64,000 nt of DNA from Candidatus Sulfotelmatobacter sp. (GTDB taxonomy: Bacteria; Acidobacteriota; Terriglobia; Terriglobales; Acidobacteriaceae): contig JASHNU010000038.1 of NCBI GenBank assembly GCA_030041475.1, positions 1-64,000 of the forward strand, in the 5' to 3' direction. The translations under genes and the position numbers were made by a program. Under the pieces are notes generated by a model. That model was not told the DNA's origin. It did not search any database and was given only the letters and a program-made list of their open reading frames with translations. This document shows, one piece after another, positions 1 through 64,000 of the stretch. The stretch's first letter is position 1, and each line of letters opens with the position of its first letter.

Positions 1-34
1 AGGGCAGCGTTCTAACCAACTGAACTACGTCCCC
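1..34 (-). tRNA. 5' part of a tRNA gene, probably tRNA-Asp (truncated by window edge)
   Basis: The reverse complement reads as a tRNA 5' half: 7-nt acceptor arm GGGGACG, TA, a D-arm GTTC/GAAC closing a 9-nt loop containing GTTGG, then the anticodon-stem strand CTGCC and the CT that precedes an anticodon. The anticodon and 3' half lie outside the window, so identity cannot be read. The D-loop and anticodon-stem style resemble tRNA-Asp(GUC); this is inference. Confidence 0.8.
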
Positions 35-295
35 ACTCGCCAAATCAACGAAATACGAAATAACCAGTGTTTATGCGGCTTTGCGCGCCCATAAACTTCG
101 GCGCTTCCCTTCTCGGTTCCGGTGCAAAAACCACCTGCCACCATTAGGTCCCTGACACCCAGATCCGAGCCAAGCCGTTCGATATCGAAACGAAAAATCA
201 GGCTCATCCCCTACACGGAAATATCCTAACAGCTTCTCGGAGAACACGAAAGAGTGCGATCGTGGGAACGCGCGCCGCCCAACGCTTTTCACCCT

Positions 296-313
296 GCCGG
301 CTGCCGAGCCGGC
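296..313. repeat. Perfect 7-bp inverted repeat, role unknown
   Basis: GCCGGCT (296-302) and AGCCGGC (307-313) flank the 4-nt spacer GCCG. No T-run follows on either strand, so an intrinsic terminator is unlikely. It sits about 145 bp upstream of the start site predicted from the -24/-12-like element at 432-447, a distance compatible with an enhancer-type site. The function is a guess. Confidence 0.35.
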
Positions 314-431
314 ACCATAAGAGCTCCAACGGTGGCCTCTGACTGGTATGGGACACCGGCAAAGGACGTGCCGATTCCCTCGGCGCGGAGTTGATGGCGA
401 GAAGGCGTCTAGAGCGATATTGATGCGTCAT

Positions 432-447
432 GGGAATCCGGATTGCT
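432..447 (+). promoter_or_regulatory. Possible sigma54 (-24/-12) promoter for the bcr operon
   Basis: The sequence has GG at 433-434, exactly ten bases, then GC at 445-446 within TTGCT, as in the consensus TGGCAC-N5-TTGC. The -24 side is poor (GGAAT rather than GGCAC). A start near 457 would give a leader of about 118 nt before the ATG at 576. The sigma54 activator encoded just beyond this operon makes the call reasonable but not firm. Confidence 0.3.
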
Positions 448-525
448 TCCCGATTGTCACAAATCTTTGCTCGAAGGTCGGCGATTTAGCGTCGAGTCCC
501 AATGAGCCAGTAAGCCTTTGGAGTG

Positions 526-541
526 TGTGATTTCGGTCACA
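526..541. promoter_or_regulatory. CRP/FNR-superfamily operator, perfect TGTGA-N6-TCACA
   Basis: Both half-sites match the classical CRP consensus exactly, separated by TTTCGG. The centre (533.5) lies 42 bp before the ATG of the first bcr gene. If the site works as a class II activator site near -41.5, transcription would begin at about 575, at the start codon itself. A protein with a DNA-binding HTH of this family is not encoded in the window; the cNMP-binding protein at 14297 lacks one. Confidence 0.55.
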
Positions 542-575
542 GACAGTGCCCTCAACGTGTAGTAGTTGTAATCAC

Positions 576-1721
576 ATGGCTGAATTCGAACGAACGTTCG
601 ATATTTGTGCCGGATTGGACTTCCCCTCGGTACGCGAGTGGAAGCAGGCTCACCCTGAGTCGAAAGCGATTGCCTACTTTCCCGTTTATGCGCCGGTGGA
701 GTTGATTCACGCCGCAGGCATGCTCCCGGTCGGTCTCAGTGGCGCTGGAGACCAGCTTGACATCCAGCATGCCGATGCCCGTTTCGGATCGTTCATTTGC
801 TCAATCGTCAAGACTACCCTCGAAATGGGCCTGACGGGCCATCTTGAGCCGTTTGATGGTTTTCTGTTTTCCACGATTTGTGACTCGGCCCGAAATCTCT
901 GTTTTGTCATGAAGCGAAATTTCCCCGCGATGTACGTGGACTTCCTCCACCTTCCCCACAATCCAAGTTCACCGGCCGCGGCACAGTTCCTGACGGAAGA
1001 ATATCGGCGGGTGCTCAGCGAGTTCGAACGCCTCGGCAACTGCAAGGTCAGCGACGATGCACTTCGCAGTTCCATCCGGCTCTATAACCGAAGCCGGGCG
1101 CTTATTCGGGGACTCTACGAGTTGCGCAGGCAGAATCCAGAAAAAGTCCCCACTTCGGAGCTTTATCAGCTTGTCCGGGCAGGGACTTTCCTCCCCGTGG
1201 AAGAGCACATCACGCAGTTGGAGCGAGTGTTGGCGGAAGTCGCTTCCCGCAGCCCGAAGAAGCGGGACTCGATTCGCATCGTGGTGGAAGGATCGTTCTG
1301 CGAACAGCCGCCGCTCCCGCTGATCCGCCTCATTGAAGAGGCTGGTTGCTACGTCGTGGACGATGATTTTGTAATCGGGCAGAGTTGGTTTGACGCCGAC
1401 CTTCCCACAGACGGCGATCCTGTGCCGGCGCTGGCGACCAGCTACCTCGATCATTCCGTGTACTCCTCCGTGCGTCATGACCTCCGCAAACCACGCTGGG
1501 ACGGACTGGTAGAAAAGGTCCGGCGGAGCAAGGCAGACGCGGTGCTGTTCCTTATAGCTAAGTTCTGCGAGCCTGCCTACTTCGATTACGTCCCGTACAA
1601 GCAGGAACTGGAGCGTGCCGGAATCCCTCACCTGCAACTCGAGTTCGAGGAAAAGTCGTTCACCTTCGATCGGCTCCGCACGGAAATCGAGACTTTTGTG
1701 GAATCGTTGGTTTTCGATTGA
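576..1721 (+). CDS. bcrC: Benzoyl-CoA reductase subunit, HgdB/BcrC type (gamma)
   Basis: A 381-aa protein of the 2-hydroxyacyl-CoA dehydratase D-component family (HgdB/BcrB/BcrC). The N-terminal PVYAPVELIHAAGMLPVGL stretch (about residues 36-54) is typical. Cysteines C75, C102, C242 and C331 are candidates for the three ligands of a [4Fe-4S] cluster. With its partner it should form the cytoplasmic ring-reducing half of class I benzoyl-CoA reductase, which reduces benzoyl-CoA to the 1,5-dienoyl-CoA at the cost of ATP. The length fits BcrC/BzdN, and the order matches bcrC-B-A-D in Thauera. I chose ATG 576 over GTG 546: the family N-terminus fits, and the operator at 526-541 would otherwise run into the leader. 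Neither start has a clear ribosome-binding site. Subunit letter is inferred from size and order. Confidence 0.88.
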   Translation: MAEFERTFDICAGLDFPSVREWKQAHPESKAIAYFPVYAPVELIHAAGMLPVGLSGAGDQLDIQHADARFGSFICSIVKTTLEMGLTGHLEPFDGFLFSTICDSARNLCFVMKRNFPAMYVDFLHLPHNPSSPAAAQFLTEEYRRVLSEFERLGNCKVSDDALRSSIRLYNRSRALIRGLYELRRQNPEKVPTSELYQLVRAGTFLPVEEHITQLERVLAEVASRSPKKRDSIRIVVEGSFCEQPPLPLIRLIEEAGCYVVDDDFVIGQSWFDADLPTDGDPVPALATSYLDHSVYSSVRHDLRKPRWDGLVEKVRRSKADAVLFLIAKFCEPAYFDYVPYKQELERAGIPHLQLEFEEKSFTFDRLRTEIETFVESLVFD

Positions 1722-1732
1722 GGAAATCAAGG

Positions 1733-2998
1733 ATGACAGAAAAGAAGGAATATCGCGGCTCCATCCACCAGCAGCAAAAGGATCTGATGCTGGCCTGGTA
1801 CGAGCAACTGGATCATGCCGCCATCACCGGCGATCCTCCCACAGTTTCCATGATGATATCGGGCAACTGCGTTGAGTTGCTGGAGGGCTTCGGCGCCGTG
1901 CCGATCTATCCGGAGGTCAACGCGTTGCAGTTGGCCATTCGCCATCAATCACTCGACCCCATCTTAGCCGCGGAGGATCTGGGCTATGCGGCGGACAACT
2001 GCGCCTACGTCAAAGCCGATATCGGCTGCATCTTGAAAGGCATCACACCGACGGGCGGAAGACTGCCGACGCCGACGCTGATCCTCTGCAACTTCGTCGG
2101 CTGCAACACTTACCTGAAGTGGTTTGAACATCTAGCCAAGCTGCAGCAAGCGCCGTTGTACGTGATCGACGTCCCGTTCATGCGCGCCGACGAACCTTCG
2201 CGATCGGATGTGGACTATGTGGTCAAACAGTTGCAGGAAACGGTCAAGACACTCGAGCAGCTCACTGGGCGCAAATTCGACCATGATCGCTTCCGGCAGG
2301 CAGTGGAGTGCTCCAGTCGCTCGGAAGAGCTGTGGTCACAGATTAAACATCTGGCGCGCCGTTCGCCTTCGCCCTTCGATGCCTATTTTGATGCGATCAC
2401 TCTGATGGGACCGCTTTATGTCTACCGCGGCAAGCCCGAGGGCGTGGAATTTTTTGAGGTTGCTTTAGCCGAACTTCAAGCGAAGGTGGACGCAGGCCAG
2501 GGGGTTTACGAAAAAGAGCACTTCCGTGTTGTGATGGAGGGCCCACCGCCGTATCCGTATTTCCGCACATTTCGCGACATGTTCGCCAAGTGGCAGGCGT
2601 GTGCAGTGGCCTCGACTTATTCGACAGTGGGCGGACTTTGGGAGTTTGGGTTCCGTCACGATCCTGAAAATCCGTTTGAGTCAGTGGCTATGCACATGAT
2701 CGCGCAGAACGTGACCAACCGCAATTATCTGCAGCGCTACGAGCAGATCCGTCGTTACGTCGAAGAGTGGAATGCCGACGGTGTAATCATCCACTTCGTG
2801 AAGAGCTGCCGGCTGTTTTCCGCCGGTCAAGGCGACATGCGCGATTACTTCGCCAAGCAGCTCGGCGTGCCGACCTTGTACATCGAATCTGATCTCGAGG
2901 ATCCGCGCTACTTCGCCGAAGCGCAGACCAGGAACCGGATTGATGCGTTCTTCGAGTCGCTGGAGCACGCTAAAGCAACCCTGTCTACGCGGGTGTAA
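1733..2998 (+). CDS. bcrB: Benzoyl-CoA reductase subunit, HgdB/BcrB type (beta)
   Basis: A 421-aa paralogue of the preceding protein, in the same 2-hydroxyacyl-CoA dehydratase D-component family, and the longer of the pair as BcrB/BzdO is. Conserved-looking cysteines are C46 (SGNCVELL), C119 and C124 (ILCNFVGCN), and one in HFVKSC near residue 370; some should bind a [4Fe-4S] cluster. With BcrC it would bind benzoyl-CoA and deliver two single electrons to the ring. The gene starts 11 bp after bcrC at ATG 1733, with AGGA at 1721-1724; an in-frame TTG at 1718 is less likely. It is followed after 12 bp by the ATPase subunits. The family is clear; the substrate is inferred from the downstream had/oah/dch genes. 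Confidence 0.88.
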   Translation: MTEKKEYRGSIHQQQKDLMLAWYEQLDHAAITGDPPTVSMMISGNCVELLEGFGAVPIYPEVNALQLAIRHQSLDPILAAEDLGYAADNCAYVKADIGCILKGITPTGGRLPTPTLILCNFVGCNTYLKWFEHLAKLQQAPLYVIDVPFMRADEPSRSDVDYVVKQLQETVKTLEQLTGRKFDHDRFRQAVECSSRSEELWSQIKHLARRSPSPFDAYFDAITLMGPLYVYRGKPEGVEFFEVALAELQAKVDAGQGVYEKEHFRVVMEGPPPYPYFRTFRDMFAKWQACAVASTYSTVGGLWEFGFRHDPENPFESVAMHMIAQNVTNRNYLQRYEQIRRYVEEWNADGVIIHFVKSCRLFSAGQGDMRDYFAKQLGVPTLYIESDLEDPRYFAEAQTRNRIDAFFESLEHAKATLSTRV

Positions 2999-3010
2999 CG
3001 AGAGGAGAAC

Positions 3011-3850
3011 ATGAGAATCGCGGCCGGAGTTGATGTCGGTTCCACGCAGACCAAGGCGGTGGTCATGTCGGACAACGGAGGCGTGGAGATCGTGGCGCGG
3101 GCCCTTGTGGATACCGGGGCCAACGTGCAGCGCGCCGCGGAGCGCGCCTTCGATACGTGTTGCCGGGAGGCAGGCATTCACACTGGCAACGTGGGATTTG
3201 TCGTCGGCACCGGATACGGCCGTTACAAGATCGCTTTCGGCAATACTCAGATGACTGAGATCACCTGCCACGCCAAGGGCGCCAGCTTTCTCTGTCCGGG
3301 CACGCGCACCGTCATTGATATGGGCGGGCAGGATTCAAAAGCGATCAGCGTCGGAGCCAACGGCGAGGTGCTCGATTTCGTCATGAATGACAAGTGCGCA
3401 GCAGGCACCGGACGCTTTCTGGCGAATTCAGCGGAGGTCATGGGCATCAGCCTGGAGGAGGTCGGCCCGCTCTCCCTGCAGGCGAAACATCCGGTTAAGA
3501 TTGCAACTGTGTGCACCGTGTTTGTCGAGTCTGACATTCTTTCCTATCTGGCGCAGGGCAAGACGGCGGAAGACATCCTCGGGGGCGTTCATATCGCTAT
3601 TGCCAAACGCACACTGTCGCTGGTGCGGCGCCTCAACCTTGAGCCGGAAATCACCATGACAGGCGGTGTGGCCCGCAACATCGGCATGGTCCAGGCTCTT
3701 GAGCAACTCATCGGACGCAAGATGCAGGTCAGCCCGGACGCGCAATTTATCGGCGCGGTCGGTGCGGCGCTGTTCGCTCTGGAGAAACTCGACCAGAGCT
3801 TCGAATCCGGCATCTGGAGGAGTGATCATGCCGTTTCTGGCGGGCATTGA
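3011..3850 (+). CDS. bcrA: Benzoyl-CoA reductase ATPase subunit (BcrA/BadF/HgdC family)
   Basis: A 279-aa ASKHA-fold ATPase of the BcrA/BadF/HgdC electron-activator family. Motifs: phosphate-1 GVDVGSTQTKAVV (6-18), phosphate-2 DMGGQDSK (103-110), C129 in NDKCAAGTG and C168 in ATVCTVFVE, the two cysteines which in the HgdC-like dimer bridge one [4Fe-4S] cluster, and the adenosine motif TGGVARN (217-223). It would take electrons from reduced ferredoxin and drive them to the BcrBC half with ATP hydrolysis. Ribosome-binding site AGAGGAG lies just before ATG 3011. The length (279) resembles Azoarcus BzdP/Q and BcrD (about 280) rather than the roughly 440-aa Thauera BcrA. The letter A is by gene order only; A and D cannot be told apart here. 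Confidence 0.82.
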   Translation: MRIAAGVDVGSTQTKAVVMSDNGGVEIVARALVDTGANVQRAAERAFDTCCREAGIHTGNVGFVVGTGYGRYKIAFGNTQMTEITCHAKGASFLCPGTRTVIDMGGQDSKAISVGANGEVLDFVMNDKCAAGTGRFLANSAEVMGISLEEVGPLSLQAKHPVKIATVCTVFVESDILSYLAQGKTAEDILGGVHIAIAKRTLSLVRRLNLEPEITMTGGVARNIGMVQALEQLIGRKMQVSPDAQFIGAVGAALFALEKLDQSFESGIWRSDHAVSGGH

Positions 3851-4658
3851 TTGCGGAACCAGCTTCACCAAAGCAGTTGTGCTTTGCGACCTGAACAACC
3901 AGCCTCGTGTTGTGGGCCAGGGCCGGACGCGCAGCGGCGTGAAAGTCGACGAGGCTGCGAACGCGGCGTTGCAAGAGGCGCTGGTACAAGCCGGACTCAG
4001 GCGGCCGCAACTCGAATACATCGCCACTACCGGGTTCGGCCGATATGGCGTGAGCTTCCGCGACATTCAAGTCACGGAAATCACCACCGCGGCCCGGGGC
4101 GCGCATTTTGCCATCCCGCACACCACAGCAGTTCTTGATATTGGGGGACAGTGCACGCGCGCGATCGGTATCAACGAAACTGGCAAGGTCAAGGTGTTCA
4201 AGAGCAACGACAAGTGCGCCGCCGGTTCCGGGATGTTCATCCAGCGCGCTGCCAAGTATCTCGAAGTGTCACTGGAGGACGTGGGTGAACTTTCCCTCCG
4301 AGCCACGCATCCTCAGCCGATCTCGAGTGTGTGCGCGGTGCTGGCGGAGAGCGAAATCATCAACCATGTCAGCGCCGGCATCACCGTGCAAGACATCTTG
4401 CGGGGCATTCATGAATCCCTGGCCGACCGTGCTGGAGCCCTGCTCAAGCGCGTGGAAATGAAAGACTCGATTACGCTCATCGGCGGAGTCGCGCGCCAAG
4501 CGGGCATGGCCAAGGCCCTCGAAGATCGTCTTAAGGTGAAAGTCAACATTCCGCAGGATTGCGATTTTGTGTGCGCTCTAGGAGCCGCTCTGCTCGGACT
4601 TAAGCGCCTGGCCAGCCGATCTACGGTGGGAGCGGCGGCGAGGGAATATGCGAATTGA
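3828..4658 (+). CDS. bcrD: Benzoyl-CoA reductase second ATPase subunit (BcrD-like)
   Basis: A 276-aa second ASKHA ATPase, paralogous to the previous one and overlapping it by 23 bp. It starts at ATG 3828 behind GGAGG (3816-3820). Motifs: GIDCGTSFTKAVV (6-18), phosphate-2 DIGGQCTRAI (104-113), C130 in NDKCAAGSG, C169 in SSVCAVLAE, and the adenosine motif IGGVARQ (218-224). C130 and C169 would supply half the ligands of the cluster shared with the first ATPase subunit. Odd point: the residue after GGQ is cysteine (C109), where the sister subunit has aspartate (GGQD). Together with the first subunit it would form the ATP-hydrolysing electron-activation half. The assignment to D follows operon order. 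Confidence 0.82.
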   Translation: MPFLAGIDCGTSFTKAVVLCDLNNQPRVVGQGRTRSGVKVDEAANAALQEALVQAGLRRPQLEYIATTGFGRYGVSFRDIQVTEITTAARGAHFAIPHTTAVLDIGGQCTRAIGINETGKVKVFKSNDKCAAGSGMFIQRAAKYLEVSLEDVGELSLRATHPQPISSVCAVLAESEIINHVSAGITVQDILRGIHESLADRAGALLKRVEMKDSITLIGGVARQAGMAKALEDRLKVKVNIPQDCDFVCALGAALLGLKRLASRSTVGAAAREYAN

Positions 4659-5739
4659 CGGGGCCTACGGATATCGGCTGGTCGCGGTAGGTCAGCCGTT
4701 AGAGCGGTGTGAAATTCCCGCGTTCGAACTAGGGCCCGAGGAGGTCGTCGTCGAAGTTGCGGGCTGCGGTGTCTGCCACACCGACGTTGGTTTTGCTATC
4801 GATGGCGTTCCAACGCGGAAGCCGCTGCCTCTTGTGCTTGGGCACGAAGTCAGCGGGCGCGTAATCGCCGCCGGTGACAAAGCCGCAGCTTGGGTAGGAC
4901 GAACGGTTATCGTTCCGGCTGTCATCCCTTGCGGTATCTGTCCAGCTTGCCAGGTGGGGCGGCCCACCGTCTGCCGCAGTCAATTCATGCCCGGCAACGA
5001 TGGCGACGGCGGCTTCGCTACTCACGTTCGTGTCCCTGCCCGCGGTCTGTGTCCCGTGCCCGAACCACTGCCTCCCGGCCTGGTTACCGAGAGTCTCTCC
5101 GTGATCGCCGATGCCGTGACTACACCCTGGGAAGCGATACGCCGCGCTGGAGTCTGCCCCGATGATGTAACTGTCTTCGTCGGCGTAGGCGGCGTAGGCG
5201 GATTTGGCGTTCAGATCGCAGCCGCGCTGGGCGCAGCCGTCGCCGCCATCGATATAGATCCAGCCAAGCTGGAACTGGCTGCGCAGCACGGCGCAGGTTT
5301 GACTCTCAATTCCTCCACGATGAACGAGAAGGATCTCAAGGCCGCGGTCCGAAGCTTTGCCAAACAGAGCGGGCGTCGAGGGATCGGCTTCAAGATTTTC
5401 GAAACCAGCGGAACTCCTGCCGGACAGCAAACTGCTTTTGGTCTGCTTGACTTCGGCGGTTACCTTGCCGTCGTGGGATTCACGCCCAAGAAAATAGATC
5501 TGCGCCTGTCAAATCTTATGGCACTCGACGCCACGGCGCGCGGCAATTGGGGCTGTCCCCCGGACCAGTACCCAGCTGCGCTCGACTTGGTCTTGCAGGG
5601 CAAAGTTGCGATTGCACCATACGTCGAACTGCACCCACTGGACGACGCTCCGGCGGTTTTCGAGGCGGTCGTGCGGCACGCGATTGCCCGCCGCGCAATT
5701 CTCAAGCCCGCCTCCAACGACAATCAGGAGAAGCCATGA
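4648..5739 (+). CDS. had: 6-hydroxycyclohex-1-ene-1-carbonyl-CoA dehydrogenase
   Basis: A 363-aa zinc-dependent medium-chain dehydrogenase. Visible are the catalytic-zinc region CGVCHTDVG, GHEVSGRV, the structural-zinc cluster CGICPACQVGRPTVC, and a Rossmann loop VGVGGVGGFG near residue 180. In benzoyl-CoA degradation Had oxidises 6-hydroxycyclohex-1-ene-1-carbonyl-CoA to the 6-oxo compound with NAD+. Its place between bcrD (11-bp overlap) and oah (4-bp overlap) supports this specific role; by sequence alone it could be another alcohol dehydrogenase. The close overlaps suggest translational coupling. Confidence 0.85.
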   Translation: MRIDGAYGYRLVAVGQPLERCEIPAFELGPEEVVVEVAGCGVCHTDVGFAIDGVPTRKPLPLVLGHEVSGRVIAAGDKAAAWVGRTVIVPAVIPCGICPACQVGRPTVCRSQFMPGNDGDGGFATHVRVPARGLCPVPEPLPPGLVTESLSVIADAVTTPWEAIRRAGVCPDDVTVFVGVGGVGGFGVQIAAALGAAVAAIDIDPAKLELAAQHGAGLTLNSSTMNEKDLKAAVRSFAKQSGRRGIGFKIFETSGTPAGQQTAFGLLDFGGYLAVVGFTPKKIDLRLSNLMALDATARGNWGCPPDQYPAALDLVLQGKVAIAPYVELHPLDDAPAVFEAVVRHAIARRAILKPASNDNQEKP

Positions 5740-6845
5740 AGAACCACAACCTCATCGGAAATCCGCCGCGCGCAAACATTCTGGTTGAACGCCGCCCCGT
5801 CCGCGGGCGGGATGGTTCGCCAGTGGAAGAGTTGCACAACGTCTGGATCACGCTCAACAATCCCGCCGAACTCAACAGCTACACCACCGACATGGCTAAG
5901 GAAATCATCCTGGCTTTGCGCGAAGCCAGCAACGATCGCGCGGCTGTCGCAGTGGTGCTGACGGGCGCCGGCAACCGAGCCTTTTGCTCCGGAGGAAATA
6001 CCCGCGAGTATGCCGAGGTGTACGCGGGCGCACCCGCTGAGTATCGCCAATACATGCGGCTCTTTAACGATATGGTCACCTCTGTGCTGCAATGCGACAA
6101 ACCGGTCATCTGCCGCGTGAACGGCATGCGTGTGGGAGGCGGGCAGGAAGTCGGCATGGCCTGTGACTTCTCGATCGCAAGCGACATGGCGGTGTTCAGC
6201 CAAGCTGGGCCCAAGCACGGCTCGGCCCCGGATGGCGGTAGTACGGACTTTCTTCCAGTCTACGTCGGCATTGAGCGCGCCATGATGAGCGGCACGCTGT
6301 GCGAACCTTGGAGCGCCCATCGTTTCTACTGGCTGGGCGGACTGACGCAAATTGTCCCCGTGACGAAAGTCGACGGCAAGTTCATTCCGAATCCGCTGGT
6401 TGTCTCGGATCGTCTGCTCGACGAATATGGCCGCATAGTGATCGGCGAGTTCAAGACCGGGGAGGCAAAGAGACAGGCACAGGATCTGCTGGCCACAGCA
6501 CACACCGACCTCAGCCTGCTCGACGAGGCCGTCGAGCAGCTCTGCACCAAGTTTCTCTACACGATGCCGGATTGCCTGATCAAAACCATTGAGAGCCTGC
6601 GCAAACACAAACTCGAGCACTGGGATCGCAATCGCGAAACCAACCGGGCATGGCTCTCGCTCAACATGATGACCGAGGCGAATGCCGGCTTCCGAGCTTT
6701 CCATTATGGAGACAAGAAGAACCGCGAAGTAGACTTCGTACGGCTGCGCCAGCGGCTGGCGCAAGGGGCCCGCTGGAGTGAAGAACTGATCGAAGAGATT
6801 GCCCCCTGGACGGCGCAAAGAGTTCCGGAAGGAGCGGTGAAATGA
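5736..6845 (+). CDS. oah: 6-oxocyclohex-1-ene-1-carbonyl-CoA hydrolase (ring-opening; BamA)
   Basis: A 369-aa enoyl-CoA hydratase-superfamily protein with the features of Oah/BamA: FCSGGNTREYAEVYAG near residues 86-101, VGGGQEVGMACDFSIAS, and QAGPKHGSAPDGGSTDFLP. Oah/BamA hydrolytically opens the 6-oxocyclohexenecarbonyl-CoA ring to 3-hydroxypimelyl-CoA, and bamA is widely used as a marker gene for anaerobic aromatic degradation. Its length fits the family (about 375 aa). It starts at ATG 5736, overlapping the had stop codon by four bases (ATGA); an upstream in-frame start inside had gives an unrelated N-terminus and is rejected. This is the strongest evidence that the operon is for benzoyl-CoA or a close analogue. 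Confidence 0.92.
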   Translation: MKNHNLIGNPPRANILVERRPVRGRDGSPVEELHNVWITLNNPAELNSYTTDMAKEIILALREASNDRAAVAVVLTGAGNRAFCSGGNTREYAEVYAGAPAEYRQYMRLFNDMVTSVLQCDKPVICRVNGMRVGGGQEVGMACDFSIASDMAVFSQAGPKHGSAPDGGSTDFLPVYVGIERAMMSGTLCEPWSAHRFYWLGGLTQIVPVTKVDGKFIPNPLVVSDRLLDEYGRIVIGEFKTGEAKRQAQDLLATAHTDLSLLDEAVEQLCTKFLYTMPDCLIKTIESLRKHKLEHWDRNRETNRAWLSLNMMTEANAGFRAFHYGDKKNREVDFVRLRQRLAQGARWSEELIEEIAPWTAQRVPEGAVK

Positions 6846-7624
6846 CTTTCCAGAAAATCCGGCTCGAGTTCACCCATGAAGAGCGGGTAGCACGCATTAC
6901 ATTAGCCTCTCCGAAGGCCAATATTCTGGATCGTGCGATGATCCGTGAACTTGCAACGGCTTTTTCACGCTGCGCCGGTCGCGCACTGAATGCGATCGTC
7001 GTCGACGCAGATGGGCCGCACTTCAGCTTTGGAGCCAGTGTACAGGAACATCTTCCCAGCCAGATTGCCGGCACGCTGCAAGCGCTGCATGCCTTGCTCA
7101 AACAGATCTACGAGGCTCCAGCACCGGTGATTGCAGCGGTGCGCGGCCAGTGTCTCGGCGGGGGATTTGAGCTTGTTCTCGCGTGTGACCTGGTCATCTG
7201 CGATAAAACCACACAGTTTGCTTCGCCCGAAATCAAGCTGGGCGTTTTTGCTCCCGCGGCCTCCGCCTTTCTACCCATTCGGATCGGACAGGCCGCCGCC
7301 TCAAGGCTGCTCCTGACCGGGACCGCTATCAGCGCACAGGAAGCCAGCCGTTTGGGTCTCGTGGCAAGACTGGCAGACGACCTCGATGCCGAATTAGAAC
7401 AGTGGCTGCAATCGGACTTTCTCTCTCGCTCCCCCTCGTCTCTGAAATTTGCCTGCCGTGCGGCACGGCTGCCCCTCCGTCGAGTGTTCGAACAGGAACT
7501 GCCAGAGCTTGAGGCGCTGTATCTGCGCGATCTGATGGCGACTGCGGACGCGGAGGAAGGCATTCGCGCGTTCTTGGAGAAGCGTGCCCCGCACTGGAAC
7601 AAACCCGCGCTGGCCGAGAAATAA
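6842..7624 (+). CDS. dch: Cyclohexa-1,5-diene-1-carbonyl-CoA hydratase
   Basis: A 260-aa crotonase-family protein. The oxyanion-hole region reads PHFSFGASVQEHLP, a form typical of dienoyl-CoA hydratases of the benzoyl-CoA pathway, and the second region is RGQCLGGGFELVLACDLVI. The enzyme adds water to the dienoyl-CoA made by benzoyl-CoA reductase, giving the substrate of Had. It overlaps oah by four bases (ATGA at 6842-6845). With bcr, had and oah it completes the dearomatisation and ring-opening set in one operon. A general enoyl-CoA hydratase is the alternative, but context and the SFGASVQEH motif favour Dch. Confidence 0.87.
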   Translation: MTFQKIRLEFTHEERVARITLASPKANILDRAMIRELATAFSRCAGRALNAIVVDADGPHFSFGASVQEHLPSQIAGTLQALHALLKQIYEAPAPVIAAVRGQCLGGGFELVLACDLVICDKTTQFASPEIKLGVFAPAASAFLPIRIGQAAASRLLLTGTAISAQEASRLGLVARLADDLDAELEQWLQSDFLSRSPSSLKFACRAARLPLRRVFEQELPELEALYLRDLMATADAEEGIRAFLEKRAPHWNKPALAEK

Positions 7625-7625
7625 A

Positions 7626-8354
7626 ATGCCCCCTTCTTCTGACCTCGAAGGAAAGATCGCGGTTGTAACTGGAGGCTCGGGAGCGATCGGTCAGGCAATT
7701 GCGTGCTCGCTCGGCGCCGCCGGCGCGCAGGCGATTTCGTTGGATTTAGCCCCTCCCAAATGCGCCGATTTTTCCTGGATCGAGTGTGACGTGCGCGATG
7801 ACGCCTCAGTCGCAAACGCCGTCCGCGAAGTTGCGAGCCGGCACGGAGGTGTTGACCTAGCTGTCCACGCCGCGGGTGTTTCGCACGATGCCGTTGTCTG
7901 GAAGCTACCGGTCGAGGACTGGGATTTCGTCCAGAGCGTGAATCTCCGCGGCGCATTTTTGCTGATTCGCCACACCTTGCCCCTCATGCGTGCACGGGGT
8001 GCAGGACGGATCGTTCTGATCGGCTCGATCAATGGCTCCCGCGGCAAATTCGGCACTGCCGCATATTCCGCGAGCAAAGCCGGTTTACTCGGTCTGGCGA
8101 AAAGTGCCGCGCGCGAAGCCGGGCGCTTCGGTATTCTAATTAACGTGATCGAGCCGGGCTGGGTGCGTACGCCGCTGACCGAATCCGTTCCGCAGCGGAT
8201 TCGCGATGCAGCGATGGCCGAGAACTTGGTCGGAAGTTTCGTTGAGCCCAGCGACATTGGCCATGCCGTCGCATTTCTCTGCGGCCCAGGCGGCGGGCGA
8301 ATTACCGGACAGATCCTGCGAGTTGATGGTGGGCAGTTTCTTGGTCCCACTTAA
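7626..8354 (+). CDS. Short-chain dehydrogenase/reductase (possible 3-hydroxyacyl-CoA dehydrogenase)
   Basis: A 242-aa classical SDR. It shows the nucleotide-binding TGGSGAIGQAIA near the N-terminus, VHAAGVS in the NAG position, a serine in IGSINGS, and the catalytic YSASK. It starts at ATG 7626, one base after the dch stop. FabG-like reductases share this form. In this operon it may oxidise 3-hydroxypimelyl-CoA or another hydroxyacyl-CoA after ring opening; that role is inference from position only. An in-frame TTG at 7584 within dch is rejected as a start. Confidence 0.75.
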   Translation: MPPSSDLEGKIAVVTGGSGAIGQAIACSLGAAGAQAISLDLAPPKCADFSWIECDVRDDASVANAVREVASRHGGVDLAVHAAGVSHDAVVWKLPVEDWDFVQSVNLRGAFLLIRHTLPLMRARGAGRIVLIGSINGSRGKFGTAAYSASKAGLLGLAKSAAREAGRFGILINVIEPGWVRTPLTESVPQRIRDAAMAENLVGSFVEPSDIGHAVAFLCGPGGGRITGQILRVDGGQFLGPT

Positions 8355-8374
8355 GTTTCTGCTTGGAGGTACTC

Positions 8375-9106
8375 ATGACGAATTCCAATCTTCTTCGTTG
8401 CACAAGATGCGGACGGGTCGCGGCCGAAAAGGACAAGTTCTGCGCGGAGTGCGGACTGTTCCTGCGCGATGCCGCCGTGGATCAGCGCTTGCTGTTAGCC
8501 CTCGTCCACGAACGGGAAGGCCGCAGCCAGGAGGCACGGCACGAGCTCGAACACTTGCTCACGACTGAGCCCCACCACGTGCTGGCCAACCATCTGCTCG
8601 GGAACTTGCACTTTCACGAAGGCTTGTTGGATCAGGCCGCTGAGTATTACCGGAAAGCGGTCGCGGCAGCACCCTCCTTTTTGCTCGGACACTACGATCT
8701 TGGGGTCGCCTATTATCACCGTGGCGACATGCCGCGAGCTGCGCAGGCCTTCCGCCGCTGCCTGGAAAGCGATCCAAACTACAATGCTGCCCACTATCGC
8801 CTCGGACTGGCGTTGTTTCACAACGGCCAACTGGACGAGGCTCGCCGGCACTTTGAGCTGTCGCTGGTGCTTACTCCCGAGTATCTGATGGCGCATTACC
8901 ACCTCGGCATCATTCACGAGCGGCAGGGTGAGTACGAAGCGGCGGCACGCGAATTTGAGCGCAGCCTGGAGGAATCCAGCGGTGACGTGAGCAGCCTGTA
9001 TCACCTTGCCCTGGTGCGCGACGCGCAAGGCGACCATGCCGCCGCCGCCGATTTGCGCCAACGAGCTCGCGGTTTTGCCAGCTCGCAACCCGTAGGAGCG
9101 AAATAG
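8375..9106 (+). CDS. Zinc-ribbon plus TPR-repeat protein of unknown role
   Basis: A 243-aa cytoplasmic protein. The first 25 residues hold a zinc ribbon, CTRCG followed by FCAECG. The rest is about six tetratricopeptide repeats, for example HHVLANHLLGNLHFHEG, SFLLGHYDLGVAYYHRG, NYNAAHYRLGLALFHNG and EYLMAHYHLGIIHERQG. GGAGG at 8365-8369 places the start at ATG 8375. TPR arrays mediate protein-protein contacts, so this may be an assembly or scaffold factor for the reductase complex or its iron-sulfur maturation; this is speculation. It is not a component known to me in bcr, bzd or bad clusters. Confidence 0.75.
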   Translation: MTNSNLLRCTRCGRVAAEKDKFCAECGLFLRDAAVDQRLLLALVHEREGRSQEARHELEHLLTTEPHHVLANHLLGNLHFHEGLLDQAAEYYRKAVAAAPSFLLGHYDLGVAYYHRGDMPRAAQAFRRCLESDPNYNAAHYRLGLALFHNGQLDEARRHFELSLVLTPEYLMAHYHLGIIHERQGEYEAAAREFERSLEESSGDVSSLYHLALVRDAQGDHAAAADLRQRARGFASSQPVGAK

Positions 9107-9121
9107 AGGGTTGAGGTGGCC

Positions 9122-10363
9122 ATGAACCCACTGGAGGAGAAAAGCCTCATCTATGACTGGGCCGGGCAGGGCCCACGCCGCGCCCAGTGGCCCAGTCACG
9201 TGATGATTGACGACGAGACCCTGCGCGACGGCCTGCAAAGCCCCTCCGTAACGGACCCTCCGGTCGAAACCAAGTTGCAGATTCTTCACCTTATGGAGAG
9301 TCTGGGGATTGAAACAGCCGATGTAGGCCTGCCTGGCGCTGGAGCGCGCCAGCAGGAAGCAGTCTTGCTGCTCTGCCGGGAGATTGCGAAGTGCCACATG
9401 CGCATCCGGGCCAACTGCGCCGCCCGCACGCTGATGGTTGACATCCGCCCGATTGCGGAAGCTACGCAGCTCACCGGCGTTCCCATCGAAGCCTGCCTCT
9501 TCATTGGTTCCAGCCCAATTCGCCAGTATGCGGAGGAGTGGGACCTCGACGATATCCTCCGCCATACCCAGGAGGCCATAAGCTTTGCCATACGCGAGGG
9601 CCTGGAGGTGATGTATGTTACTGAGGACACCGTTCGCTCCTCGCCCGACCACCTCCGCATTCTTCTTACTGCGGCCATTGAATCCGGCGCCAGACGACTC
9701 TGTCTTTGTGACACCTGTGGTGCGGCAACTCCGGAGGCGGTTTTCAACTTGGTATGTTGGGTCAAAGAGTTGCTGAACACGATCGGATCGGCGCAGATCG
9801 GCATCGATTGGCACGGGCACCGCGATCGTGGCCTCGACTTGTCCAACACATTGGCCGCGATCGAAGCAGGCGCCAGCCGGGTCCACGGCACGGCGCTAGG
9901 CATCGGAGAACGAGTAGGAAACACGTCGATCGAGCAACTGCTGGTCAATCTAAAATTACTAGGCGTCCGTAACGACGATCTGACTCGCCTGCCCGAATAT
10001 GTTCAGCTCGTTTCGCAGGTCACACAGGTCCCTATCGGAGTCAATACTCCCATCGTCGGGAGCGACGCATTCCGCACCGCGACAGGCGTCCATGCTGCGG
10101 CCGTAGTTAAGGCTCAAAAAAGAGGACACAGCTGGCTGGCTGACCGGATCTATTCCGGAGTCCCCGCGGGCTGGATCGGTCGTAAACAGGAGATTGAGAT
10201 TGGTCCGATGTCCGGAAATTCTAACGTGCAGTACTATCTCTCCTGCCGTGGCCTGCCGGTCACACCGGAACTGACGAAGCGAATCATGGATGAGGCCAAG
10301 AAGTCTCCGCGGGTTTTGACAGACGCTGAGGTCATGGAGATCGTTCGTAGTTCCCACTTCTAA
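9122..10363 (+). CDS. LeuA-like DRE-TIM metallolyase (isopropylmalate/homocitrate synthase family)
   Basis: A 413-aa TIM-barrel enzyme of the DRE-TIM family. It has the start-of-barrel motif DDETLRDGLQ (family RDGEQ position), the metal motif WHGHRDRGLDLSN, the GIGERVGN signature of the Claisen-condensing (LeuA/homocitrate synthase/Re-citrate synthase) branch, and TGVHAAAVVKA. The C-terminal LeuA regulatory domain is missing. Such enzymes join acetyl-CoA to a 2-oxo acid, or cleave the reverse. Its place at the end of a benzoyl-CoA operon is unusual; the substrate is unknown. GTG 9116 is a possible start, but GAGG at 9113-9116 favours ATG 9122. The gene ends 37 bp from the convergent regulator gene with no obvious hairpin between. 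Confidence 0.8.
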   Translation: MNPLEEKSLIYDWAGQGPRRAQWPSHVMIDDETLRDGLQSPSVTDPPVETKLQILHLMESLGIETADVGLPGAGARQQEAVLLLCREIAKCHMRIRANCAARTLMVDIRPIAEATQLTGVPIEACLFIGSSPIRQYAEEWDLDDILRHTQEAISFAIREGLEVMYVTEDTVRSSPDHLRILLTAAIESGARRLCLCDTCGAATPEAVFNLVCWVKELLNTIGSAQIGIDWHGHRDRGLDLSNTLAAIEAGASRVHGTALGIGERVGNTSIEQLLVNLKLLGVRNDDLTRLPEYVQLVSQVTQVPIGVNTPIVGSDAFRTATGVHAAAVVKAQKRGHSWLADRIYSGVPAGWIGRKQEIEIGPMSGNSNVQYYLSCRGLPVTPELTKRIMDEAKKSPRVLTDAEVMEIVRSSHF

Positions 10364-10400
10364 TCACACGGCACTCGGCTAAGAATTCGCCCAGTCCCAA

Positions 10401-11756
10401 TCACACGAGGCCGTGCTCGCGCAGCTTTCGGTACAAATTTCGCTCGCTGATTCCCAGAATCTTGGCTGCATTTCCGCGATGCCCCTTGCTGGCCGCGAGC
10501 GCCATTCGGATGTGCGAAAGTTCGGCTTCCTGTAGTGTCGGCAAAGTGTCCTGCGCCAAGGGCCCGGTTTGGGCAGCAGGCCTCCCATTGCGCAGGGAAG
10601 CGGGCAAGTGCTCAGGTAGAACTTGCGGTCCTTCGCAGAGTACGAGAGCAGCTTCGACCACGTGCAGGAGTTCGCGCACATTGCCCGGCCAGCTGTGGCG
10701 GCGCAGGAGCTGCAGGGCCGCTTCGCTAATCTGCTTATTAGAACCGAACCGGTCGTTGAGCACGGCCGCAAAGTGCTGTGCCAACAGTTCCACGTCAGCT
10801 CCTCGATGGCGCAAGGGCGGCACTTCCACCGTGATCGTACTGAGGCGGTAAAACAAGTCTTCGCGGAACAGTCCCTGACGCACCATGGCCGGTATGTCGC
10901 GATTGGTCGCGGTCAGAATCCGGACATCCACTCGAATTTCCCGGGTGCTCCCTACACGGCGGAAGGTGGAGGTATCGAGCACGCGTAACAATTTCGTCTG
11001 CGTTGCGGGGCTCACCTCCCCGATTTCGTCGAGGAAAATGGTTCCTCCGTTAGCAACTTCGAACAACCCAGGCTTGGCGCGGTCCGCTCCGGTGAAGGCC
11101 CCACGCTCGTGGCCGAACAGTTCGCTCTGGAGCAGGCTCTCCTGGAGCGCAGCGCATTCGACTACCACGAACGGCCGCGACCGGCGCGCACTGCGCGCAT
11201 GAATCAGCTTCGCCACCCTTTCCTTTCCCGCGCCGGTCTCGCCGCTGATGAGCACAGTCGAATCACTGGGGGCAACCCGCTCAATCAGGTTGAGCAGGCG
11301 CCGGAACTCCGGGCTGTCGCCAACGAATGAATTGCTGAGATCCGGTGGAGTCAGACCGCGCTCGAGAATGCTCGTTCTCTGGCGCAGGGATCGCCGTTCC
11401 ATCGCCCTCTGGATGCGAATCTGAAGTTCATCCAGCGGGCAAGGCTTCACCACATAGTCGCAGGCGCCGATGCGAATGGATTCGATGGCGCTATCGATGG
11501 AACCATGTCCAGTCAGCATGATGACTTCGGTGGTTGGCGTGCAGGCCTGGATAGCCTTCAAGGTCTCGAGTCCGCCCATGCCAGGCAAGCGCAAATCCAG
11601 CAAGACAACTTCGGGCTCCGCCGTCGTTACTCGCTCGATTGCTTCTTCGCCGGTGGCCACCGCGTCGACCTCATAGCCGCAACGACCCAGTTCGCCCGCC
11701 ATCACTTGCCGAAACGCCGCGTCGTCATCCACCAAAAGAAGGGAAGGTTGTTTCAT
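10401..11756 (-). CDS. NtrC-family sigma54-dependent response regulator
   Basis: A 451-aa three-domain regulator. The receiver domain (1-120) has the acidic pair DDD at 10-12, the phospho-acceptor D54 (LLDLRLPG) and the conserved lysine in VVKPCPL. The AAA+ domain has Walker A GETGAGKE near residue 173, the sigma54-contacting GAFTGA loop (ERGAFTGADRA) and Walker B GGTIFLDEIGE. A Fis-type helix-turn-helix ends the protein (RGNAAKILGISERNLYRKL). It needs sigma54 promoters. It is translationally coupled to the sensor kinase upstream (ATGA, 11753-11756). Likely targets are the electron-transfer operon starting at 13955 and perhaps the bcr operon. Confidence 0.93.
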   Translation of the reverse strand: MKQPSLLLVDDDAAFRQVMAGELGRCGYEVDAVATGEEAIERVTTAEPEVVLLDLRLPGMGGLETLKAIQACTPTTEVIMLTGHGSIDSAIESIRIGACDYVVKPCPLDELQIRIQRAMERRSLRQRTSILERGLTPPDLSNSFVGDSPEFRRLLNLIERVAPSDSTVLISGETGAGKERVAKLIHARSARRSRPFVVVECAALQESLLQSELFGHERGAFTGADRAKPGLFEVANGGTIFLDEIGEVSPATQTKLLRVLDTSTFRRVGSTREIRVDVRILTATNRDIPAMVRQGLFREDLFYRLSTITVEVPPLRHRGADVELLAQHFAAVLNDRFGSNKQISEAALQLLRRHSWPGNVRELLHVVEAALVLCEGPQVLPEHLPASLRNGRPAAQTGPLAQDTLPTLQEAELSHIRMALAASKGHRGNAAKILGISERNLYRKLREHGLV

Positions 11757-13627
11757 GGTCCGTCCGCCGTTCTCACGTCGGAATGGATTGCAGGAATCAC
11801 GACCTCAAAAGCAGACCCCTTGCCAGGCTCACTCTCAACAGTGATATTTCCACCCCAGCTTCGGACCGCATTTAGGGACAAAAACAGGCCGAGCCCAGTT
11901 CCGCCCTGGCGAAGGCTGAAAAAGGGTTCGAAAATTTTTTGTTGGTATTCCGGCGCGATCCCGCATCCTTCGTCGGTGACGCGGATGCGGACGGAATCAC
12001 CGTCGTGCGCGGCGACGACGACCTTGCTGCCTACCGTAGATGCCTGAATCGCGTTGAGCAGAAGATTGACCAGCAGATTTTGCAACTCGGCCTCGTCAGC
12101 ACGGACATGCAGCGTAGTTGCGGACGGCTGCACCACGACATTCACGGAACTAGCGCGAGCCGTCGGCTCGACGAGCTTTTGGGCAGCAGCAATGGCGGCG
12201 TTCAGATCTATGATTTCTCCAGCCGCCTGTCGCTGTCCGCGCGACAGGCGCAGAAAGTGCTGTGTAATACTGCGGCAGCGCAGAATCTGTTCGCGCGCGA
12301 TCATCGCATTCTCACGGATTCTGTCATCATTCGTGGGCTTGTCCGTGCTGGCCGGGTTTTGACGGAGGATTCCCTCTACGCACATCAGGGTCGTTGCCAG
12401 AGGGGTGTTCATCTCATGCGAGAACCCGGAAGCCAGGACTCCCACCGACGCCAAGCGATATGACTCAGCGAGCTTCGCCTCGGCCGCACGCCGTTCGGAG
12501 ATGTCACGCCAGACCTCCACCACCTGAGCCAGCCGTCCCGAGGCATCGAGAATCGGTGAAGCATGAATTTCCTCCCAAGCCACTGTCTTGTTGCCCGTCT
12601 TGCGCTCGCAGATCCGAACCTGGCGCTGGCCCGAGCGCAGACAGGCCAGGGTGGGGCAGTCAGACAGGTTACACGGCTCTGGTTCGAGCTGGTAACAGCA
12701 ACAGCCCAGAACCTGCTCGCGGGAGTTGCCGGCACGCTGCAGAAAAGCGTCGTTGGCCGCCATGATCTTACGCTCAGCGTCGAGCACTACAATGCCGTCA
12801 TCGATACTATTAATCACCGTCTCCAGTCGCTCACGCTGGGTGCGGACTTCGCCGACCAGGCCTGACACCGAATCGGCCATTTCATTAAACTCCTTTGCCA
12901 GCCAGGCCAACGTGTCGGAGCCTTCCGCGGGCACGCGGCGTTCGAGATCGCCCTGGGAGATCAGGCGTGCCGTATTCTCAAAACGCTGCAGGCGGCGCAA
13001 CACCGACACCCGGATCACCAATGCGATGGCTCCGACAATCACGAAGGTCAAAGCGCCGGTTCCGGCTACCATCCAACGCAGGTCACGCGTCATCGCGGCT
13101 CGGACCTCTCCCGCGTTGTAGTCCAGAATCAGGATGCCATTGATTTTCTGGCGGGGATCGTGGCAGCGCTGGCATTCGTCGCGGTTGCGAATCGGCACCA
13201 CGGTTCGCAAAATGGTTCCGCCCCGGGTTTCTATCACGCGGCTTGATCCCCGCCGTTCCGGCGGATCGCGATGGCAGGCCTGGCAGGTGGGAGAGTTGAT
13301 CTGGAACTCATTCCCCGCGGTCCCCGGTTTGCTTGAGTACCGCTGCACGCCATTGCGGTCCAGCACTACCAGTTGTTCGACGCGCGCCTGCTTGCCGAAG
13401 CTCTCGATCATTTGGGCTATCAAGGTGCGGTCATTCCCCATCATCTGGTGTTCGAGGGCGGTGCGGATCAGTTCGCCTTCGGCCAGCGCACTGCTATGTG
13501 CATTTTCTAGAAGGCTCTTGAAATGGCGGGCCGAAAAAACGTAGGCGGCTACTGTGCAGGCTACGACCACCGCCGCAGTTACGCCAAGGGCGAGGCCGAC
13601 CGTCATGCTGGCAAAGCGCAGCTTCAT
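11753..13627 (-). CDS. Membrane sensor histidine kinase with two periplasmic CxxCH heme motifs and a Cys-rich PAS domain
   Basis: A 624-aa kinase. Order: membrane segment (about 6-30); periplasmic domain with CQACH (115-119) and CQRCH (152-156), each a c-type heme attachment site; second membrane segment (about 187-207); HAMP linker (208-260); PAS domain (about 268-380) with cysteines 309, 310, 311, 319, 324, 329 and 340; dimerisation/phosphoacceptor H404 in GFSHEMNTPL; catalytic N-box NLLLNAIQAS, G1 DEGCGIAP and G2 GGTGLGLFLS. It probably reads periplasmic redox state or a gas ligand through heme and phosphorylates the sigma54 regulator next to it. The start is ATG 13627 (MKLRFASM); a further 13-residue extension is possible. 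The cysteines may bind a metal or cluster; that is inference. Confidence 0.92.
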   Translation of the reverse strand: MKLRFASMTVGLALGVTAAVVVACTVAAYVFSARHFKSLLENAHSSALAEGELIRTALEHQMMGNDRTLIAQMIESFGKQARVEQLVVLDRNGVQRYSSKPGTAGNEFQINSPTCQACHRDPPERRGSSRVIETRGGTILRTVVPIRNRDECQRCHDPRQKINGILILDYNAGEVRAAMTRDLRWMVAGTGALTFVIVGAIALVIRVSVLRRLQRFENTARLISQGDLERRVPAEGSDTLAWLAKEFNEMADSVSGLVGEVRTQRERLETVINSIDDGIVVLDAERKIMAANDAFLQRAGNSREQVLGCCCYQLEPEPCNLSDCPTLACLRSGQRQVRICERKTGNKTVAWEEIHASPILDASGRLAQVVEVWRDISERRAAEAKLAESYRLASVGVLASGFSHEMNTPLATTLMCVEGILRQNPASTDKPTNDDRIRENAMIAREQILRCRSITQHFLRLSRGQRQAAGEIIDLNAAIAAAQKLVEPTARASSVNVVVQPSATTLHVRADEAELQNLLVNLLLNAIQASTVGSKVVVAAHDGDSVRIRVTDEGCGIAPEYQQKIFEPFFSLRQGGTGLGLFLSLNAVRSWGGNITVESEPGKGSAFEVVIPAIHSDVRTADGP

Positions 13628-13801
13628 GATGACGGCACCAATATTGCGGGATGATTGCACACGCAAGGATTGCCGTCAACGATTAGCGGGCATTTCGGTT
13701 GCCATTTGAGCGACCGTTGCGGGCAGTGCCGACCTGCGCACACCTGGCTCTGCGCCCGACAAAACAACGGCGGAACTTTTCCGGGTAGCTTCACAGTTCC
13801 C

Positions 13802-13836
13802 GTCACAGACTGACGAAAAGTCAGGCCCTGCCTGAC
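13802..13836. promoter_or_regulatory. Array of inverted GTCA/TGAC half-sites, candidate enhancer (UAS)
   Basis: GTCA (13802-13805), TGAC (13811-13814), GTCA (13820-13823) and TGAC (13833-13836) alternate in orientation; the first two gaps are five bases. The right-hand pair forms the 17-bp palindrome GTCAGGCCCTGCCTGAC (13820-13836), and CTGAC-N5-GTCAG spans 13810-13824. The array lies about 110 bp upstream of the start predicted from the -24/-12 element, a usual distance for dimers of an NtrC-type activator. Confidence 0.5.
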
Positions 13837-13908
13837 ATTGTGGCAGTCCTGGTAGGGTACGGCTTCCCAACGCGGTCAGCAAATAAGGACTTAGATCCAC
13901 ATCCGCAC

Positions 13909-13924
13909 TGGCATGGCACGTGCG
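13909..13924 (+). promoter_or_regulatory. Sigma54 -24/-12 promoter of the electron-transfer operon
   Basis: TGGCATGGCACGTGCG matches TGGCACG-N4-TTGC with two mismatches among the conserved positions and has the required GG (13910-13911), ten bases, GC (13922-13923). The start site would be near 13935, followed at once by GGAGG (13942-13946) and ATG 13955. This neat layout, plus a sigma54 activator gene next door, supports the call. Confidence 0.6.
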
Positions 13925-13954
13925 AGAGCAATGCCGTTGAAGGAGGCAGATGCC

Positions 13955-14287
13955 ATGGAAATGTTCTTGATGGCTTTGTGCGTCAGCGTATTTGGAATGG
14001 GAGTCGCGGCGGCGGCATTTGGAGCCGCAACGCGCTCGGAGCGTTCTGATTCGCCGGAGCGGCCGCAGCCCCAGCTTCCTTTAGTGAAGGCGATCGCGCC
14101 GACTCGCTTCTTCTCCGACACCATCCCTGCGCCGCCGGTCATGCCGACCAAGCAAGTACCCATCGAGGTTCTCTTGCTGCAAATCGAAAACCATGTGCGC
14201 ATGGAGCAGGCTGCCGCGGAATCCTTTCTGGAATTTCCCACGCAGGCCAACTTACACCACAAAACTAACTCGCCATTTGTGAACTGA
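13955..14287 (+). CDS. Small membrane-anchored protein of unknown function
   Basis: A 110-aa protein with one hydrophobic N-terminal segment (MEMFLMALCVSVFGMGVAAAA, residues 1-21) that could be a membrane anchor or uncleaved signal, then a charged, proline-rich region and a helical tail (EVLLLQIENHVRMEQAAAESF). No family is recognised. GGAGG at 13942-13946 and the sigma54 promoter fix the start at ATG 13955; an in-frame upstream start at 13913 would lie within the promoter. It is the first gene of the Rieske/cytochrome b/cytochrome c operon and may be an accessory subunit. Confidence 0.6.
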   Translation: MEMFLMALCVSVFGMGVAAAAFGAATRSERSDSPERPQPQLPLVKAIAPTRFFSDTIPAPPVMPTKQVPIEVLLLQIENHVRMEQAAAESFLEFPTQANLHHKTNSPFVN

Positions 14288-14296
14288 GAATGACCC

Positions 14297-14761
14297 ATGG
14301 GGCATGAACTGCTGAATGGTCTCGCTTCCGCTGAAGTCAAGCAAATCTTGAATCTTGGCACGAGGAGGAACGTCACGGCAGGAACCGCACTGTTCCGACT
14401 GGGAGATCAGGCGGACTCTCTGTTCCTGATCGAACGTGGCCGGATCAAGCTCACTTTGCCCATGCGGGTCCGAGGTGGAGAAGAAAATATTTTCGTGGAA
14501 GAAAGATCTCCGGGCCAGGCCGTGGGCTGGTCAGCACTGATCCCACCCTACCGGTTCACCCTCACCGCTATTGCAGATCTTCACGATGCAGAAGTGATCA
14601 TGCTGCCGCGGCAGGCGTTGCTCCAGTATTTTGAGGCCAATCCGGCGCCGGCTTACAAGATCGCTCTGAATCTGGCAGTAGTGATTGGACATCGTCTGCA
14701 ATTGCTTCAAACGATGTGGCTCCGCGAGGTGCAGCGCACGGTGCAAGTTCACTCTGCCTGA
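14297..14761 (+). CDS. Stand-alone cyclic-nucleotide-binding domain protein (no DNA-binding domain)
   Basis: A 154-aa protein consisting of one CRP-type cNMP-binding beta-barrel: LFRLGDQADSLFLIERGRIKLTL, then a long strand-turn-strand region and VIMLPRQALLQYFEANP, ending in a helix (KIALNLAVVIGHRLQLLQTMW). The sequence stops where CRP/FNR proteins would begin their helix-turn-helix, so it cannot act alone as a DNA-binding regulator. It starts nine bases after the small membrane gene and precedes the Rieske gene; a ligand- or redox-responsive accessory to the respiratory complex is possible. Typical cAMP-contact residues are not obvious. Confidence 0.78.
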   Translation: MGHELLNGLASAEVKQILNLGTRRNVTAGTALFRLGDQADSLFLIERGRIKLTLPMRVRGGEENIFVEERSPGQAVGWSALIPPYRFTLTAIADLHDAEVIMLPRQALLQYFEANPAPAYKIALNLAVVIGHRLQLLQTMWLREVQRTVQVHSA

Positions 14762-14770
14762 CCCGACGCC

Positions 14771-14786
14771 GCCCAAAAAATGGGCC
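14771..14786. repeat. Small hairpin between the cNMP-binding and Rieske genes
   Basis: GCCCA and TGGGC enclose an A-rich loop in the 63-bp gap before the Rieske gene. It is a weak stem with no T-run after it, so at most a processing or attenuation site within the operon. Confidence 0.25.
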
Positions 14787-14824
14787 GGATCCTTGACTGT
14801 TTCGTGCGGCAGGAGGCGCAGTGA

Positions 14825-15286
14825 ATGACAGTTGATCCGCTTTCCGAACCCGCCCAGGCACGCCGCCGCACCATTAAGGTCTTTCTTGGCAGCGGCCTCC
14901 TCGCTTCTTTTGCTTCTTTCATTTACCCCGTGCTGCGCTATCTTATCCCTCCGCCAGTGGCAGATCTCGGGGGAGACGAAATCGTCGCATCCAAGCTCTC
15001 CGAACTGAAGCCGAATTCCGCCAAGATTTTCCGTTTCGGCAGCCATCCCGGATTGCTGATCATGAACAGCGATGGCACTTATCGCGCGCTCTCCGCCACT
15101 TGCACCCACCTGGGGTGTACGGTGCAGTATCGCAGCGATCTGCGCCAGATCTGGTGCGCCTGCCACAACGGCATCTACGATCTCAATGGCCGCAACGTTT
15201 CCGGTCCCCCTCCAAGACCGCTCGCTGTTTTTGACGTTCACTTGCGTGGCGACGAGATTGTCGTCAGCCGGAAGCGGGAGGCGTGA
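14825..15286 (+). CDS. Rieske [2Fe-2S] protein of a cytochrome bc/b6f-type complex
   Basis: A 153-aa protein with an N-terminal twin-arginine-like stretch ([20 protein letters not shown], residues 13-32) and membrane anchor, then the Rieske fold. The cluster motifs are CTHLGC and CACHNGIYD, giving two Cys and two His ligands, with the disulfide cysteines also present. It would accept one electron from quinol at the positive side of the membrane. GGAGG at 14812-14816 supports ATG 14825. Its stop overlaps the GTG of the cytochrome b gene by four bases. Confidence 0.93.
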
Positions 15287-16368
15287 GCTTGTTCGCAGCC
15301 CTGCGCAACTGGTTCGATGAACGCTTTGATTGGGACAACCTGATTGCCCCTCTTCGCCACAAGACCGTTCCCACGCATCGATTGTCCTATTGGTATTTCC
15401 TCGGAGGCATCACTCTTTTTCTCTTCGGCATCCAGGTGGCGACGGGGATCCTGTTACTTCTCTATTACCGGCCGGGAGCGAACGAGGCCTTCGAGAGTGT
15501 GCAGTACATCATGACCCAGGTGAAGTTTGGCTGGCTGATTCGGTCCATCCACTCCTGGTCGGCCAATTTGATGATCTTCACCGCCTTTGCGCACATGTTC
15601 AGCGTGCTGTTCCTGAAGGCATACCGCAAACCGCGCGAGCTGACATGGGTCAGCGGAATGCTTCTGCTGTTTCTCGTCATGGGATTCGGATTCAGCGGTT
15701 ACTTACTCCCGTGGAACACGTTGGCCTTCTTTGCTACCAAAGTCGGCACAGAGATCACGGGCCAGGTTCCGATTATGGGCAAGCCCATGATGATCTTCCT
15801 GCGTGGTGGCGAAGAAGTGACGGGCGCTACACTCACCAGATTCTTCGGATTTCACGTAGCCGTTCTGCCCGGGTTGGCGACCGTGTTGCTTCTGCTCCAC
15901 TTGCTGCTGGTTCAACGCCTTGGCATGAGCGTCCCCCCGAAACTGGAAGTACAGTGGACCGTGAACCCGTCCGCAAGGCGCGAAATGACGTTCTTTCCCA
16001 ACTTCTTGCTGCGGGAAATGATGGCTTGGTATCTAGCCTTAGGAGTGCTCGGCGTATTGGCAGCGGTCTTCCCGTGGAACCTCGGGGTGAAGGCTGATCC
16101 GTTTGTGCCGGCACCCGCTGGAATCAAACCCGAGTGGTATTTCCTCTTCATGTTTCAGACGTTGAAGCTCATCCCATCCAAGGTCTGGTTCATCGACGGA
16201 GAAGTTCTAGGTGTCCTGGCCTTCGGTCTGGTTGGGCTAGTGTGGCTTCTCTTGCCTTTTTTTGAAAGTGACCAACCCTCACACATGAAGCAGTGGATCA
16301 CCGGGCTTGCGGTCTTTGCTCTTGCATACGTGGCAGGCATGAGTGTTTATGGCCATTTTGCCAAATAG
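15283..16368 (+). CDS. Cytochrome b (fused N- and C-terminal parts) of a bc-type quinol-oxidising complex
   Basis: A 361-aa membrane protein with about eight hydrophobic segments. Heme-ligand histidines are present in [17 protein letters not shown] and in [17 protein letters not shown]. The quinol-site PEWY motif is intact ([11 protein letters not shown]), in the C-terminal half. The b6-like and subunit-IV-like parts are joined in one chain, as in bc1, although total length is short. GTG 15283 overlaps the Rieske stop (GTGA). It is followed by the multiheme cytochrome gene with an overlap of 20 bp. Together they form a quinol:cytochrome c reductase-like complex without a standard cytochrome c1. 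Confidence 0.93.
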
Positions 16369-17617
16369 ATTCGGACTGCTCGGCGTAGCCCACGATTGCG
16401 CGCTTGCCGGTTGCCTTGTGCTGGTGGCATGCGTGGGTTATGGGCAAACGAAGAACTCCTGCCTGGATTGTCATGCGGCCTTACCTGACCCTCTGGGAGT
16501 AACGCAGGAGAAGTTCAGCCAGGACATCCACGCACAAAAGGGCTTGACCTGCGTCAGTTGTCACGGTGGCGACGCAGCCAACGACGATCCAGACAAAGCC
16601 ATGAGCGCAAAAGCTGGGTGGAAAGGCAACATTGAGCGAAGGCAGATCCCCCAATTATGCGGAAGCTGCCATTCCGATCCGGCCTATATTCGGCAGTTCA
16701 ACCCCAGCCTGCGCACAGACCAGTTGGGTCAGTACCACACCAGCGTGCACGGCCAACGCCTCGCAGCCGGAGACACAAAAGTTGCAGTCTGCACCGATTG
16801 CCATGGCGTCCATGATTTGAGGGCGCCGAGCGATCCTCGCTCCACAGTGAACCCAGTCAACGTGGCCAACACATGCGCTCGCTGCCACGCCGACGCGAAC
16901 TATATGAAGGGATACTCCATCCCCACGGATCAGTTCACAAAGTACAGTACGAGCGTTCACTACCAAGCCTTGGCGGTACGGGGCGACTTGAGCGCACCAA
17001 CCTGTCCGACCTGTCATGGAAACCACGGCGCTGTTCCTCCGGGAACAGACAAAGTTCAGAATGTCTGCTCAAACTGTCACGCATTCCAGGATCAGATGTA
17101 CGAACAGAGTTCGCACAAGCAGGCCTTTCAAGCGGCGTCTCTTCCCGGCTGCGTCGTTTGTCATGGCAATCACGGCATCACCTATCCAACGGACGCGAAA
17201 CTCGGAACCGGTCCGGAAGCGGTTTGCATGCGCTGTCATACTCCTGGAGACAAATGTGATCAAGCCCGGGCAGAACTGCTGGTTAGTCTGACCAAATTGG
17301 ACCAAGCAATCAGAAATGCGGATAAAGCTCTCGCTCTAGCCGAGTCCTCTGGCATGGAGGTGAGCGAAGCGCGGCTCGCGCAGGGCCAGGCAGTAGATTC
17401 GCTCACCAAGGCTCGCGTCACGATTCATAGCTTCCGGACGGATTTGGTGGATCAGGATATTCAGGCTGGTCTGAAAATCGCCGCCAAAGACCTGCAAACT
17501 GGCCGGGACGCCATGGTCGAGCGCAACCGTCGCCGTGCCGGTCTAGGAGTATCCCTGGTCGCAATCGGGATGGTGCTAGTCGGCCTTCGGCTGTACATCA
17601 AGAAGCTAGAGGGTTAG
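16349..17617 (+). CDS. Nine-heme c-type cytochrome, exported and C-terminally membrane-anchored
   Basis: A 422-aa protein with an N-terminal signal segment ending near YGQT (about residue 34), nine CxxCH motifs (CLDCH, CVSCH, CGSCH, CTDCH, CARCH, CPTCH, CSNCH, CVVCH, CMRCH) between residues 38 and about 305, a long helical region, and a C-terminal membrane segment ([20 protein letters not shown]). It resembles cytochrome c3/NrfH-type multiheme families. It replaces cytochrome c1 by position and should carry electrons from the Rieske protein to periplasmic or outer acceptors. ATG 16349 was chosen; GTG 16343 is two codons upstream. It overlaps cytochrome b and ends the operon. Confidence 0.9.
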
Positions 17618-17989
17618 AGACCGGAATACTGATATTGGAAAGTGGATGGGGAACGTTTGACTGTTCCGCTTCCCGAGTGGGCACAAGATGAACGCCAAAC
17701 ATCAGTCAGTCTCGTCCGCGCACGTGGCTTGGCGTTCAAAAACCATACATGAGTAAGCAGAGGCTACCAAGTGTCGATCTCCCCCACAGGTTGCCCGTCA
17801 CTCGGGCGGATGACGTTGGCGTTGATTGTGAGCGATACCGTTTTCGGTGGCAAGCGCGCATCCGCTGTCAGAGCAAGATGCTAGCCGAAAACACCAGCGG
17901 TTCATGGTCGCAATGCGGCATGACCCGGGTATCTTCTGTGGAACCGCAACGTCAACGCTAGGTGTTCGGCAATTGGCACAATATCGGCG
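17618..17989. other. Intergenic region after the cytochrome operon
   Basis: No gene is supported in these 372 bases; a 70-codon open frame at 17749-17961 has no ribosome-binding site and no family resemblance. The only structure seen is the inverted repeat at 17689-17738. Confidence 0.55.
17689..17738. repeat. Perfect 10-bp inverted repeat with a 30-nt loop
   Basis: TGAACGCCAA (17689-17698) is the exact reverse complement of TTGGCGTTCA (17729-17738). An A-run, not a T-run, follows on the plus strand. It lies between two convergent genes and might fold as a long hairpin at the end of the cytochrome transcript, or be the footprint of an inserted element. Confidence 0.4.
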
Positions 17990-18943
17990 CTACAGTCTGG
18001 AACTTACTTGTCCCCGATACCACTCCACCGTCTTCCGCAGACCGTCTTCAAAGTTGACGCTGGGCTTGTAGCCCAAATCAGCTTCGGCGCAGGTGATGTC
18101 AGCTAGGGAATGCTTGATGTCGCCGCTGCGCTCAGGGCCGTAGTTGGGTTGTCCGGAATATGAGGTCAGTTCTTGCAACGCGTGAAAGGTCTCGTTCAGA
18201 GTGATTCTGCGCCCAGTCGCGACATTGAAGACCTTGCCCGCCACCTGCGCTGCCGGAGCGAAGCACGCGAGCAGGTTGCCTTGGACCACGTTGTCAATGT
18301 AGGTGAAGTCGCGGCTCTGCTCGCCGTCGCCAAAAATTGTAGGCTGCTCGCCTCGCAGCATCGAGGTGATGAACCTGGCCAGCACGCCGGAATACGGCGA
18401 AGACGGGTCCTGCCGCGGTCCAAAGACGTTGAAATAGCGCAGGCAGACGGTCTCCAGCCCGTGGCAGCGGTAAAACGAAATCATGTAATGCTCGCCCGCC
18501 AGCTTGGCCACGGCGTAAGGAGAAATTGGATCGGGCCGCATGGCTTCGTGCTTGGGCAGCGTTGGAGTATCGCCGTAGGCGGAAGATGAGGCCGCGTAGA
18601 CCACACGCTTCACCTTGGCCTCGCGCGCGGCGACCAGCACGTTGACCGTGCCATCCACATTGGCGCGATTGCTGCCCAGCGGATCGACCACCGACTTTGG
18701 TACCGACGGAATTGCGGCCTGATGCAGGACAAAGTCAACGCCGGCGCAGGCTTCGTTGATAGCGTCAAGATCGCAGATGTCGGCTTCGCGGAAGTCGATG
18801 CGATCGAGAATCTCGGCGAGGTTCTCGCGCTTGCCGGTGGAAAAATTATCGATGCCTCTCACCTTCTCGCCCCGGGCGAGAAGTGCCCGGGCCAATGACG
18901 AGCCGATGAAGCCACCAACTCCTGTGATCAGGTAATGAGCCAT
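17990..18943 (-). CDS. NAD-dependent sugar-nucleotide epimerase (UDP-glucose 4-epimerase family)
   Basis: A 317-aa extended SDR. It shows the N-terminal NAD site TGVGGFIGSSLARALL, the VLHQAA segment, an ASSSAYG serine region and the catalytic YAVAKLAGE (Y-x3-K), followed by RYFNVFGPRQ. These are the marks of GalE/WbpP-type UDP-hexose or UDP-uronate epimerases that act in polysaccharide precursor supply. Exact substrate is not readable. It is a single gene on the minus strand, convergent with the cytochrome operon. Confidence 0.88.
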   Translation of the reverse strand: MAHYLITGVGGFIGSSLARALLARGEKVRGIDNFSTGKRENLAEILDRIDFREADICDLDAINEACAGVDFVLHQAAIPSVPKSVVDPLGSNRANVDGTVNVLVAAREAKVKRVVYAASSSAYGDTPTLPKHEAMRPDPISPYAVAKLAGEHYMISFYRCHGLETVCLRYFNVFGPRQDPSSPYSGVLARFITSMLRGEQPTIFGDGEQSRDFTYIDNVVQGNLLACFAPAAQVAGKVFNVATGRRITLNETFHALQELTSYSGQPNYGPERSGDIKHSLADITCAEADLGYKPSVNFEDGLRKTVEWYRGQVSSRL

Positions 18944-19086
18944 AGCTTCTTGATCATAACGGATATGCCAATAGCGGACAGGCGAGCTTCAGAGCGGCGT
19001 GAATTGGGTCAGAGATGAGGATGATCGGCCAGAACGCGCGAGATTCAGTTGCGCTGCACGAGCTCGCAACTTGAGCAGAACGTGGG

Positions 19087-19743
19087 CTACGGCGTGGCTT
19101 TGGAAGTCTGGCTCGTCCGCAGAATGCGCAGAAAATCGGCCCGCATAAGTGTCGGGCGGGTTTCAAAGAACTGCGCCAATGCGCGGATCGCCGCTTCAGG
19201 CTGCGTAATCACAGGAATCGGCAATGGCCCGCTCGCGCCAGAAGCAGACGTCAAGCCCGGCCTCATGATCACGATTGGCCGCGAGATGCAAGACAGCAAT
19301 ACTCGCAGCCGGGCTCGTTCCTGGTCCGGCATCTCTGTGAAGGCAATCCCCATGCCGAGGTAGGGATAGTTGATTCTTACCGTTCCTTTGGTCTGTACTC
19401 TGATTCCGTTGACTTCCAGCTTGAGGAACAAGTTCGTCCCCGCGGGGAAAGTGGCTTGCGCCTCTACGTAGCATCCATGCTGGCTGATGTCGGTGAAGGT
19501 GGCCCAGGTGTGCACCTCGCAGCTTTCTTCGCACATCTCCACGCTTCCCTCGCAGTGATAGCGTGGGCTGCGCCGCTTCTCCGCCCCGCCGTAGGGCTGA
19601 GGAGTGCCCGACTCGGCGACGGCGTTTGCGCTTGCGAGAGCATTGGACGTCGCCACTCCCGCCGGGGCCGTTGCCCGGTCGGCGCTAGCCGATCTCTTTA
19701 ACGCCATCAGATAAGCGATGCCTTCATCGTTTTCGTGTGCCAT
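19087..19743 (-). CDS. PilZ-domain protein (c-di-GMP binding)
   Basis: A 218-aa protein. After a low-complexity Ala/Ser-rich N-terminus (about 1-50) comes a PilZ domain with the c-di-GMP motifs RRSPRY (RxxxR) and DISQHGCYV (D/NxSxxG), then a C-terminal extension of unknown fold. PilZ proteins translate cyclic-di-GMP levels into motility, exopolysaccharide or surface changes. It is one of three PilZ-containing proteins in this window. Confidence 0.85.
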   Translation of the reverse strand: MAHENDEGIAYLMALKRSASADRATAPAGVATSNALASANAVAESGTPQPYGGAEKRRSPRYHCEGSVEMCEESCEVHTWATFTDISQHGCYVEAQATFPAGTNLFLKLEVNGIRVQTKGTVRINYPYLGMGIAFTEMPDQERARLRVLLSCISRPIVIMRPGLTSASGASGPLPIPVITQPEAAIRALAQFFETRPTLMRADFLRILRTSQTSKATP

Positions 19744-19943
19744 TGGTGTCCTTTGCCGCCAAGCCCGTTTCCCTTGCTGCGAAACTGACGCCCGTCGCGT
19801 TTAGCGCGAGCGCTCCTGGCCCACGCTTCCTGTTGGACCTATCGGATAAAAAGGCACACAGGATTACTAGCGTATTGTACGAAACCAGATTTTCTGGGAG
19901 ATAGGAACGTTCTAATGCGGCGGAGCGGTGGATGCCTCTGCTG

Positions 19944-20534
19944 TCATCTGCAGGCCGCCTGCCGAATTTGCTTCCATAGTTCGTCGCGGCCCGCGCCGGC
20001 CTTGGCCGAGTAAGGCAGCAACCGGGCTGCAGGATATTCCCGCGCCAGAGTGCGCAGGGCAGTGGTCAGCTGCTGGTTCGACAATCGATCGCTCTTGGTC
20101 GCTACCAGCAGGAAATCGCGGCCTGTGGCGCTCAGAAAATCGAGCAACTGGCGGTCGCTGTGCTGCGGCGGGACGTTGGCATCCACCAGTGCAACGCATA
20201 GCGCCAGCGTTGGCCGCTCTTTGAGGTACGGTTCGACAAACGTCGGCCATTCCTGGGAAATGTCGCGCGAGATCTTGGCGTAGCCGTAGCCGGGCAGATC
20301 GGCGAAAATCAGCTCTGGACGCGGCTTCCCGGGCCACCGCACTTCGAAGAAATTAATGCTGCGGGTGCGACCCGGTGTGGAACTCGTGCGTGCCAGCTTG
20401 GTGCCGACCAGGGAGTTGATCACGCTCGACTTGCCGACATTGGAACGGCCGAGAAAGGCAATCTCCGGTAAGCCGGGAGCAGGGAAGTGGGCGACGTTGG
20501 TAGCCGCCGCCAGAAATCGCGCCAGAACCCTCAT
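19944..20534 (-). CDS. engB: Ribosome-biogenesis GTPase EngB/YsxC
   Basis: A 196-aa GTPase with P-loop GRSNVGKSSVINSL, switch I PGRTRSINFFEV, DLPGYGYAK (G3), TKSD (G4) and SAKAG (G5), the exact YsxC/EngB pattern. It takes part in late assembly of the 50S ribosomal subunit. The length is normal for the family. ATG 20534 was preferred to the TTG two codons upstream; no strong ribosome-binding site is seen. Confidence 0.95.
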   Translation of the reverse strand: MRVLARFLAAATNVAHFPAPGLPEIAFLGRSNVGKSSVINSLVGTKLARTSSTPGRTRSINFFEVRWPGKPRPELIFADLPGYGYAKISRDISQEWPTFVEPYLKERPTLALCVALVDANVPPQHSDRQLLDFLSATGRDFLLVATKSDRLSNQQLTTALRTLAREYPAARLLPYSAKAGAGRDELWKQIRQAACR

Positions 20535-20708
20535 GCTCAAGTGTGCAATGCGCTAAGGAAAATTGGCAAGCCTTACCGATCGATGCCGTACGGAAACTTC
20601 AGTCGCTGGCGGAACAGAAGTAACCATTCCTGCTCCGGCCGGTTCTGATGGCCGATTCAACTTCGTTGCTTGTTTGCCGATTGAGTTTCTAGCGCAGGAG
20701 TAGCCCCG

Positions 20709-21470
20709 ATGGAAAACCACTGCAAGCCTACTCTCCCCATGCACACGCTGCTGTTGTGCTCGGACGTGCAGTTCCTTGGCATTACCCGCAATGTTCTTGG
20801 CCAAATCCAGATCACGCCGAAGATTGTGGGCGGCTGTGAGGAGGCCCAGGCATTGATTGACGCCAGCGAATTCGACGTGATCATCTTCGATTGGCGCCAG
20901 GTCGATAATCTCGCAGATTTCTTGAATTGCATCCGCCGCTCGGCGCTGAATCCGGACTGCGTCCTGGTGGCGATCGTGCGCGACCTGCTCGATCTGCGCC
21001 AGGCCTTCGCCGCCGGAGTACATTTCCTGATTCACAAGCCGGCGTCAGAGGTGCAAATTGAACGTTGCCTGCGCGCCGCCTACTGCGCCACGGTGGCGCG
21101 GCGGCGCAAGCGACACCGCGAACCGGTCAACATCGTGGCCGCCCTCAGCAGCCGGACCCAGCCTTTTGCCGAAGTGATAGTCGTGAATCTGACCGAGGGC
21201 GGCGCAGGCCTACGTCTCCGCGCCAATGACGGCGCCGTGGGCGCGTACTTGAATCCTGGAGAAGAAGTTGACCTGCGTTTCGATCTGCCCGGCAGCATGG
21301 ACAGGCTCCATCCCACAGGTACAGTCGTGTGGGCAACCGCTGATCATGCCGGCATTCGCTTCACGCATATTTGCGAGTCCGAGCGTGCAACGCTGGAGCA
21401 CTGGCTCACCGGGTGCGTCGAACGGTTGCTTGCCGAAGTCTGCGAACGAATGCGGGCCGCGTGCGCCTGA
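20709..21470 (+). CDS. Receiver-like plus PilZ-domain protein
   Basis: A 253-aa protein. The first 125 residues look like a response-regulator receiver fold (LLLCSDVQFLGITRNVL; DVIIFDWRQVDN carrying the presumed acceptor Asp; LVAIVRD; HFLIHKP with the conserved Lys), although the usual acidic pair is incomplete. The second half is PilZ-like (NLTEGGAGLRL and GIRFTHI), with a weak RxxxR (RRRKRHREP). It may link phosphorylation to c-di-GMP signalling or be a degenerate adaptor. A ribosome-binding site (GCAGGAG) precedes ATG 20709. Confidence 0.75.
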   Translation: MENHCKPTLPMHTLLLCSDVQFLGITRNVLGQIQITPKIVGGCEEAQALIDASEFDVIIFDWRQVDNLADFLNCIRRSALNPDCVLVAIVRDLLDLRQAFAAGVHFLIHKPASEVQIERCLRAAYCATVARRRKRHREPVNIVAALSSRTQPFAEVIVVNLTEGGAGLRLRANDGAVGAYLNPGEEVDLRFDLPGSMDRLHPTGTVVWATADHAGIRFTHICESERATLEHWLTGCVERLLAEVCERMRAACA

Positions 21471-21507
21471 TTCGCTCACGGTTTGGTTGGATTTCCAGGC
21501 AACACAA

Positions 21508-21527
21508 AGGCCCGCTCACGCGGGCCT
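21508..21527. terminator. Bidirectional intrinsic terminator between receiver-PilZ gene and lon
   Basis: AGGCCCGC and GCGGGCCT form a perfect 8-bp stem with a TCAC loop in the gap between two convergent genes. A T-rich stretch follows on the minus strand (TTTGTGTT) and a weaker one on the plus strand (GTCTCTT). Confidence 0.7.
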
Positions 21528-21554
21528 GTCTCTTAACTGGAAACTGGATCGGTC

Positions 21555-23966
21555 TTACTGATGTGCCGTCGGGCCTTCTGCGCCACCTGGGGTCAGCGGA
21601 GGGGCAATCGTCTGCGTGGCTTCTTCCACGCTGGCGGGCAGGGGCGCTTCCAGGGCAAGTTGCAGCACCTGATCCATCGTATCCACAAAATGCAGCTTCA
21701 TCGCGCTGCGCAGGTTTTCCGGCACTTCGGCCAGATCCTTCTCGTTGTCCTTGGGCAGGATTACCTCAAAGAGCCCAGCCCGATGCGCGGCCAGGAGCTT
21801 TTCCTTCAGTCCGCCGATGGGCAGAACCTTGCCCCGCAACGTGATTTCGCCGGTCATGGCCAAATCGCGCCGCACTGGAATTTTGCTGAGGGCGCTCGAA
21901 ATGGCCGTCGCGATCGTGATGCCTGCCGAAGGCCCGTCTTTGGGAATCGCGCCCTCGGGTACGTGGACGTGCAGATCGAGGTTGCGATAGAAGTCGCGGT
22001 TCAGGCCGAGTCGGTGCGCACGGGAGCGCACGTAAGACATGGCAGCCTGGGCTGATTCCTGCATCACGTCGCCCAGTTTGCCGGTGAGAGTGAGTTTGCC
22101 TTTGCCGTCCACCACGGTGGCTTCGGTCGACAGGATCGAACCGCCGACTTCGGTCCAAGCCAGGCCGGTGACCAGGCCGACTTCGGACTTTTCGTGCGCC
22201 AGCGTGTCCCGGAACTTAATCACGCCCAGGAAGTCGTTAACATTTTCGCCGGTAATGGCGATGGTGTAGTCTGCACCTTCCTTCACAACTTTGCGCGCCA
22301 CCTTACGGCAGACGTTGCCGATTTCACGTTCCAGATTGCGCACGCCGGCTTCGCGTGTGTAGGAGCGAATCAGGCCAGTGATGGCTTCGTCGGTGAACTT
22401 GATGTTCTTCTCCGAAAGCCCTGCCGCCACCATCTGCTTTTTCACCAGGAACTGCTTGGCGATCTCCACTTTCTCCTGCTCGGTGTAGCCGTGCAGGCGC
22501 AGCACTTCCATGCGGTCTTGCAGGGCCGGAGGAATGGTGTGCAGCACGTTCGCCGTGGCGATGAAAAAGACCTGCGAGAGATCGTATTCGACGTCGAGGT
22601 AGTGGTCCACGAACATGTAATTCTGCTCGGGATCCAGCACTTCGAGCAGCGCGGCCGACGGATCGCCGCGGAAGTCCATCGACATTTTGTCGACTTCATC
22701 CAGCATGAAGACCGGGTTCTTGGTGCCGGCCTTCTTCATCATCTGGATAATCTGGCCCGGCAGCGCGCCGATGTAGGTGCGCCGGTGGCCGCGAATCTCG
22801 GCTTCGTCGCGCACCCCGCCCAGCGACATGCGCACGAACTTGCGGCCGGTGGCTTTCGCGATCGACATGCCCAGAGAAGTCTTGCCTACGCCGGGAGGGC
22901 CGACGAAGCAGAGAATCGAGCCCTTGGGATTCTTCACCAGTTGCCGCACGGCGAGAAATTCAAGGATGCGCTCCTTGATCTTCTCCAGCCCATAATGATC
23001 TTCGTTCAGAACTTTTTCCGCCCGGGAAATGTTGCGGATTTCCTTCGACCGTTTCTTCCACGGTACTGCCAGCAGCCAGTCCAGATAATTGCGCGAAACC
23101 GTGGACTCGGCCGACATGGGCGGCATGGCTTCAAGCTTTTTCAATTCCTGCACGGCTTTGTCTTTGACGTCTTTCGGCATGCCCGCGGTCTCGATCTTCT
23201 TCTTGAGTTCGTCGAACTCGCTCTTCTCTCCGCGGCCAAGTTCCTTCTGAATGGCCTTGATCTCTTCGTTGAGGTAGTATTCTTTTTGCGCCTTCTCCAT
23301 CTGCCGCTTCACCCGCGACTGGATGGTCCGGTCGACATTCAGCTTCTCGATTTCGATGTCGAGCACGTCGGCAATGCGGGTCAGGCGCTCGGCGGGATCA
23401 AAGATCTCCAACAGTTCCTGCTTCTCTTCAATCGAAAGCTGCAAGTTCGCCGCAATCACGTCGGTCAGCTTGGCCGGATCCTCCATGCGCACGGCCGAAA
23501 TCATGGTCTCGTAGTTCAGCGCCTGGCAGAGCTTTACGTACTGCTCGAACAGCGAGGTGACGCGCTGCATGCTGGCTTCGACTCCCGGATTCGATTCGGT
23601 CGTGTAACGGGCCACGCGCACGGTGGCCTGCATGAAGCCTTCGCTGTCGGTCACTTGCAGAATCTTGCCGCGCTCAATGCCTTCCACCAGCACTTTAATG
23701 TTGCCATCGGGCAGCTTCAGGCTCTGCACGATGTTAACGATCGTGCCCACCTGGTAGATCTCGTTGGCCTTGGGTTCGTCGATGGAGGCGTCGTGCTGCG
23801 TTGCGAGGAAAATCTTCTTATCCGCCGCCAGCGCTTCTTCGAGGGCGCGCACGCTGGATTCGCGGCCCACCACAAACGGCGTCATCATGAACGGAAAAAT
23901 GACCACGTCCCGGATGGGCATCATGGGCAACTTTCTGGATTCGAATTTTTCCTTGGATGTAGTCAC
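21555..23966 (-). CDS. lon: ATP-dependent protease Lon
   Basis: An 803-aa Lon protease: N-terminal substrate domain ([23 protein letters not shown]), coiled linker, AAA+ domain with Walker [12 protein letters not shown] near residue 355 and Walker [11 protein letters not shown], and the C-terminal protease domain with the serine in [12 protein letters not shown] (about residue 680) and the dyad lysine in [14 protein letters not shown]. It degrades damaged and regulatory proteins in the cytoplasm. GTG 23966 behind GGGAGA is preferred to an upstream start at 24026 that adds 20 atypical residues. It closes a tig-clpP-clpX-lon cluster. Confidence 0.97.
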
Positions 23967-24092
23967 TGAGTCTCCCTGGGATGAAGAAACAGACGCGCCA
24001 ACTAGAATTCTACCTTGCCAGAACACCGAATGGCATGGCTCTTAGCGGCCATGTCCAAAGTATTTCCCCACACTGGTAACTGCCCGGTAATC

Positions 24093-25373
24093 CTACCCGG
24101 CTTTTTCCATGACGGTGGCAAACGAAGCGCTGCGCTTCTCCACCATCTCGCGCGTGACCTCGAACTCTTTGACTTTCTTCTGGCTGGGCAGGTTGAACAT
24201 CAGGTCGAGCATGAGTTCTTCCAGAATCATGCGTAACCCGCGCGCTCCCACCTTGCGCGCCATGGCCTGGCGTGCAATTGCGCGCAGAGCCTCGTCGGCG
24301 AATTTCAGCCGCACATTTTCGAACTCAAAGAGCCGCTGGTATTGCTTGACAATAGCGTTCTTCGGCCGGGTCAGGATTTCGATCAGCGCGAATTCGTCGA
24401 GGTCTTCGAGCATCCCGACTACCGGGAGGCGGCCCACAAATTCGGGAATCAGGCCGAATTTGATGAGGTCTTCCGGCTGGATTTCGCCCAGCAGTTCATA
24501 ATTGCGCTTGCGTGCGAGCGCAAGGTCTTCCTTCTCCGCTTCTTCACCGGCGCGGAAGCCGAGCGATTTTCTGCCGATGCGCCGGGAGATGATTTTGTCG
24601 AGCCCGACAAACGCGCCGCCACAGATGAACAAAATGTTGGTGGTGTCGACAGGAGTGAATTCCTGATGGGGGTGCTTGCGTCCGCCCTGTGGGGGAACAT
24701 TCGCGATGGTGCCTTCCAGAATTTTCAGCAGCGCCTGCTGCACGCCTTCGCCCGAAACATCGCGCGTGATTGAGGGATTCTCGTCCTTGCGCCCAATCTT
24801 GTCGACTTCGTCGATGTAAATGATGCCGGTCTGGGTGCGGCTCACGTCGCCGTCAGCAGCCTGCAGAAGCTTCAAGATGATGTTCTCGACGTCTTCGCCG
24901 ACGTATCCCGCTTCGGTGAGCGTGGTGGCATCGACGATGGCGAAGGGCACATCCAGCATGCGCGCCAGCGTCTGCGCCAGCAGGGTTTTGCCCGTTCCAG
25001 TCGGCCCGATCAGCAGAATGTTCGACTTGGTCAGCTCGATTCCGTCGCCGCTCTTCTGCCGATTCATGAAGATGCGCTTGTAGTGGTTGTAAACCGCGAC
25101 CGCCAACTTCTTCTTGGTTTGCTCCTGCCCGATGACGTACTCGTCGAGGAAGGTTTTTACTTCCTGCGGCTTGGGCAGTTGGTTGGGAGTGCTGGTTTGG
25201 GGAGTGGAGCTGCGGTCGTCTTCGAGAATGGAGTTGCAAACCGCCACGCATTCGTCGCAAATGTAGGCGCGCGGATAATCGCTGGGCGAGGAGATCAGCT
25301 TGGCTACCGCGTCCTGCGATTTGTGGCAGAACGAACAGCGCAAAATCTCGTCGCTTCCCGACTTATTTTTCAC
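24093..25373 (-). CDS. clpX: ClpX, ATPase/unfoldase of ClpXP
   Basis: A 426-aa protein: N-terminal C4 zinc domain (CSFCHKS and CDECVAVCN), AAA+ Walker [16 protein letters not shown], Walker [12 protein letters not shown], sensor region and the IGF-type ClpP loop region (here SLGFRAG is the visible nearby motif). It unfolds tagged substrates and feeds them to ClpP. GTG start with AAGGAG upstream (minus strand, near 25380-25387). It follows clpP after 90 bp. Confidence 0.96.
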
Positions 25374-25463
25374 TCGGTGTTACTCCTTCGTTTTCGGCAT
25401 TACCTAATCCGCGCCATCGACCCGAAAACGAATTCGGGCCGAACTCTCAACCGCGAAGGGCGA

Positions 25464-26096
25464 TCATACCGCTTTTGCCGTCTTATAGATGATATCGTCT
25501 ATGATTCCGTATTCCTTAGCCTGTTGCGCGTTCATGATGAAGTCGCGCTCGACATCTTTCTCCACCTTGTCCAGTTTCTGCCCGCTGTGCTTCGACAGTA
25601 ACTGGTTCGTAATCTCGCGCATACGCAGAATCTCGCGCGCGTGGATGTCGATGTCGGTCGCCTGACCCGACAACCCGCCCATAGACGGCTGATGTATTAG
25701 AATTCGTGAATTCGGCAGTGCCAATCTCTTTTTGGGTTCGCCTGATGCCAAAAGTAACGCCGCCATCGAGGCCGCCTGCCCGACGCACAGTGTCATGACA
25801 TCGTTTTTCACGTATTGCATGGTGTCGTAAATCGCCATGCCGGCCGTGATCGAGCCGCCGGGAGAGTTGATGTAAAGCTGGATGTCTTTCTCCGGATCTT
25901 CCTGAGCCAGAAACAACATCTGCGCGATCACCAGGTTGGCGATGTTGTCGTCAATCGGCGTCCCTATGAAAATGATGTTATCTCTTAAGAGCCGGGAGTA
26001 GATGTCGTAGGCGCGCTCGCCGCGCCCGGTCTGCTCGATGACCATGGGAACCAGCATCATGTGAGGATCATTTCGGGAATCGTTATTATTTTTCAC
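25464..26096 (-). CDS. clpP: ClpP, proteolytic subunit of ClpXP
   Basis: A 210-aa serine peptidase with the catalytic serine in [13 protein letters not shown], histidine in [10 protein letters not shown] and the downstream aspartate region. The N-terminal [20 protein letters not shown] is standard for ClpP. Three in-frame GTG codons (26111, 26102, 26096) could start it; AAGGTG five bases before 26096 favours the last. It lies between tig and clpX, the usual order. Confidence 0.96.
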
Positions 26097-26173
26097 GTTC
26101 ACCTTCCACACTCCGCCCCGGCGCGACGTCTTTTCTGCGGGGCAGGGCCGAAAGGTCCGCGCGGTTGCAGCCT

Positions 26174-27493
26174 TTACGCGGACTGGTGATACAAAAATTC
26201 GAGGGTCTTTTCGCTGCGGATTCTGTTGCGAATTCTAGCGAGGCCCCCATCCTCTGTCAAACGGGCGCGGACCGCTTCGGGAGACTGTTTGGACTGGCGG
26301 GCGAGGGCTTCAATCTCATGATTGAATTCCTCGTCGCTGACCGCAATTCCTTCCAGCTCCGCGATGCGTTCCAGTAACAACGACGACTTTACATCCTGCA
26401 CCGCCTGGTCGCGCTGGCCAGCGCGCAGGCGGGGCAGATCCATTTTCTTCATGTCCTCCATCTTCATGCCCTGCGCGGCCAGAGCGCGCAGCCCGCGTTC
26501 CAGGCGCAGATCGATCTGCCGGTCGATGAGCGACTCCGGGACTTCGAAATCGTTGCGCTTGACCAGTTCGGCGACCAGCTTGTCTTTGGCTTCGCGCTCG
26601 GCCGCGTGCTTGCGCTCGGCCAACATGTTTTCGCGAATCTGCTTGCGTACCTGATCCAGGCTCGTGAACTCGCCCAGTTCTTTCGCAAAATCGTCGTTCA
26701 GTTCGGGAAGAGTCTTCTGCTTGATGGCGTGAATCTTCACCGTGTAGACAAGGGTCTTGCCGGCAAGCCGTTTATCCTGCGCATCTTCGGGATACACGAC
26801 GTCAAATTCGCGGGTATCGCCGGCATTGGCGCCGCGCAAGTTTTCACTGAACTCGGCGACGGTGTTCTTGCCGCCGATCTCGATGAGAACTTCGTCCATG
26901 TGAACGGGCATGGTTTTGTCGTTATTGTCTTTTGGGGCGTGCTTCGCGCCGCTGTCCCCTTCTTTTGGTTTGCCGTCCATTGACGCCTGGGCAAAATCGC
27001 CGTCGGCGAGCGGGCGACCTTCGACCGAGGTAAACGTGGCGTGCTGCTCGCGCACGTTGTTCAGCGCGTCTTCGACCTCTTCGTCTTTGACTTCAATCTG
27101 CGGATGGTCGGCGCGCAGCTCCTTGTAGCCTTCGACCTTGATCTCAGGCATGACTTCGAAGCTCGCCTTGAAGCGCAGCGGTTCGCCGTCATGAATGTGC
27201 AGATCTGTGACGCGCGGCTGCGACACCGGAACCATCCCTTGCTTTTCGGCTTCTTGGTTGAAGTAACGCGGGACGAGCGCCTCGACCACATCGCTTTTCA
27301 GGTCTTCTTTAAACCGCTGGCGGATGATCGACGCCGGCACATGCCCGCGGCGGAAACCGGGCAGGCGCGCCATCTTCTGATATTTCTGGATGATCACTTC
27401 GGTTTCGCGGGCGACTTCCTCGGCCGGAATCTCGACGGAAATCTCGCGCTTCACGCCGCTCTGCTTCGCATCCGCTGTTTCAGTAGGACTCAC
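26174..27493 (-). CDS. tig: Trigger factor, ribosome-associated chaperone
   Basis: A protein of about 439 aa: N-terminal ribosome-binding domain with the signature [12 protein letters not shown], middle FKBP-like PPIase region, and C-terminal helical arms. It binds nascent chains at the ribosome exit. A linker around residues 170-200 is longer and more polar than usual ([20 protein letters not shown]). The start is uncertain: GTG 27493 ([10 protein letters not shown]) is chosen because GGGGAG lies upstream, though spacing is long; the open frame extends further with an atypical sequence. Confidence 0.93.
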
Positions 27494-27632
27494 GATTTCG
27501 TTTAACACTCCCCTAATCTTTGAGTGTAAAGAGTAAGGGAGAGCAGCGTCAAACGGCAGCAACGGAAGTGTGGCCGGGGTGTCCCAAACTGAACCGCTGC
27601 AGGTCCCGCCCGCTGATAGTGGGCAGCGAAAC

Positions 27633-27941
27633 CTATCTCGCAATGGCGGAGTTGTCGTGGCGGATCATGAGCCTGGACTGCGCCAGCTGCTTCAGATCGA
27701 GTTCACCACGGCCCTCTGTATCCAGCTGGTTGAACTCAGCTTCCATGAAGCTCATCCATTCCTTCTTGGAGATCTTGCCGTTATTGTCCGCGTCCATGAG
27801 CAGCAAGAGTTCTTTAACGTCGCTGCTGGCGATGGCAAGCTTGTCTGGCGGCTTGGAAGTGGGCGCCTTTTGCGCCAGGGAACTCCCCACGATTGTGCCG
27901 GTTACACCCATAAGCGCGAGCAATAGATTTCTGCGTGTCAT
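27633..27941 (-). CDS. Exported EF-hand protein
   Basis: A 102-aa protein with a short basic N-terminus and hydrophobic segment (MTRRNLLLALMGVTGTIVGS), probably a signal peptide, then a canonical EF-hand loop DADNNGKISKKEW and a second, weaker loop DTEGRGELDLKQL. It is likely a small periplasmic calcium-binding protein. It is divergent from the uracil-DNA glycosylase gene. Confidence 0.75.
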   Translation of the reverse strand: MTRRNLLLALMGVTGTIVGSSLAQKAPTSKPPDKLAIASSDVKELLLLMDADNNGKISKKEWMSFMEAEFNQLDTEGRGELDLKQLAQSRLMIRHDNSAIAR

Positions 27942-28105
27942 TTCTGTACGCCCCCGTGTTCGCGTCGCGACGACCTGTGGTCTTCAGTCAGGCCTATCGC
28001 GACGAACTGGACCCGATAGATTTTGGCGCGATTTTGGCTGGTTGCGGTAGTTACGCGGGTAACAGGTTACTTGTCCAACCCTGCGGTGGAGTGCCATGTG
28101 GTGTA

Positions 28106-28873
28106 ATGGCTATCGTGTCGTGGCTGACGATACTCAACCGTGAAGTGGTGGTGTGCACGCTCTGTCCGCGACTGGTAGCCTATCGCGAGCAGGTTGCGCG
28201 CGAGAAGCGGCGCGCGTATCGCGAGTGGGACTATTGGGGCAAGCCGGTGCCCGGCTTTGGCGATCCAGAGGCGCGCGTGCTCATCATGGGGCTGGCTCCC
28301 GGGGCGCATGGATCGAATCGGACGGGACGTCCGTTTACCGGCGATGCCAGCGGCAACTTCATGTATCCGGTGTTGTACGAGACTGGCTTTGCGAACCAGC
28401 CTGCGGCAACTGATCGCAACGACGGCCTGAAGCTGAACGATCTTTACATCACGGCCGCCGTGCGCTGCGCGCCGCCGGACAATAAGCCGTCGCCGCAAGA
28501 ACTGGCGAACTGCTCGCACTTTCTCGATCGCGAGCTGGCAGGACTCAAGCGAGTGAGAGTGGTGGTGGCGCTGGGCAAGATCGGATTCGATGCTTATCTG
28601 AACTATCTCCGCCGTCATCTTACCCACCCCAACGGCGCAAAGAACACGCCGTTAGAGCCTGCCCTGAGCGAGCGCAGCGAGTCGAAGGGATGGGGCACCC
28701 AGTTCAGTAAAAGGGACTACGTCTTCAAACACGGCGCCAGCTACCGGTTGCCCGACGGCCGAGTGTTACTGGCGTCATACCATCCGTCGAACCAGAACAC
28801 GCAGACCGGCAAGCTGACGCGAAAACTGTTTGTGGAGATATTCAAGCGGGCGGCAAAGCTTGCCGATAGATAA
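28106..28873 (+). CDS. Uracil-DNA glycosylase, family 5 (UDGb-like), with a REP-derived insertion
   Basis: A 255-aa iron-sulfur uracil-DNA glycosylase. The catalytic motif region reads LIMGLAPGAHGSNRTGRPFTGD; C17, C20, C121 and C136 are in the right places for the [4Fe-4S] cluster; the C-terminal motif is LASYHPSNQNTQTGK. Members remove uracil and other deaminated bases from DNA. Residues about 184-200 (LEPALSERSESKGWG) are encoded by a REP-like palindrome (28661-28700) that keeps the frame. ATG 28106 is preferred; GTG 28091 is possible, and the open frame extends upstream without family similarity. Confidence 0.87.
   Translation: MAIVSWLTILNREVVVCTLCPRLVAYREQVAREKRRAYREWDYWGKPVPGFGDPEARVLIMGLAPGAHGSNRTGRPFTGDASGNFMYPVLYETGFANQPAATDRNDGLKLNDLYITAAVRCAPPDNKPSPQELANCSHFLDRELAGLKRVRVVVALGKIGFDAYLNYLRRHLTHPNGAKNTPLEPALSERSESKGWGTQFSKRDYVFKHGASYRLPDGRVLLASYHPSNQNTQTGKLTRKLFVEIFKRAAKLADR
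28661..28700. repeat. REP-like palindromic element inside the UDG gene
   Basis: The segment contains CTGAGCGAGCGCAGCGAGTC followed by GAAGGGATGGGGCACCC. This type of GAGCGnAGCGAG repeat is common between genes in acidobacterial and other high-GC genomes, where it ends in GGGGCACCC-like sequence (known from general experience, not searched here). In frame it reads ALSERSESKGWGT. Confidence 0.6.
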
Positions 28874-28968
28874 GCAGAGGCGCCGCTCGAGCCGGATCGA
28901 CCGACCTTCCCCTCAATGGGGTCACAGCCGACAATGCAGGGTCACGAACCGGGGCGGCGCCTGCGAAA

Positions 28969-29002
28969 TTTCACCTGATTCTTACCTGAGGTTTCACCTG
29001 AT
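28969..29002. repeat. 11-bp direct repeat TTTCACCTGAT
   Basis: Two exact copies (28969-28979 and 28992-29002) are separated by 12 bases; the second covers the stop codon end of the minus-strand gene at 28994. It may reflect slippage or a small duplication at the gene end. Confidence 0.45.
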
Positions 29003-29560
29003 CTTTGTCACGGTGACTTCCAACTGAAACTGGCGGCGGGAGTTGGGGTCGTCCGCGCTGCCGATTACGACCGGCTTGGTCAAGGGCAGAAGAACCGAGC
29101 CACCCATTTTCAGCTGCCGCACCGCCGGATGTAAATCTCGCCTTTCCCCCGGGCCTGGCTCCATGGCGAAATTGCTGTTCTCGATACGCACGTTCAGTTC
29201 GGTCTGGTCCCGGTTTTCGCCGATGCGCGCCCAGACGTTGGTTCCCACGTCCATATATTGAAACTCGCCGTCCTTTACCTCTACAGGAACTCGAGTGCCG
29301 ATCTTGATTTCGTCGCTGCCGTTGGAGTTCAGATTCATGGAGTACTGGCGCGAATTGATCTTCTTTCCGTCCTCGAGTTCATTGATCGAAAACTCGAGAT
29401 GATATTGCTCGATGGGCGGGCGGGACTTGGTCGTCTGCTCTGCAGGCTTTTCTGCCTGCGCTTTAGACGAAGAGGTCGTGTCCTGTCCCGCGATTACGGG
29501 CGCACATAGCGTTGCGCAACTTAAGATGACCGCCAGATAAAGAGCTGGTTTTTTCAGCAT
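28994..29560 (-). CDS. Secreted protein of unknown function in a sigma/anti-sigma operon
   Basis: A 188-aa protein with a clear signal peptide (MLKKPALYLAVILSCATLCAPVIA), a polar linker, and a beta-rich domain (EQYHLEFSINELEDGKKINS; RVPVEVKDGEFQYMDVGTN). No catalytic motif is recognised. GGAGAA precedes the start. It is the third gene after an ECF sigma factor and an anti-sigma-like protein, so it may be an envelope component under their control. Confidence 0.7.
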   Translation of the reverse strand: MLKKPALYLAVILSCATLCAPVIAGQDTTSSSKAQAEKPAEQTTKSRPPIEQYHLEFSINELEDGKKINSRQYSMNLNSNGSDEIKIGTRVPVEVKDGEFQYMDVGTNVWARIGENRDQTELNVRIENSNFAMEPGPGERRDLHPAVRQLKMGGSVLLPLTKPVVIGSADDPNSRRQFQLEVTVTKIR

Positions 29561-29569
29561 TCGATTCTC

Positions 29570-30226
29570 CTATCGGTTTGGGTTTTCTTTGTGGGAATCA
29601 GTAATCTGTTCAGGGCCGGCATTGCCGGAGTCGCTAAACACCTCCCTTCGATCCCTTTCCAATTCTTCGTTCGTTACGCGCGCGATCAGCACCGCTTGCC
29701 GGTGGTAGTGCGCCACGTAATCCACCAAAATCTGCTCCTCGCGGGTGAGCGGCTGCGGCGAAGGAAATACTTCGAGCTTGGGGCCGGGCGTTGCGGCGGC
29801 TAGATTCGGATGGAAGGGCCGCCCGGCTGTTGGCGCCGGATGTGTGCCGATATGCACCGACTTTCCGCTGCCATTGAACGCGACCGCCGTTTTTGCTTCC
29901 TGTGCGCCCGGTGTTCGGCTCGCCGGGGTTGTGATCGAAGAAGGCCTCGCAATCGCGGGACGGGCTGGCTGCCCGGATCTCCACGCGAACACAGCCACAA
30001 CGATTCCCGCCGCAACAGCTGTCGCGATCCATTGCCACCAGCGCGGCCGGGCCTTGTTCGAAGCCTGTCCCTCTTGGGCCCGGAGGTTGGCGAGAACTCG
30101 TTCCGGCAATCCGATCCGCGGTTCAACGGCGGCGTATTTTGCCAGCGCGGCGTCGAGGATGTGGTCGAGTTCATCCCGCCGCTCGTCGTGATCCATATCA
30201 GCCCGGTTCTGAGTTTTGTCCGTCAT
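29570..30226 (-). CDS. Membrane protein, probable anti-sigma factor
   Basis: A 218-aa protein with a helical cytoplasmic N-terminus (DELDHILDAALAKYAAVEPRIGLPERVLANLRAQ), a single membrane segment (WWQWIATAVAAGIVVAVFAW, about 63-82), a low-complexity Ala/Pro/Thr linker and a C-terminal extracytoplasmic region. No zinc motif is present. The position 18 bp after an ECF sigma gene and the membrane topology suggest an anti-sigma factor; direct sequence evidence is limited. Confidence 0.65.
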   Translation of the reverse strand: MTDKTQNRADMDHDERRDELDHILDAALAKYAAVEPRIGLPERVLANLRAQEGQASNKARPRWWQWIATAVAAGIVVAVFAWRSGQPARPAIARPSSITTPASRTPGAQEAKTAVAFNGSGKSVHIGTHPAPTAGRPFHPNLAAATPGPKLEVFPSPQPLTREEQILVDYVAHYHRQAVLIARVTNEELERDRREVFSDSGNAGPEQITDSHKENPNR

Positions 30227-30244
30227 GTCCCACCTGGTTCTTTC

Positions 30245-30877
30245 TTATCTACTCCCAGCCAGTTGCAAAGCCAGTTTCGCCTTCAGAATCTGCCGCGCGC
30301 GAAAGACTCGCGAGCGCACCGCGGCTTCTTTGATGTCCAGCGTCGCGGCAACTTCTCGCGGCGACATTTCTTCGATCGTCGAGAGAATCAGCGGTTCACG
30401 CAATTTCCCGGGTAAGGCCGCAACCAATTTCTCGATGGCCGCCGCGACCTGGATGCCCTGGACCGCCTCGTCAGCTGGAGCGTCAATTGAAACCGCTTCC
30501 GACGCGGGCTTTTCGGGATCATCGAGTGATATCTCGACATGCCACCCGTGGGTCCTGGTGCGGTCCACTGCGACGCGCCACGCGATTCGCGCCAGCCACG
30601 TTTTCGGTTCCTTCACGCTGGCCAGTTTTGAGCTGTAACGGAGTACGCGCACAAAAGTCTCCTGCGTCGCGTCCTCGGCGTCGTGATGCCGGCGGAGGAC
30701 TGCATACGCGATGCGGTAAACCATACGCCCGTGCTCACGAACGAGAGTTTCAATCGCCTCGTCTTTGAGCTCGCTGCGGCTGCGCTCAACAGGACTGCTC
30801 TCGGCCTTGCTGGGTCTAACCGGCGCCAATCCGTTCAGGATCGCCTCTCCTGCCACCACTTGTTTGCCCTCACCCAT
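30245..30877 (-). CDS. ECF-type RNA polymerase sigma factor
   Basis: A 210-aa sigma70-family ECF protein. Region 2 reads LVREHGRMVYRIAYAVLRRHHDAEDATQETFVRVLRY, with the DAEDATQETF core; region 4 is LPGKLREPLILSTIEEMSPREVAATLDIKEAAVRSRVFRARQIL. It would direct transcription of an envelope or stress regulon, held by the product of the next gene. ATG 30877 is preferred; the frame extends 27 codons upstream to 30958 without family similarity. Confidence 0.9.
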   Translation of the reverse strand: MGEGKQVVAGEAILNGLAPVRPSKAESSPVERSRSELKDEAIETLVREHGRMVYRIAYAVLRRHHDAEDATQETFVRVLRYSSKLASVKEPKTWLARIAWRVAVDRTRTHGWHVEISLDDPEKPASEAVSIDAPADEAVQGIQVAAAIEKLVAALPGKLREPLILSTIEEMSPREVAATLDIKEAAVRSRVFRARQILKAKLALQLAGSR

Positions 30878-31031
30878 GAAGACCGTCCCAGTGCCAGATA
30901 TGTTCAGGAATTTCTTGAAGCCCACTGGAGAACGAGAAGAAAGCAGCAGGTTGCACAAATGGGCCCTTTTTTGTCACTCGGGGCGATCACCGTTGGCCAC
31001 GAGGAGTACGCGCTCGCGGAGTCTGGCAAAA

Positions 31032-31063
31032 AAGCAGGTTCCTCGCTTTGCTCGGAGTGACAA
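31032..31063. repeat. REP-like half element (GTCACTCCGAGC type)
   Basis: The minus strand reads CTTGTCACTCCGAGCAAAGC followed by GAGGAACCTGCTT, closely matching one arm of the palindrome at 38222-38300. A partial left arm (TTTTTTGTCACTCGGGGCG at 30969-30987) suggests a decayed or split pair. It lies in the gap between murB and the sigma gene. Confidence 0.5.
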
Positions 31064-31124
31064 GAACGCTCAGGATAAACGAAGGTCGAATGAAGCTGGA
31101 ACAGGAAGGCGTTACAGACCCGCG

Positions 31125-32180
31125 TTACAGACCCACCATGACCGGCTCGGTTTGCAGGCTGATGCCCCAGAGTTCCTCGACGCGATGCTGGATTTGGTCC
31201 TTGAGCGCGAGGATCTCGGACGCCGTGGCGCCGCCACGGTTGACAATGGCGAGAGCATGTTTGGTCGACAGGCCGGTGTGGCCGAACCCGTATCCGCGGG
31301 CAAAGCCGGAGTGCTCGACCAGCCAGGCAGCCGATACTTTCTTGCTTTTCTGGAGCGCAGGGTATGCGGGAACGCTCAATCCCCTGGCAGCGGCGCGCTT
31401 TCTCAGGTCTTCGTGCTGCGCTTCGGAAAGCACGGGATTCTTGAAAAACGATCCCGCGCTTTGGCTGTCGGGATCGCCGGGCGTGATCAGCATGCCTTTG
31501 CGTCCGCGGATGTAGCGGACGGCCTCACGCGTTTCGGCGAGGTTCGGCCTCGTTTCGCGTCCTTCAAAGTGCTTTTTCAGATCGGCGTATTCCACATGCG
31601 GCTCGCCGCCGGGCGTCAGAGCATAGGTGACGCGCAGAATGATGAAGCGGTCGCGCTCAGTAGTATTGAAGATGCTGGCGCGATAGGAGAAGCCGCAGGC
31701 TTCCTTACACAATTCGCGCAACCTTCCTTCGCGCAAATCGAAGGCCTCGACGGACTCGATGGTCTCCGACACTTCCTGGCCGTATGCGCCGACGTTCTGC
31801 ACTGGCGTGCCGCCCACACTTCCCGGAATTCCGCTCAGGCATTCGACGCCTGCGCATTTCGTGGCGACGGCGAGCGAGACGAAGCGATCCCAGATTTCGC
31901 CAGCGCCCACCTCGAACAACACTTTGCCTTCGTGGTTGCGGCCGGGACGCTGGTCGATGCCCGTGATCGCGACCTTGAGCACCAGGCCGGGCCAGCCGGA
32001 GTCGGCGACGAGAAGGTTGCTGCCGCCGCCGAGAACGAAGAGCGGCAGGTTTTTGGTACGTGAAAATGCGGCAGCCTCTTCGACTTCGCTGCCCGATTTC
32101 GCCTCGATAAAAAAGCGCGCCGGGCCGCCGAGGCCGAATGTGGTCAGCGGGCCAAGCGGAATGTTTTCATAGAGGATCAC
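31125..32180 (-). CDS. murB: UDP-N-acetylenolpyruvoylglucosamine reductase MurB (type I)
   Basis: A 351-aa FAD enzyme that reduces UDP-GlcNAc-enolpyruvate to UDP-MurNAc in peptidoglycan synthesis. Family marks: NIPLGPLTTFGLGGPARFF, VLGGGSNLLVAD, SGIPGSVGGTPVQNVGAYGQE, the proton-donor serine region QSAGSFFKNP, and KHALAIVNRGGATASEIL. The length and FKNP form fit the E. coli-like type I. GTG start at 32180. Confidence 0.96.
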   Translation of the reverse strand: MILYENIPLGPLTTFGLGGPARFFIEAKSGSEVEEAAAFSRTKNLPLFVLGGGSNLLVADSGWPGLVLKVAITGIDQRPGRNHEGKVLFEVGAGEIWDRFVSLAVATKCAGVECLSGIPGSVGGTPVQNVGAYGQEVSETIESVEAFDLREGRLRELCKEACGFSYRASIFNTTERDRFIILRVTYALTPGGEPHVEYADLKKHFEGRETRPNLAETREAVRYIRGRKGMLITPGDPDSQSAGSFFKNPVLSEAQHEDLRKRAAARGLSVPAYPALQKSKKVSAAWLVEHSGFARGYGFGHTGLSTKHALAIVNRGGATASEILALKDQIQHRVEELWGISLQTEPVMVGL

Positions 32181-32219
32181 CGGCTTTCAATATACACACG
32201 GGATCGGCGACGTGGCGTG

Positions 32220-33482
32220 CTACTTCTTGGCGCTCATCATGAACGCCTTCACCACGATCGCATTCGGCTGTACGCCTACGGGAATCAGCGTAAGCAGCGA
32301 GTATTCGCCAGGCTCAAGTTTGCGCGGCGTGCGCTTCTGGATCACGGTGAGGTCGCCCGACTGTGTGTCGAGGACGAGAAGATAGTTCTGGTCGGGCGTG
32401 AGCGCAAGCGCGTCGGGGCGGCTGCCTACGGTCAGAGTGGCGATGCGGCGGCCCATGTCGATGTCGTAGACGGCGATGCTGTTTGACCCGAAGTTCGATA
32501 CGTAAAGCCGCGAGTTGTCGAGCGTGACCACGCCGTGCGCGGGATGCTGGCCGATCTCCGTGCTGCTCCCGACTTCATCGTTCCCGGTCTCTACAATGGA
32601 AATGCTGTCAGAGTCAAAGTTGCACACGATCATCTCGCCGCCATCGGGCTTCAGCGCAAGGCTGACGGGCGTGTGGCCGACGTCGAGCAGCGCGAGAACC
32701 CGATCGTTTTTCTGAGAACCGCTGGATTGCGCTTCGCTCGTCGGACTGCCAGCGGCCTGCGTGGGTTTGTCCTCCTTATCCACTCCGTTCCGTGGAGTGC
32801 TTTGCGAATTGGTGTTGGCAAGCGCAATCGAAGCTACCTGGGAAGATCCCGAACACGACACGAAGGCCTTCGACGAATCCGGAAGAATGGCGATGTCTTC
32901 CGGTTGCTGGCAGACGGGCAGGGTCGCGCGCGCACGTAGATTGACAGCATCGAGGATCGTAACCGTGTTGTCGCCGCGATTCGAGACGACGACGGTCGAG
33001 CCATCGGGCGAAACCCTTGCCAGCCCTGGCGCTGCGCCGACTCGAATGTTGCCGAGAACGATTCGCTTCTCCAGATCGATCACGCTCACGTTCGACGAGC
33101 CGGAGTTGGCGACGTAGGCGCGCTTGCCGTCGGCGGCGACGTCAATGAAGTAGGGCCGGCCGTGGACGCCGATCGTGGCGACGACTGTATTGGTCTCAGC
33201 GTCGATCACGCTGACGTTGTTGGAGTTGGTGTTGACCACGTAGATTTCATTCTTCCTGCTGTTGGCGGCAATGCCGGTCGGCTCGCTGCCCACAGGAATT
33301 GTCTTCGCGAGCGCGAACGTGCGCAGGTCAATCACGCTGACTGTGTTGCTCCTGCCGTTGGTGACGTAGGCGTACTCGCGGAAGGCTGGGCCGTAGTCGG
33401 GCAGCGCCCGCTCTCGGAAATACCACCATCCGATCCCGGCGAGGATGGGGATGAGGACAACGATGAAGAGGAGTTTGCGCAA
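32220..33482 (-). CDS. YVTN/YncE-type beta-propeller protein, membrane-anchored or exported
   Basis: A 420-aa protein with an N-terminal hydrophobic segment (LLFIVVLIPILAGIGWWYF) and six to seven repeats of the YVTN type (AYVTNGRSNTVSVIDLRTF; IYVVNTNSNNVSVIDAETN; AYVANSGSSNVSVIDLEKR; LYVSNFGSNSIAVYDIDMG). A polar insert near residue 230-260 breaks the propeller. Such proteins are seen in the periplasm, often with unknown ligand. The start is a TTG; a somewhat later start is possible but would lose the membrane segment. Confidence 0.82.
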   Translation of the reverse strand: MRKLLFIVVLIPILAGIGWWYFRERALPDYGPAFREYAYVTNGRSNTVSVIDLRTFALAKTIPVGSEPTGIAANSRKNEIYVVNTNSNNVSVIDAETNTVVATIGVHGRPYFIDVAADGKRAYVANSGSSNVSVIDLEKRIVLGNIRVGAAPGLARVSPDGSTVVVSNRGDNTVTILDAVNLRARATLPVCQQPEDIAILPDSSKAFVSCSGSSQVASIALANTNSQSTPRNGVDKEDKPTQAAGSPTSEAQSSGSQKNDRVLALLDVGHTPVSLALKPDGGEMIVCNFDSDSISIVETGNDEVGSSTEIGQHPAHGVVTLDNSRLYVSNFGSNSIAVYDIDMGRRIATLTVGSRPDALALTPDQNYLLVLDTQSGDLTVIQKRTPRKLEPGEYSLLTLIPVGVQPNAIVVKAFMMSAKK

Positions 33483-33539
33483 GTGACGGCTCTGGAGAAG
33501 CAGAAAGATTAGCAGAATCGGAACGCTGAGCGCTTGGCT

Positions 33540-34304
33540 CTAACGGTCGTAGAGCTTGAACGAGACTTCGACTTGAATTTCGGTGGCGACAGGTTTGCCA
33601 TCTTTGGTTCCGGGTGCGAATTTCCATTGCTTTACGGCAGTGAGAGCGTTGTCGCTCAGGCTCGCTTCGGCGCTGCAGACCAGTTGCAGGTCGCGCGGCA
33701 AACCGTCAGGTCCGACCACGAGGTCGATATCGACATTGCCTTGCCGTGCTGCTTTGCGGGCTGTTTCTGAGAACTCCGGCTCAGGGGAATAGATTGCTTT
33801 CGGCGCAATCATTCCCGGCTCGGACATGTGGTGGACGTCGGGAGCAAGGTTCTGCCTGCGAGCCCTCGTTAACGTCGGTGGCGCTTCGGGAGGGGGCGAT
33901 TCCAGTTCCACGTCGCTGGTTGCCTCTTGCAGCATCGGGTCAAATCGGATGTGGATTTTGTAAATTGTTTCGACCGCGTATCCATGCCTCACCTCCGGGC
34001 GAAAGCGCCACTTTCGAGCCGCGGCATGAGCGGGTTGTGAGAAGTAGGGATCGCCGCTCAGAACGGCCAGATCCGTTATTCTCCCGTCAGGCGCTATGAC
34101 CGCCCTCAAATCGACTGTGCCCGCAGTTCCGTTGCGAAGGGCGTCCTTGGGGTACTTTGGCCGAACCATGTTTTCGGGGTAATAGTCCGATTTTGCGGCT
34201 GGCGGAGGGCAGGGAGGGATTTCATTCTGCTGAACAGCCTGGCCCGCCAGCAGAGGAGCAACGAGGAGACCAAAGCCAAGCAATAACACCTCGACCTCGA
34301 TCAT
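33540..34304 (-). CDS. Protein with two TonB C-terminal-like domains
   Basis: A 254-aa exported or anchored protein. After a hydrophobic N-terminus (1-22) come two TonB_C-like modules: VRPKYPKDALRNGTAGTVDLRAVIAPDGRITDLAVLSGDP followed by AARKWRFRP, and PEPEFSETARKAARQGNVDIDLVVGPDGLPRDLQLV followed by AVKQWKFAPGTKDGKPV. The usual cytoplasmic anchor and Pro/Lys-rich spacer of energy-transducing TonB are missing. It may be a periplasmic TonB-like adaptor, common in acidobacteria. Confidence 0.8.
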   Translation of the reverse strand: MIEVEVLLLGFGLLVAPLLAGQAVQQNEIPPCPPPAAKSDYYPENMVRPKYPKDALRNGTAGTVDLRAVIAPDGRITDLAVLSGDPYFSQPAHAAARKWRFRPEVRHGYAVETIYKIHIRFDPMLQEATSDVELESPPPEAPPTLTRARRQNLAPDVHHMSEPGMIAPKAIYSPEPEFSETARKAARQGNVDIDLVVGPDGLPRDLQLVCSAEASLSDNALTAVKQWKFAPGTKDGKPVATEIQVEVSFKLYDR

Positions 34305-34316
34305 AGATCGAAACTC

Positions 34317-35372
34317 CTAGTTGGCCGCGACCGTCTCCCTTACTCCAATCCCCGGCACCGTCCTTCCCACGACGGCCGCGATCTGGCGGACCTGCACCAT
34401 CAGTTCGTCGAACTGATCGGGGAAGAGCGACTGCGGGCCGTCGGAGAGCGCTTCGTCCGGCTGGTGATGCACCTCCACGAGCAGGCCGTCGGCGCCGACG
34501 GCGACCGCCGCGCGTGAAAGCGGCGTGACTTTGTTGCGTTTGCCGGTGCCATGGCTGGGATCGACCAGGATCGGCAAATGGCTCAGCCGCTGGATCGCGG
34601 GCACGATGCTCAAGTCGAGCGTGTTGCGGGTGTGGTCAGCAAAAGTGCGCACGCCGCGCTCGCACAGCGCTACGTTGTAATTGCCTTCGCTCAGAATATA
34701 TTCGGCAGCCATCAGGAATTCTTCGAGCGTAGCCGACATGCCGCGCTTGAGCAGTACGGGCTTCTTGGCGCGGCCGGCGCGCTTCAGCAGAGAAAAATTC
34801 TGCATGTTGCGCGCGCCAATCTGGATCACGTCGGCGTACTCCTCGACCAGATCGAGCGACTCGTGATCAATGGCCTCGGTGATGATCTTCATGCCGTACT
34901 TGTCGCGGATGTCGGCCATGATGCGCAGGCCATCCTCGCCCAGTCCCTGAAACGAGTAGGGCGAGGTGCGTGGCTTGTAGGCGCCGCCACGAAAAAACTG
35001 TGCTCCGGCGCGATGCACGCGTTCGGCTATGGTGAACGCCTGTTCGCGGCTCTCGATCGCGCACGGCCCGGCGACAATCGCCAGGCCCGGCCCGCCGATT
35101 GTGGCATTGGTGCCAGGGAAGCAAATGACGGTGTTGTCTTCCTTCACGTCGCGGCTGACCAGTTTGTACGGCTTGGAGACGTGGATGACTTCCTGCACGC
35201 CCGCCATTTCTTCGAGCGCGCCCTGTTCCACCTCGCCTTTATTGCCGGTGATGCCGATGGCGGTGCGGGTCGCGCCGGGCATGGCGTGGGCACGGTAGCC
35301 CATCTTTTCGATTTTCTGGCAAACGTCGCGCACCTGCTCTTCGGTAGCGTGCGCTTTCATGACGACTAACAT
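34317..35372 (-). CDS. aroF: 3-deoxy-7-phosphoheptulonate synthase (DAHP synthase, AroF, type I beta)
   Basis: A 351-aa first enzyme of the shikimate pathway, joining PEP and erythrose 4-phosphate. The N-terminal 90 residues form the ferredoxin-like regulatory domain ([17 protein letters not shown]); the barrel shows [65 protein letters not shown] and [10 protein letters not shown]. This is the Bacillus/Thermotoga type. It diverges from leuS. Confidence 0.95.
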
Positions 35373-35532
35373 AGGTTCACCCTAGAGGAGAACGCGGGAA
35401 CATCCCGGCTGCAGGAGAACATCAAAGCCGAACCGCTGGTCAAGTCTATCGTTCTCCGCCCCTGCACCGCAAATGGAGCACAGCGGACTTCATTTGTCAG
35501 GCAGAGAGTTAGGTTCAGGCCGGTTGTCGTTG

Positions 35533-35538
35533 TAGAAT
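35533..35538 (+). promoter_or_regulatory. Possible -10 element for leuS
   Basis: TAGAAT lies 33 bp before ATG 35571 in the 198-bp gap between the divergent aroF and leuS genes; the -35 side (TTAGGT near 35509) is weak. No T-box leader was recognised. Confidence 0.25.
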
Positions 35539-35570
35539 CAAGGATTATTTTGTAGCCGTCGCTTCCTACT

Positions 35571-38204
35571 ATGTCGCCGGAAGAAAAATCAGAAGCCACG
35601 ATGACCCGCATTGGCCGCGCGGGAGACGCTCGCCCCGATGACGAGCGCTACGACGCACAACGAGTCGAGATGAAATGGTCCGAGCGCTGGCAGCAGGATG
35701 CCGCGCTTTATGCTGCCGAACGCGACTCCGCCAAGAAGAAGTTCTACGTGTTGGAGATGCTGCCCTATCCCTCGGGCGCGCTGCACATGGGCCATGTGCG
35801 GAATTACTCGATCGGCGACGCGCTCGCCCGCCACATGTGGATGAACGGCTACAACGTGCTGCATCCCATGGGCTGGGATTCGTTCGGCTTGCCCGCGGAG
35901 AATGCGGCCATCTCGGCCAACGTGCCCCCGCGCGAGTGGACGCTGCGCAACATCGCCAACATGAAGGCGCAGATGAAGCGCCTGGGCTTCGCTTACGACT
36001 GGTCGCGCGAAGTGACGACGTGCTTTCCCGAGTACTACCGCTGGAACCAGTGGTTTTTCCTCAAGCTCTACGAGCGGGGCCTGGCGTATCGCAAGAAGAG
36101 CAAAGTCAACTGGTGCCCCAAGTGCTGCACCGTGCTGGCGAACGAGCAGGTGCTCTCGAACGGCTGCTGCTGGCGCCACGAGGATACTCCAGTTGAACAG
36201 CGCGAACTGGAGCAGTGGTTTCTGCGCATCACGAAATACGCTGATGAACTACTCCGCGATCTCGACCAGCTCGATGGCTGGCCGGAAAAAGTGCGCACTA
36301 TGCAGCGCAACTGGATCGGGCGCAGCGAAGGCACGCTGGTAGACTTCAAACTCGATTACGGCGAGAACCACAAAGGGTTCGGACCAGCAGGGTCGACGAT
36401 TAGCGTGTTCACCACGCGGGTGGACACGATTTTTGGAGCGACCTCGGTGCAGCTTGCGCCCGAACACCCGATCGTGAATAATCTCGCGGCCGCGAATCCT
36501 TCATTGCGCGCCAAAGTGGACCAATTGATCGCGGAGCAGCGCAAGGCGAAGGAAGCCGGCGACATCGGCGAGATCGAAAAGCACGGCGTGGCCACGGGCC
36601 GCTATGCCATCAATCCTTACAACAACGAAAGAGTGCCGGTGTGGGTGGCGAACTACATCCTGATGGACTACGGCACCGGCGCGATCATGAGCGTCCCCGC
36701 GCACGACGAGCGCGACTATGAGTTCGCAACCAAGTACAAGCTCGAAATTCGACTGGTGATCCTTCCGGTGTCGGACGATCCGGAAGAAACCATGACCGAG
36801 CCGGTGCTGCCGTTTACTGCCGAGCGCGGCATGCTCATCAACTCTGGTCCGTACAGTGGCCTGAGTTGTGAAGCCGCGATCAAGTCGATGTCGGAGTATG
36901 CCGAGAAAAAAGGCTTCGGCAAAGCCACCCTCACTTACCGGCTGAAAGATTGGGGCATCTCTCGCCAGCGCTACTGGGGCACGCCGATTCCGATGTTGTA
37001 CTGCGAGAAAGACGGCATTGTCCCGGTTCCGGAGCAGGACTTACCTGTGATTTTGCCGGACAAAGTTGAGATCACCCTGACCGGGGGTTCGCCTTTGGGG
37101 CGGGTGCCGGAATTTGCCAATGTCACGTGTCCGAAATGCGGCGGTCCGGCGCGGCGTGAGACGGACACCATGGACACGTTCGTCGATTCCTCCTGGTATT
37201 TCTATCGTTACACCGATGCGCGCAACGATCGTGCTCCGTTTGACGGAAAAGTTGCGGCGTACTGGTTCCCGATCGACCAGTACATCGGGGGCGTCGAACA
37301 TGCGATCCTGCACCTGATTTATTCCCGCTTCTGGACCAGGTTCATGCGTGATCTGGGCATGATCACGAACGACGAACCGGCCGAGCGCCTGTTCACGCAA
37401 GGCATGGTGATCAAAGACGGGGCGAAGATGTCGAAGAGCCTGGGCAACGTAGTCTCGCCCGACGAAATGGTCGCGCGCTACGGCGCGGATGCCGCGCGGC
37501 TTTATAGCTTGTTTGCTGCGCCACCGGATCGCGATCTCGAGTGGCAGGATTCGGGGATCGAAGGTATTCAGCGCTTCCTGGGGCGTGTGTATAGGTTCGT
37601 TGAGAAATATGCGGATCCGGATAGCCCAGATTGGCGCGCGCCTTTGCCCGAGCAGCTAAGCGGCTCGGCGCGCAGCCTTCAGCGCAAGCTGCACCAGACG
37701 ATCAAGCGCGTCACCGACGATTTTCAGGGGCGCTGGCACTTCAACACCTGCATCGCGGCGATTATGGAGCTGTTGAACGATGCCAACCGCAGGATGCTTG
37801 GAAGGGAGGACGCCCGGAATCCAAATACGGGAGAGTTCGTCAAAGGCGACGGAATTCCCGTGCCGCTTCTGGCCGACGTCCAGCGCAACATGGTTTTGCT
37901 GCTCGCGCCGTTCGCCCCATATCTCGCGCATGAGCTTTGGGAGATGCTGGGGGAAAGAGGAAGCCTCCTCCGCGCGCCGTGGCCGAAATATGATGCGGCG
38001 TTGGCAGAGGAAGAAGAAATCGAGATTCCGGTGCAGATCAACGGCAAGCTGCGCAGCCGCGTGGTTGTGGCCGCGGATTCGACCGAAGAGTACGTGATCG
38101 AGCGCGCGCTGGCTGATGACAAAGTGCGTGCCGCCATTGCCGGCAAGCAGGTGGTCAAGAAGATCTACGTGCCGGGCAAGATGGTGAACCTCGTCGTGAA
38201 GTGA
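35571..38204 (+). CDS. leuS: Leucyl-tRNA synthetase
   Basis: An 877-aa class I aminoacyl-tRNA synthetase. HIGH-type motif [12 protein letters not shown] (about 64-75), [12 protein letters not shown], zinc-type cysteines [14 protein letters not shown], an editing domain with [19 protein letters not shown] and [14 protein letters not shown], a second [14 protein letters not shown] region, KMSKS motif KMSKSLGN (about 619), and an anticodon-binding C-terminus. Normal length. ATG 35571 was kept; ATG 35601 is also possible as neither has a strong ribosome-binding site. Confidence 0.97.
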
Positions 38205-38221
38205 CCTTCCTTGTTTGCCTT

Positions 38222-38300
38222 GTCATTCCGAGGAGCGAAGCGATGAGGAACCGCTTTTCTCTCGGCCAGAAAGCAGATTCCTCGCTTCGCTCGGAATGAC
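38222..38300. repeat. REP-like long palindrome downstream of leuS
   Basis: GTCATTCCGAG (38222-38232) and CTCGGAATGAC (38290-38300) are perfect complements; the inner arms, GAGCGAAGCGATGAGGAAcc and ATTCCTCGCTTCGC, also pair imperfectly. The roughly 79-nt element can fold into one long hairpin and may serve as a terminator or transcript stabiliser. Elements of this GTCATTCCGAGCGAAGCGAGGAAT type are repeated in many acidobacterial genomes. Confidence 0.65.
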
Positions 38301-38337
38301 AGCGCCTCGGGGCTTGCTTGCGTTATCCTGACTACGG

Positions 38338-39438
38338 ATGCTTATCTCTCCAACCGCCGAAGGCTTTCGCGCGGTGTTCCGGCGACCGTCGCTGACGCTG
38401 GGAGAAATTGCGTGGCGCTGGGTGACCGGGGCAACGGCCACCGCAGTCCTTTTTTTCGGCGTCGTCGAATTCCTGAAGACCCTGCCTGTCACCAGCGGAG
38501 AACTACTGTTTTTGCGGACGCGCCAGCCGTACTTCGTGGCGCAGGCGATTGCACACATTTTCCGCGGAAGTCTGGGCCGCGCCGTCATGGCTTTTCTAGT
38601 GGCGGCGATCATGCTCGGCCTGCTGTGGATTGTTGCCGCTTCGCTGGGCCGTATCGCCACAGTCCGCTTCCTGCTGGATTATTTTCGCCGCGAGACCGCA
38701 ACGAACGGCGCAGCCAGCGAGCCTGAGAGTCAGTCGCATCCCTTTCCGGCGTTGGTCCGGCTGAATTTCCTGCGCGCGGGCGTTGCGGTGGCCGCTCTGT
38801 TCGGATTCGTGGGCGCGGCGATCCTGGCCGGTTTCGCGTCGCCGGATTCCGATCCCCGGCCAGGACTGGCATTCCTGCTGTTCCTGCCTCTGGCGGTGCT
38901 GGTCTGCCTGGCGGCTTCCGCGCTCAACTGGCTATTGTCGCTAGCGGGGATGTTTGCGGTGCGCGACGGAGCGGACACGATGATTGCGATCGCGCTGGCC
39001 GTAAAGTTTTGCCGCGAGCGAGCGGGTGCAGTTTTTGCCGTCAGCACGTGGACCGGCCTGGCGCACCTGGCTGCCTTCGTGGGTGCGAGCACGGCAGTTT
39101 CCATGCCGCTGGGATTTTCCGGAGTACTGCCCTGGCGGCTGATCGTGGCCGCTATGTTGATCGCGACCGTGGCGTACCTCGCCGTCGCAGACTGGCTCTA
39201 TATGGCGCGGCTGGCGGGATACGTCTGCATCGCGGAAACACCCGAAGCATTGCTCAAGCCGTTGCCGCCGCCAATGCCTGTGCCGATTTCACCACCAGCC
39301 GTTTTAGAGGTTACGCGAGTTGCTCCCGCTCAGACCACTCCGGCTCAGACCACCCCGATTCAGACCGTCCCGATTGAAACCAGCATCGACCGCGACGAGT
39401 TGATCCTCAGCGACATCAATCCGCCCAATCAAGAATGA
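38338..39438 (+). CDS. Multi-pass membrane protein of unknown function
   Basis: A 366-aa protein with about five to six hydrophobic segments (for example VTGATATAVLFFGVVEFL; AVMAFLVAAIMLGLLWIVAAS; AGVAVAALFGFVGAAILAG; LAFLLFLPLAVLVCLAA; LIVAAMLIATVAYLAVADW) and a C-terminal soluble tail with short tandem PAQTTP/PIQTVP repeats (about 333-352). No family recognised. It begins 134 bp after leuS, behind the palindromic element. Confidence 0.75.
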   Translation: MLISPTAEGFRAVFRRPSLTLGEIAWRWVTGATATAVLFFGVVEFLKTLPVTSGELLFLRTRQPYFVAQAIAHIFRGSLGRAVMAFLVAAIMLGLLWIVAASLGRIATVRFLLDYFRRETATNGAASEPESQSHPFPALVRLNFLRAGVAVAALFGFVGAAILAGFASPDSDPRPGLAFLLFLPLAVLVCLAASALNWLLSLAGMFAVRDGADTMIAIALAVKFCRERAGAVFAVSTWTGLAHLAAFVGASTAVSMPLGFSGVLPWRLIVAAMLIATVAYLAVADWLYMARLAGYVCIAETPEALLKPLPPPMPVPISPPAVLEVTRVAPAQTTPAQTTPIQTVPIETSIDRDELILSDINPPNQE

Positions 39439-39543
39439 CGCAGCCGAAGAGAACCCCGCCTTAAGCCGCCGTGATTTGTTGGATCAAGCTAACAAGCTGA
39501 AACCATTTCCGTCCAAGGAAGGGGCACCATCAAAGGGGGCATC

Positions 39544-40854
39544 GTGAAAACCTTTTTCTGCTTTCTGATGCTGCTTGGTTGCATTTCGAGTTCTGCGCAG
39601 CAAACCGATCAATTGCCTAACGGCGAGTGGCAGCTAACGTCGATCGAGTTGAAGATTCCAAGCGCGGAGCGACTGATGCTCACGGTTTCAGGCAGCCAGG
39701 TCAGCGGCACTCTCTATCGTGACGGCAACAGGATCGCAGTGAGCGGGAACGTCGAGCACGGGAACATTCGCCTCGTGTTCAAAGATGGCGACGAGGAAAA
39801 CATCTACGTGGGGACGATAAGTAACGGGACGATGTCGGGCACGTACACGGCGACCGGCAAAGACCAGAAGTCCAGTGGAGAATGGAACGCCCGACGCGCC
39901 GCGACGGATAAGCCGGCCCAGCCGCGCACGGTCGACTTCCGGCCGACAGAATTTCACCGCACGCTCTCTGCCGATGTTCCGCCGGTGATGAGAATCTGGC
40001 CCGGCGACACGGTCAGAACCAGCAGCGTGGATGCGGGCGGTCAGGACGAGAAATCTGTGCAGCGCGTAGCAGGAGGAAATCCGCTGACCGGCCCGTTTTA
40101 CGTGGAAGGAGCAATGCCGGGTGACGTGCTGGCAATCACGATCAAGCATTTGCGAATCAACCGGGACTGGGCGGAGAGCGACAGCGGGCTGGTAAGCCGC
40201 GCTCTCACGATTGACTATGCGGCGGCCAACAAACAGAAGTGGGACACCACCCGCTGGCATCTGGATGCAGAAAACCAGGTGGCAACACTGGAGAACGCGC
40301 CGGCATCGCTCAAGGGATTTTCCCTGCCGCTTCATCCCATGCTGGGCTGCGTGGGCGTGGCGCCGGGTCCGTACTCCGCCCCACTTTCCACGCAGGATTC
40401 GGGCGACCTCGGCGGCAACATGGATTTCAGCGGCATCAGCGAGCGGTCGACGCTTTATCTGCAGGTTAACCAGCCGGGCGGGCTGCTCTATGTCGGCGAC
40501 GCTCACGCACGCCAGGGCGACGGCGAATTGAATGGCAACGCGCTTGAGACCTCCATGGACATTGAGTTTACGGTTGCGGTAGAGCGCGAGAAGTCCATCG
40601 ACTCGCCACGGGTCGAGAACGCCGACTACGTCATGACCATGGGACTCGCCGGATCCCTCGACAGCGCGTTTCGGGAGGCAACATCCGCAATGGCAAAGTG
40701 GCTGCAAGCGGACTACAAACTGAGTGCGAGCGAGGCGGCGATCGTGCTGGGAACATCGATGGAGTACAACATCTCAGAAGTTGCTGACCGCAACGTGGGC
40801 GTCGTGGCCAAGATTCGTAAAAGCATGCTGAGCGCCCTTATTCCTGCGAAATGA
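39544..40854 (+). CDS. Exported acetamidase/formamidase-family protein
   Basis: A 436-aa protein with a signal peptide (MKTFFCFLMLLGCISSSAQQ), a beta-rich N-terminal region (about 25-115), then an FmdA/AmdA-family fold: VMRIWPGDTVRTSSVDAGG, GNPLTGPFYVEGAMPGDVLAITI, FSLPLHPMLGCVGVAPG, GGNMDF and GDAHARQGDGELNG. Family members hydrolyse short amides, but periplasmic versions with an extra domain are of unknown substrate. GTG 39544 with GGGGG upstream. Confidence 0.82.
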   Translation: MKTFFCFLMLLGCISSSAQQTDQLPNGEWQLTSIELKIPSAERLMLTVSGSQVSGTLYRDGNRIAVSGNVEHGNIRLVFKDGDEENIYVGTISNGTMSGTYTATGKDQKSSGEWNARRAATDKPAQPRTVDFRPTEFHRTLSADVPPVMRIWPGDTVRTSSVDAGGQDEKSVQRVAGGNPLTGPFYVEGAMPGDVLAITIKHLRINRDWAESDSGLVSRALTIDYAAANKQKWDTTRWHLDAENQVATLENAPASLKGFSLPLHPMLGCVGVAPGPYSAPLSTQDSGDLGGNMDFSGISERSTLYLQVNQPGGLLYVGDAHARQGDGELNGNALETSMDIEFTVAVEREKSIDSPRVENADYVMTMGLAGSLDSAFREATSAMAKWLQADYKLSASEAAIVLGTSMEYNISEVADRNVGVVAKIRKSMLSALIPAK

Positions 40855-40908
40855 TGTTCCGTACGCCTCCTGCTTTACACCTTTGGGCCGAATCTGAGAG
40901 ACTCATGC

Positions 40909-42516
40909 GTGGCGACCCAAGCGCGCGGTAAAAAGCCTGTACCCCTCCAGACTTTCCACGATCAAAGCATCGTCATCCTCGACTTTGGCTCGCAGTTCAC
41001 GCAGCTGATCGCGCGCCGCATTCGCGAGCAAAATGTGTTCTCCGTCGTGCTGCCGTGCACGGCATCGCTCGACGAGGTCAAGAGCTGCGCCCCGGTCGGC
41101 ATTGTGCTGTCGGGCGCGCCGTGGTCGGTTTACGACAAAGATGCGCCGCCGGCCGATACGCGTGTGTTCGAGATGGGACTGCCGGTGCTCGGGATCTGCT
41201 ACGGGCTGCAGTTCATGGTGCACACGCTGGGCGGAAAAGTGCGCCCGGCGGCGAAGCGCGAGTATGGCCACGCGGAAATCGATGTGATCTCGGCATCCGT
41301 GCTGTTCCAGGGATTGGCGCGAAAACTAGCCGTCTGGATGTCGCACGGCGATGAAGCGCTGGAGTTGCCTCCCGGCTTTGATTTGACTGCCAAGACTTCT
41401 AACGCCGCGGCCGCGATTCAAAACGTGGCCAAAAGATGGTTCGCGGTGCAGTTTCATCCCGAAGTGCATCACACACCGCAGGGCACACAGATTCTGAAGA
41501 ACTTTATCTTCGAGATTTGCGGCGCCAAGCCGACTTGGACTGCGCAGCACTTTATTGATTCGACGGTCGAGCAGATTCGTCAGCAGGTCGGCACGGGACG
41601 AGCGATTTGTGCGCTTTCCGGTGGTGTGGATTCGTCAGTCGCGGCAGTGCTGGTCGACCGCGCTCTGCGTGATCCTGGAGAGAAGTCGCGCCTGACCTGC
41701 GTGTTCGTGAACAACGGTGTCTTGCGCAAGAATGAATTCGAAAAGGTGCAGAGGACGCTGCGTGACAAGCTGGGACTGCACCTCGATGCCGTCGATGCCA
41801 CGGATCGCTTTCTGGGCAAACTGGCGGGCGTGAGCGAGCCGGAAAAGAAGCGCAAGATCATCGGCAACGAATTCATCAAGGTCTTCGAAAGAGAAGCTCA
41901 CCGCATCGAGAAAATCGAAGGCAAAGTGAAATGGCTGGTGCAGGGAACGCTCTACCCGGACGTGATCGAATCGCGCTCGGTGCGTGGGCCGTCGCAGGTC
42001 ATCAAGTCGCATCATAACGTCGGCGGTTTGCCTGAAAAGATGAAGCTCAAACTCATTGAGCCGCTGAAAGACCTGTTCAAAGACGAGGTCCGCAAGATCG
42101 GCCGAGATCTGGGCATCCCAGAAGAAATTCTGCAGCGGCAGCCGTTTCCAGGGCCCGGTCTCGCGGTGCGCGTACTGGGTGAAGTCACGGCCGAACGCCT
42201 AGCGCTACTGCGTGAGTGTGACGACATCGTGGTTAGCGAAGTTAAGAACGCCGGCCTTTATAGGAAGATCTGGCAGTCGTTTGCGGTGCTGCTCCCAGTG
42301 ATGTCGGTCGGCGTGATGGGCGATCAGCGGACGTACGCGTACACGTGCGCCATCCGCGCCGTGCATTCCGAGGATGGCATGACCGCCGATTGGGTACCCC
42401 TGCCGCACGAGGTGCTGAAGACTATTTCCACACGAATCGTGAATGAAGTGAAGGGCGTGAACCGTGTGGTCTACGACATCACGTCGAAGCCGCCGGGAAC
42501 GATTGAGTGGGAGTAG
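40909..42516 (+). CDS. guaA: GMP synthase (glutamine-hydrolysing)
   Basis: A 535-aa two-domain enzyme converting XMP to GMP. The class I amidotransferase domain has the nucleophile Cys in GICYGLQFMVHTLGG (about residue 100) and VQFHPEVHHT; the ATP pyrophosphatase domain has the PP-loop SGGVDSSVAAVL (about 237) and the C-terminal dimerisation region ending VNRVVYDITSKPPGTIEWE. Start is GTG 40909. Confidence 0.97.
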   Translation: MATQARGKKPVPLQTFHDQSIVILDFGSQFTQLIARRIREQNVFSVVLPCTASLDEVKSCAPVGIVLSGAPWSVYDKDAPPADTRVFEMGLPVLGICYGLQFMVHTLGGKVRPAAKREYGHAEIDVISASVLFQGLARKLAVWMSHGDEALELPPGFDLTAKTSNAAAAIQNVAKRWFAVQFHPEVHHTPQGTQILKNFIFEICGAKPTWTAQHFIDSTVEQIRQQVGTGRAICALSGGVDSSVAAVLVDRALRDPGEKSRLTCVFVNNGVLRKNEFEKVQRTLRDKLGLHLDAVDATDRFLGKLAGVSEPEKKRKIIGNEFIKVFEREAHRIEKIEGKVKWLVQGTLYPDVIESRSVRGPSQVIKSHHNVGGLPEKMKLKLIEPLKDLFKDEVRKIGRDLGIPEEILQRQPFPGPGLAVRVLGEVTAERLALLRECDDIVVSEVKNAGLYRKIWQSFAVLLPVMSVGVMGDQRTYAYTCAIRAVHSEDGMTADWVPLPHEVLKTISTRIVNEVKGVNRVVYDITSKPPGTIEWE

Positions 42517-42635
42517 GATCGTCAGCGATCAGCCGTCAGACCTCCGTTCGTGCGATTCACTGACGGTCAAGACTGAGGCTGGAGACCGGCAAAGTTCCGT
42601 TGCGAACTCTGATCTCTGGCCCCTGATTCAACTCC

Positions 42636-42902
42636 CTATGGGCACGGGTGCGGCGTCGGCGGTGTCCCCGGTGTGCCGGGAATTATGGTCGGCGGCCCAG
42701 GGATGCCGTTGGGGCCCGGCGGTCCTGGGATTACCGTCGGCGGCGTGCCCGGTGTCCAACACGTGCCGGTGTCGGTGGGCGGTGGTGGCGGCACAGGCCG
42801 CGGCGCGACCGGTTGTGGGAGGTGGCGCCGGAGTAGATTCATCCGGACGGAACCCGGTCTCAGAACGTGATCTATGAACGTGGAACAGGGGTTGCCTTGC
42901 AA
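42636..42902 (-). CDS. Possible small Pro/Gly/Thr-repeat (collagen-like) protein or remnant
   Basis: An 88-codon frame whose C-terminal half is a run of PGTPPT, PGPPGPN and PGPPTIIPGTPG units, similar to low-complexity tails of acidobacterial surface proteins (from memory, not searched). The N-terminal half resembles nothing, no ribosome-binding site is seen, and a terminator for the upstream gene lies just before it. It may be the surviving 3' end of a decayed gene. Confidence 0.25.
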   Translation of the reverse strand: MQGNPCSTFIDHVLRPGSVRMNLLRRHLPQPVAPRPVPPPPPTDTGTCWTPGTPPTVIPGPPGPNGIPGPPTIIPGTPGTPPTPHPCP

Positions 42903-42925
42903 GTGCTAATGGGCAAAGTTGGCTG

Positions 42926-42959
42926 GAAAAGAAAAGGCGCGAGCAAAGCCGCCCGCGCC
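42926..42959 (-). terminator. Intrinsic terminator after the aldolase gene
   Basis: On the minus strand GGCGCG (42959-42954) pairs with CGCGCC (42941-42936), followed directly by TTTTCTTTTCC (42935-42925). It lies 17 bp after the stop codon of the aldolase gene. Confidence 0.75.
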
Positions 42960-42975
42960 ACACCACCCGTTTAGC

Positions 42976-43980
42976 CTACGCGTGCACCAGCTCCACGCCG
43001 TAGATCGAGTGCCAGCTGGTCGCGGCTTTCAGCTTGCTGTTTACGTTGTTGATGTTCTTCACTCCCTCGGTTTCAAGCCACTTGCGGAAGGCCGCGGCGC
43101 CCTGCTTCGCATAGACAGGAATGCCGTCCTTCCACGTCGCGCGGCCGCAGAGCACGCCATTAAATTTCACGCCGGATTCTCCCGCGAGCTCAAGCGTCTC
43201 CGAGAACTCCGCATTGCTAACACCGGCAGAGAGGTAAATAAAGGGCTTGGTTGCTGCTGCCGCAGCTTTGTGGAAATGATCGATGGCTTCCTTCTTCGTG
43301 TAGGCCTTCGTTCCCGCGAATGACTTGCAGCCTTCGACGAACTTCATGTTCACGGGCACTTCGACCTTCAACACGTCCACGCCATAGCGATCTTTAGAGA
43401 ACTCGCGCATGCTGTCGGTGACGATGCGCGGTTTCTTCTTCGCGTACTCGAGGCCTTTCTCGTCGGCGCCCTCCTCGTAGCCGACGAATTCCAGGAAGAA
43501 CGGAATGTCGTTGGCGCGGCATTCGTCCCCGATGCGCTCGACCCAGGCGTGCTTGGTCTCATTGACGTTTTTGGGATCGTCGGGCGAGTAATACAGCAAA
43601 ATCTTGACGCAGTCGGCGCCGGCTTCCTTCAGACGACGGGCAGACCAGTGGTCCAGCAGGTCGGGCAGGCGGCCGGGGCCGGTCTTGTCGTATCCGGTCT
43701 TTTCATAGGCAAGCAGCAGGCCGGCGTTCTTGGCGCGTTTCTTTGAGGCCGGCAGTCCCCACTCGGGGTCGAGCAGGATGGCCGAAGCATGCGGCGTGAG
43801 AACCTCTGTGACCAGCGACTTGAATTCTTCCATCATGGCGTCGGTGACTTCACCGCCGCCTTTTTCCTTGGACAGCGATTTCTGCAGCGAGCCGCGCTGA
43901 TCCATAGCCGCGGCCGCGATCACTCCGTTTTCATTCGAAACTTTCTTCAGTCCGGCCAGTTTTCCGGGGGTGAGCTTCAT
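42976..43980 (-). CDS. Tagatose 1,6-bisphosphate aldolase-like protein (LacD family)
   Basis: A 334-aa class I-type TIM-barrel aldolase. Segments typical of LacD include VIAAAAMDQRGSLQKSL, SAILLDPEWG, the lysine region CVKILLYYSPDD, FFLEFVGYEE, DVLKVEVPVN and YLSAGVSNAEFSETL. The family cleaves tagatose 1,6-bisphosphate to triose phosphates; related proteins may act on other sugar bisphosphates or sulfosugars. AGGAGG before ATG 43980 fixes the start; 17 upstream in-frame codons are rejected. Confidence 0.85.
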   Translation of the reverse strand: MKLTPGKLAGLKKVSNENGVIAAAAMDQRGSLQKSLSKEKGGGEVTDAMMEEFKSLVTEVLTPHASAILLDPEWGLPASKKRAKNAGLLLAYEKTGYDKTGPGRLPDLLDHWSARRLKEAGADCVKILLYYSPDDPKNVNETKHAWVERIGDECRANDIPFFLEFVGYEEGADEKGLEYAKKKPRIVTDSMREFSKDRYGVDVLKVEVPVNMKFVEGCKSFAGTKAYTKKEAIDHFHKAAAAATKPFIYLSAGVSNAEFSETLELAGESGVKFNGVLCGRATWKDGIPVYAKQGAAAFRKWLETEGVKNINNVNSKLKAATSWHSIYGVELVHA

Positions 43981-44200
43981 GAGAATCCTCCTAGATGGGA
44001 AAAGACGAATGAGTGCTGCGGAACCCTGCAATTGTAAACCACCCCGAAAGGGAAAGACGGCGATCGGGAGATGAAATGGGTGCCTTCATTCGCAAAAGGG
44101 AATGCTCATGCAGATCAAGGAAGCGTATGCGCAAGGGCCATAATCGCTACGGAGGTGGTATCGTGGTATGACCAATTTATAACTACGGAGAGCTGCCATC

Positions 44201-45565
44201 ATGGCAATTGCAACGATTAACCCGGCTACCGGCGAAGTCATCAAAACATTCCAGCCGCTGTCCGACGCCGAGATCGAAAAGAAAGTGCAGCTGGCGGTAA
44301 GCGTGTTCAAGTCAGAGCGCAAGACTCCGTTTGCCGTGCGCGCCCAGCGCATGCGCAAGGCGGCCGAGATCGTCGAGCGGGACAAAGAGAAGTTTGCCCA
44401 TCTGATGACGCTCGAAATGGGCAAGCCCTGCAAGCAGGCATTGGCCGAGGCTGTAAAGTGCACGACGGCGTGCACGTTCTACGCCGAAAACGCCGAGAAG
44501 ATCATGGCCGACGAGGTCGTCGACACGGGCGCGAAGAAAAGTTTCGTCCGCTATCTGCCGCTTGGACCCGTCCTCGCTGTGATGCCGTGGAATTTTCCCT
44601 TCTGGCAGGTCTTTCGATTTGCTGCGCCCGCATTGATGGCCGGCAACGTGGGCTTGCTGAAGCACGCCTCGAACGTGCCGCAGTGCGCGCTGGCGATTGA
44701 GCAGATTTTCCTGGAGGCCGGCTTTCCCGAGGGCGTGTTTCAGACGTTGCTGATCGGCTCCGGCGCAGTCGACGCGCTCCTGAACGATCCGCGCATCCGC
44801 GCGGCGACGTTGACCGGGAGCGAGCAGGCCGGCATCCAGGTGGGCGTGGGCGCAGCCAAGCGGATCAAGAAAGTTGTGCTCGAGCTAGGCGGCAGCGATC
44901 CGTTCATCGTCATGCCCAGCGCCGATCTCGACGCTCTGCTCGATACGGCGGTCTTCGCCCGCATCCAGAACAACGGCCAATCGTGCATTGCCGCCAAGCG
45001 TTTTATTGTGGCCGAGCCGATCGCCGACGAATTTGAAAAGAAGTTCGTGGCGAAAATGCAGAACCTGAAGGTGGGCGACCCATTCGACGAGAAGACCGAA
45101 CTGGGCCCGCTCTCCAGCGCTGACGCAGTCAAGGATCTCGACGCCGATGTGCAAAAGAGCGTGAAGGCGGGGGCCAAGCTGTTGACCGGCGGTCATCCCC
45201 TGCAGCGCGCGGGGAATTATTACGCGCCGACCGTGCTGACCAACATTCCGAAGAACTCGCCGGCGTACGGAGAAGAATTCTTTGGCCCGGTAGCCTCGAT
45301 TTTCCGGGTGAAGGATCAGGATGAGGCGATCCGCATCGCCAACGATGTCCGGTTCGGCCTGGGCGCCAGCGTTTGGACGAACGACGAGAAGGAACGCGAG
45401 CGCTTCATCAACGAAATCGATGCGGGGATGGTGTTCGTCAACAAAATGGTGGCTTCTGACCCGCGCATTCCTTTCGGAGGGGTGAAGGCGTCCGGCCACG
45501 GGCGGGAATTGAGCGCGGTCGGGATGCGGGAGTTCCTGAACGCAAAGACGGTGTGGATCGCGTAG
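44201..45565 (+). CDS. NAD(P)+-dependent aldehyde dehydrogenase (succinate-semialdehyde dehydrogenase-like)
   Basis: A 454-aa ALDH with the PWNFPFWQ motif, cofactor loop TGSEQAGIQVG, catalytic glutamate in LELGGSDPFIV, catalytic cysteine in NNGQSCIAAKR and EEFFGPVAS. The short N-terminus and NGQSCIAAKR form resemble GabD2/YneI-type succinate-semialdehyde dehydrogenases. Substrate is inferred. It diverges from the aldolase gene with a 220-bp gap. Confidence 0.88.
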   Translation: MAIATINPATGEVIKTFQPLSDAEIEKKVQLAVSVFKSERKTPFAVRAQRMRKAAEIVERDKEKFAHLMTLEMGKPCKQALAEAVKCTTACTFYAENAEKIMADEVVDTGAKKSFVRYLPLGPVLAVMPWNFPFWQVFRFAAPALMAGNVGLLKHASNVPQCALAIEQIFLEAGFPEGVFQTLLIGSGAVDALLNDPRIRAATLTGSEQAGIQVGVGAAKRIKKVVLELGGSDPFIVMPSADLDALLDTAVFARIQNNGQSCIAAKRFIVAEPIADEFEKKFVAKMQNLKVGDPFDEKTELGPLSSADAVKDLDADVQKSVKAGAKLLTGGHPLQRAGNYYAPTVLTNIPKNSPAYGEEFFGPVASIFRVKDQDEAIRIANDVRFGLGASVWTNDEKERERFINEIDAGMVFVNKMVASDPRIPFGGVKASGHGRELSAVGMREFLNAKTVWIA

Positions 45566-45618
45566 CGGGGCGGGACTGAGCAGGGCATTTCGGCGAGCCG
45601 GCGCGGTCGCGTTGGAGC

Positions 45619-45981
45619 TTACGGAGCCTCTGCGTCTGCCTGCCTTTTGACCACTGTCGACACGGGTGTCGCTGCTTCCGATACCAGATCCAGCCACGGG
45701 CAATCGTCCGCAGCCACGCGGTGAACTGCAATCTGCAATCTGTCACCGGTTCCGTCGTACCGCACCCAGACGACACGGAAACGCGCCTTCTTGCCCGCAT
45801 AGACGATTCCCACCAGATCCCCGGACTGCAGGTCGATGTCGATTCCTGACAACAGAGCCCCGCTCAGGCTGACGTCACGAGCACGGGCCGGTTGCATAAA
45901 GCACTCCCCGTGAGTGTCCACGCCCCACACCATGAGCTCCACATCCGTATCGAGGCGGGGTTCTTTTCGGCGGTCGATCAT
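45619..45981 (-). CDS. PilZ-domain protein
   Basis: A 120-aa single-domain PilZ protein: MIDRRKEPRLD gives the RxxxR motif, DVSLSGALLSG the D/NxSxxG motif. It would bind cyclic-di-GMP. ATG 45981 fits the family N-terminus; the open frame continues 71 codons upstream without similarity. Confidence 0.8.
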   Translation of the reverse strand: MIDRRKEPRLDTDVELMVWGVDTHGECFMQPARARDVSLSGALLSGIDIDLQSGDLVGIVYAGKKARFRVVWVRYDGTGDRLQIAVHRVAADDCPWLDLVSEAATPVSTVVKRQADAEAP

Positions 45982-46348
45982 GCAAGTCTCATAAGCCCAA
46001 CTGCCTGTGCCGTACGCGGAGTTGCCAGCGAGCGATGACTGCCACGAATTCGTGGGCAGCCGGATTTTCGTGCGGCGGACAACCAGATCACGGCGACGAC
46101 GAAGAATGATGGCGAATGGCGATTGCCGAGGCCCAGGCGATTGGTTGGGGAGCGGCGCAATGGTCCAGCTCGTGTCAGATACCTGGACTCGCAATGCCTA
46201 TCGCTGGTTTCAGGGTAGCGGGGGCGGTCATGGGAGTAAAGCGACCTTAGCCAGTTCTAATGCGCATACTTGGGGCGGAATTCCGATCTGGGAAGGTGCC
46301 AGGTCGGGAAAGAATCTGCCCAACCGAGCCACATCTTTTGGAACCTCC
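45982..46348. other. Intergenic region between the PilZ gene and rph
   Basis: No gene is supported in these 367 bases. The one structure noted is a near-perfect palindrome, CTGCC-ACGAATTCGT-GGGCAG, at 46039-46059, about 60 bp upstream of the PilZ start; it could be an operator or a terminator for rph transcription. Confidence 0.45.
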
Positions 46349-47086
46349 TTACTGCCTCAGCGTCAGCGCACTCAGCACCGCCTGCTGCTTGGCGATCAGC
46401 CGCTGCACGCCCTGGCGCGCCAGCGCCAGCATCTTCGCCAGTTGCTGCTCGTCAAAGACCTGGTGCTCGGCCGTGGCCTGCACTTCCACTATTTTGTGGC
46501 TGGCGGTCATGACGAAATTCATGTCCACATCGGCGCGCGAGTCTTCTTCGTAGCAGAGGTCGAGCAGAATCTCCCCGTCCACAATTCCCACGCTGACGGC
46601 TGCGACAAAATCCTTCAGCGGAGCGGAAGTCAGCGTTCCCGCCTCTACTAATTTTTCTAGCGCCAGCCCCAGCGCGACGAACGCGCCAGTGATCGAGGCC
46701 GTCCGCGTGCCGCCGTCGGCTTGAATGACATCGCAGTCGATCCAGATCGTTCGCTCGCCCAGGCGGGCCAGGTCGGTGACGGCTCGCAGGCTGCGGCCGA
46801 TCAGGCGCTGGATCTCGTGTGTGCGCCCGCTGGGTCGGCCTTTCGCGACTTCGCGCGGCGTGCGGGTCAGCGTGGAGCGTGGCAGCATGCTGTACTCGCT
46901 TGAGATCCAGCCTCTTCCTGAATTGCGCAAGAACTGCGGGACGGCCTCTTCAATCGAAGCGGTGCAGATCACGCGCGTATTGCCCACTTCAATGAGCACT
47001 GAGCCCTCGGCCGTGCTGATGAACCCCGGCGTGATCGTGACGGGACGGAGCTGGTCGGGGGAGCGATTATCCGAGCGATAGAACAT
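46349..47086 (-). CDS. rph: Ribonuclease PH
   Basis: A 245-aa phosphorolytic 3' exoribonuclease that trims tRNA precursors. Family segments: [85 protein letters not shown] and [22 protein letters not shown] 47086 gives the usual N-terminus. Confidence 0.96.
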
Positions 47087-47139
47087 GGTCGAATTGTAAG
47101 CCACGTTGAGCGACAGAAAACGAAACGGAGAACTTCATA

Positions 47140-47168
47140 TTGACAATAGATATATCGTTAGATATATT
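47140..47168 (+). promoter_or_regulatory. Sigma70 promoter of padR overlapped by an AGATATAT repeat (likely auto-operator)
   Basis: TTGACA (47140-47145), 17 bases, TATATT (47163-47168): a near-consensus promoter. Between and over the -10 lies the direct repeat AGATATAT-CGTT-AGATATAT (47148-47167), which also includes the palindrome GATATATC. Placement over the promoter suggests repression by the PadR protein encoded downstream. Confidence 0.7.
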
Positions 47169-47220
47169 AAACGTAAGATCGAAAGAAAATCAGATCGAAA
47201 GAAAAGGAGTTTCAAAACAA

Positions 47221-47775
47221 ATGTACGGAAGATGTGGAAATTGGTGGGGTGGTCGATTCGCAACGCCGTTTATGGGTGCTGGTTTTCCCTGGGGCCGCGG
47301 AGGCCGCTGGGGAAGGTTCTTCGGTCCAGGAGAAATTCGCTTGGCGCTACTCTCCCTGCTCGAGAGCGGGCCCAAGCACGGCTACGAACTGATGAAAGAA
47401 TTGGAGTCGAAATCGGGCGGCGTTTACAAAGCGAGTGCGGGCGCGATTTATCCGGCGCTGCAGCAGATCGAAGACGAAGGCCTGGTCAGGTCCGATCAGT
47501 CAGAGGGAAAGCGGAAATATTCGCTCACTGACGCGGGCAAGGCCGAGGTTCAACGCGAAGTCGAGACGATCAAGCGAATCTGGTTCCGCGCCCAGGAGGC
47601 GGGCAGCTGGCTGATCGGACCGGAGGGTGGCGAAATTGCGCGTCCGGCAGCGGCTGTGCTGAAAGTGGCCCTCCGTGCTGCATCGAAGCACTACAGCGAC
47701 TCGGCCAAGATCAACAAGCTGCGCGAAATTCTGGAGCGGGCAAAGCTGGAGATCGAGACGCTGGAAAAATCGTAG
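47221..47775 (+). CDS. PadR-family transcriptional regulator
   Basis: A 184-aa regulator. A Gly/Trp-rich leader (MYGRCGNWWGGRF...GRWGRFFGPG) precedes the PadR winged helix: EIRLALLSLLESGPKHGYELMKELESKSGGVYKASAGAIYPALQQIEDEGLV, then a C-terminal helical dimerisation region. ATG 47221 lies behind AAGGAG. The frame extends upstream into the promoter and is rejected there. Ligand unknown. Confidence 0.9.
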   Translation: MYGRCGNWWGGRFATPFMGAGFPWGRGGRWGRFFGPGEIRLALLSLLESGPKHGYELMKELESKSGGVYKASAGAIYPALQQIEDEGLVRSDQSEGKRKYSLTDAGKAEVQREVETIKRIWFRAQEAGSWLIGPEGGEIARPAAAVLKVALRAASKHYSDSAKINKLREILERAKLEIETLEKS

Positions 47776-47788
47776 CAGCGAAAATCGG

Positions 47789-47852
47789 CCGCGGATTTTC
47801 ACGGATCGACACGGATTAAGCAATATCTGTAAAAATCCATGTGAATCCGTGG
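47789..47852. repeat. Inverted repeat element between padR and the GerMN gene
   Basis: CCGCGGATTTTCACGGAT (47789-47806) pairs with ATCCATGTGAATCCGTGG (47835-47852) with few mismatches. It lies between convergent genes and may end transcription from both sides. Elements reading ATCCGTGTnAATCCGTGG are frequent in many bacterial genomes. Confidence 0.55.
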
Positions 47853-47906
47853 CTAAGAAGTTTCACTTGTGCTCGTGAAGCTCAGATTTTTTGCTGCGCC
47901 CCCGCG

Positions 47907-48503
47907 TTACTGTCCCGATTGCAGCTGCGCCGCCAGTTGGTTCACCGCGGTCACGTCATAGAAATCGGAAACGTCGGCGTGACCGGCGAGCGTTTCGCGC
48001 TGCTTGCCATCCACCAGAATCTTAACCTTTGAAACGCCAGGCGTGTTGACCGAGATCGTGTGGATGAGCGACGCGACCGTGAGTTCTTCCACCAGCACGC
48101 CGGAGCGGTGCGTGTCGGCGAAGGCGGCGTTCAAGTCGATCACGGCCACACCGGGATCGACCAGAAAAATGCTGCGCACGTCGGCGCCCGAGCCCAGAGC
48201 GTGAGGCGAGTTCTTGTCGAGATAGATCGACAACAGCGCTCGCAGCAATTCTTCTGCCCGCTGCTGGCGCCCCGAAGGCATGGGAATCTGCGCCGATTCC
48301 GCCCGCAGGCTGCCATCCTCGTCGAAGGCAACGAACAAAGTCACACGCTCGGTCGGACCGGCCACGGGAGGCGCGAGGGGACGGGTATCGTTCGTCGCGA
48401 CGGATGTCGCCGCCGTTTTGCGCATGCGCCAGGCATAGACGGTCATCGCCGTCACCGCCACGAGCAGCACCGCCATCGCGATCAGCAGGTGACGCGGGAT
48501 CAT
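47907..48503 (-). CDS. GerMN-domain membrane-anchored protein
   Basis: A 198-aa protein with an N-terminal membrane segment (LLIAMAVLLVAVTAMTVYAW) and a GerMN (sporulation/germination-type) domain: VTLFVAFDEDGSLRAES, LLRALLS, VDPGVAVIDLNAAFAD and VSKVKILVDGKQRETLAG. In non-sporulating bacteria such proteins accompany cell-wall amidases; here it follows one after 34 bp. Confidence 0.85.
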   Translation of the reverse strand: MIPRHLLIAMAVLLVAVTAMTVYAWRMRKTAATSVATNDTRPLAPPVAGPTERVTLFVAFDEDGSLRAESAQIPMPSGRQQRAEELLRALLSIYLDKNSPHALGSGADVRSIFLVDPGVAVIDLNAAFADTHRSGVLVEELTVASLIHTISVNTPGVSKVKILVDGKQRETLAGHADVSDFYDVTAVNQLAAQLQSGQ

Positions 48504-48537
48504 GATCCGGACCTAATCGGCTGCATGGCCGTCATCC

Positions 48538-50010
48538 TCATGGCGCGGCTCCGAGTTGATTCTTGGCAGCGGCGATCGCCGTCGCCACGGCGCTGGTGAC
48601 GAGTTGTTGGTAGTCCGGTGCCGTCAATTGCGCAAGGTCCGATCCCTGCGGCGCGACTTCGACTGCGATAGCTGCCCCGGTGACATTGTTCAGCGGGCGC
48701 AGCGGGGCGGTGAGAGTGCGAACCGGAATCTGGCGCTTCTGCAGTTCGGCTGCGACCGCGCTGACCGCGCTCTGGCTCAGGGGCAGCCAGGCGCGCTGCG
48801 CGGTTGTCCACGAGAGGAATGCGCCGCTGTCGTCTTCGCGGTAAGGCAGGAGCGCCGTGTATAGGCGAACGCCCCGCCCGTTGGAAGCCGCGTGCAATGC
48901 AATGTAGATCGCGGCGTGATCTGCGTTGGCGAAGGCGGCGCGCTGGTCAACTGACAAATTCGTGTCGGAGTCGCGCAAGACCAGGGTTGTGATGCCGCGG
49001 CTTTCGAGTTCCTGGCGCAGGCTGCGGGCCAGGGCGACAGTGACGTCTTTTTCCGTCAGCGTGGGGCTCAGAGTTTCGCCATGATCGTCTCCGCCGTGGC
49101 TGGCGTCGACTACGGCAAAATAGCGGCGTGCGACCGGAGCCGATGGTGCGTTCGCCGCCGGGCCAGGCGATGCGGCGGGTGCGGTTGCGGGCGCTGTTAC
49201 GGGCGCAGGGGTCGCGGGTACCGGTTGTGGCACATTTTGTGTCACGTTGGAATTCGGCGCCGCAGATGTCGGCGAGATTACGATGCTTCGTCCGCCGTTG
49301 GTGAACGTAGCGATCACCGGGATGGTGGAATTGACGGTCACGACCGCCACTCCATTTCCCTCGCTGTAGCTGGCGGACGGGATGGACTTGCTGCCGAAAG
49401 TCAACGTGGGCAGGGCCGGGGCGACGACAGGCTCGTGCGAGAACGTCATCCGCAGCATGCCCGGCTCTGTCGCGATCGTGGGATTTACAGGCGCCGTGAA
49501 ATTGAAAACCAGCCGCGGCGGATTTTCCCCGGCCAGCGAGGCCGTAAAGTGTGTCGCAACGCTACCAATGAACAAACGCCCCGAAGCTTCGTGAAGCGTG
49601 ACCGGTCCGCCGAGAATGCGCGGCAGCAGAGAACTGAGCGAGGAGAGCGGAACCAGGCCGCGGTCGTTCTGCATCAGAAACCTTGCGCCCAGGTCAGCGT
49701 CGCGGCCTTCGAGGCGTGCGTGTGTTTTTCCCACCTGGAACTCGCCTTCCACATGGTTGTAGCGCAGGCGCCAGCGCTGGCCGTCGAATTTGGCGCTCAC
49801 TCTACCCAGCGGTTCCAGCAATTCGAGCAGGCCGACGTAGTCGTGCGCCTCGTGCACGACCAGTGGAAGTGAATAGTTGGCTGCGACAGAATAGACGGAT
49901 AGATGTTTCTCCGGCGTCGCGCCGGAAAGCAGAAAGGCGCACGCCAGAAAAAGCGTTGCGACGAGCACCAGTCGGCGGGAGCGGCTAATCCAGCATCTAG
50001 TCCAGGGCAT
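48538..50010 (-). CDS. N-acetylmuramoyl-L-alanine amidase (Amidase_3) with N-terminal targeting domain
   Basis: A 490-aa exported protein: signal segment (LVLVATLFLACAFLLSG), copper-amine-oxidase-N/AMIN-like beta domains (about 35-250), an Ala/Pro-rich linker, and an Amidase_3 domain. Zinc ligands are present as DASHGGDDHGE, TEKDVTVALA (Glu) and ALHAAS, with a C-terminal glutamate in AIAVEVAP. It would cleave peptide stems from peptidoglycan in cell separation. Its start overlaps the end of the DUF1015 gene by 14 bp. Confidence 0.88.
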   Translation of the reverse strand: MPWTRCWISRSRRLVLVATLFLACAFLLSGATPEKHLSVYSVAANYSLPLVVHEAHDYVGLLELLEPLGRVSAKFDGQRWRLRYNHVEGEFQVGKTHARLEGRDADLGARFLMQNDRGLVPLSSLSSLLPRILGGPVTLHEASGRLFIGSVATHFTASLAGENPPRLVFNFTAPVNPTIATEPGMLRMTFSHEPVVAPALPTLTFGSKSIPSASYSEGNGVAVVTVNSTIPVIATFTNGGRSIVISPTSAAPNSNVTQNVPQPVPATPAPVTAPATAPAASPGPAANAPSAPVARRYFAVVDASHGGDDHGETLSPTLTEKDVTVALARSLRQELESRGITTLVLRDSDTNLSVDQRAAFANADHAAIYIALHAASNGRGVRLYTALLPYREDDSGAFLSWTTAQRAWLPLSQSAVSAVAAELQKRQIPVRTLTAPLRPLNNVTGAAIAVEVAPQGSDLAQLTAPDYQQLVTSAVATAIAAAKNQLGAAP

Positions 50011-51313
50011 ATGCGGTGAGACCGCTCAGCAGTTTGGGATAGAAATCGGTAGATTTCTGCGGCATGACTTCCCCGGCAAAGGCCACGTCACGCACCTGCT
50101 GCACCGGGCACGGATTCATCAGGAATGCGATGTTCGCCGGTCCATGCTTAGCCGAAGCAGTGCGAACCTGCGCCAGGGCCTCGGAAGCCTCCCGCAGATA
50201 GGACAGGTTCTGCTGGTTGCGAATGGATTCCTCCGAGAGCTTCAAGATTCCCTCAAGGATGACTTTGTGCAGTTGCACGACATCGAGCGACCTTTGCCGT
50301 GCCGAGAGTCCGGCGAGAAATTGCGAAGCCGCCGTTTTGGGAGAATGCAACACAAATGCGCTTTTCGACGTGACTACCAGCAGAGCCGTTCCCGCGCGGC
50401 CACGCTCTCGAAGCAGTGAGGTCGCGCAGTTCGGTTCGATTGCGGCCTTGGTTTCTTCGATCTGGAAAAATTCGGAGCAGGATTTCCGAAACTCCTCCTC
50501 CGAAAATGAAGCGAGCGAATGCGCCACGCGATGTGTCGGCAGAATCAGCAGGCCGGGATCGTTCATGTTGACGAAGGTCATCATGGCGAATTCGTGCGGA
50601 GCCTGCGGGTTGGAACTTTCCGCGGCTGCCCGGCATTCATTTCTATAGTTGAGCGCGGTCTCGTAACGGTGATGGCCGTCCGCAATGACCAATTTCTTGT
50701 TGCGCATCTCCTTTTGCAACGAGTCGAGTACGGCCGGCTGGGAGACTCGCCACACGCGATGCGCGACGCCGTACTCATCGGAAACGTCAATCGTGGGGTC
50801 GTCTGCCGTCTCAGGCGAGAACAGTGCCTCGATCTCGCCCGAATCCTCATATAACAGGAACAACTGCTCATAGTGCACGCGTGTGGCGCGCAACAGCTCC
50901 AGCCTGTCGGCCTTGGGCTTGGAGAGCGTCTGCTCATGCCGGAAAACAACTCTCGCTGAATAATCTTCTACCCGGCCCAGGGCAATAAATCCGCGCCGCT
51001 CCCGGCTCGCTCCCGAAGGGGCCGAAAATGTCTGACGGTAGACGTACACCGAAGGAGCGTCATCCTGCACCAGAATTCCGTCGTTTCGCCACACCCTGCC
51101 ATACTCGGCTGCGCGGGTATACACATTGCTGGCCGGATTGTCTTCCGCTTCGCGGCGGCCCAGGATGATTCGTACCAGGTTATAAGGGCTGGCGGCGTAA
51201 TACCGCTCCTGCATAGCCGGAGTGATCTTATCGTAAGGCTGTGTAAGCACTTGTGCTGCGGCTACCCGCGCAGGATCGTAGCGAAGCGCACGAAAGGGAA
51301 GAACGTCGGCCAT
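49997..51313 (-). CDS. DUF1015-family protein
   Basis: A 438-aa cytoplasmic protein of the DUF1015 family. Typical segments: ADVLPFRALRYD, VLTQPYDKITPAMQERYYAASPYNLVRIILG, GFIALGRVEDYS, VIADGHHRYETALNYR and FAMMTFVNMNDPGLLILPTHR. Biochemical role is not established; the HHRYETA motif is characteristic. ATG 51313 is chosen over an upstream start that adds 11 residues. Confidence 0.88.
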   Translation of the reverse strand: MADVLPFRALRYDPARVAAAQVLTQPYDKITPAMQERYYAASPYNLVRIILGRREAEDNPASNVYTRAAEYGRVWRNDGILVQDDAPSVYVYRQTFSAPSGASRERRGFIALGRVEDYSARVVFRHEQTLSKPKADRLELLRATRVHYEQLFLLYEDSGEIEALFSPETADDPTIDVSDEYGVAHRVWRVSQPAVLDSLQKEMRNKKLVIADGHHRYETALNYRNECRAAAESSNPQAPHEFAMMTFVNMNDPGLLILPTHRVAHSLASFSEEEFRKSCSEFFQIEETKAAIEPNCATSLLRERGRAGTALLVVTSKSAFVLHSPKTAASQFLAGLSARQRSLDVVQLHKVILEGILKLSEESIRNQQNLSYLREASEALAQVRTASAKHGPANIAFLMNPCPVQQVRDVAFAGEVMPQKSTDFYPKLLSGLTAYALD

Positions 51314-51570
51314 AGGAAACCCTTGATTGTAACAAGATGGGGGCAACAGAATGGCGTAGCCAAAGGACCGCTACTGTCTGAAATCAGTCAATTCACCAAG
51401 TGCACAGGACGGCGGCATGGCTCGCGAAAACCGGTCCGTGAGCCGGTCCGCGGGCGCCTGAGCCGAGAAGAACATCGGCGTGCGGCTTCGGGAACCTGTG
51501 ACGGATTTTTGACAAAAAACCCTGACCCGCGCGGTGAAAGCTGTGCTAACATCCGCGGCAGAGAGGACGT

Positions 51571-52758
51571 ATGGCCCGCCCGAATTACGGGTCCCGGTCA
51601 TCTTGCCCGCAGGCCCTAATCCGTAACGTCTATACCGATCTGCTTGGGGATCCGGCTGCCATGGCGTTGCCCGAAAACGCTTCTGGCCAAGGTTGGGTGG
51701 GGACCTTCACGCGGCTGCCGTTTGTTCTCACCTTCATCGCGCTGCTTTTTTTCAATATCGCTTCCTTCTTCACTATCGCTTCCTTTGCGCAGACCGACGT
51801 GAATGACGTTCACATCGTGCCGCACGAAGTGAAATCGAAGGATGTCCCCAAAGAAGAAGTTCCCAAGGAAAACGCTGGCGGCCAGAATCTGCTCGCCACC
51901 AACTCGAAGCTAAGCGCCCGCGTGCGGCCGCTGAAGGTGGACGTCGATTTGGTGCTAGTTCCGGTCACCATCACCGATCCCATGAACCGGTTGGTTACAG
52001 GGCTCGAGAAAGAAAATTTCCAGCTGTTCGAAGGCAATGCGCAACAAGAGATCCGGACGTTCTCCAGCGAAGATGCTCCCGTGTCGCTGGGGGTCATTTT
52101 CGATTCCAGCGGCAGCATGACCAGCAAGATGGATCGCGCCAAGGAAGCGGTCATGGAATTCTTCAAGACTGCCAATCCGCAGGACGAGTTTTTCATGATC
52201 ACTTTTTCCGACGAACCGGAGGAAGTGAGCGACTTCACCAGTTCCGTGGACGAGATCCAGAACAAGCTGGTCTTCGCCGTGCCCCGCCGGCGCACCGCTC
52301 TGCTCGACGCCATTTATATGGGTGTAAGCAAGATGCGACAGGCCAAATACGCGAAGAAAGCGCTGCTGATTATTTCCGATGGCGGCGACAATCACAGCCG
52401 GTACACGGAAAACGAAATCAAGTCCGTGGTGAAGGAAGCCGACGTGATGATCTACGCCATCGGCATCTACGATCATTTCTTCGCCACCCAGGAGGAGCGG
52501 CTGGGACCGGAGTTGCTGAGTGAAATCACCGAACTGACGGGAGGCCGCGCCTTCACCGTCGACAACCCCAACGACCTGGGTGACGTGGCCACCAAGATCG
52601 GCATCGAACTGCGCAACCAATACGTGCTGGGGTACCGGCCCGGCAAAATTGTGCGCGATGGCAAATGGCGTAAGATAAAAGTGAAGCTATTGCCGCCGAA
52701 AGGACTGCCGCCGCTTCGGGTGTATGCCAGGACGGGATATTACGCCCCTGCTGAATAG
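51571..52758 (+). CDS. VWA-domain protein of the acidobacterial type (first of a pair)
   Basis: A 395-aa exported protein: hydrophobic segment near residues 48-70 (LPFVLTFIALLFFNIASFF), a beta domain (VDLVLVPVTITDPMNRLVTGLEKENFQLFEGN), then a von Willebrand A domain with the metal-site motif DSSGSM and the TALLDAIYMG and ISDGGDNHSRY segments. It matches the VWFA-related acidobacterial domain family of unknown function. The start could also be ATG 51661. Confidence 0.87.
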   Translation: MARPNYGSRSSCPQALIRNVYTDLLGDPAAMALPENASGQGWVGTFTRLPFVLTFIALLFFNIASFFTIASFAQTDVNDVHIVPHEVKSKDVPKEEVPKENAGGQNLLATNSKLSARVRPLKVDVDLVLVPVTITDPMNRLVTGLEKENFQLFEGNAQQEIRTFSSEDAPVSLGVIFDSSGSMTSKMDRAKEAVMEFFKTANPQDEFFMITFSDEPEEVSDFTSSVDEIQNKLVFAVPRRRTALLDAIYMGVSKMRQAKYAKKALLIISDGGDNHSRYTENEIKSVVKEADVMIYAIGIYDHFFATQEERLGPELLSEITELTGGRAFTVDNPNDLGDVATKIGIELRNQYVLGYRPGKIVRDGKWRKIKVKLLPPKGLPPLRVYARTGYYAPAE

Positions 52759-53815
52759 GGCCACAAAATTTCTCTTCGTCCTCGCGCTCGCAGTGCTCAA
52801 CGCGATTCCTGGTGCAACGCCCCTGACAGCGCAAACAACGGCGGCGCAGTCGCCACCCGCCCAAAATGACGCCAAACCGGCTGTCAGTTCCCAAGCCGCA
52901 CCGGCCCAGCCCAGTGCTCCAGCCACTTCTGCTCCGGAGCAGAGCAGCCCCAAGAGCGAGCAGGGAGTCTTCGTCTTCCGCAAGGATGTGGATGAAGTTC
53001 TGCTGCACGCAACCGTGATCGACGACCGCCAGCACATTGTCACGGACCTAGGCCGCGATGCATTCACCGTGTTTGAGGACGGCAAGCCGCAGAGCATTTT
53101 GTCTTTTCACCACGAGGATATTCCGGTGGCGATGGGCATAGTGATCGACAACTCCGGCTCCATGCGTGAGAAGCGCGCGAAAGTAAATCAGGCGGCTCTG
53201 AACCTGGTGCGGTCCAGCAATCCCAAGGACGAAGTATTCATCGTAAATTTCAACGACGAGTACTACCTCGACCAGGATTTCACCAACGACCTGCTGAAGC
53301 TGAAAGACGCCTTGGAGAAGATTGACGCTCGCGGGGGCACGGCCCTCTACGATGCGGTAGTGGCTTCCGCAGATCATTTGAAGAAGAATGCGCGGCTCGA
53401 AAAAAAAGTGTTGTTCGTTGTGACTGACGGCGAAGACAACGCCAGTAGTGAAAACCTGGAGCACGCGGTGAAGGACTTGCAGGAGGAGAATAGCCCGTCA
53501 GTCTATGCCATCGGGATTCTGGGTGAGGAGGAACATCCCAAGCGGGCCAAGCGGGCGCTGGAGACCATTGCCCAGCGGACCGGCGGCATTGCTTTTTTCC
53601 CGAAGACGCTTGATGAGGTGGACGCCATCAGCCGGACCATCGCCGGAGATATCCGGAGCCAGTACGCCATCGGCTACAAGCCAACCAACTCGCGGGCAAA
53701 CGGCGGCTTCCGCATGGTAAAGGTGGAAGCCAAGGCCAAGGGACACGGCAAGCTGATGGTCCGCACCAAGAGCGGCTATTACGCGGGGCCCTCGGGAGCA
53801 TCGGCGAGCAAATAA
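52724..53815 (+). CDS. VWA-domain protein of the acidobacterial type (second of a pair)
   Basis: A 363-aa paralogue of the preceding protein, overlapping it by 35 bp. It has a signal segment (FLFVLALAVLNAIPGATPLTA), an Ala/Pro/Ser-rich linker, the beta domain VLLHATVIDDRQHIVTDLGRDAFTVFEDG, and a VWA domain with DNSGSM, GGTALYDAVVAS and VTDGEDNAS. The MIDAS residues are intact in both copies, so both may bind a metal and a protein ligand in the envelope. Confidence 0.87.
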   Translation: MPGRDITPLLNRATKFLFVLALAVLNAIPGATPLTAQTTAAQSPPAQNDAKPAVSSQAAPAQPSAPATSAPEQSSPKSEQGVFVFRKDVDEVLLHATVIDDRQHIVTDLGRDAFTVFEDGKPQSILSFHHEDIPVAMGIVIDNSGSMREKRAKVNQAALNLVRSSNPKDEVFIVNFNDEYYLDQDFTNDLLKLKDALEKIDARGGTALYDAVVASADHLKKNARLEKKVLFVVTDGEDNASSENLEHAVKDLQEENSPSVYAIGILGEEEHPKRAKRALETIAQRTGGIAFFPKTLDEVDAISRTIAGDIRSQYAIGYKPTNSRANGGFRMVKVEAKAKGHGKLMVRTKSGYYAGPSGASASK

Positions 53816-53885
53816 GCCGCGAGTCGCGACCCATGAGCTCTGAGCGAACGGCCGCCTCAACGCTCGAAAGGTCATCGCTGGCTGC

Positions 53886-56147
53886 TCACTTCTCCAGCAT
53901 CTGCGCCGCTGACTCAATCACCGCTGATTCATCCTGCAGTGCCTTGGCCACGCGCACAATTTCCTGATCGGCCTCGGCGTAGCGCTTCTGCTCAATTCCT
54001 TCCCGCACGCCCGGGACGGTCTTCACTCCATATCCCGAATAAACGCCCGGTGCGTACAACAAATGTTTGTACCAGGGGCGTCTCGGCAATCCGTCATCAT
54101 TGCACAACTTGCGCTCGGTTTCGATGATCTCGGCATTCACCGCGCGCAGGGAATCGGCGGATCGATCTCCGAGCAATGCCTGGGCGCTTTGCAAAGCGTG
54201 CTTGTAGTGTTCTGCGGCGTGGGTGAGCGAGTCGACGGCGTTCTCCATAGGTGCAAAATTCAAGTGCGGCGGAACCTCTTCCTTCGGTGGCGCTACCGTC
54301 GGCCGACGCGGATCGAACGTCGCCTTGAAGACGCCCTCTTCCAGTTCTTTGTTGCGTTCGCGAATTTCTTCCTGCTTGTCGGCCAGGAGCTTTTTCAAGT
54401 CCTTCGTGTACTTCTGGACGGTGTCGGCAAAATCCACAAAATCAAAGGGCAGGACGTCGGCATCCGCCAGCCGCATTACCGATGCGCCCAGCGTTTGTGC
54501 CAGGGCTCGGCCATACACGAACTCTGTGTCAGAAAAATGCGTATACCAGTAGAAGTCGTCGTAAATCGAGTGATAGATCCCCTCCGGATCTTCGCCGCCG
54601 TAGCCAAGATTCATCGACGCAACCCCAAGATGATCCAGAAATGTGGTGAAATCCGTTCCCGACCCGAGCGCTTCGATTCGTAAATCTGGCCGCTGGCGCA
54701 ACTCGTTCCGCGCATCGGCGGAGTGAGCCTCAGCGATATCCGACAACTGCCGCCGCTGCCAGACCGTCATCTTGGTTTCGGGATCTTCAATGTCGCGTGC
54801 GACTCCGTTGATGAACTGCTCGAGACTGTGTGATCCGCCCATGAAGAACAGTCCGCGGCCATTGCCGTCAGTGTTGAGGTAGACCGCGGCATGCTGGCGC
54901 AATTCGTCAGCGTGCTGTTCGGCCCATTCGGTAGAGCCCAGCAGCATCGGTTCTTCGCCGTCCCACGCCGCATAAATGATCGTGCGGCGCGGCTTCCAGC
55001 CTTGTTTCACCAGCGTTCCGAGGGCGCGCGCTTCCTCCAGCAAGGGCGCCTGCCCGGAGACAGGATCTTCAGCGCCGTTCACCCACGCGTCGTGGTGATT
55101 GCCGCGGATGATCCACTCATCCGGCGCGACGCTGCCGGGAATTTTCGCGATGACGTCGTAAACCGGTTTGATGTCCCAGTTGAACTCCAGCTTCACGTGA
55201 ACCTTCGCCGGCCCGGGTCCTACGTGGTAAGGAATTGGCAAACTCCCGTGCCACTCTTCGGGAGCCATCGGTCCTTTCAGCGCGGCCAGCAACGGCTGCG
55301 CGTCGCCGTAGGAAATAGGCAGGACAGGGATCTTGGTCAGGCTCTTCGCTTCGTTGATCGGCAGGCGCTTGGCGTCGTGAGTTGCGCCAATGCCCGGAGT
55401 AAGCGGATCGCCGGGATTCGACGACGCGAAGTCCATCACGCTGCCGCGCTGAACCCCGTTTGGAGTGCGCATGGGACCTTCAGGAAAAACATCTTCGACG
55501 CTGTAGCCGTCGTCGCTGGGCTCGGAGTAAATGAGGCAGCCGATGGCTCCGTGCTCGGCGGCCACTTTCGGCTTCACGCCACGCCAGGAATGGTAGTACT
55601 TGGCGATCACAATCGCACCCTTCACCGAGACACCCAGCCGGTCGAGCTTTTCGTAGTCCTCGGGCAGGCCGTAGTTGACGAACACCAGGGGCGCGGTCAC
55701 GTCGCCATCGATCGAATAGGCGTTGTAGGTGGGAAGCTGCTCTGACTTCTGATTCGACGTTGGATCGACCGCGACTACCGGCTCGTCGAGCTTCGCCGTG
55801 AACTTCGTGGGCTCGAGCATTTCGAGCACTCTCACCTTCGGCGTGGGGAACAGGACTTCGAAGGTCTCGATATGCGCGTCGAGTCCCCACTCTTTGAAGT
55901 GCGCAAGAATCCACTCTGCGTTGTCTTTGTCGTAAGGCGACCCGACATGGTGCGGTCGAGCGCTGAGCCGGCGCATGTATTCGCGCAGATTGCTGGTGTC
56001 GGGAATGGCGCGAAATTTCGCCTCCCAGTCGCGCTCGGTCTGGCTGGAACGCGGAGGATAGCCGGGCATCGCGGCCTCGTCTGCGCCGAGAACAGCGGTG
56101 GGAAAAGTCAGGGTCAAGATCAGCAGTACTGCGGCGACGCGTTGCAT
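53886..56147 (-). CDS. Exported M28-family metallopeptidase (glutamate carboxypeptidase II-like)
   Basis: A 753-aa protein: signal peptide (MQRVAAVLLILTLTFPTAVLGA), a protease-associated (PA) domain inserted in the N-terminal half (VFVNYGLPEDYEKLDRLGVSVKGAIVIAKY), an M28 peptidase domain with zinc ligands in RGNHHDAWVNGAEDP, WDGEEPMLLGSTEWAE and YHSIYDDFYW, and a C-terminal helical dimerisation domain. The arrangement is that of folate hydrolase/PSMA-like enzymes that remove C-terminal residues from peptides. ATG 56147 is supported by the signal peptide. Confidence 0.93.
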   Translation of the reverse strand: MQRVAAVLLILTLTFPTAVLGADEAAMPGYPPRSSQTERDWEAKFRAIPDTSNLREYMRRLSARPHHVGSPYDKDNAEWILAHFKEWGLDAHIETFEVLFPTPKVRVLEMLEPTKFTAKLDEPVVAVDPTSNQKSEQLPTYNAYSIDGDVTAPLVFVNYGLPEDYEKLDRLGVSVKGAIVIAKYYHSWRGVKPKVAAEHGAIGCLIYSEPSDDGYSVEDVFPEGPMRTPNGVQRGSVMDFASSNPGDPLTPGIGATHDAKRLPINEAKSLTKIPVLPISYGDAQPLLAALKGPMAPEEWHGSLPIPYHVGPGPAKVHVKLEFNWDIKPVYDVIAKIPGSVAPDEWIIRGNHHDAWVNGAEDPVSGQAPLLEEARALGTLVKQGWKPRRTIIYAAWDGEEPMLLGSTEWAEQHADELRQHAAVYLNTDGNGRGLFFMGGSHSLEQFINGVARDIEDPETKMTVWQRRQLSDIAEAHSADARNELRQRPDLRIEALGSGTDFTTFLDHLGVASMNLGYGGEDPEGIYHSIYDDFYWYTHFSDTEFVYGRALAQTLGASVMRLADADVLPFDFVDFADTVQKYTKDLKKLLADKQEEIRERNKELEEGVFKATFDPRRPTVAPPKEEVPPHLNFAPMENAVDSLTHAAEHYKHALQSAQALLGDRSADSLRAVNAEIIETERKLCNDDGLPRRPWYKHLLYAPGVYSGYGVKTVPGVREGIEQKRYAEADQEIVRVAKALQDESAVIESAAQMLEK

Positions 56148-56277
56148 TTTGCAGTTTTCCTTTCCGGTCGGATGGCGGGTAATTATAGCCTTACGGTCGT
56201 GCCTGAAGAACAGCCTGTGGAATTGACGATTCTTCCCACTGCCCGTACCCTGTAGGGTGCGTCTGAAAAGTTCTGCA

Positions 56278-57210
56278 ATGTCCTGCCTGCGCGTTGCCGA
56301 CGACATTACTCAACTGGTCGGCGAAACCCCCCTGTTGAAGTTGAGGCGGCTGGTTCCGGCCGGGTCGGCTGATGTATTCGCCAAACTCGAGTACCTGAAC
56401 CCCGGGGGCAGTCTCAAAGACCGCGCCGCGATCGGCATCATTCGCCGCGCCGAGGAGGAAGGAAAACTTGCTCCCGGCGCAACCATCGTCGAAGCCACCG
56501 CCGGCAACACCGGTATAGGGCTGGCGCTGATCGGTGTGAATCGCGGCTATAAAGTGAAGCTGTTCGTGCCCGAGAAATTTTCCGAAGAGAAAGTGACCAT
56601 CATGCGCGCGCTGGGCGCCGACGTGACCCGCACACCCGATGTGGAGGGCATGCAGGGCGCCATCCGCCGTGCAAAGGAACTGGCCGCAAGCGATCCCAAG
56701 GCGTTCATGGCGGGGCAGTTCGAAAATCCCGCCAATCCCGACTACCACTACGAAACCACCGCTCACGAGATTTTCGAGCAAATGGAAGGCCGCATCGACG
56801 CGGTCGTCATCGGTTGCGGCACTTGCGGAACGCTGACCGGCGTTGCTCGCTACCTGAAGGAACAGACTCCGAAAACGCTGGCCTTTGCGGTGGAAACGCA
56901 GGGCTCGGTTCTGGGGGGCGGACCTCCCGGAACACACAAGGTCGAAGGTATCGGGAACACTTTCATCCCGCAGACATTCGATCCCGCGGTGTGCGACGAA
57001 GTCATTAAGGTAATGGACGACGAAGCCTTCGACACCGTGAAGTTGCTGGCGGCGCAGGAAGGAGTGCTGGCCGGGTCGAGCGGCGGCGCAGCGGCGTTCG
57101 CGGCATTGAAAGTGGCGCGGCGTCTAGGACCGGGAAAGCGCGTGGTGACGGTCATTCCGGATTCGGCCGAGCGCTATCTGTCGAAAAAGATTTTCGAGGG
57201 CGGAATCTAG
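56278..57210 (+). CDS. PLP-dependent cysteine synthase/cystathionine beta-synthase-like enzyme
   Basis: A 310-aa fold type II PLP enzyme. The Schiff-base lysine is in NPGGSLKDRAA, the substrate loop is EATAGNTGIGLA and the phosphate-binding loop is GCGTCGTLTG (usually GTGGT). No CBS regulatory domain follows. Directly upstream of a cystathionine gamma-lyase/synthase, it is likely to act as a cystathionine beta-synthase in transsulfuration; O-acetylserine sulfhydrylase is the alternative. GTG 56257 is another possible start. Confidence 0.87.
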   Translation: MSCLRVADDITQLVGETPLLKLRRLVPAGSADVFAKLEYLNPGGSLKDRAAIGIIRRAEEEGKLAPGATIVEATAGNTGIGLALIGVNRGYKVKLFVPEKFSEEKVTIMRALGADVTRTPDVEGMQGAIRRAKELAASDPKAFMAGQFENPANPDYHYETTAHEIFEQMEGRIDAVVIGCGTCGTLTGVARYLKEQTPKTLAFAVETQGSVLGGGPPGTHKVEGIGNTFIPQTFDPAVCDEVIKVMDDEAFDTVKLLAAQEGVLAGSSGGAAAFAALKVARRLGPGKRVVTVIPDSAERYLSKKIFEGGI

Positions 57211-57228
57211 AACCAGCAGCCGATATTC

Positions 57229-58386
57229 ATGACAAATAAAAGATCTTTCGGCTTCGCCACGCGCGCCATTCACACTGGCCAGGAGCCCGACCCGCTGACC
57301 GGCGCGGTGACGGTGCCGATTTATCCGACGTCGACTTACGTCCAACAGGGCATCGGCGAGCACAAGGGATATGAATATTCCCGCGTCTCGAATCCCACGC
57401 GCACGCGCCTCGAACAGAATCTCGCCGCGCTCGAAGGCGGCGTCGCGGCTCGCGCGTTCTCCAGCGGTATGGCCGCGATCCACGCGATTGTGAGCATGCT
57501 GAAGTCGGGCGACCACATGGTCTGCGGCAACGATCTCTATGGCGGAACGCCGCGGTTGTTCAACCAGGTCATGGCCGATCTCGGCCTCGAATTTTCTTAC
57601 GTCGACACGACCGATGCTGGCAACGTCGACCGTGCCATCCGCAAAAACACGCGCATGGTCTACGTGGAGACGCCGACGAATCCGCTGATGCGTCTGAGCG
57701 ATCTGGCTGCCATCAGTGCGATATGCCGCAGGCGCAAGGTTTGGCTGGTGGTCGACAACACGTTTATGTCGCCGTATTTTCAGCAGCCGCTCGCTCTGGG
57801 TGCCGATCTGGTGGTGCATTCGACCACGAAATTCCTGAACGGCCACAGCGACGGACTTGGGGGCGTGGTCGTCTGCGCCCACTCCGAGCACGCTGAAAAG
57901 CTTGCGTTCCTGCAGAAAGCCGTGGGAGCGATCTTGTCGCCGTTTGAATGCTGGCTGGTGCTGCGCGGAGTGAAGACGCTCGCCGCTCGCATGGAAATTC
58001 ACGACCGCAACGGCCGCATCGTTGCGGACTTTCTTTCGAAGCACGAGAAGGTCGGTGCGGTTTTCTATCCAGGATTGAAGGATCATCCGCAGCATGCGCT
58101 GGCAAAAAAACAAATGACTGGATTCGGGTCAATGATCACGTTTGAGACCGGGTCGCTTAAGAATGCCAATAAAATGCTGAAGAGACTGCAGGTGTGTTCG
58201 CTGGGCGAGTCCCTCGGCGGAGTCGAGACGCTGATCTCGCATCCTGCGACCATGACCCATGCCGCACTCGGTGAGAAAGGCCGCAAGGCGATCGGCATCA
58301 CTGACGGCATGGTGCGAATTTCGGTGGGCATCGAGGACGTTGACGATATTCTCGCCGATCTCGACCAGGGATTGAGCGCGATTTAG
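57229..58386 (+). CDS. Cystathionine gamma-lyase/gamma-synthase family enzyme
   Basis: A 385-aa Cys/Met-metabolism PLP enzyme. It has FATRAIHTGQEPDPLTGAV, YEYSRVSNPTRTRLEQNLAALEGG, SSGMAAIHAI, YVETPTNPLMRLSD, the PLP lysine in HSTTKFLNGHSD, and SLGGVETLISHPATMTHA. Cystathionine gamma-lyase and gamma-synthase cannot be separated by eye. It lies 18 bp after the beta-synthase-like gene, together suggesting homocysteine-to-cysteine conversion. Confidence 0.92.
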   Translation: MTNKRSFGFATRAIHTGQEPDPLTGAVTVPIYPTSTYVQQGIGEHKGYEYSRVSNPTRTRLEQNLAALEGGVAARAFSSGMAAIHAIVSMLKSGDHMVCGNDLYGGTPRLFNQVMADLGLEFSYVDTTDAGNVDRAIRKNTRMVYVETPTNPLMRLSDLAAISAICRRRKVWLVVDNTFMSPYFQQPLALGADLVVHSTTKFLNGHSDGLGGVVVCAHSEHAEKLAFLQKAVGAILSPFECWLVLRGVKTLAARMEIHDRNGRIVADFLSKHEKVGAVFYPGLKDHPQHALAKKQMTGFGSMITFETGSLKNANKMLKRLQVCSLGESLGGVETLISHPATMTHAALGEKGRKAIGITDGMVRISVGIEDVDDILADLDQGLSAI

Positions 58387-58388
58387 GG

Positions 58389-59225
58389 GTGCCCGCATCC
58401 CCAGGGCCTACTTCCAGAGTTACACCGGCTGTGACCGACTCACCACATCGCGAGTGGAATTCCGATGTCTACCATCGCCTGTCTGCGCCGCAGGTCAGCT
58501 GGGGCAAGAAAGTTCTTTCGAGGCTGCGTCTACGGGGCGACGAGCTCGTTCTCGACGCAGGATGCGGCACTGGCCGCCTGACCGCTGATCTGCTCGAATC
58601 CTTGCCTCGCGGACGAGTGATTGCAATGGATCTATCCGAGAACATGCTGCGCTCCGCAAGCGAGCATTTGGCCAGGTATGGGTGTCAGGTGCGACTAGTT
58701 GCATGCGATCTTCTGCAGCTGCCGTTCGAAGGCGCATTTGACGGCATCGTGAGCACCGCCGCGTTTCACTGGGTGCTCGACCACGAACGGTTGTTCGCCA
58801 ATCTTCACCGCGCGCTGGTTCCGGGAGCCTGGCTGGAAGCGCAATGCGGAGGCGGCCCGAACCTGGAGCGGTTACGCGAGCGCGCCAACGCTCTAGGGGC
58901 GACGCGCCCGTTCAATCACTTCTTTGCTGGATTCCGCGAGCCCTGGCTCTTCCAGGATGCGGCTGGCGTGGCTGAATGCCTGCGCCGCGCCGGATTTGTT
59001 GACGTAGAAACTTCCATCGAGCCGGCGATGACTATTCTCGACAGTGCCAAGGAGTACACCGAATTCGTCCGCAATATCATCTTGCAGCTGCACCTGGAGA
59101 ATCTGCCTTCGGAAAGACTCCGAGCCGAGTTCATGGCGGTGTTGCAGGAACAAGCCGCCGCAGACGATCCGCCCTTCTCCCTTGATTACTGGCGCCTCAA
59201 CCTGCGTGGGAGAGTGCCTGAATGA
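58389..59225 (+). CDS. Class I SAM-dependent methyltransferase (trans-aconitate methyltransferase-like)
   Basis: A 278-aa methyltransferase with SAM motif I VLDAGCGTGRLTADLL, motif II acidic residue in VIAMDLSENML and the post-motif FDGIVSTAAFHWVLD. The AAFHWV segment and length resemble trans-aconitate 2-methyltransferase, but the substrate is unknown. GTG start two bases after the preceding stop, so probably co-transcribed with the transsulfuration pair. Confidence 0.85.
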   Translation: MPASPGPTSRVTPAVTDSPHREWNSDVYHRLSAPQVSWGKKVLSRLRLRGDELVLDAGCGTGRLTADLLESLPRGRVIAMDLSENMLRSASEHLARYGCQVRLVACDLLQLPFEGAFDGIVSTAAFHWVLDHERLFANLHRALVPGAWLEAQCGGGPNLERLRERANALGATRPFNHFFAGFREPWLFQDAAGVAECLRRAGFVDVETSIEPAMTILDSAKEYTEFVRNIILQLHLENLPSERLRAEFMAVLQEQAAADDPPFSLDYWRLNLRGRVPE

Positions 59226-59240
59226 AGGCTTGATCGATTT

Positions 59241-59567
59241 CTACGAATCCTCCCGCAACGAGTCTGCCAGCCATTCCAAGTACTCACTGCTGCCATCTTC
59301 GATATTGATCGCAATGCACTCCGGCAGTTGGTAGGAATGCAGTTCGCGAATCGCGTCGCGGACTGCAGGAAATAACTGCGCACTCGTTTTGATGATGAGC
59401 AGCCACTCCCGGCCCGACTCGACTTTGCTTTGCCAGCGATAAATAGATTCAATTTGCGGAACGATGTTGACGCACGCGGCAAGCTGGGCGTCGACCAGAT
59501 GGGTTGCGATCCTTCTGCCTTCGTCTTCCGAACCCGCGGTGGAGAGGACGATTCGTTTGTCAGTCAT
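59241..59567 (-). CDS. cutA: Divalent-cation tolerance protein CutA
   Basis: A 108-aa CutA1 protein (ferredoxin-like trimer). Family segments: VLSTAGSEDEGRRIATHLVDAQLAACVNIVPQIESIYRWQ, EWLLIIKTSAQLFPAVRDAI and YQLPECIAINIEDGSSEYLEWL. Role in metal tolerance is not well defined. It faces the methyltransferase gene and diverges from the phosphohexomutase gene. Confidence 0.95.
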   Translation of the reverse strand: MTDKRIVLSTAGSEDEGRRIATHLVDAQLAACVNIVPQIESIYRWQSKVESGREWLLIIKTSAQLFPAVRDAIRELHSYQLPECIAINIEDGSSEYLEWLADSLREDS

Positions 59568-59639
59568 ATAAAATCAGCGGTCAGCTTTCCTTCGTCTGCT
59601 TCTCCAGCAGACGAATCGGTCGAACGGAATGAGGTATTC

Positions 59640-61049
59640 ATGCTAACGCAGATCAAGTTTGGCACATCGGGTTGGCGCGCGGTGATGGCCGAGGAATTCA
59701 CCTTTGCCAACGTACGGCGCGCTGTCGGCGGCATCGCCCGCTATGTGGCTTCGGAGAAGCCGCAGGGCGCACGCGTGATCGTCGGCCGCGACCCGCGGTT
59801 TCTGGGCGAGACCTTCTGCTCCATGGCCGCCGATATTCTCGCGGCGCACCGAATCACGCCTTTGATGGTCGCCGAACCTGCGCCCACGCCGTCGTTTGCC
59901 TATGCCGTGATTCAGGACAAAGCCGATGGCGTCATCAACTTCACCGCCTCACACAATCCTCCCGAATACAACGGGATCAAATTTTCCACGCCCGATGGTT
60001 GCCCGGCCCTGCCCGAAGTCACGAAGAGGATCGAAGCGGAAATTCTTGCTGCAGATTGTGCGTCGTCGCCGATTGCAAAGGCCGATAAGCCCGCTCCAAG
60101 GCAAACCCTCGACCCGAAGCTCGCCTATCTCAAGCGCCTCGCCGAAATTGTCGATCTCGAAGCGATTCGGAAGGCAAACCTGCGCGTAGCGTTCGATCCC
60201 ATGTGGGGCGCGGCTCGCGGATATTCCGACGACCTGCTGCGCGGCGCCGGCATCAACGTGGTCACAGTTCATGATTACCGCGATGTCCTGTTCGGTGGCC
60301 ACGCGCCCGAACCGGACGACCATCTGCTCGAAGATCTACGCCTGAAAATGCGCGAAACAGCCGCTCACATCGGCATTGCGACCGACGGCGACGCTGACCG
60401 TTTCGGGATCGTCGACGCCGACGGAACTTTTCTGCAGCCGAATTATGTCATCGCTCTTCTCTTCGATTATCTCGTCGAAAGCCGCGGCTGGAAAAATGGA
60501 GTGGCCAAGTCGGTCGCAACTACGAATCTCGTCAATGCGCTGGCTCGACACCACGGCGTAGAACTGCACGAGACGCCGGTGGGATTCAAGTACATTGGCG
60601 AACTGATCATGCAGGACAAGATCGCGATCGGAGGCGAGGAGAGCGCAGGGCTTTCTATCCGGCATCACGTGCCGGAAAAAGATGGCGTGCTAGCCGGGCT
60701 TTTATGCTGCGAGGCGGTGGCGCGGTGCGGCAAGTCGCTGACCGAACAACTGCGACGCATCAGTAACCAGGTTGGTTCGTTCTTTCCGAAACGAGAGAAC
60801 TTCCGCTTGACGCCCGAGGTGAAGCAGAAGTTCACTGAAAAGCTGCGGGTTGATCCGAAGGAGTTCTGCGGGCACGCGGTAGAGCAGGTGGTTCGCACCG
60901 ACGGCTTGAAGCTGGTTTTCAGCGATGGCTCGTGGGTCTGTTACCGCTTGTCGGGCACGGAGCCGGTGGTGCGCCTTTATTCGGAAGCGCGCAGCGAAAA
61001 AGGTTTGGAGAAGTTAAGCACCGCGGCCAAGCACTGGATTTTCGAATAA
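59640..61049 (+). CDS. Phosphoglucomutase/phosphomannomutase family protein
   Basis: A 469-aa alpha-D-phosphohexomutase. The phosphoserine loop is TASHNPPEYNG (about residue 100), the metal loop TDGDADRFG (about 247), the sugar loop GGEESAGLSI and the phosphate-binding loop RLSGTEPVVR. It interconverts hexose 1- and 6-phosphates. GAGG before ATG 59640 and the N-terminus LTQIKFGTSGWRAVM fix the start; the open frame runs further upstream through the cutA gene. Confidence 0.94.
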   Translation: MLTQIKFGTSGWRAVMAEEFTFANVRRAVGGIARYVASEKPQGARVIVGRDPRFLGETFCSMAADILAAHRITPLMVAEPAPTPSFAYAVIQDKADGVINFTASHNPPEYNGIKFSTPDGCPALPEVTKRIEAEILAADCASSPIAKADKPAPRQTLDPKLAYLKRLAEIVDLEAIRKANLRVAFDPMWGAARGYSDDLLRGAGINVVTVHDYRDVLFGGHAPEPDDHLLEDLRLKMRETAAHIGIATDGDADRFGIVDADGTFLQPNYVIALLFDYLVESRGWKNGVAKSVATTNLVNALARHHGVELHETPVGFKYIGELIMQDKIAIGGEESAGLSIRHHVPEKDGVLAGLLCCEAVARCGKSLTEQLRRISNQVGSFFPKRENFRLTPEVKQKFTEKLRVDPKEFCGHAVEQVVRTDGLKLVFSDGSWVCYRLSGTEPVVRLYSEARSEKGLEKLSTAAKHWIFE

Positions 61050-61084
61050 GAAGCATTTTGCAGAAGTAAGGTGCAAAGATCTCC

Positions 61085-61558
61085 GTGAAGCCCTCATTCA
61101 AGATCGCCCGCATCTCCAGCCCGGAGGACGGTCTGCGCGCCTTTGTTGAGCGCGCTCCGCAGGCAGAAGCGTTTGCCGCCGCCTGGATTGAACGAGCAAG
61201 GATCGAGCGGGCAAGGCCGCTGTTCACGCGCCTTTATGTTTTGCGTCGCCGCATCGCGACGTTTGTTGTCGTCGTGCTGGCCGGGACGCTGTTTGTGCAC
61301 GTCATGTTGGGCGCCAATGGAATGGTCGTGTATCGGCAGAAGCGCGCCGAGTACGAGGCCTTGAAAAAGCAGATCGACCGCGTACAACAAGAGAACGACC
61401 GCCGCACACAGCAAATCCAAGGCCTGAAGAGCAACGAGCAGGCGATCGAGAAAGAGGCTCGCGAGCAACTCGGCTACGCAAAGCCGGGAGAATACGTCTA
61501 CGTCGCACCCCCTCCAGCCAAGCCGGCGCCGACGGCGAATCGTTCCGCGCAGAAGTGA
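61085..61558 (+). CDS. FtsB/DivIC-like septum formation protein
   Basis: A 157-aa single-pass membrane protein: basic N-terminus, membrane segment (IATFVVVVLAGTLFVHVML, about 58-76), then a coiled coil (YRQKRAEYEALKKQIDRVQQENDRR) and REQLGYAKPGEYVYV, the typical FtsB/DivIC ending, plus a Pro/Ala tail. It would help recruit FtsW/FtsI at the division site. GTG 61085 start. Confidence 0.85.
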   Translation: MKPSFKIARISSPEDGLRAFVERAPQAEAFAAAWIERARIERARPLFTRLYVLRRRIATFVVVVLAGTLFVHVMLGANGMVVYRQKRAEYEALKKQIDRVQQENDRRTQQIQGLKSNEQAIEKEAREQLGYAKPGEYVYVAPPPAKPAPTANRSAQK

Positions 61559-61778
61559 ACCGTCGATTCTTTGCGGCGAGTGACGGTACTGGCTGAATTT
61601 CAGCCACTACCCGAGTGACCTCTCTGACAATTGCGCTGCGGCGCTGTGATATAGTTCCCCCTGCCATTTCAAAACTGGACAGGGATTCCCGGTTGCCTGC
61701 GCGGGACTCTATCTTCGACGCACGTTAGGTTTTGCGGAGTGGGGCCGCTATCAGAAATCGAAAAGGAGAAAAGCCGCC

Positions 61779-62108
61779 ATGAAAAAAATGCTGGTGATCT
61801 GTCTTGCTGCATGTTTCGTGCTCGCTCTTTCGGCCGCCGCGTTCGACGACATGGGGAAGAGCACCACGGTTAACGGGTGGGCTGTCGACGACAAGTGCGG
61901 CGCCAAGGGCGCCAACGCCGCGGCTGAGGCCTGCACCAAGAAATGCCTTGCCGCTGGCGCCAAATTGGTCATCGTCACCGATGGCGAGAATAAGATCCTA
62001 CAGGTGCAGAACCCGGACGCCCTCAAGGGGCATGAGGGGCATCACGTTGCAGTGACCGGCACCGTGACGGCCGATTCCATCAAAATTGGAAGCGTGAAGA
62101 TGCTGTGA
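61779..62108 (+). CDS. Small secreted protein of unknown function
   Basis: A 109-aa protein with a clear signal peptide (MKKMLVICLAACFVLALSAAAF) and a short domain with two cysteine pairs (DDKCGAKG and ACTKKCLAAGAK) followed by a beta-rich stretch (HHVAVTGTVTADSIKIGSVKML). Such small proteins are frequent in acidobacteria. AAAAGGAG precedes the ATG, and a strong terminator follows. Confidence 0.8.
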   Translation: MKKMLVICLAACFVLALSAAAFDDMGKSTTVNGWAVDDKCGAKGANAAAEACTKKCLAAGAKLVIVTDGENKILQVQNPDALKGHEGHHVAVTGTVTADSIKIGSVKML

Positions 62109-62133
62109 GCCAACTGAGGCTCCGATGATTGAA

Positions 62134-62153
62134 GGGCGGCCGACAGGCCGCCC
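62134..62153 (+). terminator. Intrinsic terminator after the small secreted protein gene
   Basis: GGGCGGCC-GACA-GGCCGCCC forms a perfect 8-bp stem followed by GTTTCTGTTT, 25 bp after the stop codon. Confidence 0.8.
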
Positions 62154-62203
62154 GTTTCTGTTTAGGTCAGTTTCAATTTCTTTTTGCTGCTACCGCGACG
62201 TTA

Positions 62204-62992
62204 CTAGCGCACGACGCCTTCCAGCGGCGAACTGGCAGTAGCATACAGCTTTTTTGCCATCCGGCCGGCCAGATACGCCTGCCGTCCGGCCAGCACGGCG
62301 TTGCGCATAGCCTCCGCCATTAAGATCGGATCTTGCGCGTTGGCGATGCCCGTGTTCATCAGCACGGCATCCGCGCCGAGTTCCAGAGCAATGGCAGCGT
62401 CGGAAGCCGTGCCCACGCCTGCGTCCACGATCAGCGGTACTCCGGTAATCATCTCACGCAGGATGCGGAGATTGGCCTGGTTCTGAATTCCCATGCCGCT
62501 GCCGATGGGTGCGCCCAGGGGCATAATGGTCGCCGCGCCCGCGTCGATCAAGCGTTTTGCCACCACGATATCGTCTGAAGTGTAGGGCAGCACCGTGAAG
62601 CCGTCCTTCACCAGTACGCGCGTCGCTTCGAGCGTGGCCTGCACATCGGGATAGAGCGTAGCCTGGTCGCCGATCACTTCGAGCTTCACCCAATCTGACA
62701 GGCCGACTTCGCGGCCCAGACGGGCCGCGCGGATCGCCTCATCCGCGGTGTAGCAGCCGGCGGTGTTGGGCAGCAGAAAGTATTTCTTGGGATCGATGTA
62801 ATCGAGCAACGATTCCTTCTTTTGGCCGAGCGCGCTGCGATCGAGATTGACGCGGCGCACGGCGACCGTGACCATCTCCGCGCCACTGGCTTCGAGCGCG
62901 CGCGCGGTTTCCTGAAAGGATTTGTATTTCCCCGTGCCGACGATCAGCCGGGAGCGAAACGAGCGTCCATTGATGATCAATAAGTCCGTCAT
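62204..62992 (-). CDS. thiG: Thiazole synthase ThiG
   Basis: A 262-aa TIM-barrel enzyme that forms the thiazole phosphate of thiamine from deoxyxylulose 5-phosphate, dehydroglycine and ThiS thiocarboxylate. Segments: [73 protein letters not shown] and [15 protein letters not shown]. No thiS or other thi gene is beside it, and no TPP riboswitch was recognised upstream. Confidence 0.96.
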
Positions 62993-63010
62993 AGAAGTAT
63001 TGTAATGAAT

Positions 63011-64000
63011 TTACGGCACCCTCGCCGCATCTGCCTCCGCATACAGCTCGTCGATCTGATGGCGGTAGCGCTCTTCGACCACGCGGCGCCGCAGCTTCAA
63101 CGTCGGTGTCAGCACCCCGTTGTCAGTGGTGAATTCGTCGGCGACAAGCAGCACGCGCTTCAGCTTTTCAAAACGTGCCAGATTCTGATTGATGCTGTCG
63201 ATGATCTCCTCATACAGCGCCTGTACCTTAGCACTGCCCACCAGCTCAGCTCGCGAGGAAAATGCGACGCCGTTCGCCCGTGCCCATTCTTCCAACCTGA
63301 CAAAGTTGGGTGAGATCATGACTGCGGGAAACTTGCGCTTTTCGCCGAGTATGGCGGCGACGCCGATGAACGCATTCAGTTTGAGCGCGTTCTCGATCGG
63401 CTGCGGCGCAATGAACTTGCCACCTGAAGTCTTGATCAGATCCTTCTTGCGGTCGGTTACTGATAGATATCCATCGGCATCCACATGGCCGATGTCGCCG
63501 GTTTTGAACCAGCCGTCCACCAATGCCGCATGTGTTTCCTCTGGCCGATTCCAGTATCCCTTGAACACCGACGGCCCGCGCACCAGAATTTCGCCGTCCT
63601 CGGCGATGCGGACTTCAAGATTGGGCAGAATCTTGCCCACTGTGCCGATGCGGTGATTCACCGGCGTGTTCACCGCGATCACTGGCGAGGTCTCCGTCAG
63701 CCCATAGCCCTCATGAATGCGGATTCCGACAGTCGCATACCACTCGGCGAGTTCGCGGCCGAGCGGTGCACCCCCGGAAATGAACGTTTCGACCCGTCCG
63801 CCCATGCCTTCGCGAATTTTGGAAAACACGAGCTTGTTGGCCAGCTTCCAGCTCGGCGACGAGGGAGTTTTCCCGTCTAAGATCTGGGGCTTGTTGCGGC
63901 GTCCTACGTTAACAGCCCAATCGAAAATCGCGCGCTTGGGAAATCCTTTCGCCTTAAGCTCCGCCTGGGCATAAATTTTCTCGTAGACGCGTGGCACAGC
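63011..64000 (-). CDS. Long-chain acyl-CoA synthetase (AMP-forming), C-terminal part
   Basis: At least 329 codons, cut by the window end so the N-terminus and first ATP motif are missing. Visible: VPRVYEKIYAQ, SGGAPLGRELAEWY, GYGLTETSPVIAVN (ATP/AMP motif), GWFKTGDIGHVDADGYLSVTDRKKDLIKTSGGKFIAPQPIEN and a C-terminal domain ending LKLRRRVVEERY. It resembles FadD15/bacterial-eukaryotic type long-chain fatty acid-CoA ligases. It is not obviously a benzoate-CoA ligase. Confidence 0.92.
   Translation of the reverse strand, partial: AVPRVYEKIYAQAELKAKGFPKRAIFDWAVNVGRRNKPQILDGKTPSSPSWKLANKLVFSKIREGMGGRVETFISGGAPLGRELAEWYATVGIRIHEGYGLTETSPVIAVNTPVNHRIGTVGKILPNLEVRIAEDGEILVRGPSVFKGYWNRPEETHAALVDGWFKTGDIGHVDADGYLSVTDRKKDLIKTSGGKFIAPQPIENALKLNAFIGVAAILGEKRKFPAVMISPNFVRLEEWARANGVAFSSRAELVGSAKVQALYEEIIDSINQNLARFEKLKRVLLVADEFTTDNGVLTPTLKLRRRVVEERYRHQIDELYAEADAARVP

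Follow-up and report, generated by a model that had tools for sequence, protein, structure and literature searches.

The classical ATP-dependent benzoyl-CoA reductase, BcrCBAD, is encoded together with had, dch and oah in Thauera, Rhodopseudomonas and Magnetospirillum. Acidobacteriota are among the commonest bacteria of soil and peat and, to our knowledge, are seldom counted among the anaerobic degraders of aromatics. Structures have been solved for MbdONPQ from Thauera chlorobenzoica (PDB: 9g87, 9gai), BzdNOPQ from Aromatoleum sp. CIB (PDB: 8s02) and the (R)-2-hydroxyisocaproyl-CoA dehydratase HadBC/HadI (PDB: 3o3m, 4eht).

The window, that is, the whole stretch of 64,000 nucleotides of Candidatus Sulfotelmatobacter DNA that was analysed, carries an operon resembling each of these systems in part. 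With classical BcrCBAD it shares four subunit types, Had and Oah proteins scoring over their family cut-offs, and the same cluster cysteines, but its reductase cassette stands before had, whereas the classical one stands after oah. MbdONPQ is the best solved sequence relative of its BcrC, BcrB, BcrA and BcrD, and has similarly short activase subunits and the same BcrC cysteine set. In common with BzdNOPQ it has the overall architecture, the cluster cysteines and Tyr97 of BzdO and, probably, its Glu65; with HadBC/HadI it shares the fold, the [4Fe-4S] cysteines and ATP-driven activation. We read the operon, with a probability of about three in four, as an anaerobic benzoyl-CoA pathway in which a reductase of a third clade would take the place of the classical cassette, under CRP/FNR-type control; we infer the substrate, reaction and electron donor.

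Gene content of the operon

The sequence-only reading had described a complete, overlapping operon of reductase, had, oah, dch, SDR, TPR and LeuA-like genes, and this was borne out. All ten open reading frames are present at 576-10363, closely packed on one strand, and inspection of the ORF calls and gene junctions showed the operon to be real and intact:

576..1721, + strand: bcrC-like electron-relay subunit (HGD-D, 381 aa)
1733..2998, + strand: bcrB-like catalytic subunit (HGD-D, 421 aa)
3011..3850, + strand: bcrA-like ATPase/activase, short form (BcrAD_BadFG, 279 aa)
3828..4658, + strand: bcrD-like ATPase/activase (BcrAD_BadFG, 276 aa)
4648..5739, + strand: had, 6-hydroxycyclohex-1-ene-1-carbonyl-CoA dehydrogenase (TIGR03201)
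5736..6845, + strand: oah (bamA), 6-oxocyclohex-1-ene-1-carbonyl-CoA hydrolase (TIGR03200)
6842..7624, + strand: dch, cyclohexa-1,5-diene-1-carbonyl-CoA hydratase (TIGR03189 best match and context)
7626..8354, + strand: short-chain dehydrogenase (SDR), FabG-like (no NCBIfam cut-off reached)
8375..9106, + strand: TPR protein with an N-terminal CxxC...CxxC pair (domain search)
9116..10363 (start may be 9122), + strand: LeuA-like (HMGL-like) protein (PF00682; no NCBIfam cut-off reached)

The bcrD gene (3828-4658) overlaps the end of bcrA (3850), and the had/oah and oah/dch junctions are ATGA overlaps. Domain searches found HGD-D in the two large subunits (E = 7e-80 and 4e-69) and BcrAD_BadFG in the two small ones (E = 7e-68 and 6e-56). 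With a pair of HGD-D subunits and a pair of unlike BadF/BcrA-type ATPase subunits encoded in a single operon, the system counts as class I in the broad sense, and the predicted activity is that of a class I-type (ATP-dependent) benzoyl-CoA reductase. Had passed its equivalog cut-off (452 bits against 339), as did Oah (551 against 464), which the tree also places within the Oah (BamA) family, as had been proposed; Dch, at 261 bits, is just under its cut-off of 292.5. The SDR, which comes after BcrD or Dch in related operons according to gene-order comparison, would be a 3-hydroxypimeloyl-CoA (3-hydroxyacyl-CoA) dehydrogenase. An Rfam search of the window gave no match.

The genome itself is acidobacterial, and the nearest loci among those listed are from Candidatus Sulfotelmatobacter MAGs (BcrC 83-87% identical). 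The contig (G000:C3, 164,186 bases) starts at window base 1, only 575 bp before bcrC, and in locus L048 a regulator/cytochrome block lies before the operon, not after it as in the window; both facts could point to an assembly or binning artefact or to a foreign contig. We regard this as barely credible, and chance as no explanation, since L048, L050 and L051 have all ten genes in an identical arrangement, with proteins 70-93% identical, on contigs (up to 278 kb) of other MAGs named Sulfotelmatobacter or Acidobacteriaceae.

Subtype of the reductase

The proposal of a class I reductase with ring-opening genes in an acidobacterium stands for the ATP-dependent type, but not for classical BcrABCD. 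Against the classical NCBIfam equivalogs (TIGR02259/02260/02261/02263), all four subunits scored strongly but under the cut-offs (Bcr A/B/D/C: 188/578, 319/487, 180/313 and 346/421 bits); a classical acidobacterial locus, L028, passes those for BcrC and BcrB and narrowly misses that for BcrA (548/578). The window BcrB and BcrC are 37-44% identical to classical acidobacterial copies, and BcrA, at 279 aa, is short beside its counterparts in the phylum's classical operons, whose ORFs run to about 430-466 aa.

In the trees the reductase falls into a separate clade of at least 45 rows for BcrB (support 99/99) and at least 47 rows for BcrC (98/93), sizes that are lower bounds, the genome scan having supplied the best 80 of at least 576 confirmed loci, with distant named references missing and fragments below 280 aa (BcrC) or 330 aa (BcrB) omitted. 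With groups named after the tree was seen, AU tests rejected joining to the classical clade (p-AU = 4.7e-8) and, for BcrB, to the Mbd clade (9e-4), and the BcrC tree likewise separates the reductase from the Mbd clade. The classical and the Mbd (3-methylbenzoyl-CoA reductase) subtypes were rejected on these grounds, the former also for the missed cut-offs and the short BcrA. The Bzd subtype was rejected as well: its cut-offs were missed, only three of the six [8Fe-9S] double-cubane cysteines of BzdN align, and Tyr occupies the BzdO His131 site. Identity to Bzd in the structural alignment is 24%. MbdO has Phe at the His131 site, and both residues occur within the Mbd clade (18 Tyr, 14 Phe). The comparison with Bcr, Bzd and Mbd that had been suggested keeps the enzyme on the benzoyl-CoA reductase side and assigns it to none of the three subtypes.

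No member of the clade was among the solved structures searched, and we know of no characterised member. The sequences place the enzyme in a third clade of class I-type reductases, one that stands apart and is apparently uncharacterised. The loci listed for this clade carry the labels of eight phyla, so that purifying a single representative would aid the annotation of many genomes.

Conserved residues and fold

Among the clade rows listed (L045 and L033_BcrB2 not counted), BcrC Cys75, Cys102, Cys331 and Cys242 are present in 47/47 and Cys258 in 44/47, and BcrB Cys90, Cys124, Cys359, Glu61 and Tyr92 (full-length numbering) are each present in 45/45. The BzdNO description (PMC11971306) gives Cys95, Cys128, Cys380, Tyr97 and Glu65 as catalytic residues of BzdO, and in the mapping from it the three cysteines and Tyr97 align with invariant BcrB residues. 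The alignment does not extend to Glu65, whose equivalence is therefore one of position; its counterpart is probably BcrB Glu61, a site at which MbdO and HadB also have Glu. The cluster cysteines known from BzdO are kept. In BcrD the sequence GGQC stands in place of the GGQD of MbdQ and HadI and the GGQT of MbdP.

Among the solved relatives, scores were MbdN at 307 bits versus HadC at 173 for BcrC, MbdO at 231 versus HadB at 180 for BcrB, and MbdQ at 323 versus HadI at 220 for BcrA, in which the DMGGQD, KCAAGTG and CTVF motifs are present. BcrD, with its KCAAGSG and SSVCAV cysteines, gave 220 bits to MbdQ, 192 to MbdP and 174 to HadI.

The predicted structure of BcrB (pLDDT 90.4) matched HadB (Z = 47.9), MbdO (46.5) and BzdO (45.2) nearly equally, with MbdO as the top Foldseek hit; the fold was thus rejected as a means of deciding the family, and sequence trees were used instead. 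A common fold with a Z-score near that of HadB is what one would expect if the HGD-D and BadF genes were those of a 2-hydroxyacyl-CoA dehydratase with its activators and adjoined ring-opening genes to which they had no relation, but we consider this very improbable. HadB and HadC, the sole dehydratase representatives in the trees, fall outside the reductase clades, with support of 100/98 for BcrC and only 89/88 for BcrB, where branches are long; long branches were flagged above all for the PDB rows, and joins among them may be false. Cys242 and Cys258 of BcrC also occur in the Bcr and Mbd types but have no equivalent in HadC. The operon encodes two distinct ATPase subunits, whereas HadBC/HadI has a single activase type, and the window, L027, L048, L050, L051 and L054 all combine the reductase with Had, Oah and Dch in one operon. 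The placement of the large subunits among benzoyl-CoA reductases, anticipated from the sequence alone, was thereby upheld.

Operon mosaic and distribution

Oah and Had both nest with the acidobacterial operons of classical type (13 rows, 100/99, and 14 rows, 100/98, respectively); the Had tree does not unite the window group with that of G257 in one clade. The gene order there is Had-Oah-classical reductase-SDR-TPR-LeuA, versus window reductase-Had-Oah-Dch-SDR-TPR-LeuA here, and three classical operons (L030, L032, L042) carry TPR copies 57-64% identical and LeuA-like copies 67-70% identical to those of the window. Gene order and the nesting of Had and Oah together indicate that the reductase cassette was exchanged. 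As to direction, we infer that an acidobacterial had-oah-SDR-TPR-leuA operon existed first and then took up this cassette in place of classical BcrCBAD. Such an exchange beside conserved ring-opening genes is a natural experiment on the choice of substrate and partner in class I-type enzymes.

The window operon is not isolated in its phylum, Oah being above its cut-off in 25 of 297 Acidobacteriota genomes, its own included. The regions fetched for 20 of the 24 other Oah-positive genomes contain three reductase types beside Oah. Within the class, 200 genomes yielded 25 with a BcrB relative, which in 17 is at least 49% identical; at 1e-20 BcrB had no match in the same-genus genome G084, and the distribution of the trait is thus patchy. 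In plasmid records BcrC matched nothing closer than distant 2-hydroxyacyl-CoA dehydratase-like proteins (33% at best), and the best match of the LeuA-like protein was 42%.

LeuA-like relatives occur in 110 of 297 genomes, with a second copy in the own genome (54%, contig C73). Copies at least 60% identical were found in eight genomes, six of which have Oah over its cut-off; 19 of the 25 Oah-positive genomes have no such copy, and the gene was rejected as a universal marker of the benzoate pathway. Judged by this distribution, it is a pathway-linked paralogue, not a universal part.

Substrate and proposed pathway

Close relatives of the reductase (BcrB 76-81%) stand in operons that, in the sequenced stretch, have an amidohydrolase and an SDR instead of Had and Oah, so the clade may not be tied to benzoyl-CoA. 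The two SDRs tested (L150, L071) have BadH as best match, under its cut-off; the L150 operon also holds a Rieske-type oxygenase gene, and other sister operons pair the reductase with divergent Had, Oah and Dch. Loci L053 and L151 are probably one contig (both 100,181), and L067 and L153 likewise (12,603). These sister operons, and the 3-methylbenzoyl-CoA reductase subunits as nearest solved relatives, speak for a different aryl-CoA as the main substrate (a benzoyl-CoA with a methyl, hydroxy or other substituent) and benzoyl-CoA as a secondary one. We think this unlikely for the window operon, where Had and Oah score above the cut-offs set for the pathway of the unsubstituted ring and group with operons of the classical benzoyl-CoA type. 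The search for an aryl-CoA ligase that had been recommended also found a gene of the benzoate-CoA ligase family elsewhere in the genome (contig C9; 579 bits, cut-off 375).

In the favoured benzoyl-CoA pathway, this ligase would convert benzoate into benzoyl-CoA. The BcrA and BcrD ATPases would use ATP to drive electrons from reduced ferredoxin through the BcrC clusters to the [4Fe-4S] cluster of BcrB, which would reduce benzoyl-CoA to the 1,5-diene. Hydration, oxidation and hydrolytic ring opening by Dch, Had and Oah would then yield 3-hydroxypimeloyl-CoA, from which the SDR would begin beta-oxidation. More tentatively, at slightly less than even odds, the clade may constitute one more natural subtype among the class I-type aryl-CoA reductases, found in many mostly uncultured phyla with at least three ring-processing enzyme sets, which in Terriglobia displaced the classical reductase to give a chimaeric benzoyl-CoA pathway of soil and peat acidobacteria within a CRP/FNR-type anaerobic regulon.

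Regulation and neighbouring genes

A single strict match to TGTGA-N6-TCACA, a motif that we take to be CRP-like, was found within the window:

526..541, no strand: CRP/FNR-type palindrome TGTGA-N6-TCACA (centre 42 nt before bcrC)

It lies at promoter distance and is conserved in orthologues, preceding bcrC in 10/10 loci of the subclade (no mismatch in six, one in four) at 42-65 nt from the start; the amidohydrolase locus L151, on the opposite strand, was left out of this comparison. The genome holds 27 copies, versus 0 for the reversed control, and at least one adjacent ORF was scanned at 24 of the 26 sites outside the window (L166 and L169 excluded). Behind some copies lie genes for a NiFe hydrogenase and for pyruvate and 2-oxoacid:ferredoxin oxidoreductases, suggesting an anaerobic regulon shared by the palindrome-bearing genes. 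A putative CRP/FNR-type regulator would probably turn on the operon together with ferredoxin-reducing enzymes.

Downstream of the operon lie:

10401..11756, - strand: sigma-54-dependent response regulator, adjoining the operon (also in L048, 92%)
11753..13666, - strand: sensor histidine kinase, its sensor part bearing two CxxCH haem motifs (also in L048, 87%)
14297..17617, + strand: cNMP-binding-domain protein, Rieske protein, cytochrome b and cytochrome c with nine CxxCH (block kept in L048)

The NtrC-type neighbour was considered as activator of the operon and dropped in favour of the conserved palindrome, the GG-N9-11-TGC matches upstream of bcrC being scattered and not conserved. The Rieske/cytochrome block may be tied to the operon, as its position suggests. 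NarG (nitrate reductase) and DsrA (dissimilatory sulfite reductase) had no match over cut-off in the genome, and four matches to PF00115, the haem-copper oxidase family in which oxidases and NO reductases are pooled, were found.

The operon and its host

The ten genes of the operon lie on one strand, and their junctions are short gaps or overlaps. The window covers the opening 64 kb of a 164 kb contig in a genome of 4.63 Mb that is 99.6% complete. The features discussed are the following.

526-541: TGTGA-N6-TCACA, a perfect palindrome, the sole one in the window
576-10363: bcrC, bcrB, bcrA, bcrD, had, oah, dch, SDR, TPR and LeuA-like genes
9116-10363: LeuA-like gene, of a family with motifs LRDGLQ and HGHRDRGL
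10390-17617: block of regulator, haem sensor kinase, cNMP protein, Rieske protein, cytochrome b and nine-haem cytochrome
11753-13666, minus strand: histidine kinase, N-terminal sensor part with two CxxCH haem motifs
14297-14761: 154-aa protein with a cNMP-binding domain, no DNA-binding domain detected

Profile searches agree with the families named in the sequence-only reading: two HGD-D subunits and two BadF/BcrA-type ATPases in the reductase, the dehydrogenase Had and the ring-opening hydrolase Oah (both above curated cut-offs), Dch (named by best match, with a score slightly below cut-off), and downstream of it the SDR, TPR and LeuA-like proteins. The window's two HGD-D genes are the only matches to that family in the genome. 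The acidobacterial host proposed earlier is borne out, since the nearest BcrC loci among the best 80 of 576 confirmed loci (83-87%) come from Candidatus Sulfotelmatobacter and Acidobacteriaceae bacterium MAGs, and three such loci (L048, L050 and L051) carry all ten genes in unchanged order at 70-93% protein identity, L048 also sharing the regulator and cytochrome genes. A search of G084, which belongs to the same genus, gave no BcrB match at 1e-20, so the trait is patchy. The class I-type benzoyl-CoA operon of this acidobacterium is real and complete and, judging from its sequence, probably works; its reductase is a distinct and apparently uncharacterised variant set into an older operon.

No description of a benzoyl-CoA reductase operon in Acidobacteriota was found among the open-access papers listed on benzoyl-CoA (reductase) or anaerobic benzoate degradation in Acidobacteri-, class I/mbd phylogeny, Sulfotelmatobacter aromatics and bamA, a scope outside which most subscription journals and preprints lie; nor is one claimed in the accessible parts of PMC10803450, PMC10936416, PMC12329716, PMC12869995, PMC10116835, PMC11946414 and PMC9040765.

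The LeuA-like protein has a second copy in the genome (C73:19024-20238) and relatives in 110 of the 297 genomes of the phylum searched, one paralogue being linked to benzoyl-CoA clusters; its family stays below the NCBIfam cut-offs of IPMS, homocitrate synthase and citramalate synthase. Away from any HGD-D gene, at C99:62151-63974, is an ORF of ~1200 aa that contains a pair of BadF/BcrA-type ATPase domains.

Relatives of the reductase

The closest solved structures by sequence are subunits of 3-methylbenzoyl-CoA reductase (Mbd) from Thauera chlorobenzoica, ahead of 2-hydroxyisocaproyl-CoA dehydratase (307 vs 173 bits for BcrC, 231 vs 180 for BcrB and 323 vs 220 for BcrA). Trees of 98 BcrC and 97 BcrB rows contain a classical group (labelled from L028, which is above the BcrC and BcrB cut-offs), an Mbd clade (labelled from its MbdN/MbdO rows) and a small group from Bacteroidota, Ignavibacteriota and their allies; the window sits in a further, separate clade of at least 47 rows for BcrC (98/93) and at least 45 for BcrB (99/99). 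The MAG labels of its loci, single ones of which may be wrong, are Acidobacteriota, Myxococcota, Chloroflexota, Elusimicrobiota, Planctomycetota, Bacillota, Vulcanimicrobiota and Caldifarciminota. The class I-type assignment made earlier stands, but the reductase is not of the classical BcrABCD type: joining BcrB of the window subclade to the classical group is rejected (p-AU 4.7e-8), as is joining it to Mbd (9e-4), in a test whose groups were chosen after tree inspection. As for membership of the 2-hydroxyacyl-CoA dehydratases, HadBC falls outside the window clade, as does Bzd, on long branches whose exact placement the tree program flags as unsure.

Catalytic residues and fold

The accessible text on the BzdNO structure (PMC11971306) names Cys95, Cys128, Cys380, Glu65, His131 and Tyr97 of BzdO, and a double-cubane cluster held by six cysteines of BzdN. 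Counterparts of the three BzdO cysteines and Tyr97 are found in BcrB of all 45 clade rows, as is a Glu at the expected place of Glu65 (equivalence by position). At the His131 position all 45 window-clade rows have Tyr, and all 11 classical rows have Phe. In the alignment, window BcrC has three of the six cluster cysteines of BzdN; Cys242 (47/47 window-clade, 10/10 classical and 32/32 Mbd rows) and Cys258 (44/47, 10/10 and 31/32) are common to these three clades and absent from HadC and BzdN. From this comparison class I chemistry can be expected of BcrB and BcrC, with a predicted relay cluster that differs from the Bzd arrangement. The predicted BcrB structure (pLDDT 90.4) matches the folds of HadB, MbdO and BzdO about equally.

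A mosaic operon

Oah is above cut-off in 25 of the 297 genomes of the phylum, our own included, and regions from 20 of the other 24 were compared.

Gene orders in the regions compared
Window, L048, L050, L051: [BcrCBAD window clade]-Had-Oah-Dch-SDR-TPR-LeuA
L027 (G257, same family as the window), L054: [BcrCBAD]-Had-Oah-Dch
L030, L042: Had-Oah-[BcrCBAD classical]-SDR-TPR-LeuA
L034, L039: reductase of the Mbd clade
Some others, e.g. L038, L044, L046: no class I-type reductase seen

Compared with the seven classical-reductase operons closest in the Oah tree (L028-L031, L040-L042), Had and Oah of the window are 63-69% and 72-76% identical and nest with them (Had 14 rows, 100/98; Oah 13 rows, 100/99), while BcrB and BcrC are just 37-44% identical, the simplest reading of which is that the reductase cassette was exchanged within the operon. 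We infer the direction of exchange, with the classical reductase ancestral, from the outlying acidobacterial operons, which mostly carry that type. More than one event is possible, because holders of the window-type reductase fall into two groups in the Had tree.

The 10390-17617 block abuts the operon in both the window and L048, after it in the former and before it in the latter (L048:1691-8906), a clean permutation of two blocks.

Other contexts of the clade and the substrate

Fifty clade loci were compared, at least two pairs of which are probably one contig each. In 11 of the 50 the stretch available carries an amidohydrolase (PF04909, assigned from L150) together with an SDR gene, and no Had-type gene is seen there in any of the 11. 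One of them, L150, is from the same family as the window (BcrB 81%). The two SDRs tested (L150 and L071) match BadH best, below cut-off, and L071 has an acyl-CoA dehydrogenase gene alongside. This arrangement (L150:7783-14722; also L053, L056, L058 and L060) is perhaps a different aryl-CoA route; in L150 it is followed by a gene for an oxygenase of the Rieske type (Ring_hydroxyl_A, with glycine betaine monooxygenase as best match in NCBIfam, below cut-off). The remaining loci in part carry Had/Oah/Dch homologues distant from the canonical ones, and with these two kinds of context a benzoyl-CoA reductase identity is not proven for the clade as a whole. For the window, benzoyl-CoA is the likely substrate: its Had and Oah are of the canonical kind, and contig C9 encodes a protein of the benzoate-CoA ligase family (579 bits vs cut-off 375), a candidate for the aryl-CoA ligase sought elsewhere in the genome; the ligase gene adjoins an MFS-type transporter gene that meets no cut-off.

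The palindrome and a putative regulon

The site recurs 42-65 nt 5' of bcrC in all ten loci of the window subclade, perfect in six and with one mismatch in four; some of these loci are on contigs that stop inside the operon (L047 is bcrC alone). The amidohydrolase gene is preceded by it in 2 of 10 loci tested; in five of these ten the gene lies downstream of the reductase and hence is not the operon start. The genome has 27 sites; the reversed control gives none, and chance would give ~2.6 if the G+C content is taken as 59%.

Genes behind the site elsewhere in the genome
Pyruvate:ferredoxin oxidoreductase (TIGR02176, 1266 bits vs cut-off 911)
2-Oxoacid:ferredoxin oxidoreductase with OorD-like delta subunit (62 bits, below cut-offs)
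Sulfide/dihydroorotate dehydrogenase-like FAD/NAD-binding protein (PRK06222, above cut-off), presumably of the NfnB kind
NiFe hydrogenase small subunit (TIGR00391, above cut-off)
Radical SAM protein (TIGR04053, above cut-off)
Corrinoid protein (below cut-offs)
Electron-transfer flavoprotein; cytochrome c; citrate synthase

Sites also precede genes with no anaerobic or redox link (glycyl-tRNA ligase beta, AsnA, TldD, a TonB-dependent receptor) and ORFs without family assignment; 6 of the 26 outside the window lie inside a called ORF, and two of the seven POR_N loci are behind a site. The 27 sites, several before oxidoreductase genes, point to a putative CRP/FNR-type regulon. It would include enzymes that reduce ferredoxin, and class I enzymes depend on an electron source of this kind. 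In Thauera, 2-oxoglutarate:ferredoxin oxidoreductase is the electron donor to the class I enzyme.

Respiratory and sensory genes

Neither NarG nor DsrA is found above cut-off in the genome; one study reportedly describes peatland Acidobacteria with dissimilatory sulfur metabolism. The histidine kinase has a sigma-54 response regulator as partner, and redox sensing by this pair is possible. The 154-aa cNMP protein is also present in L048 (82%).
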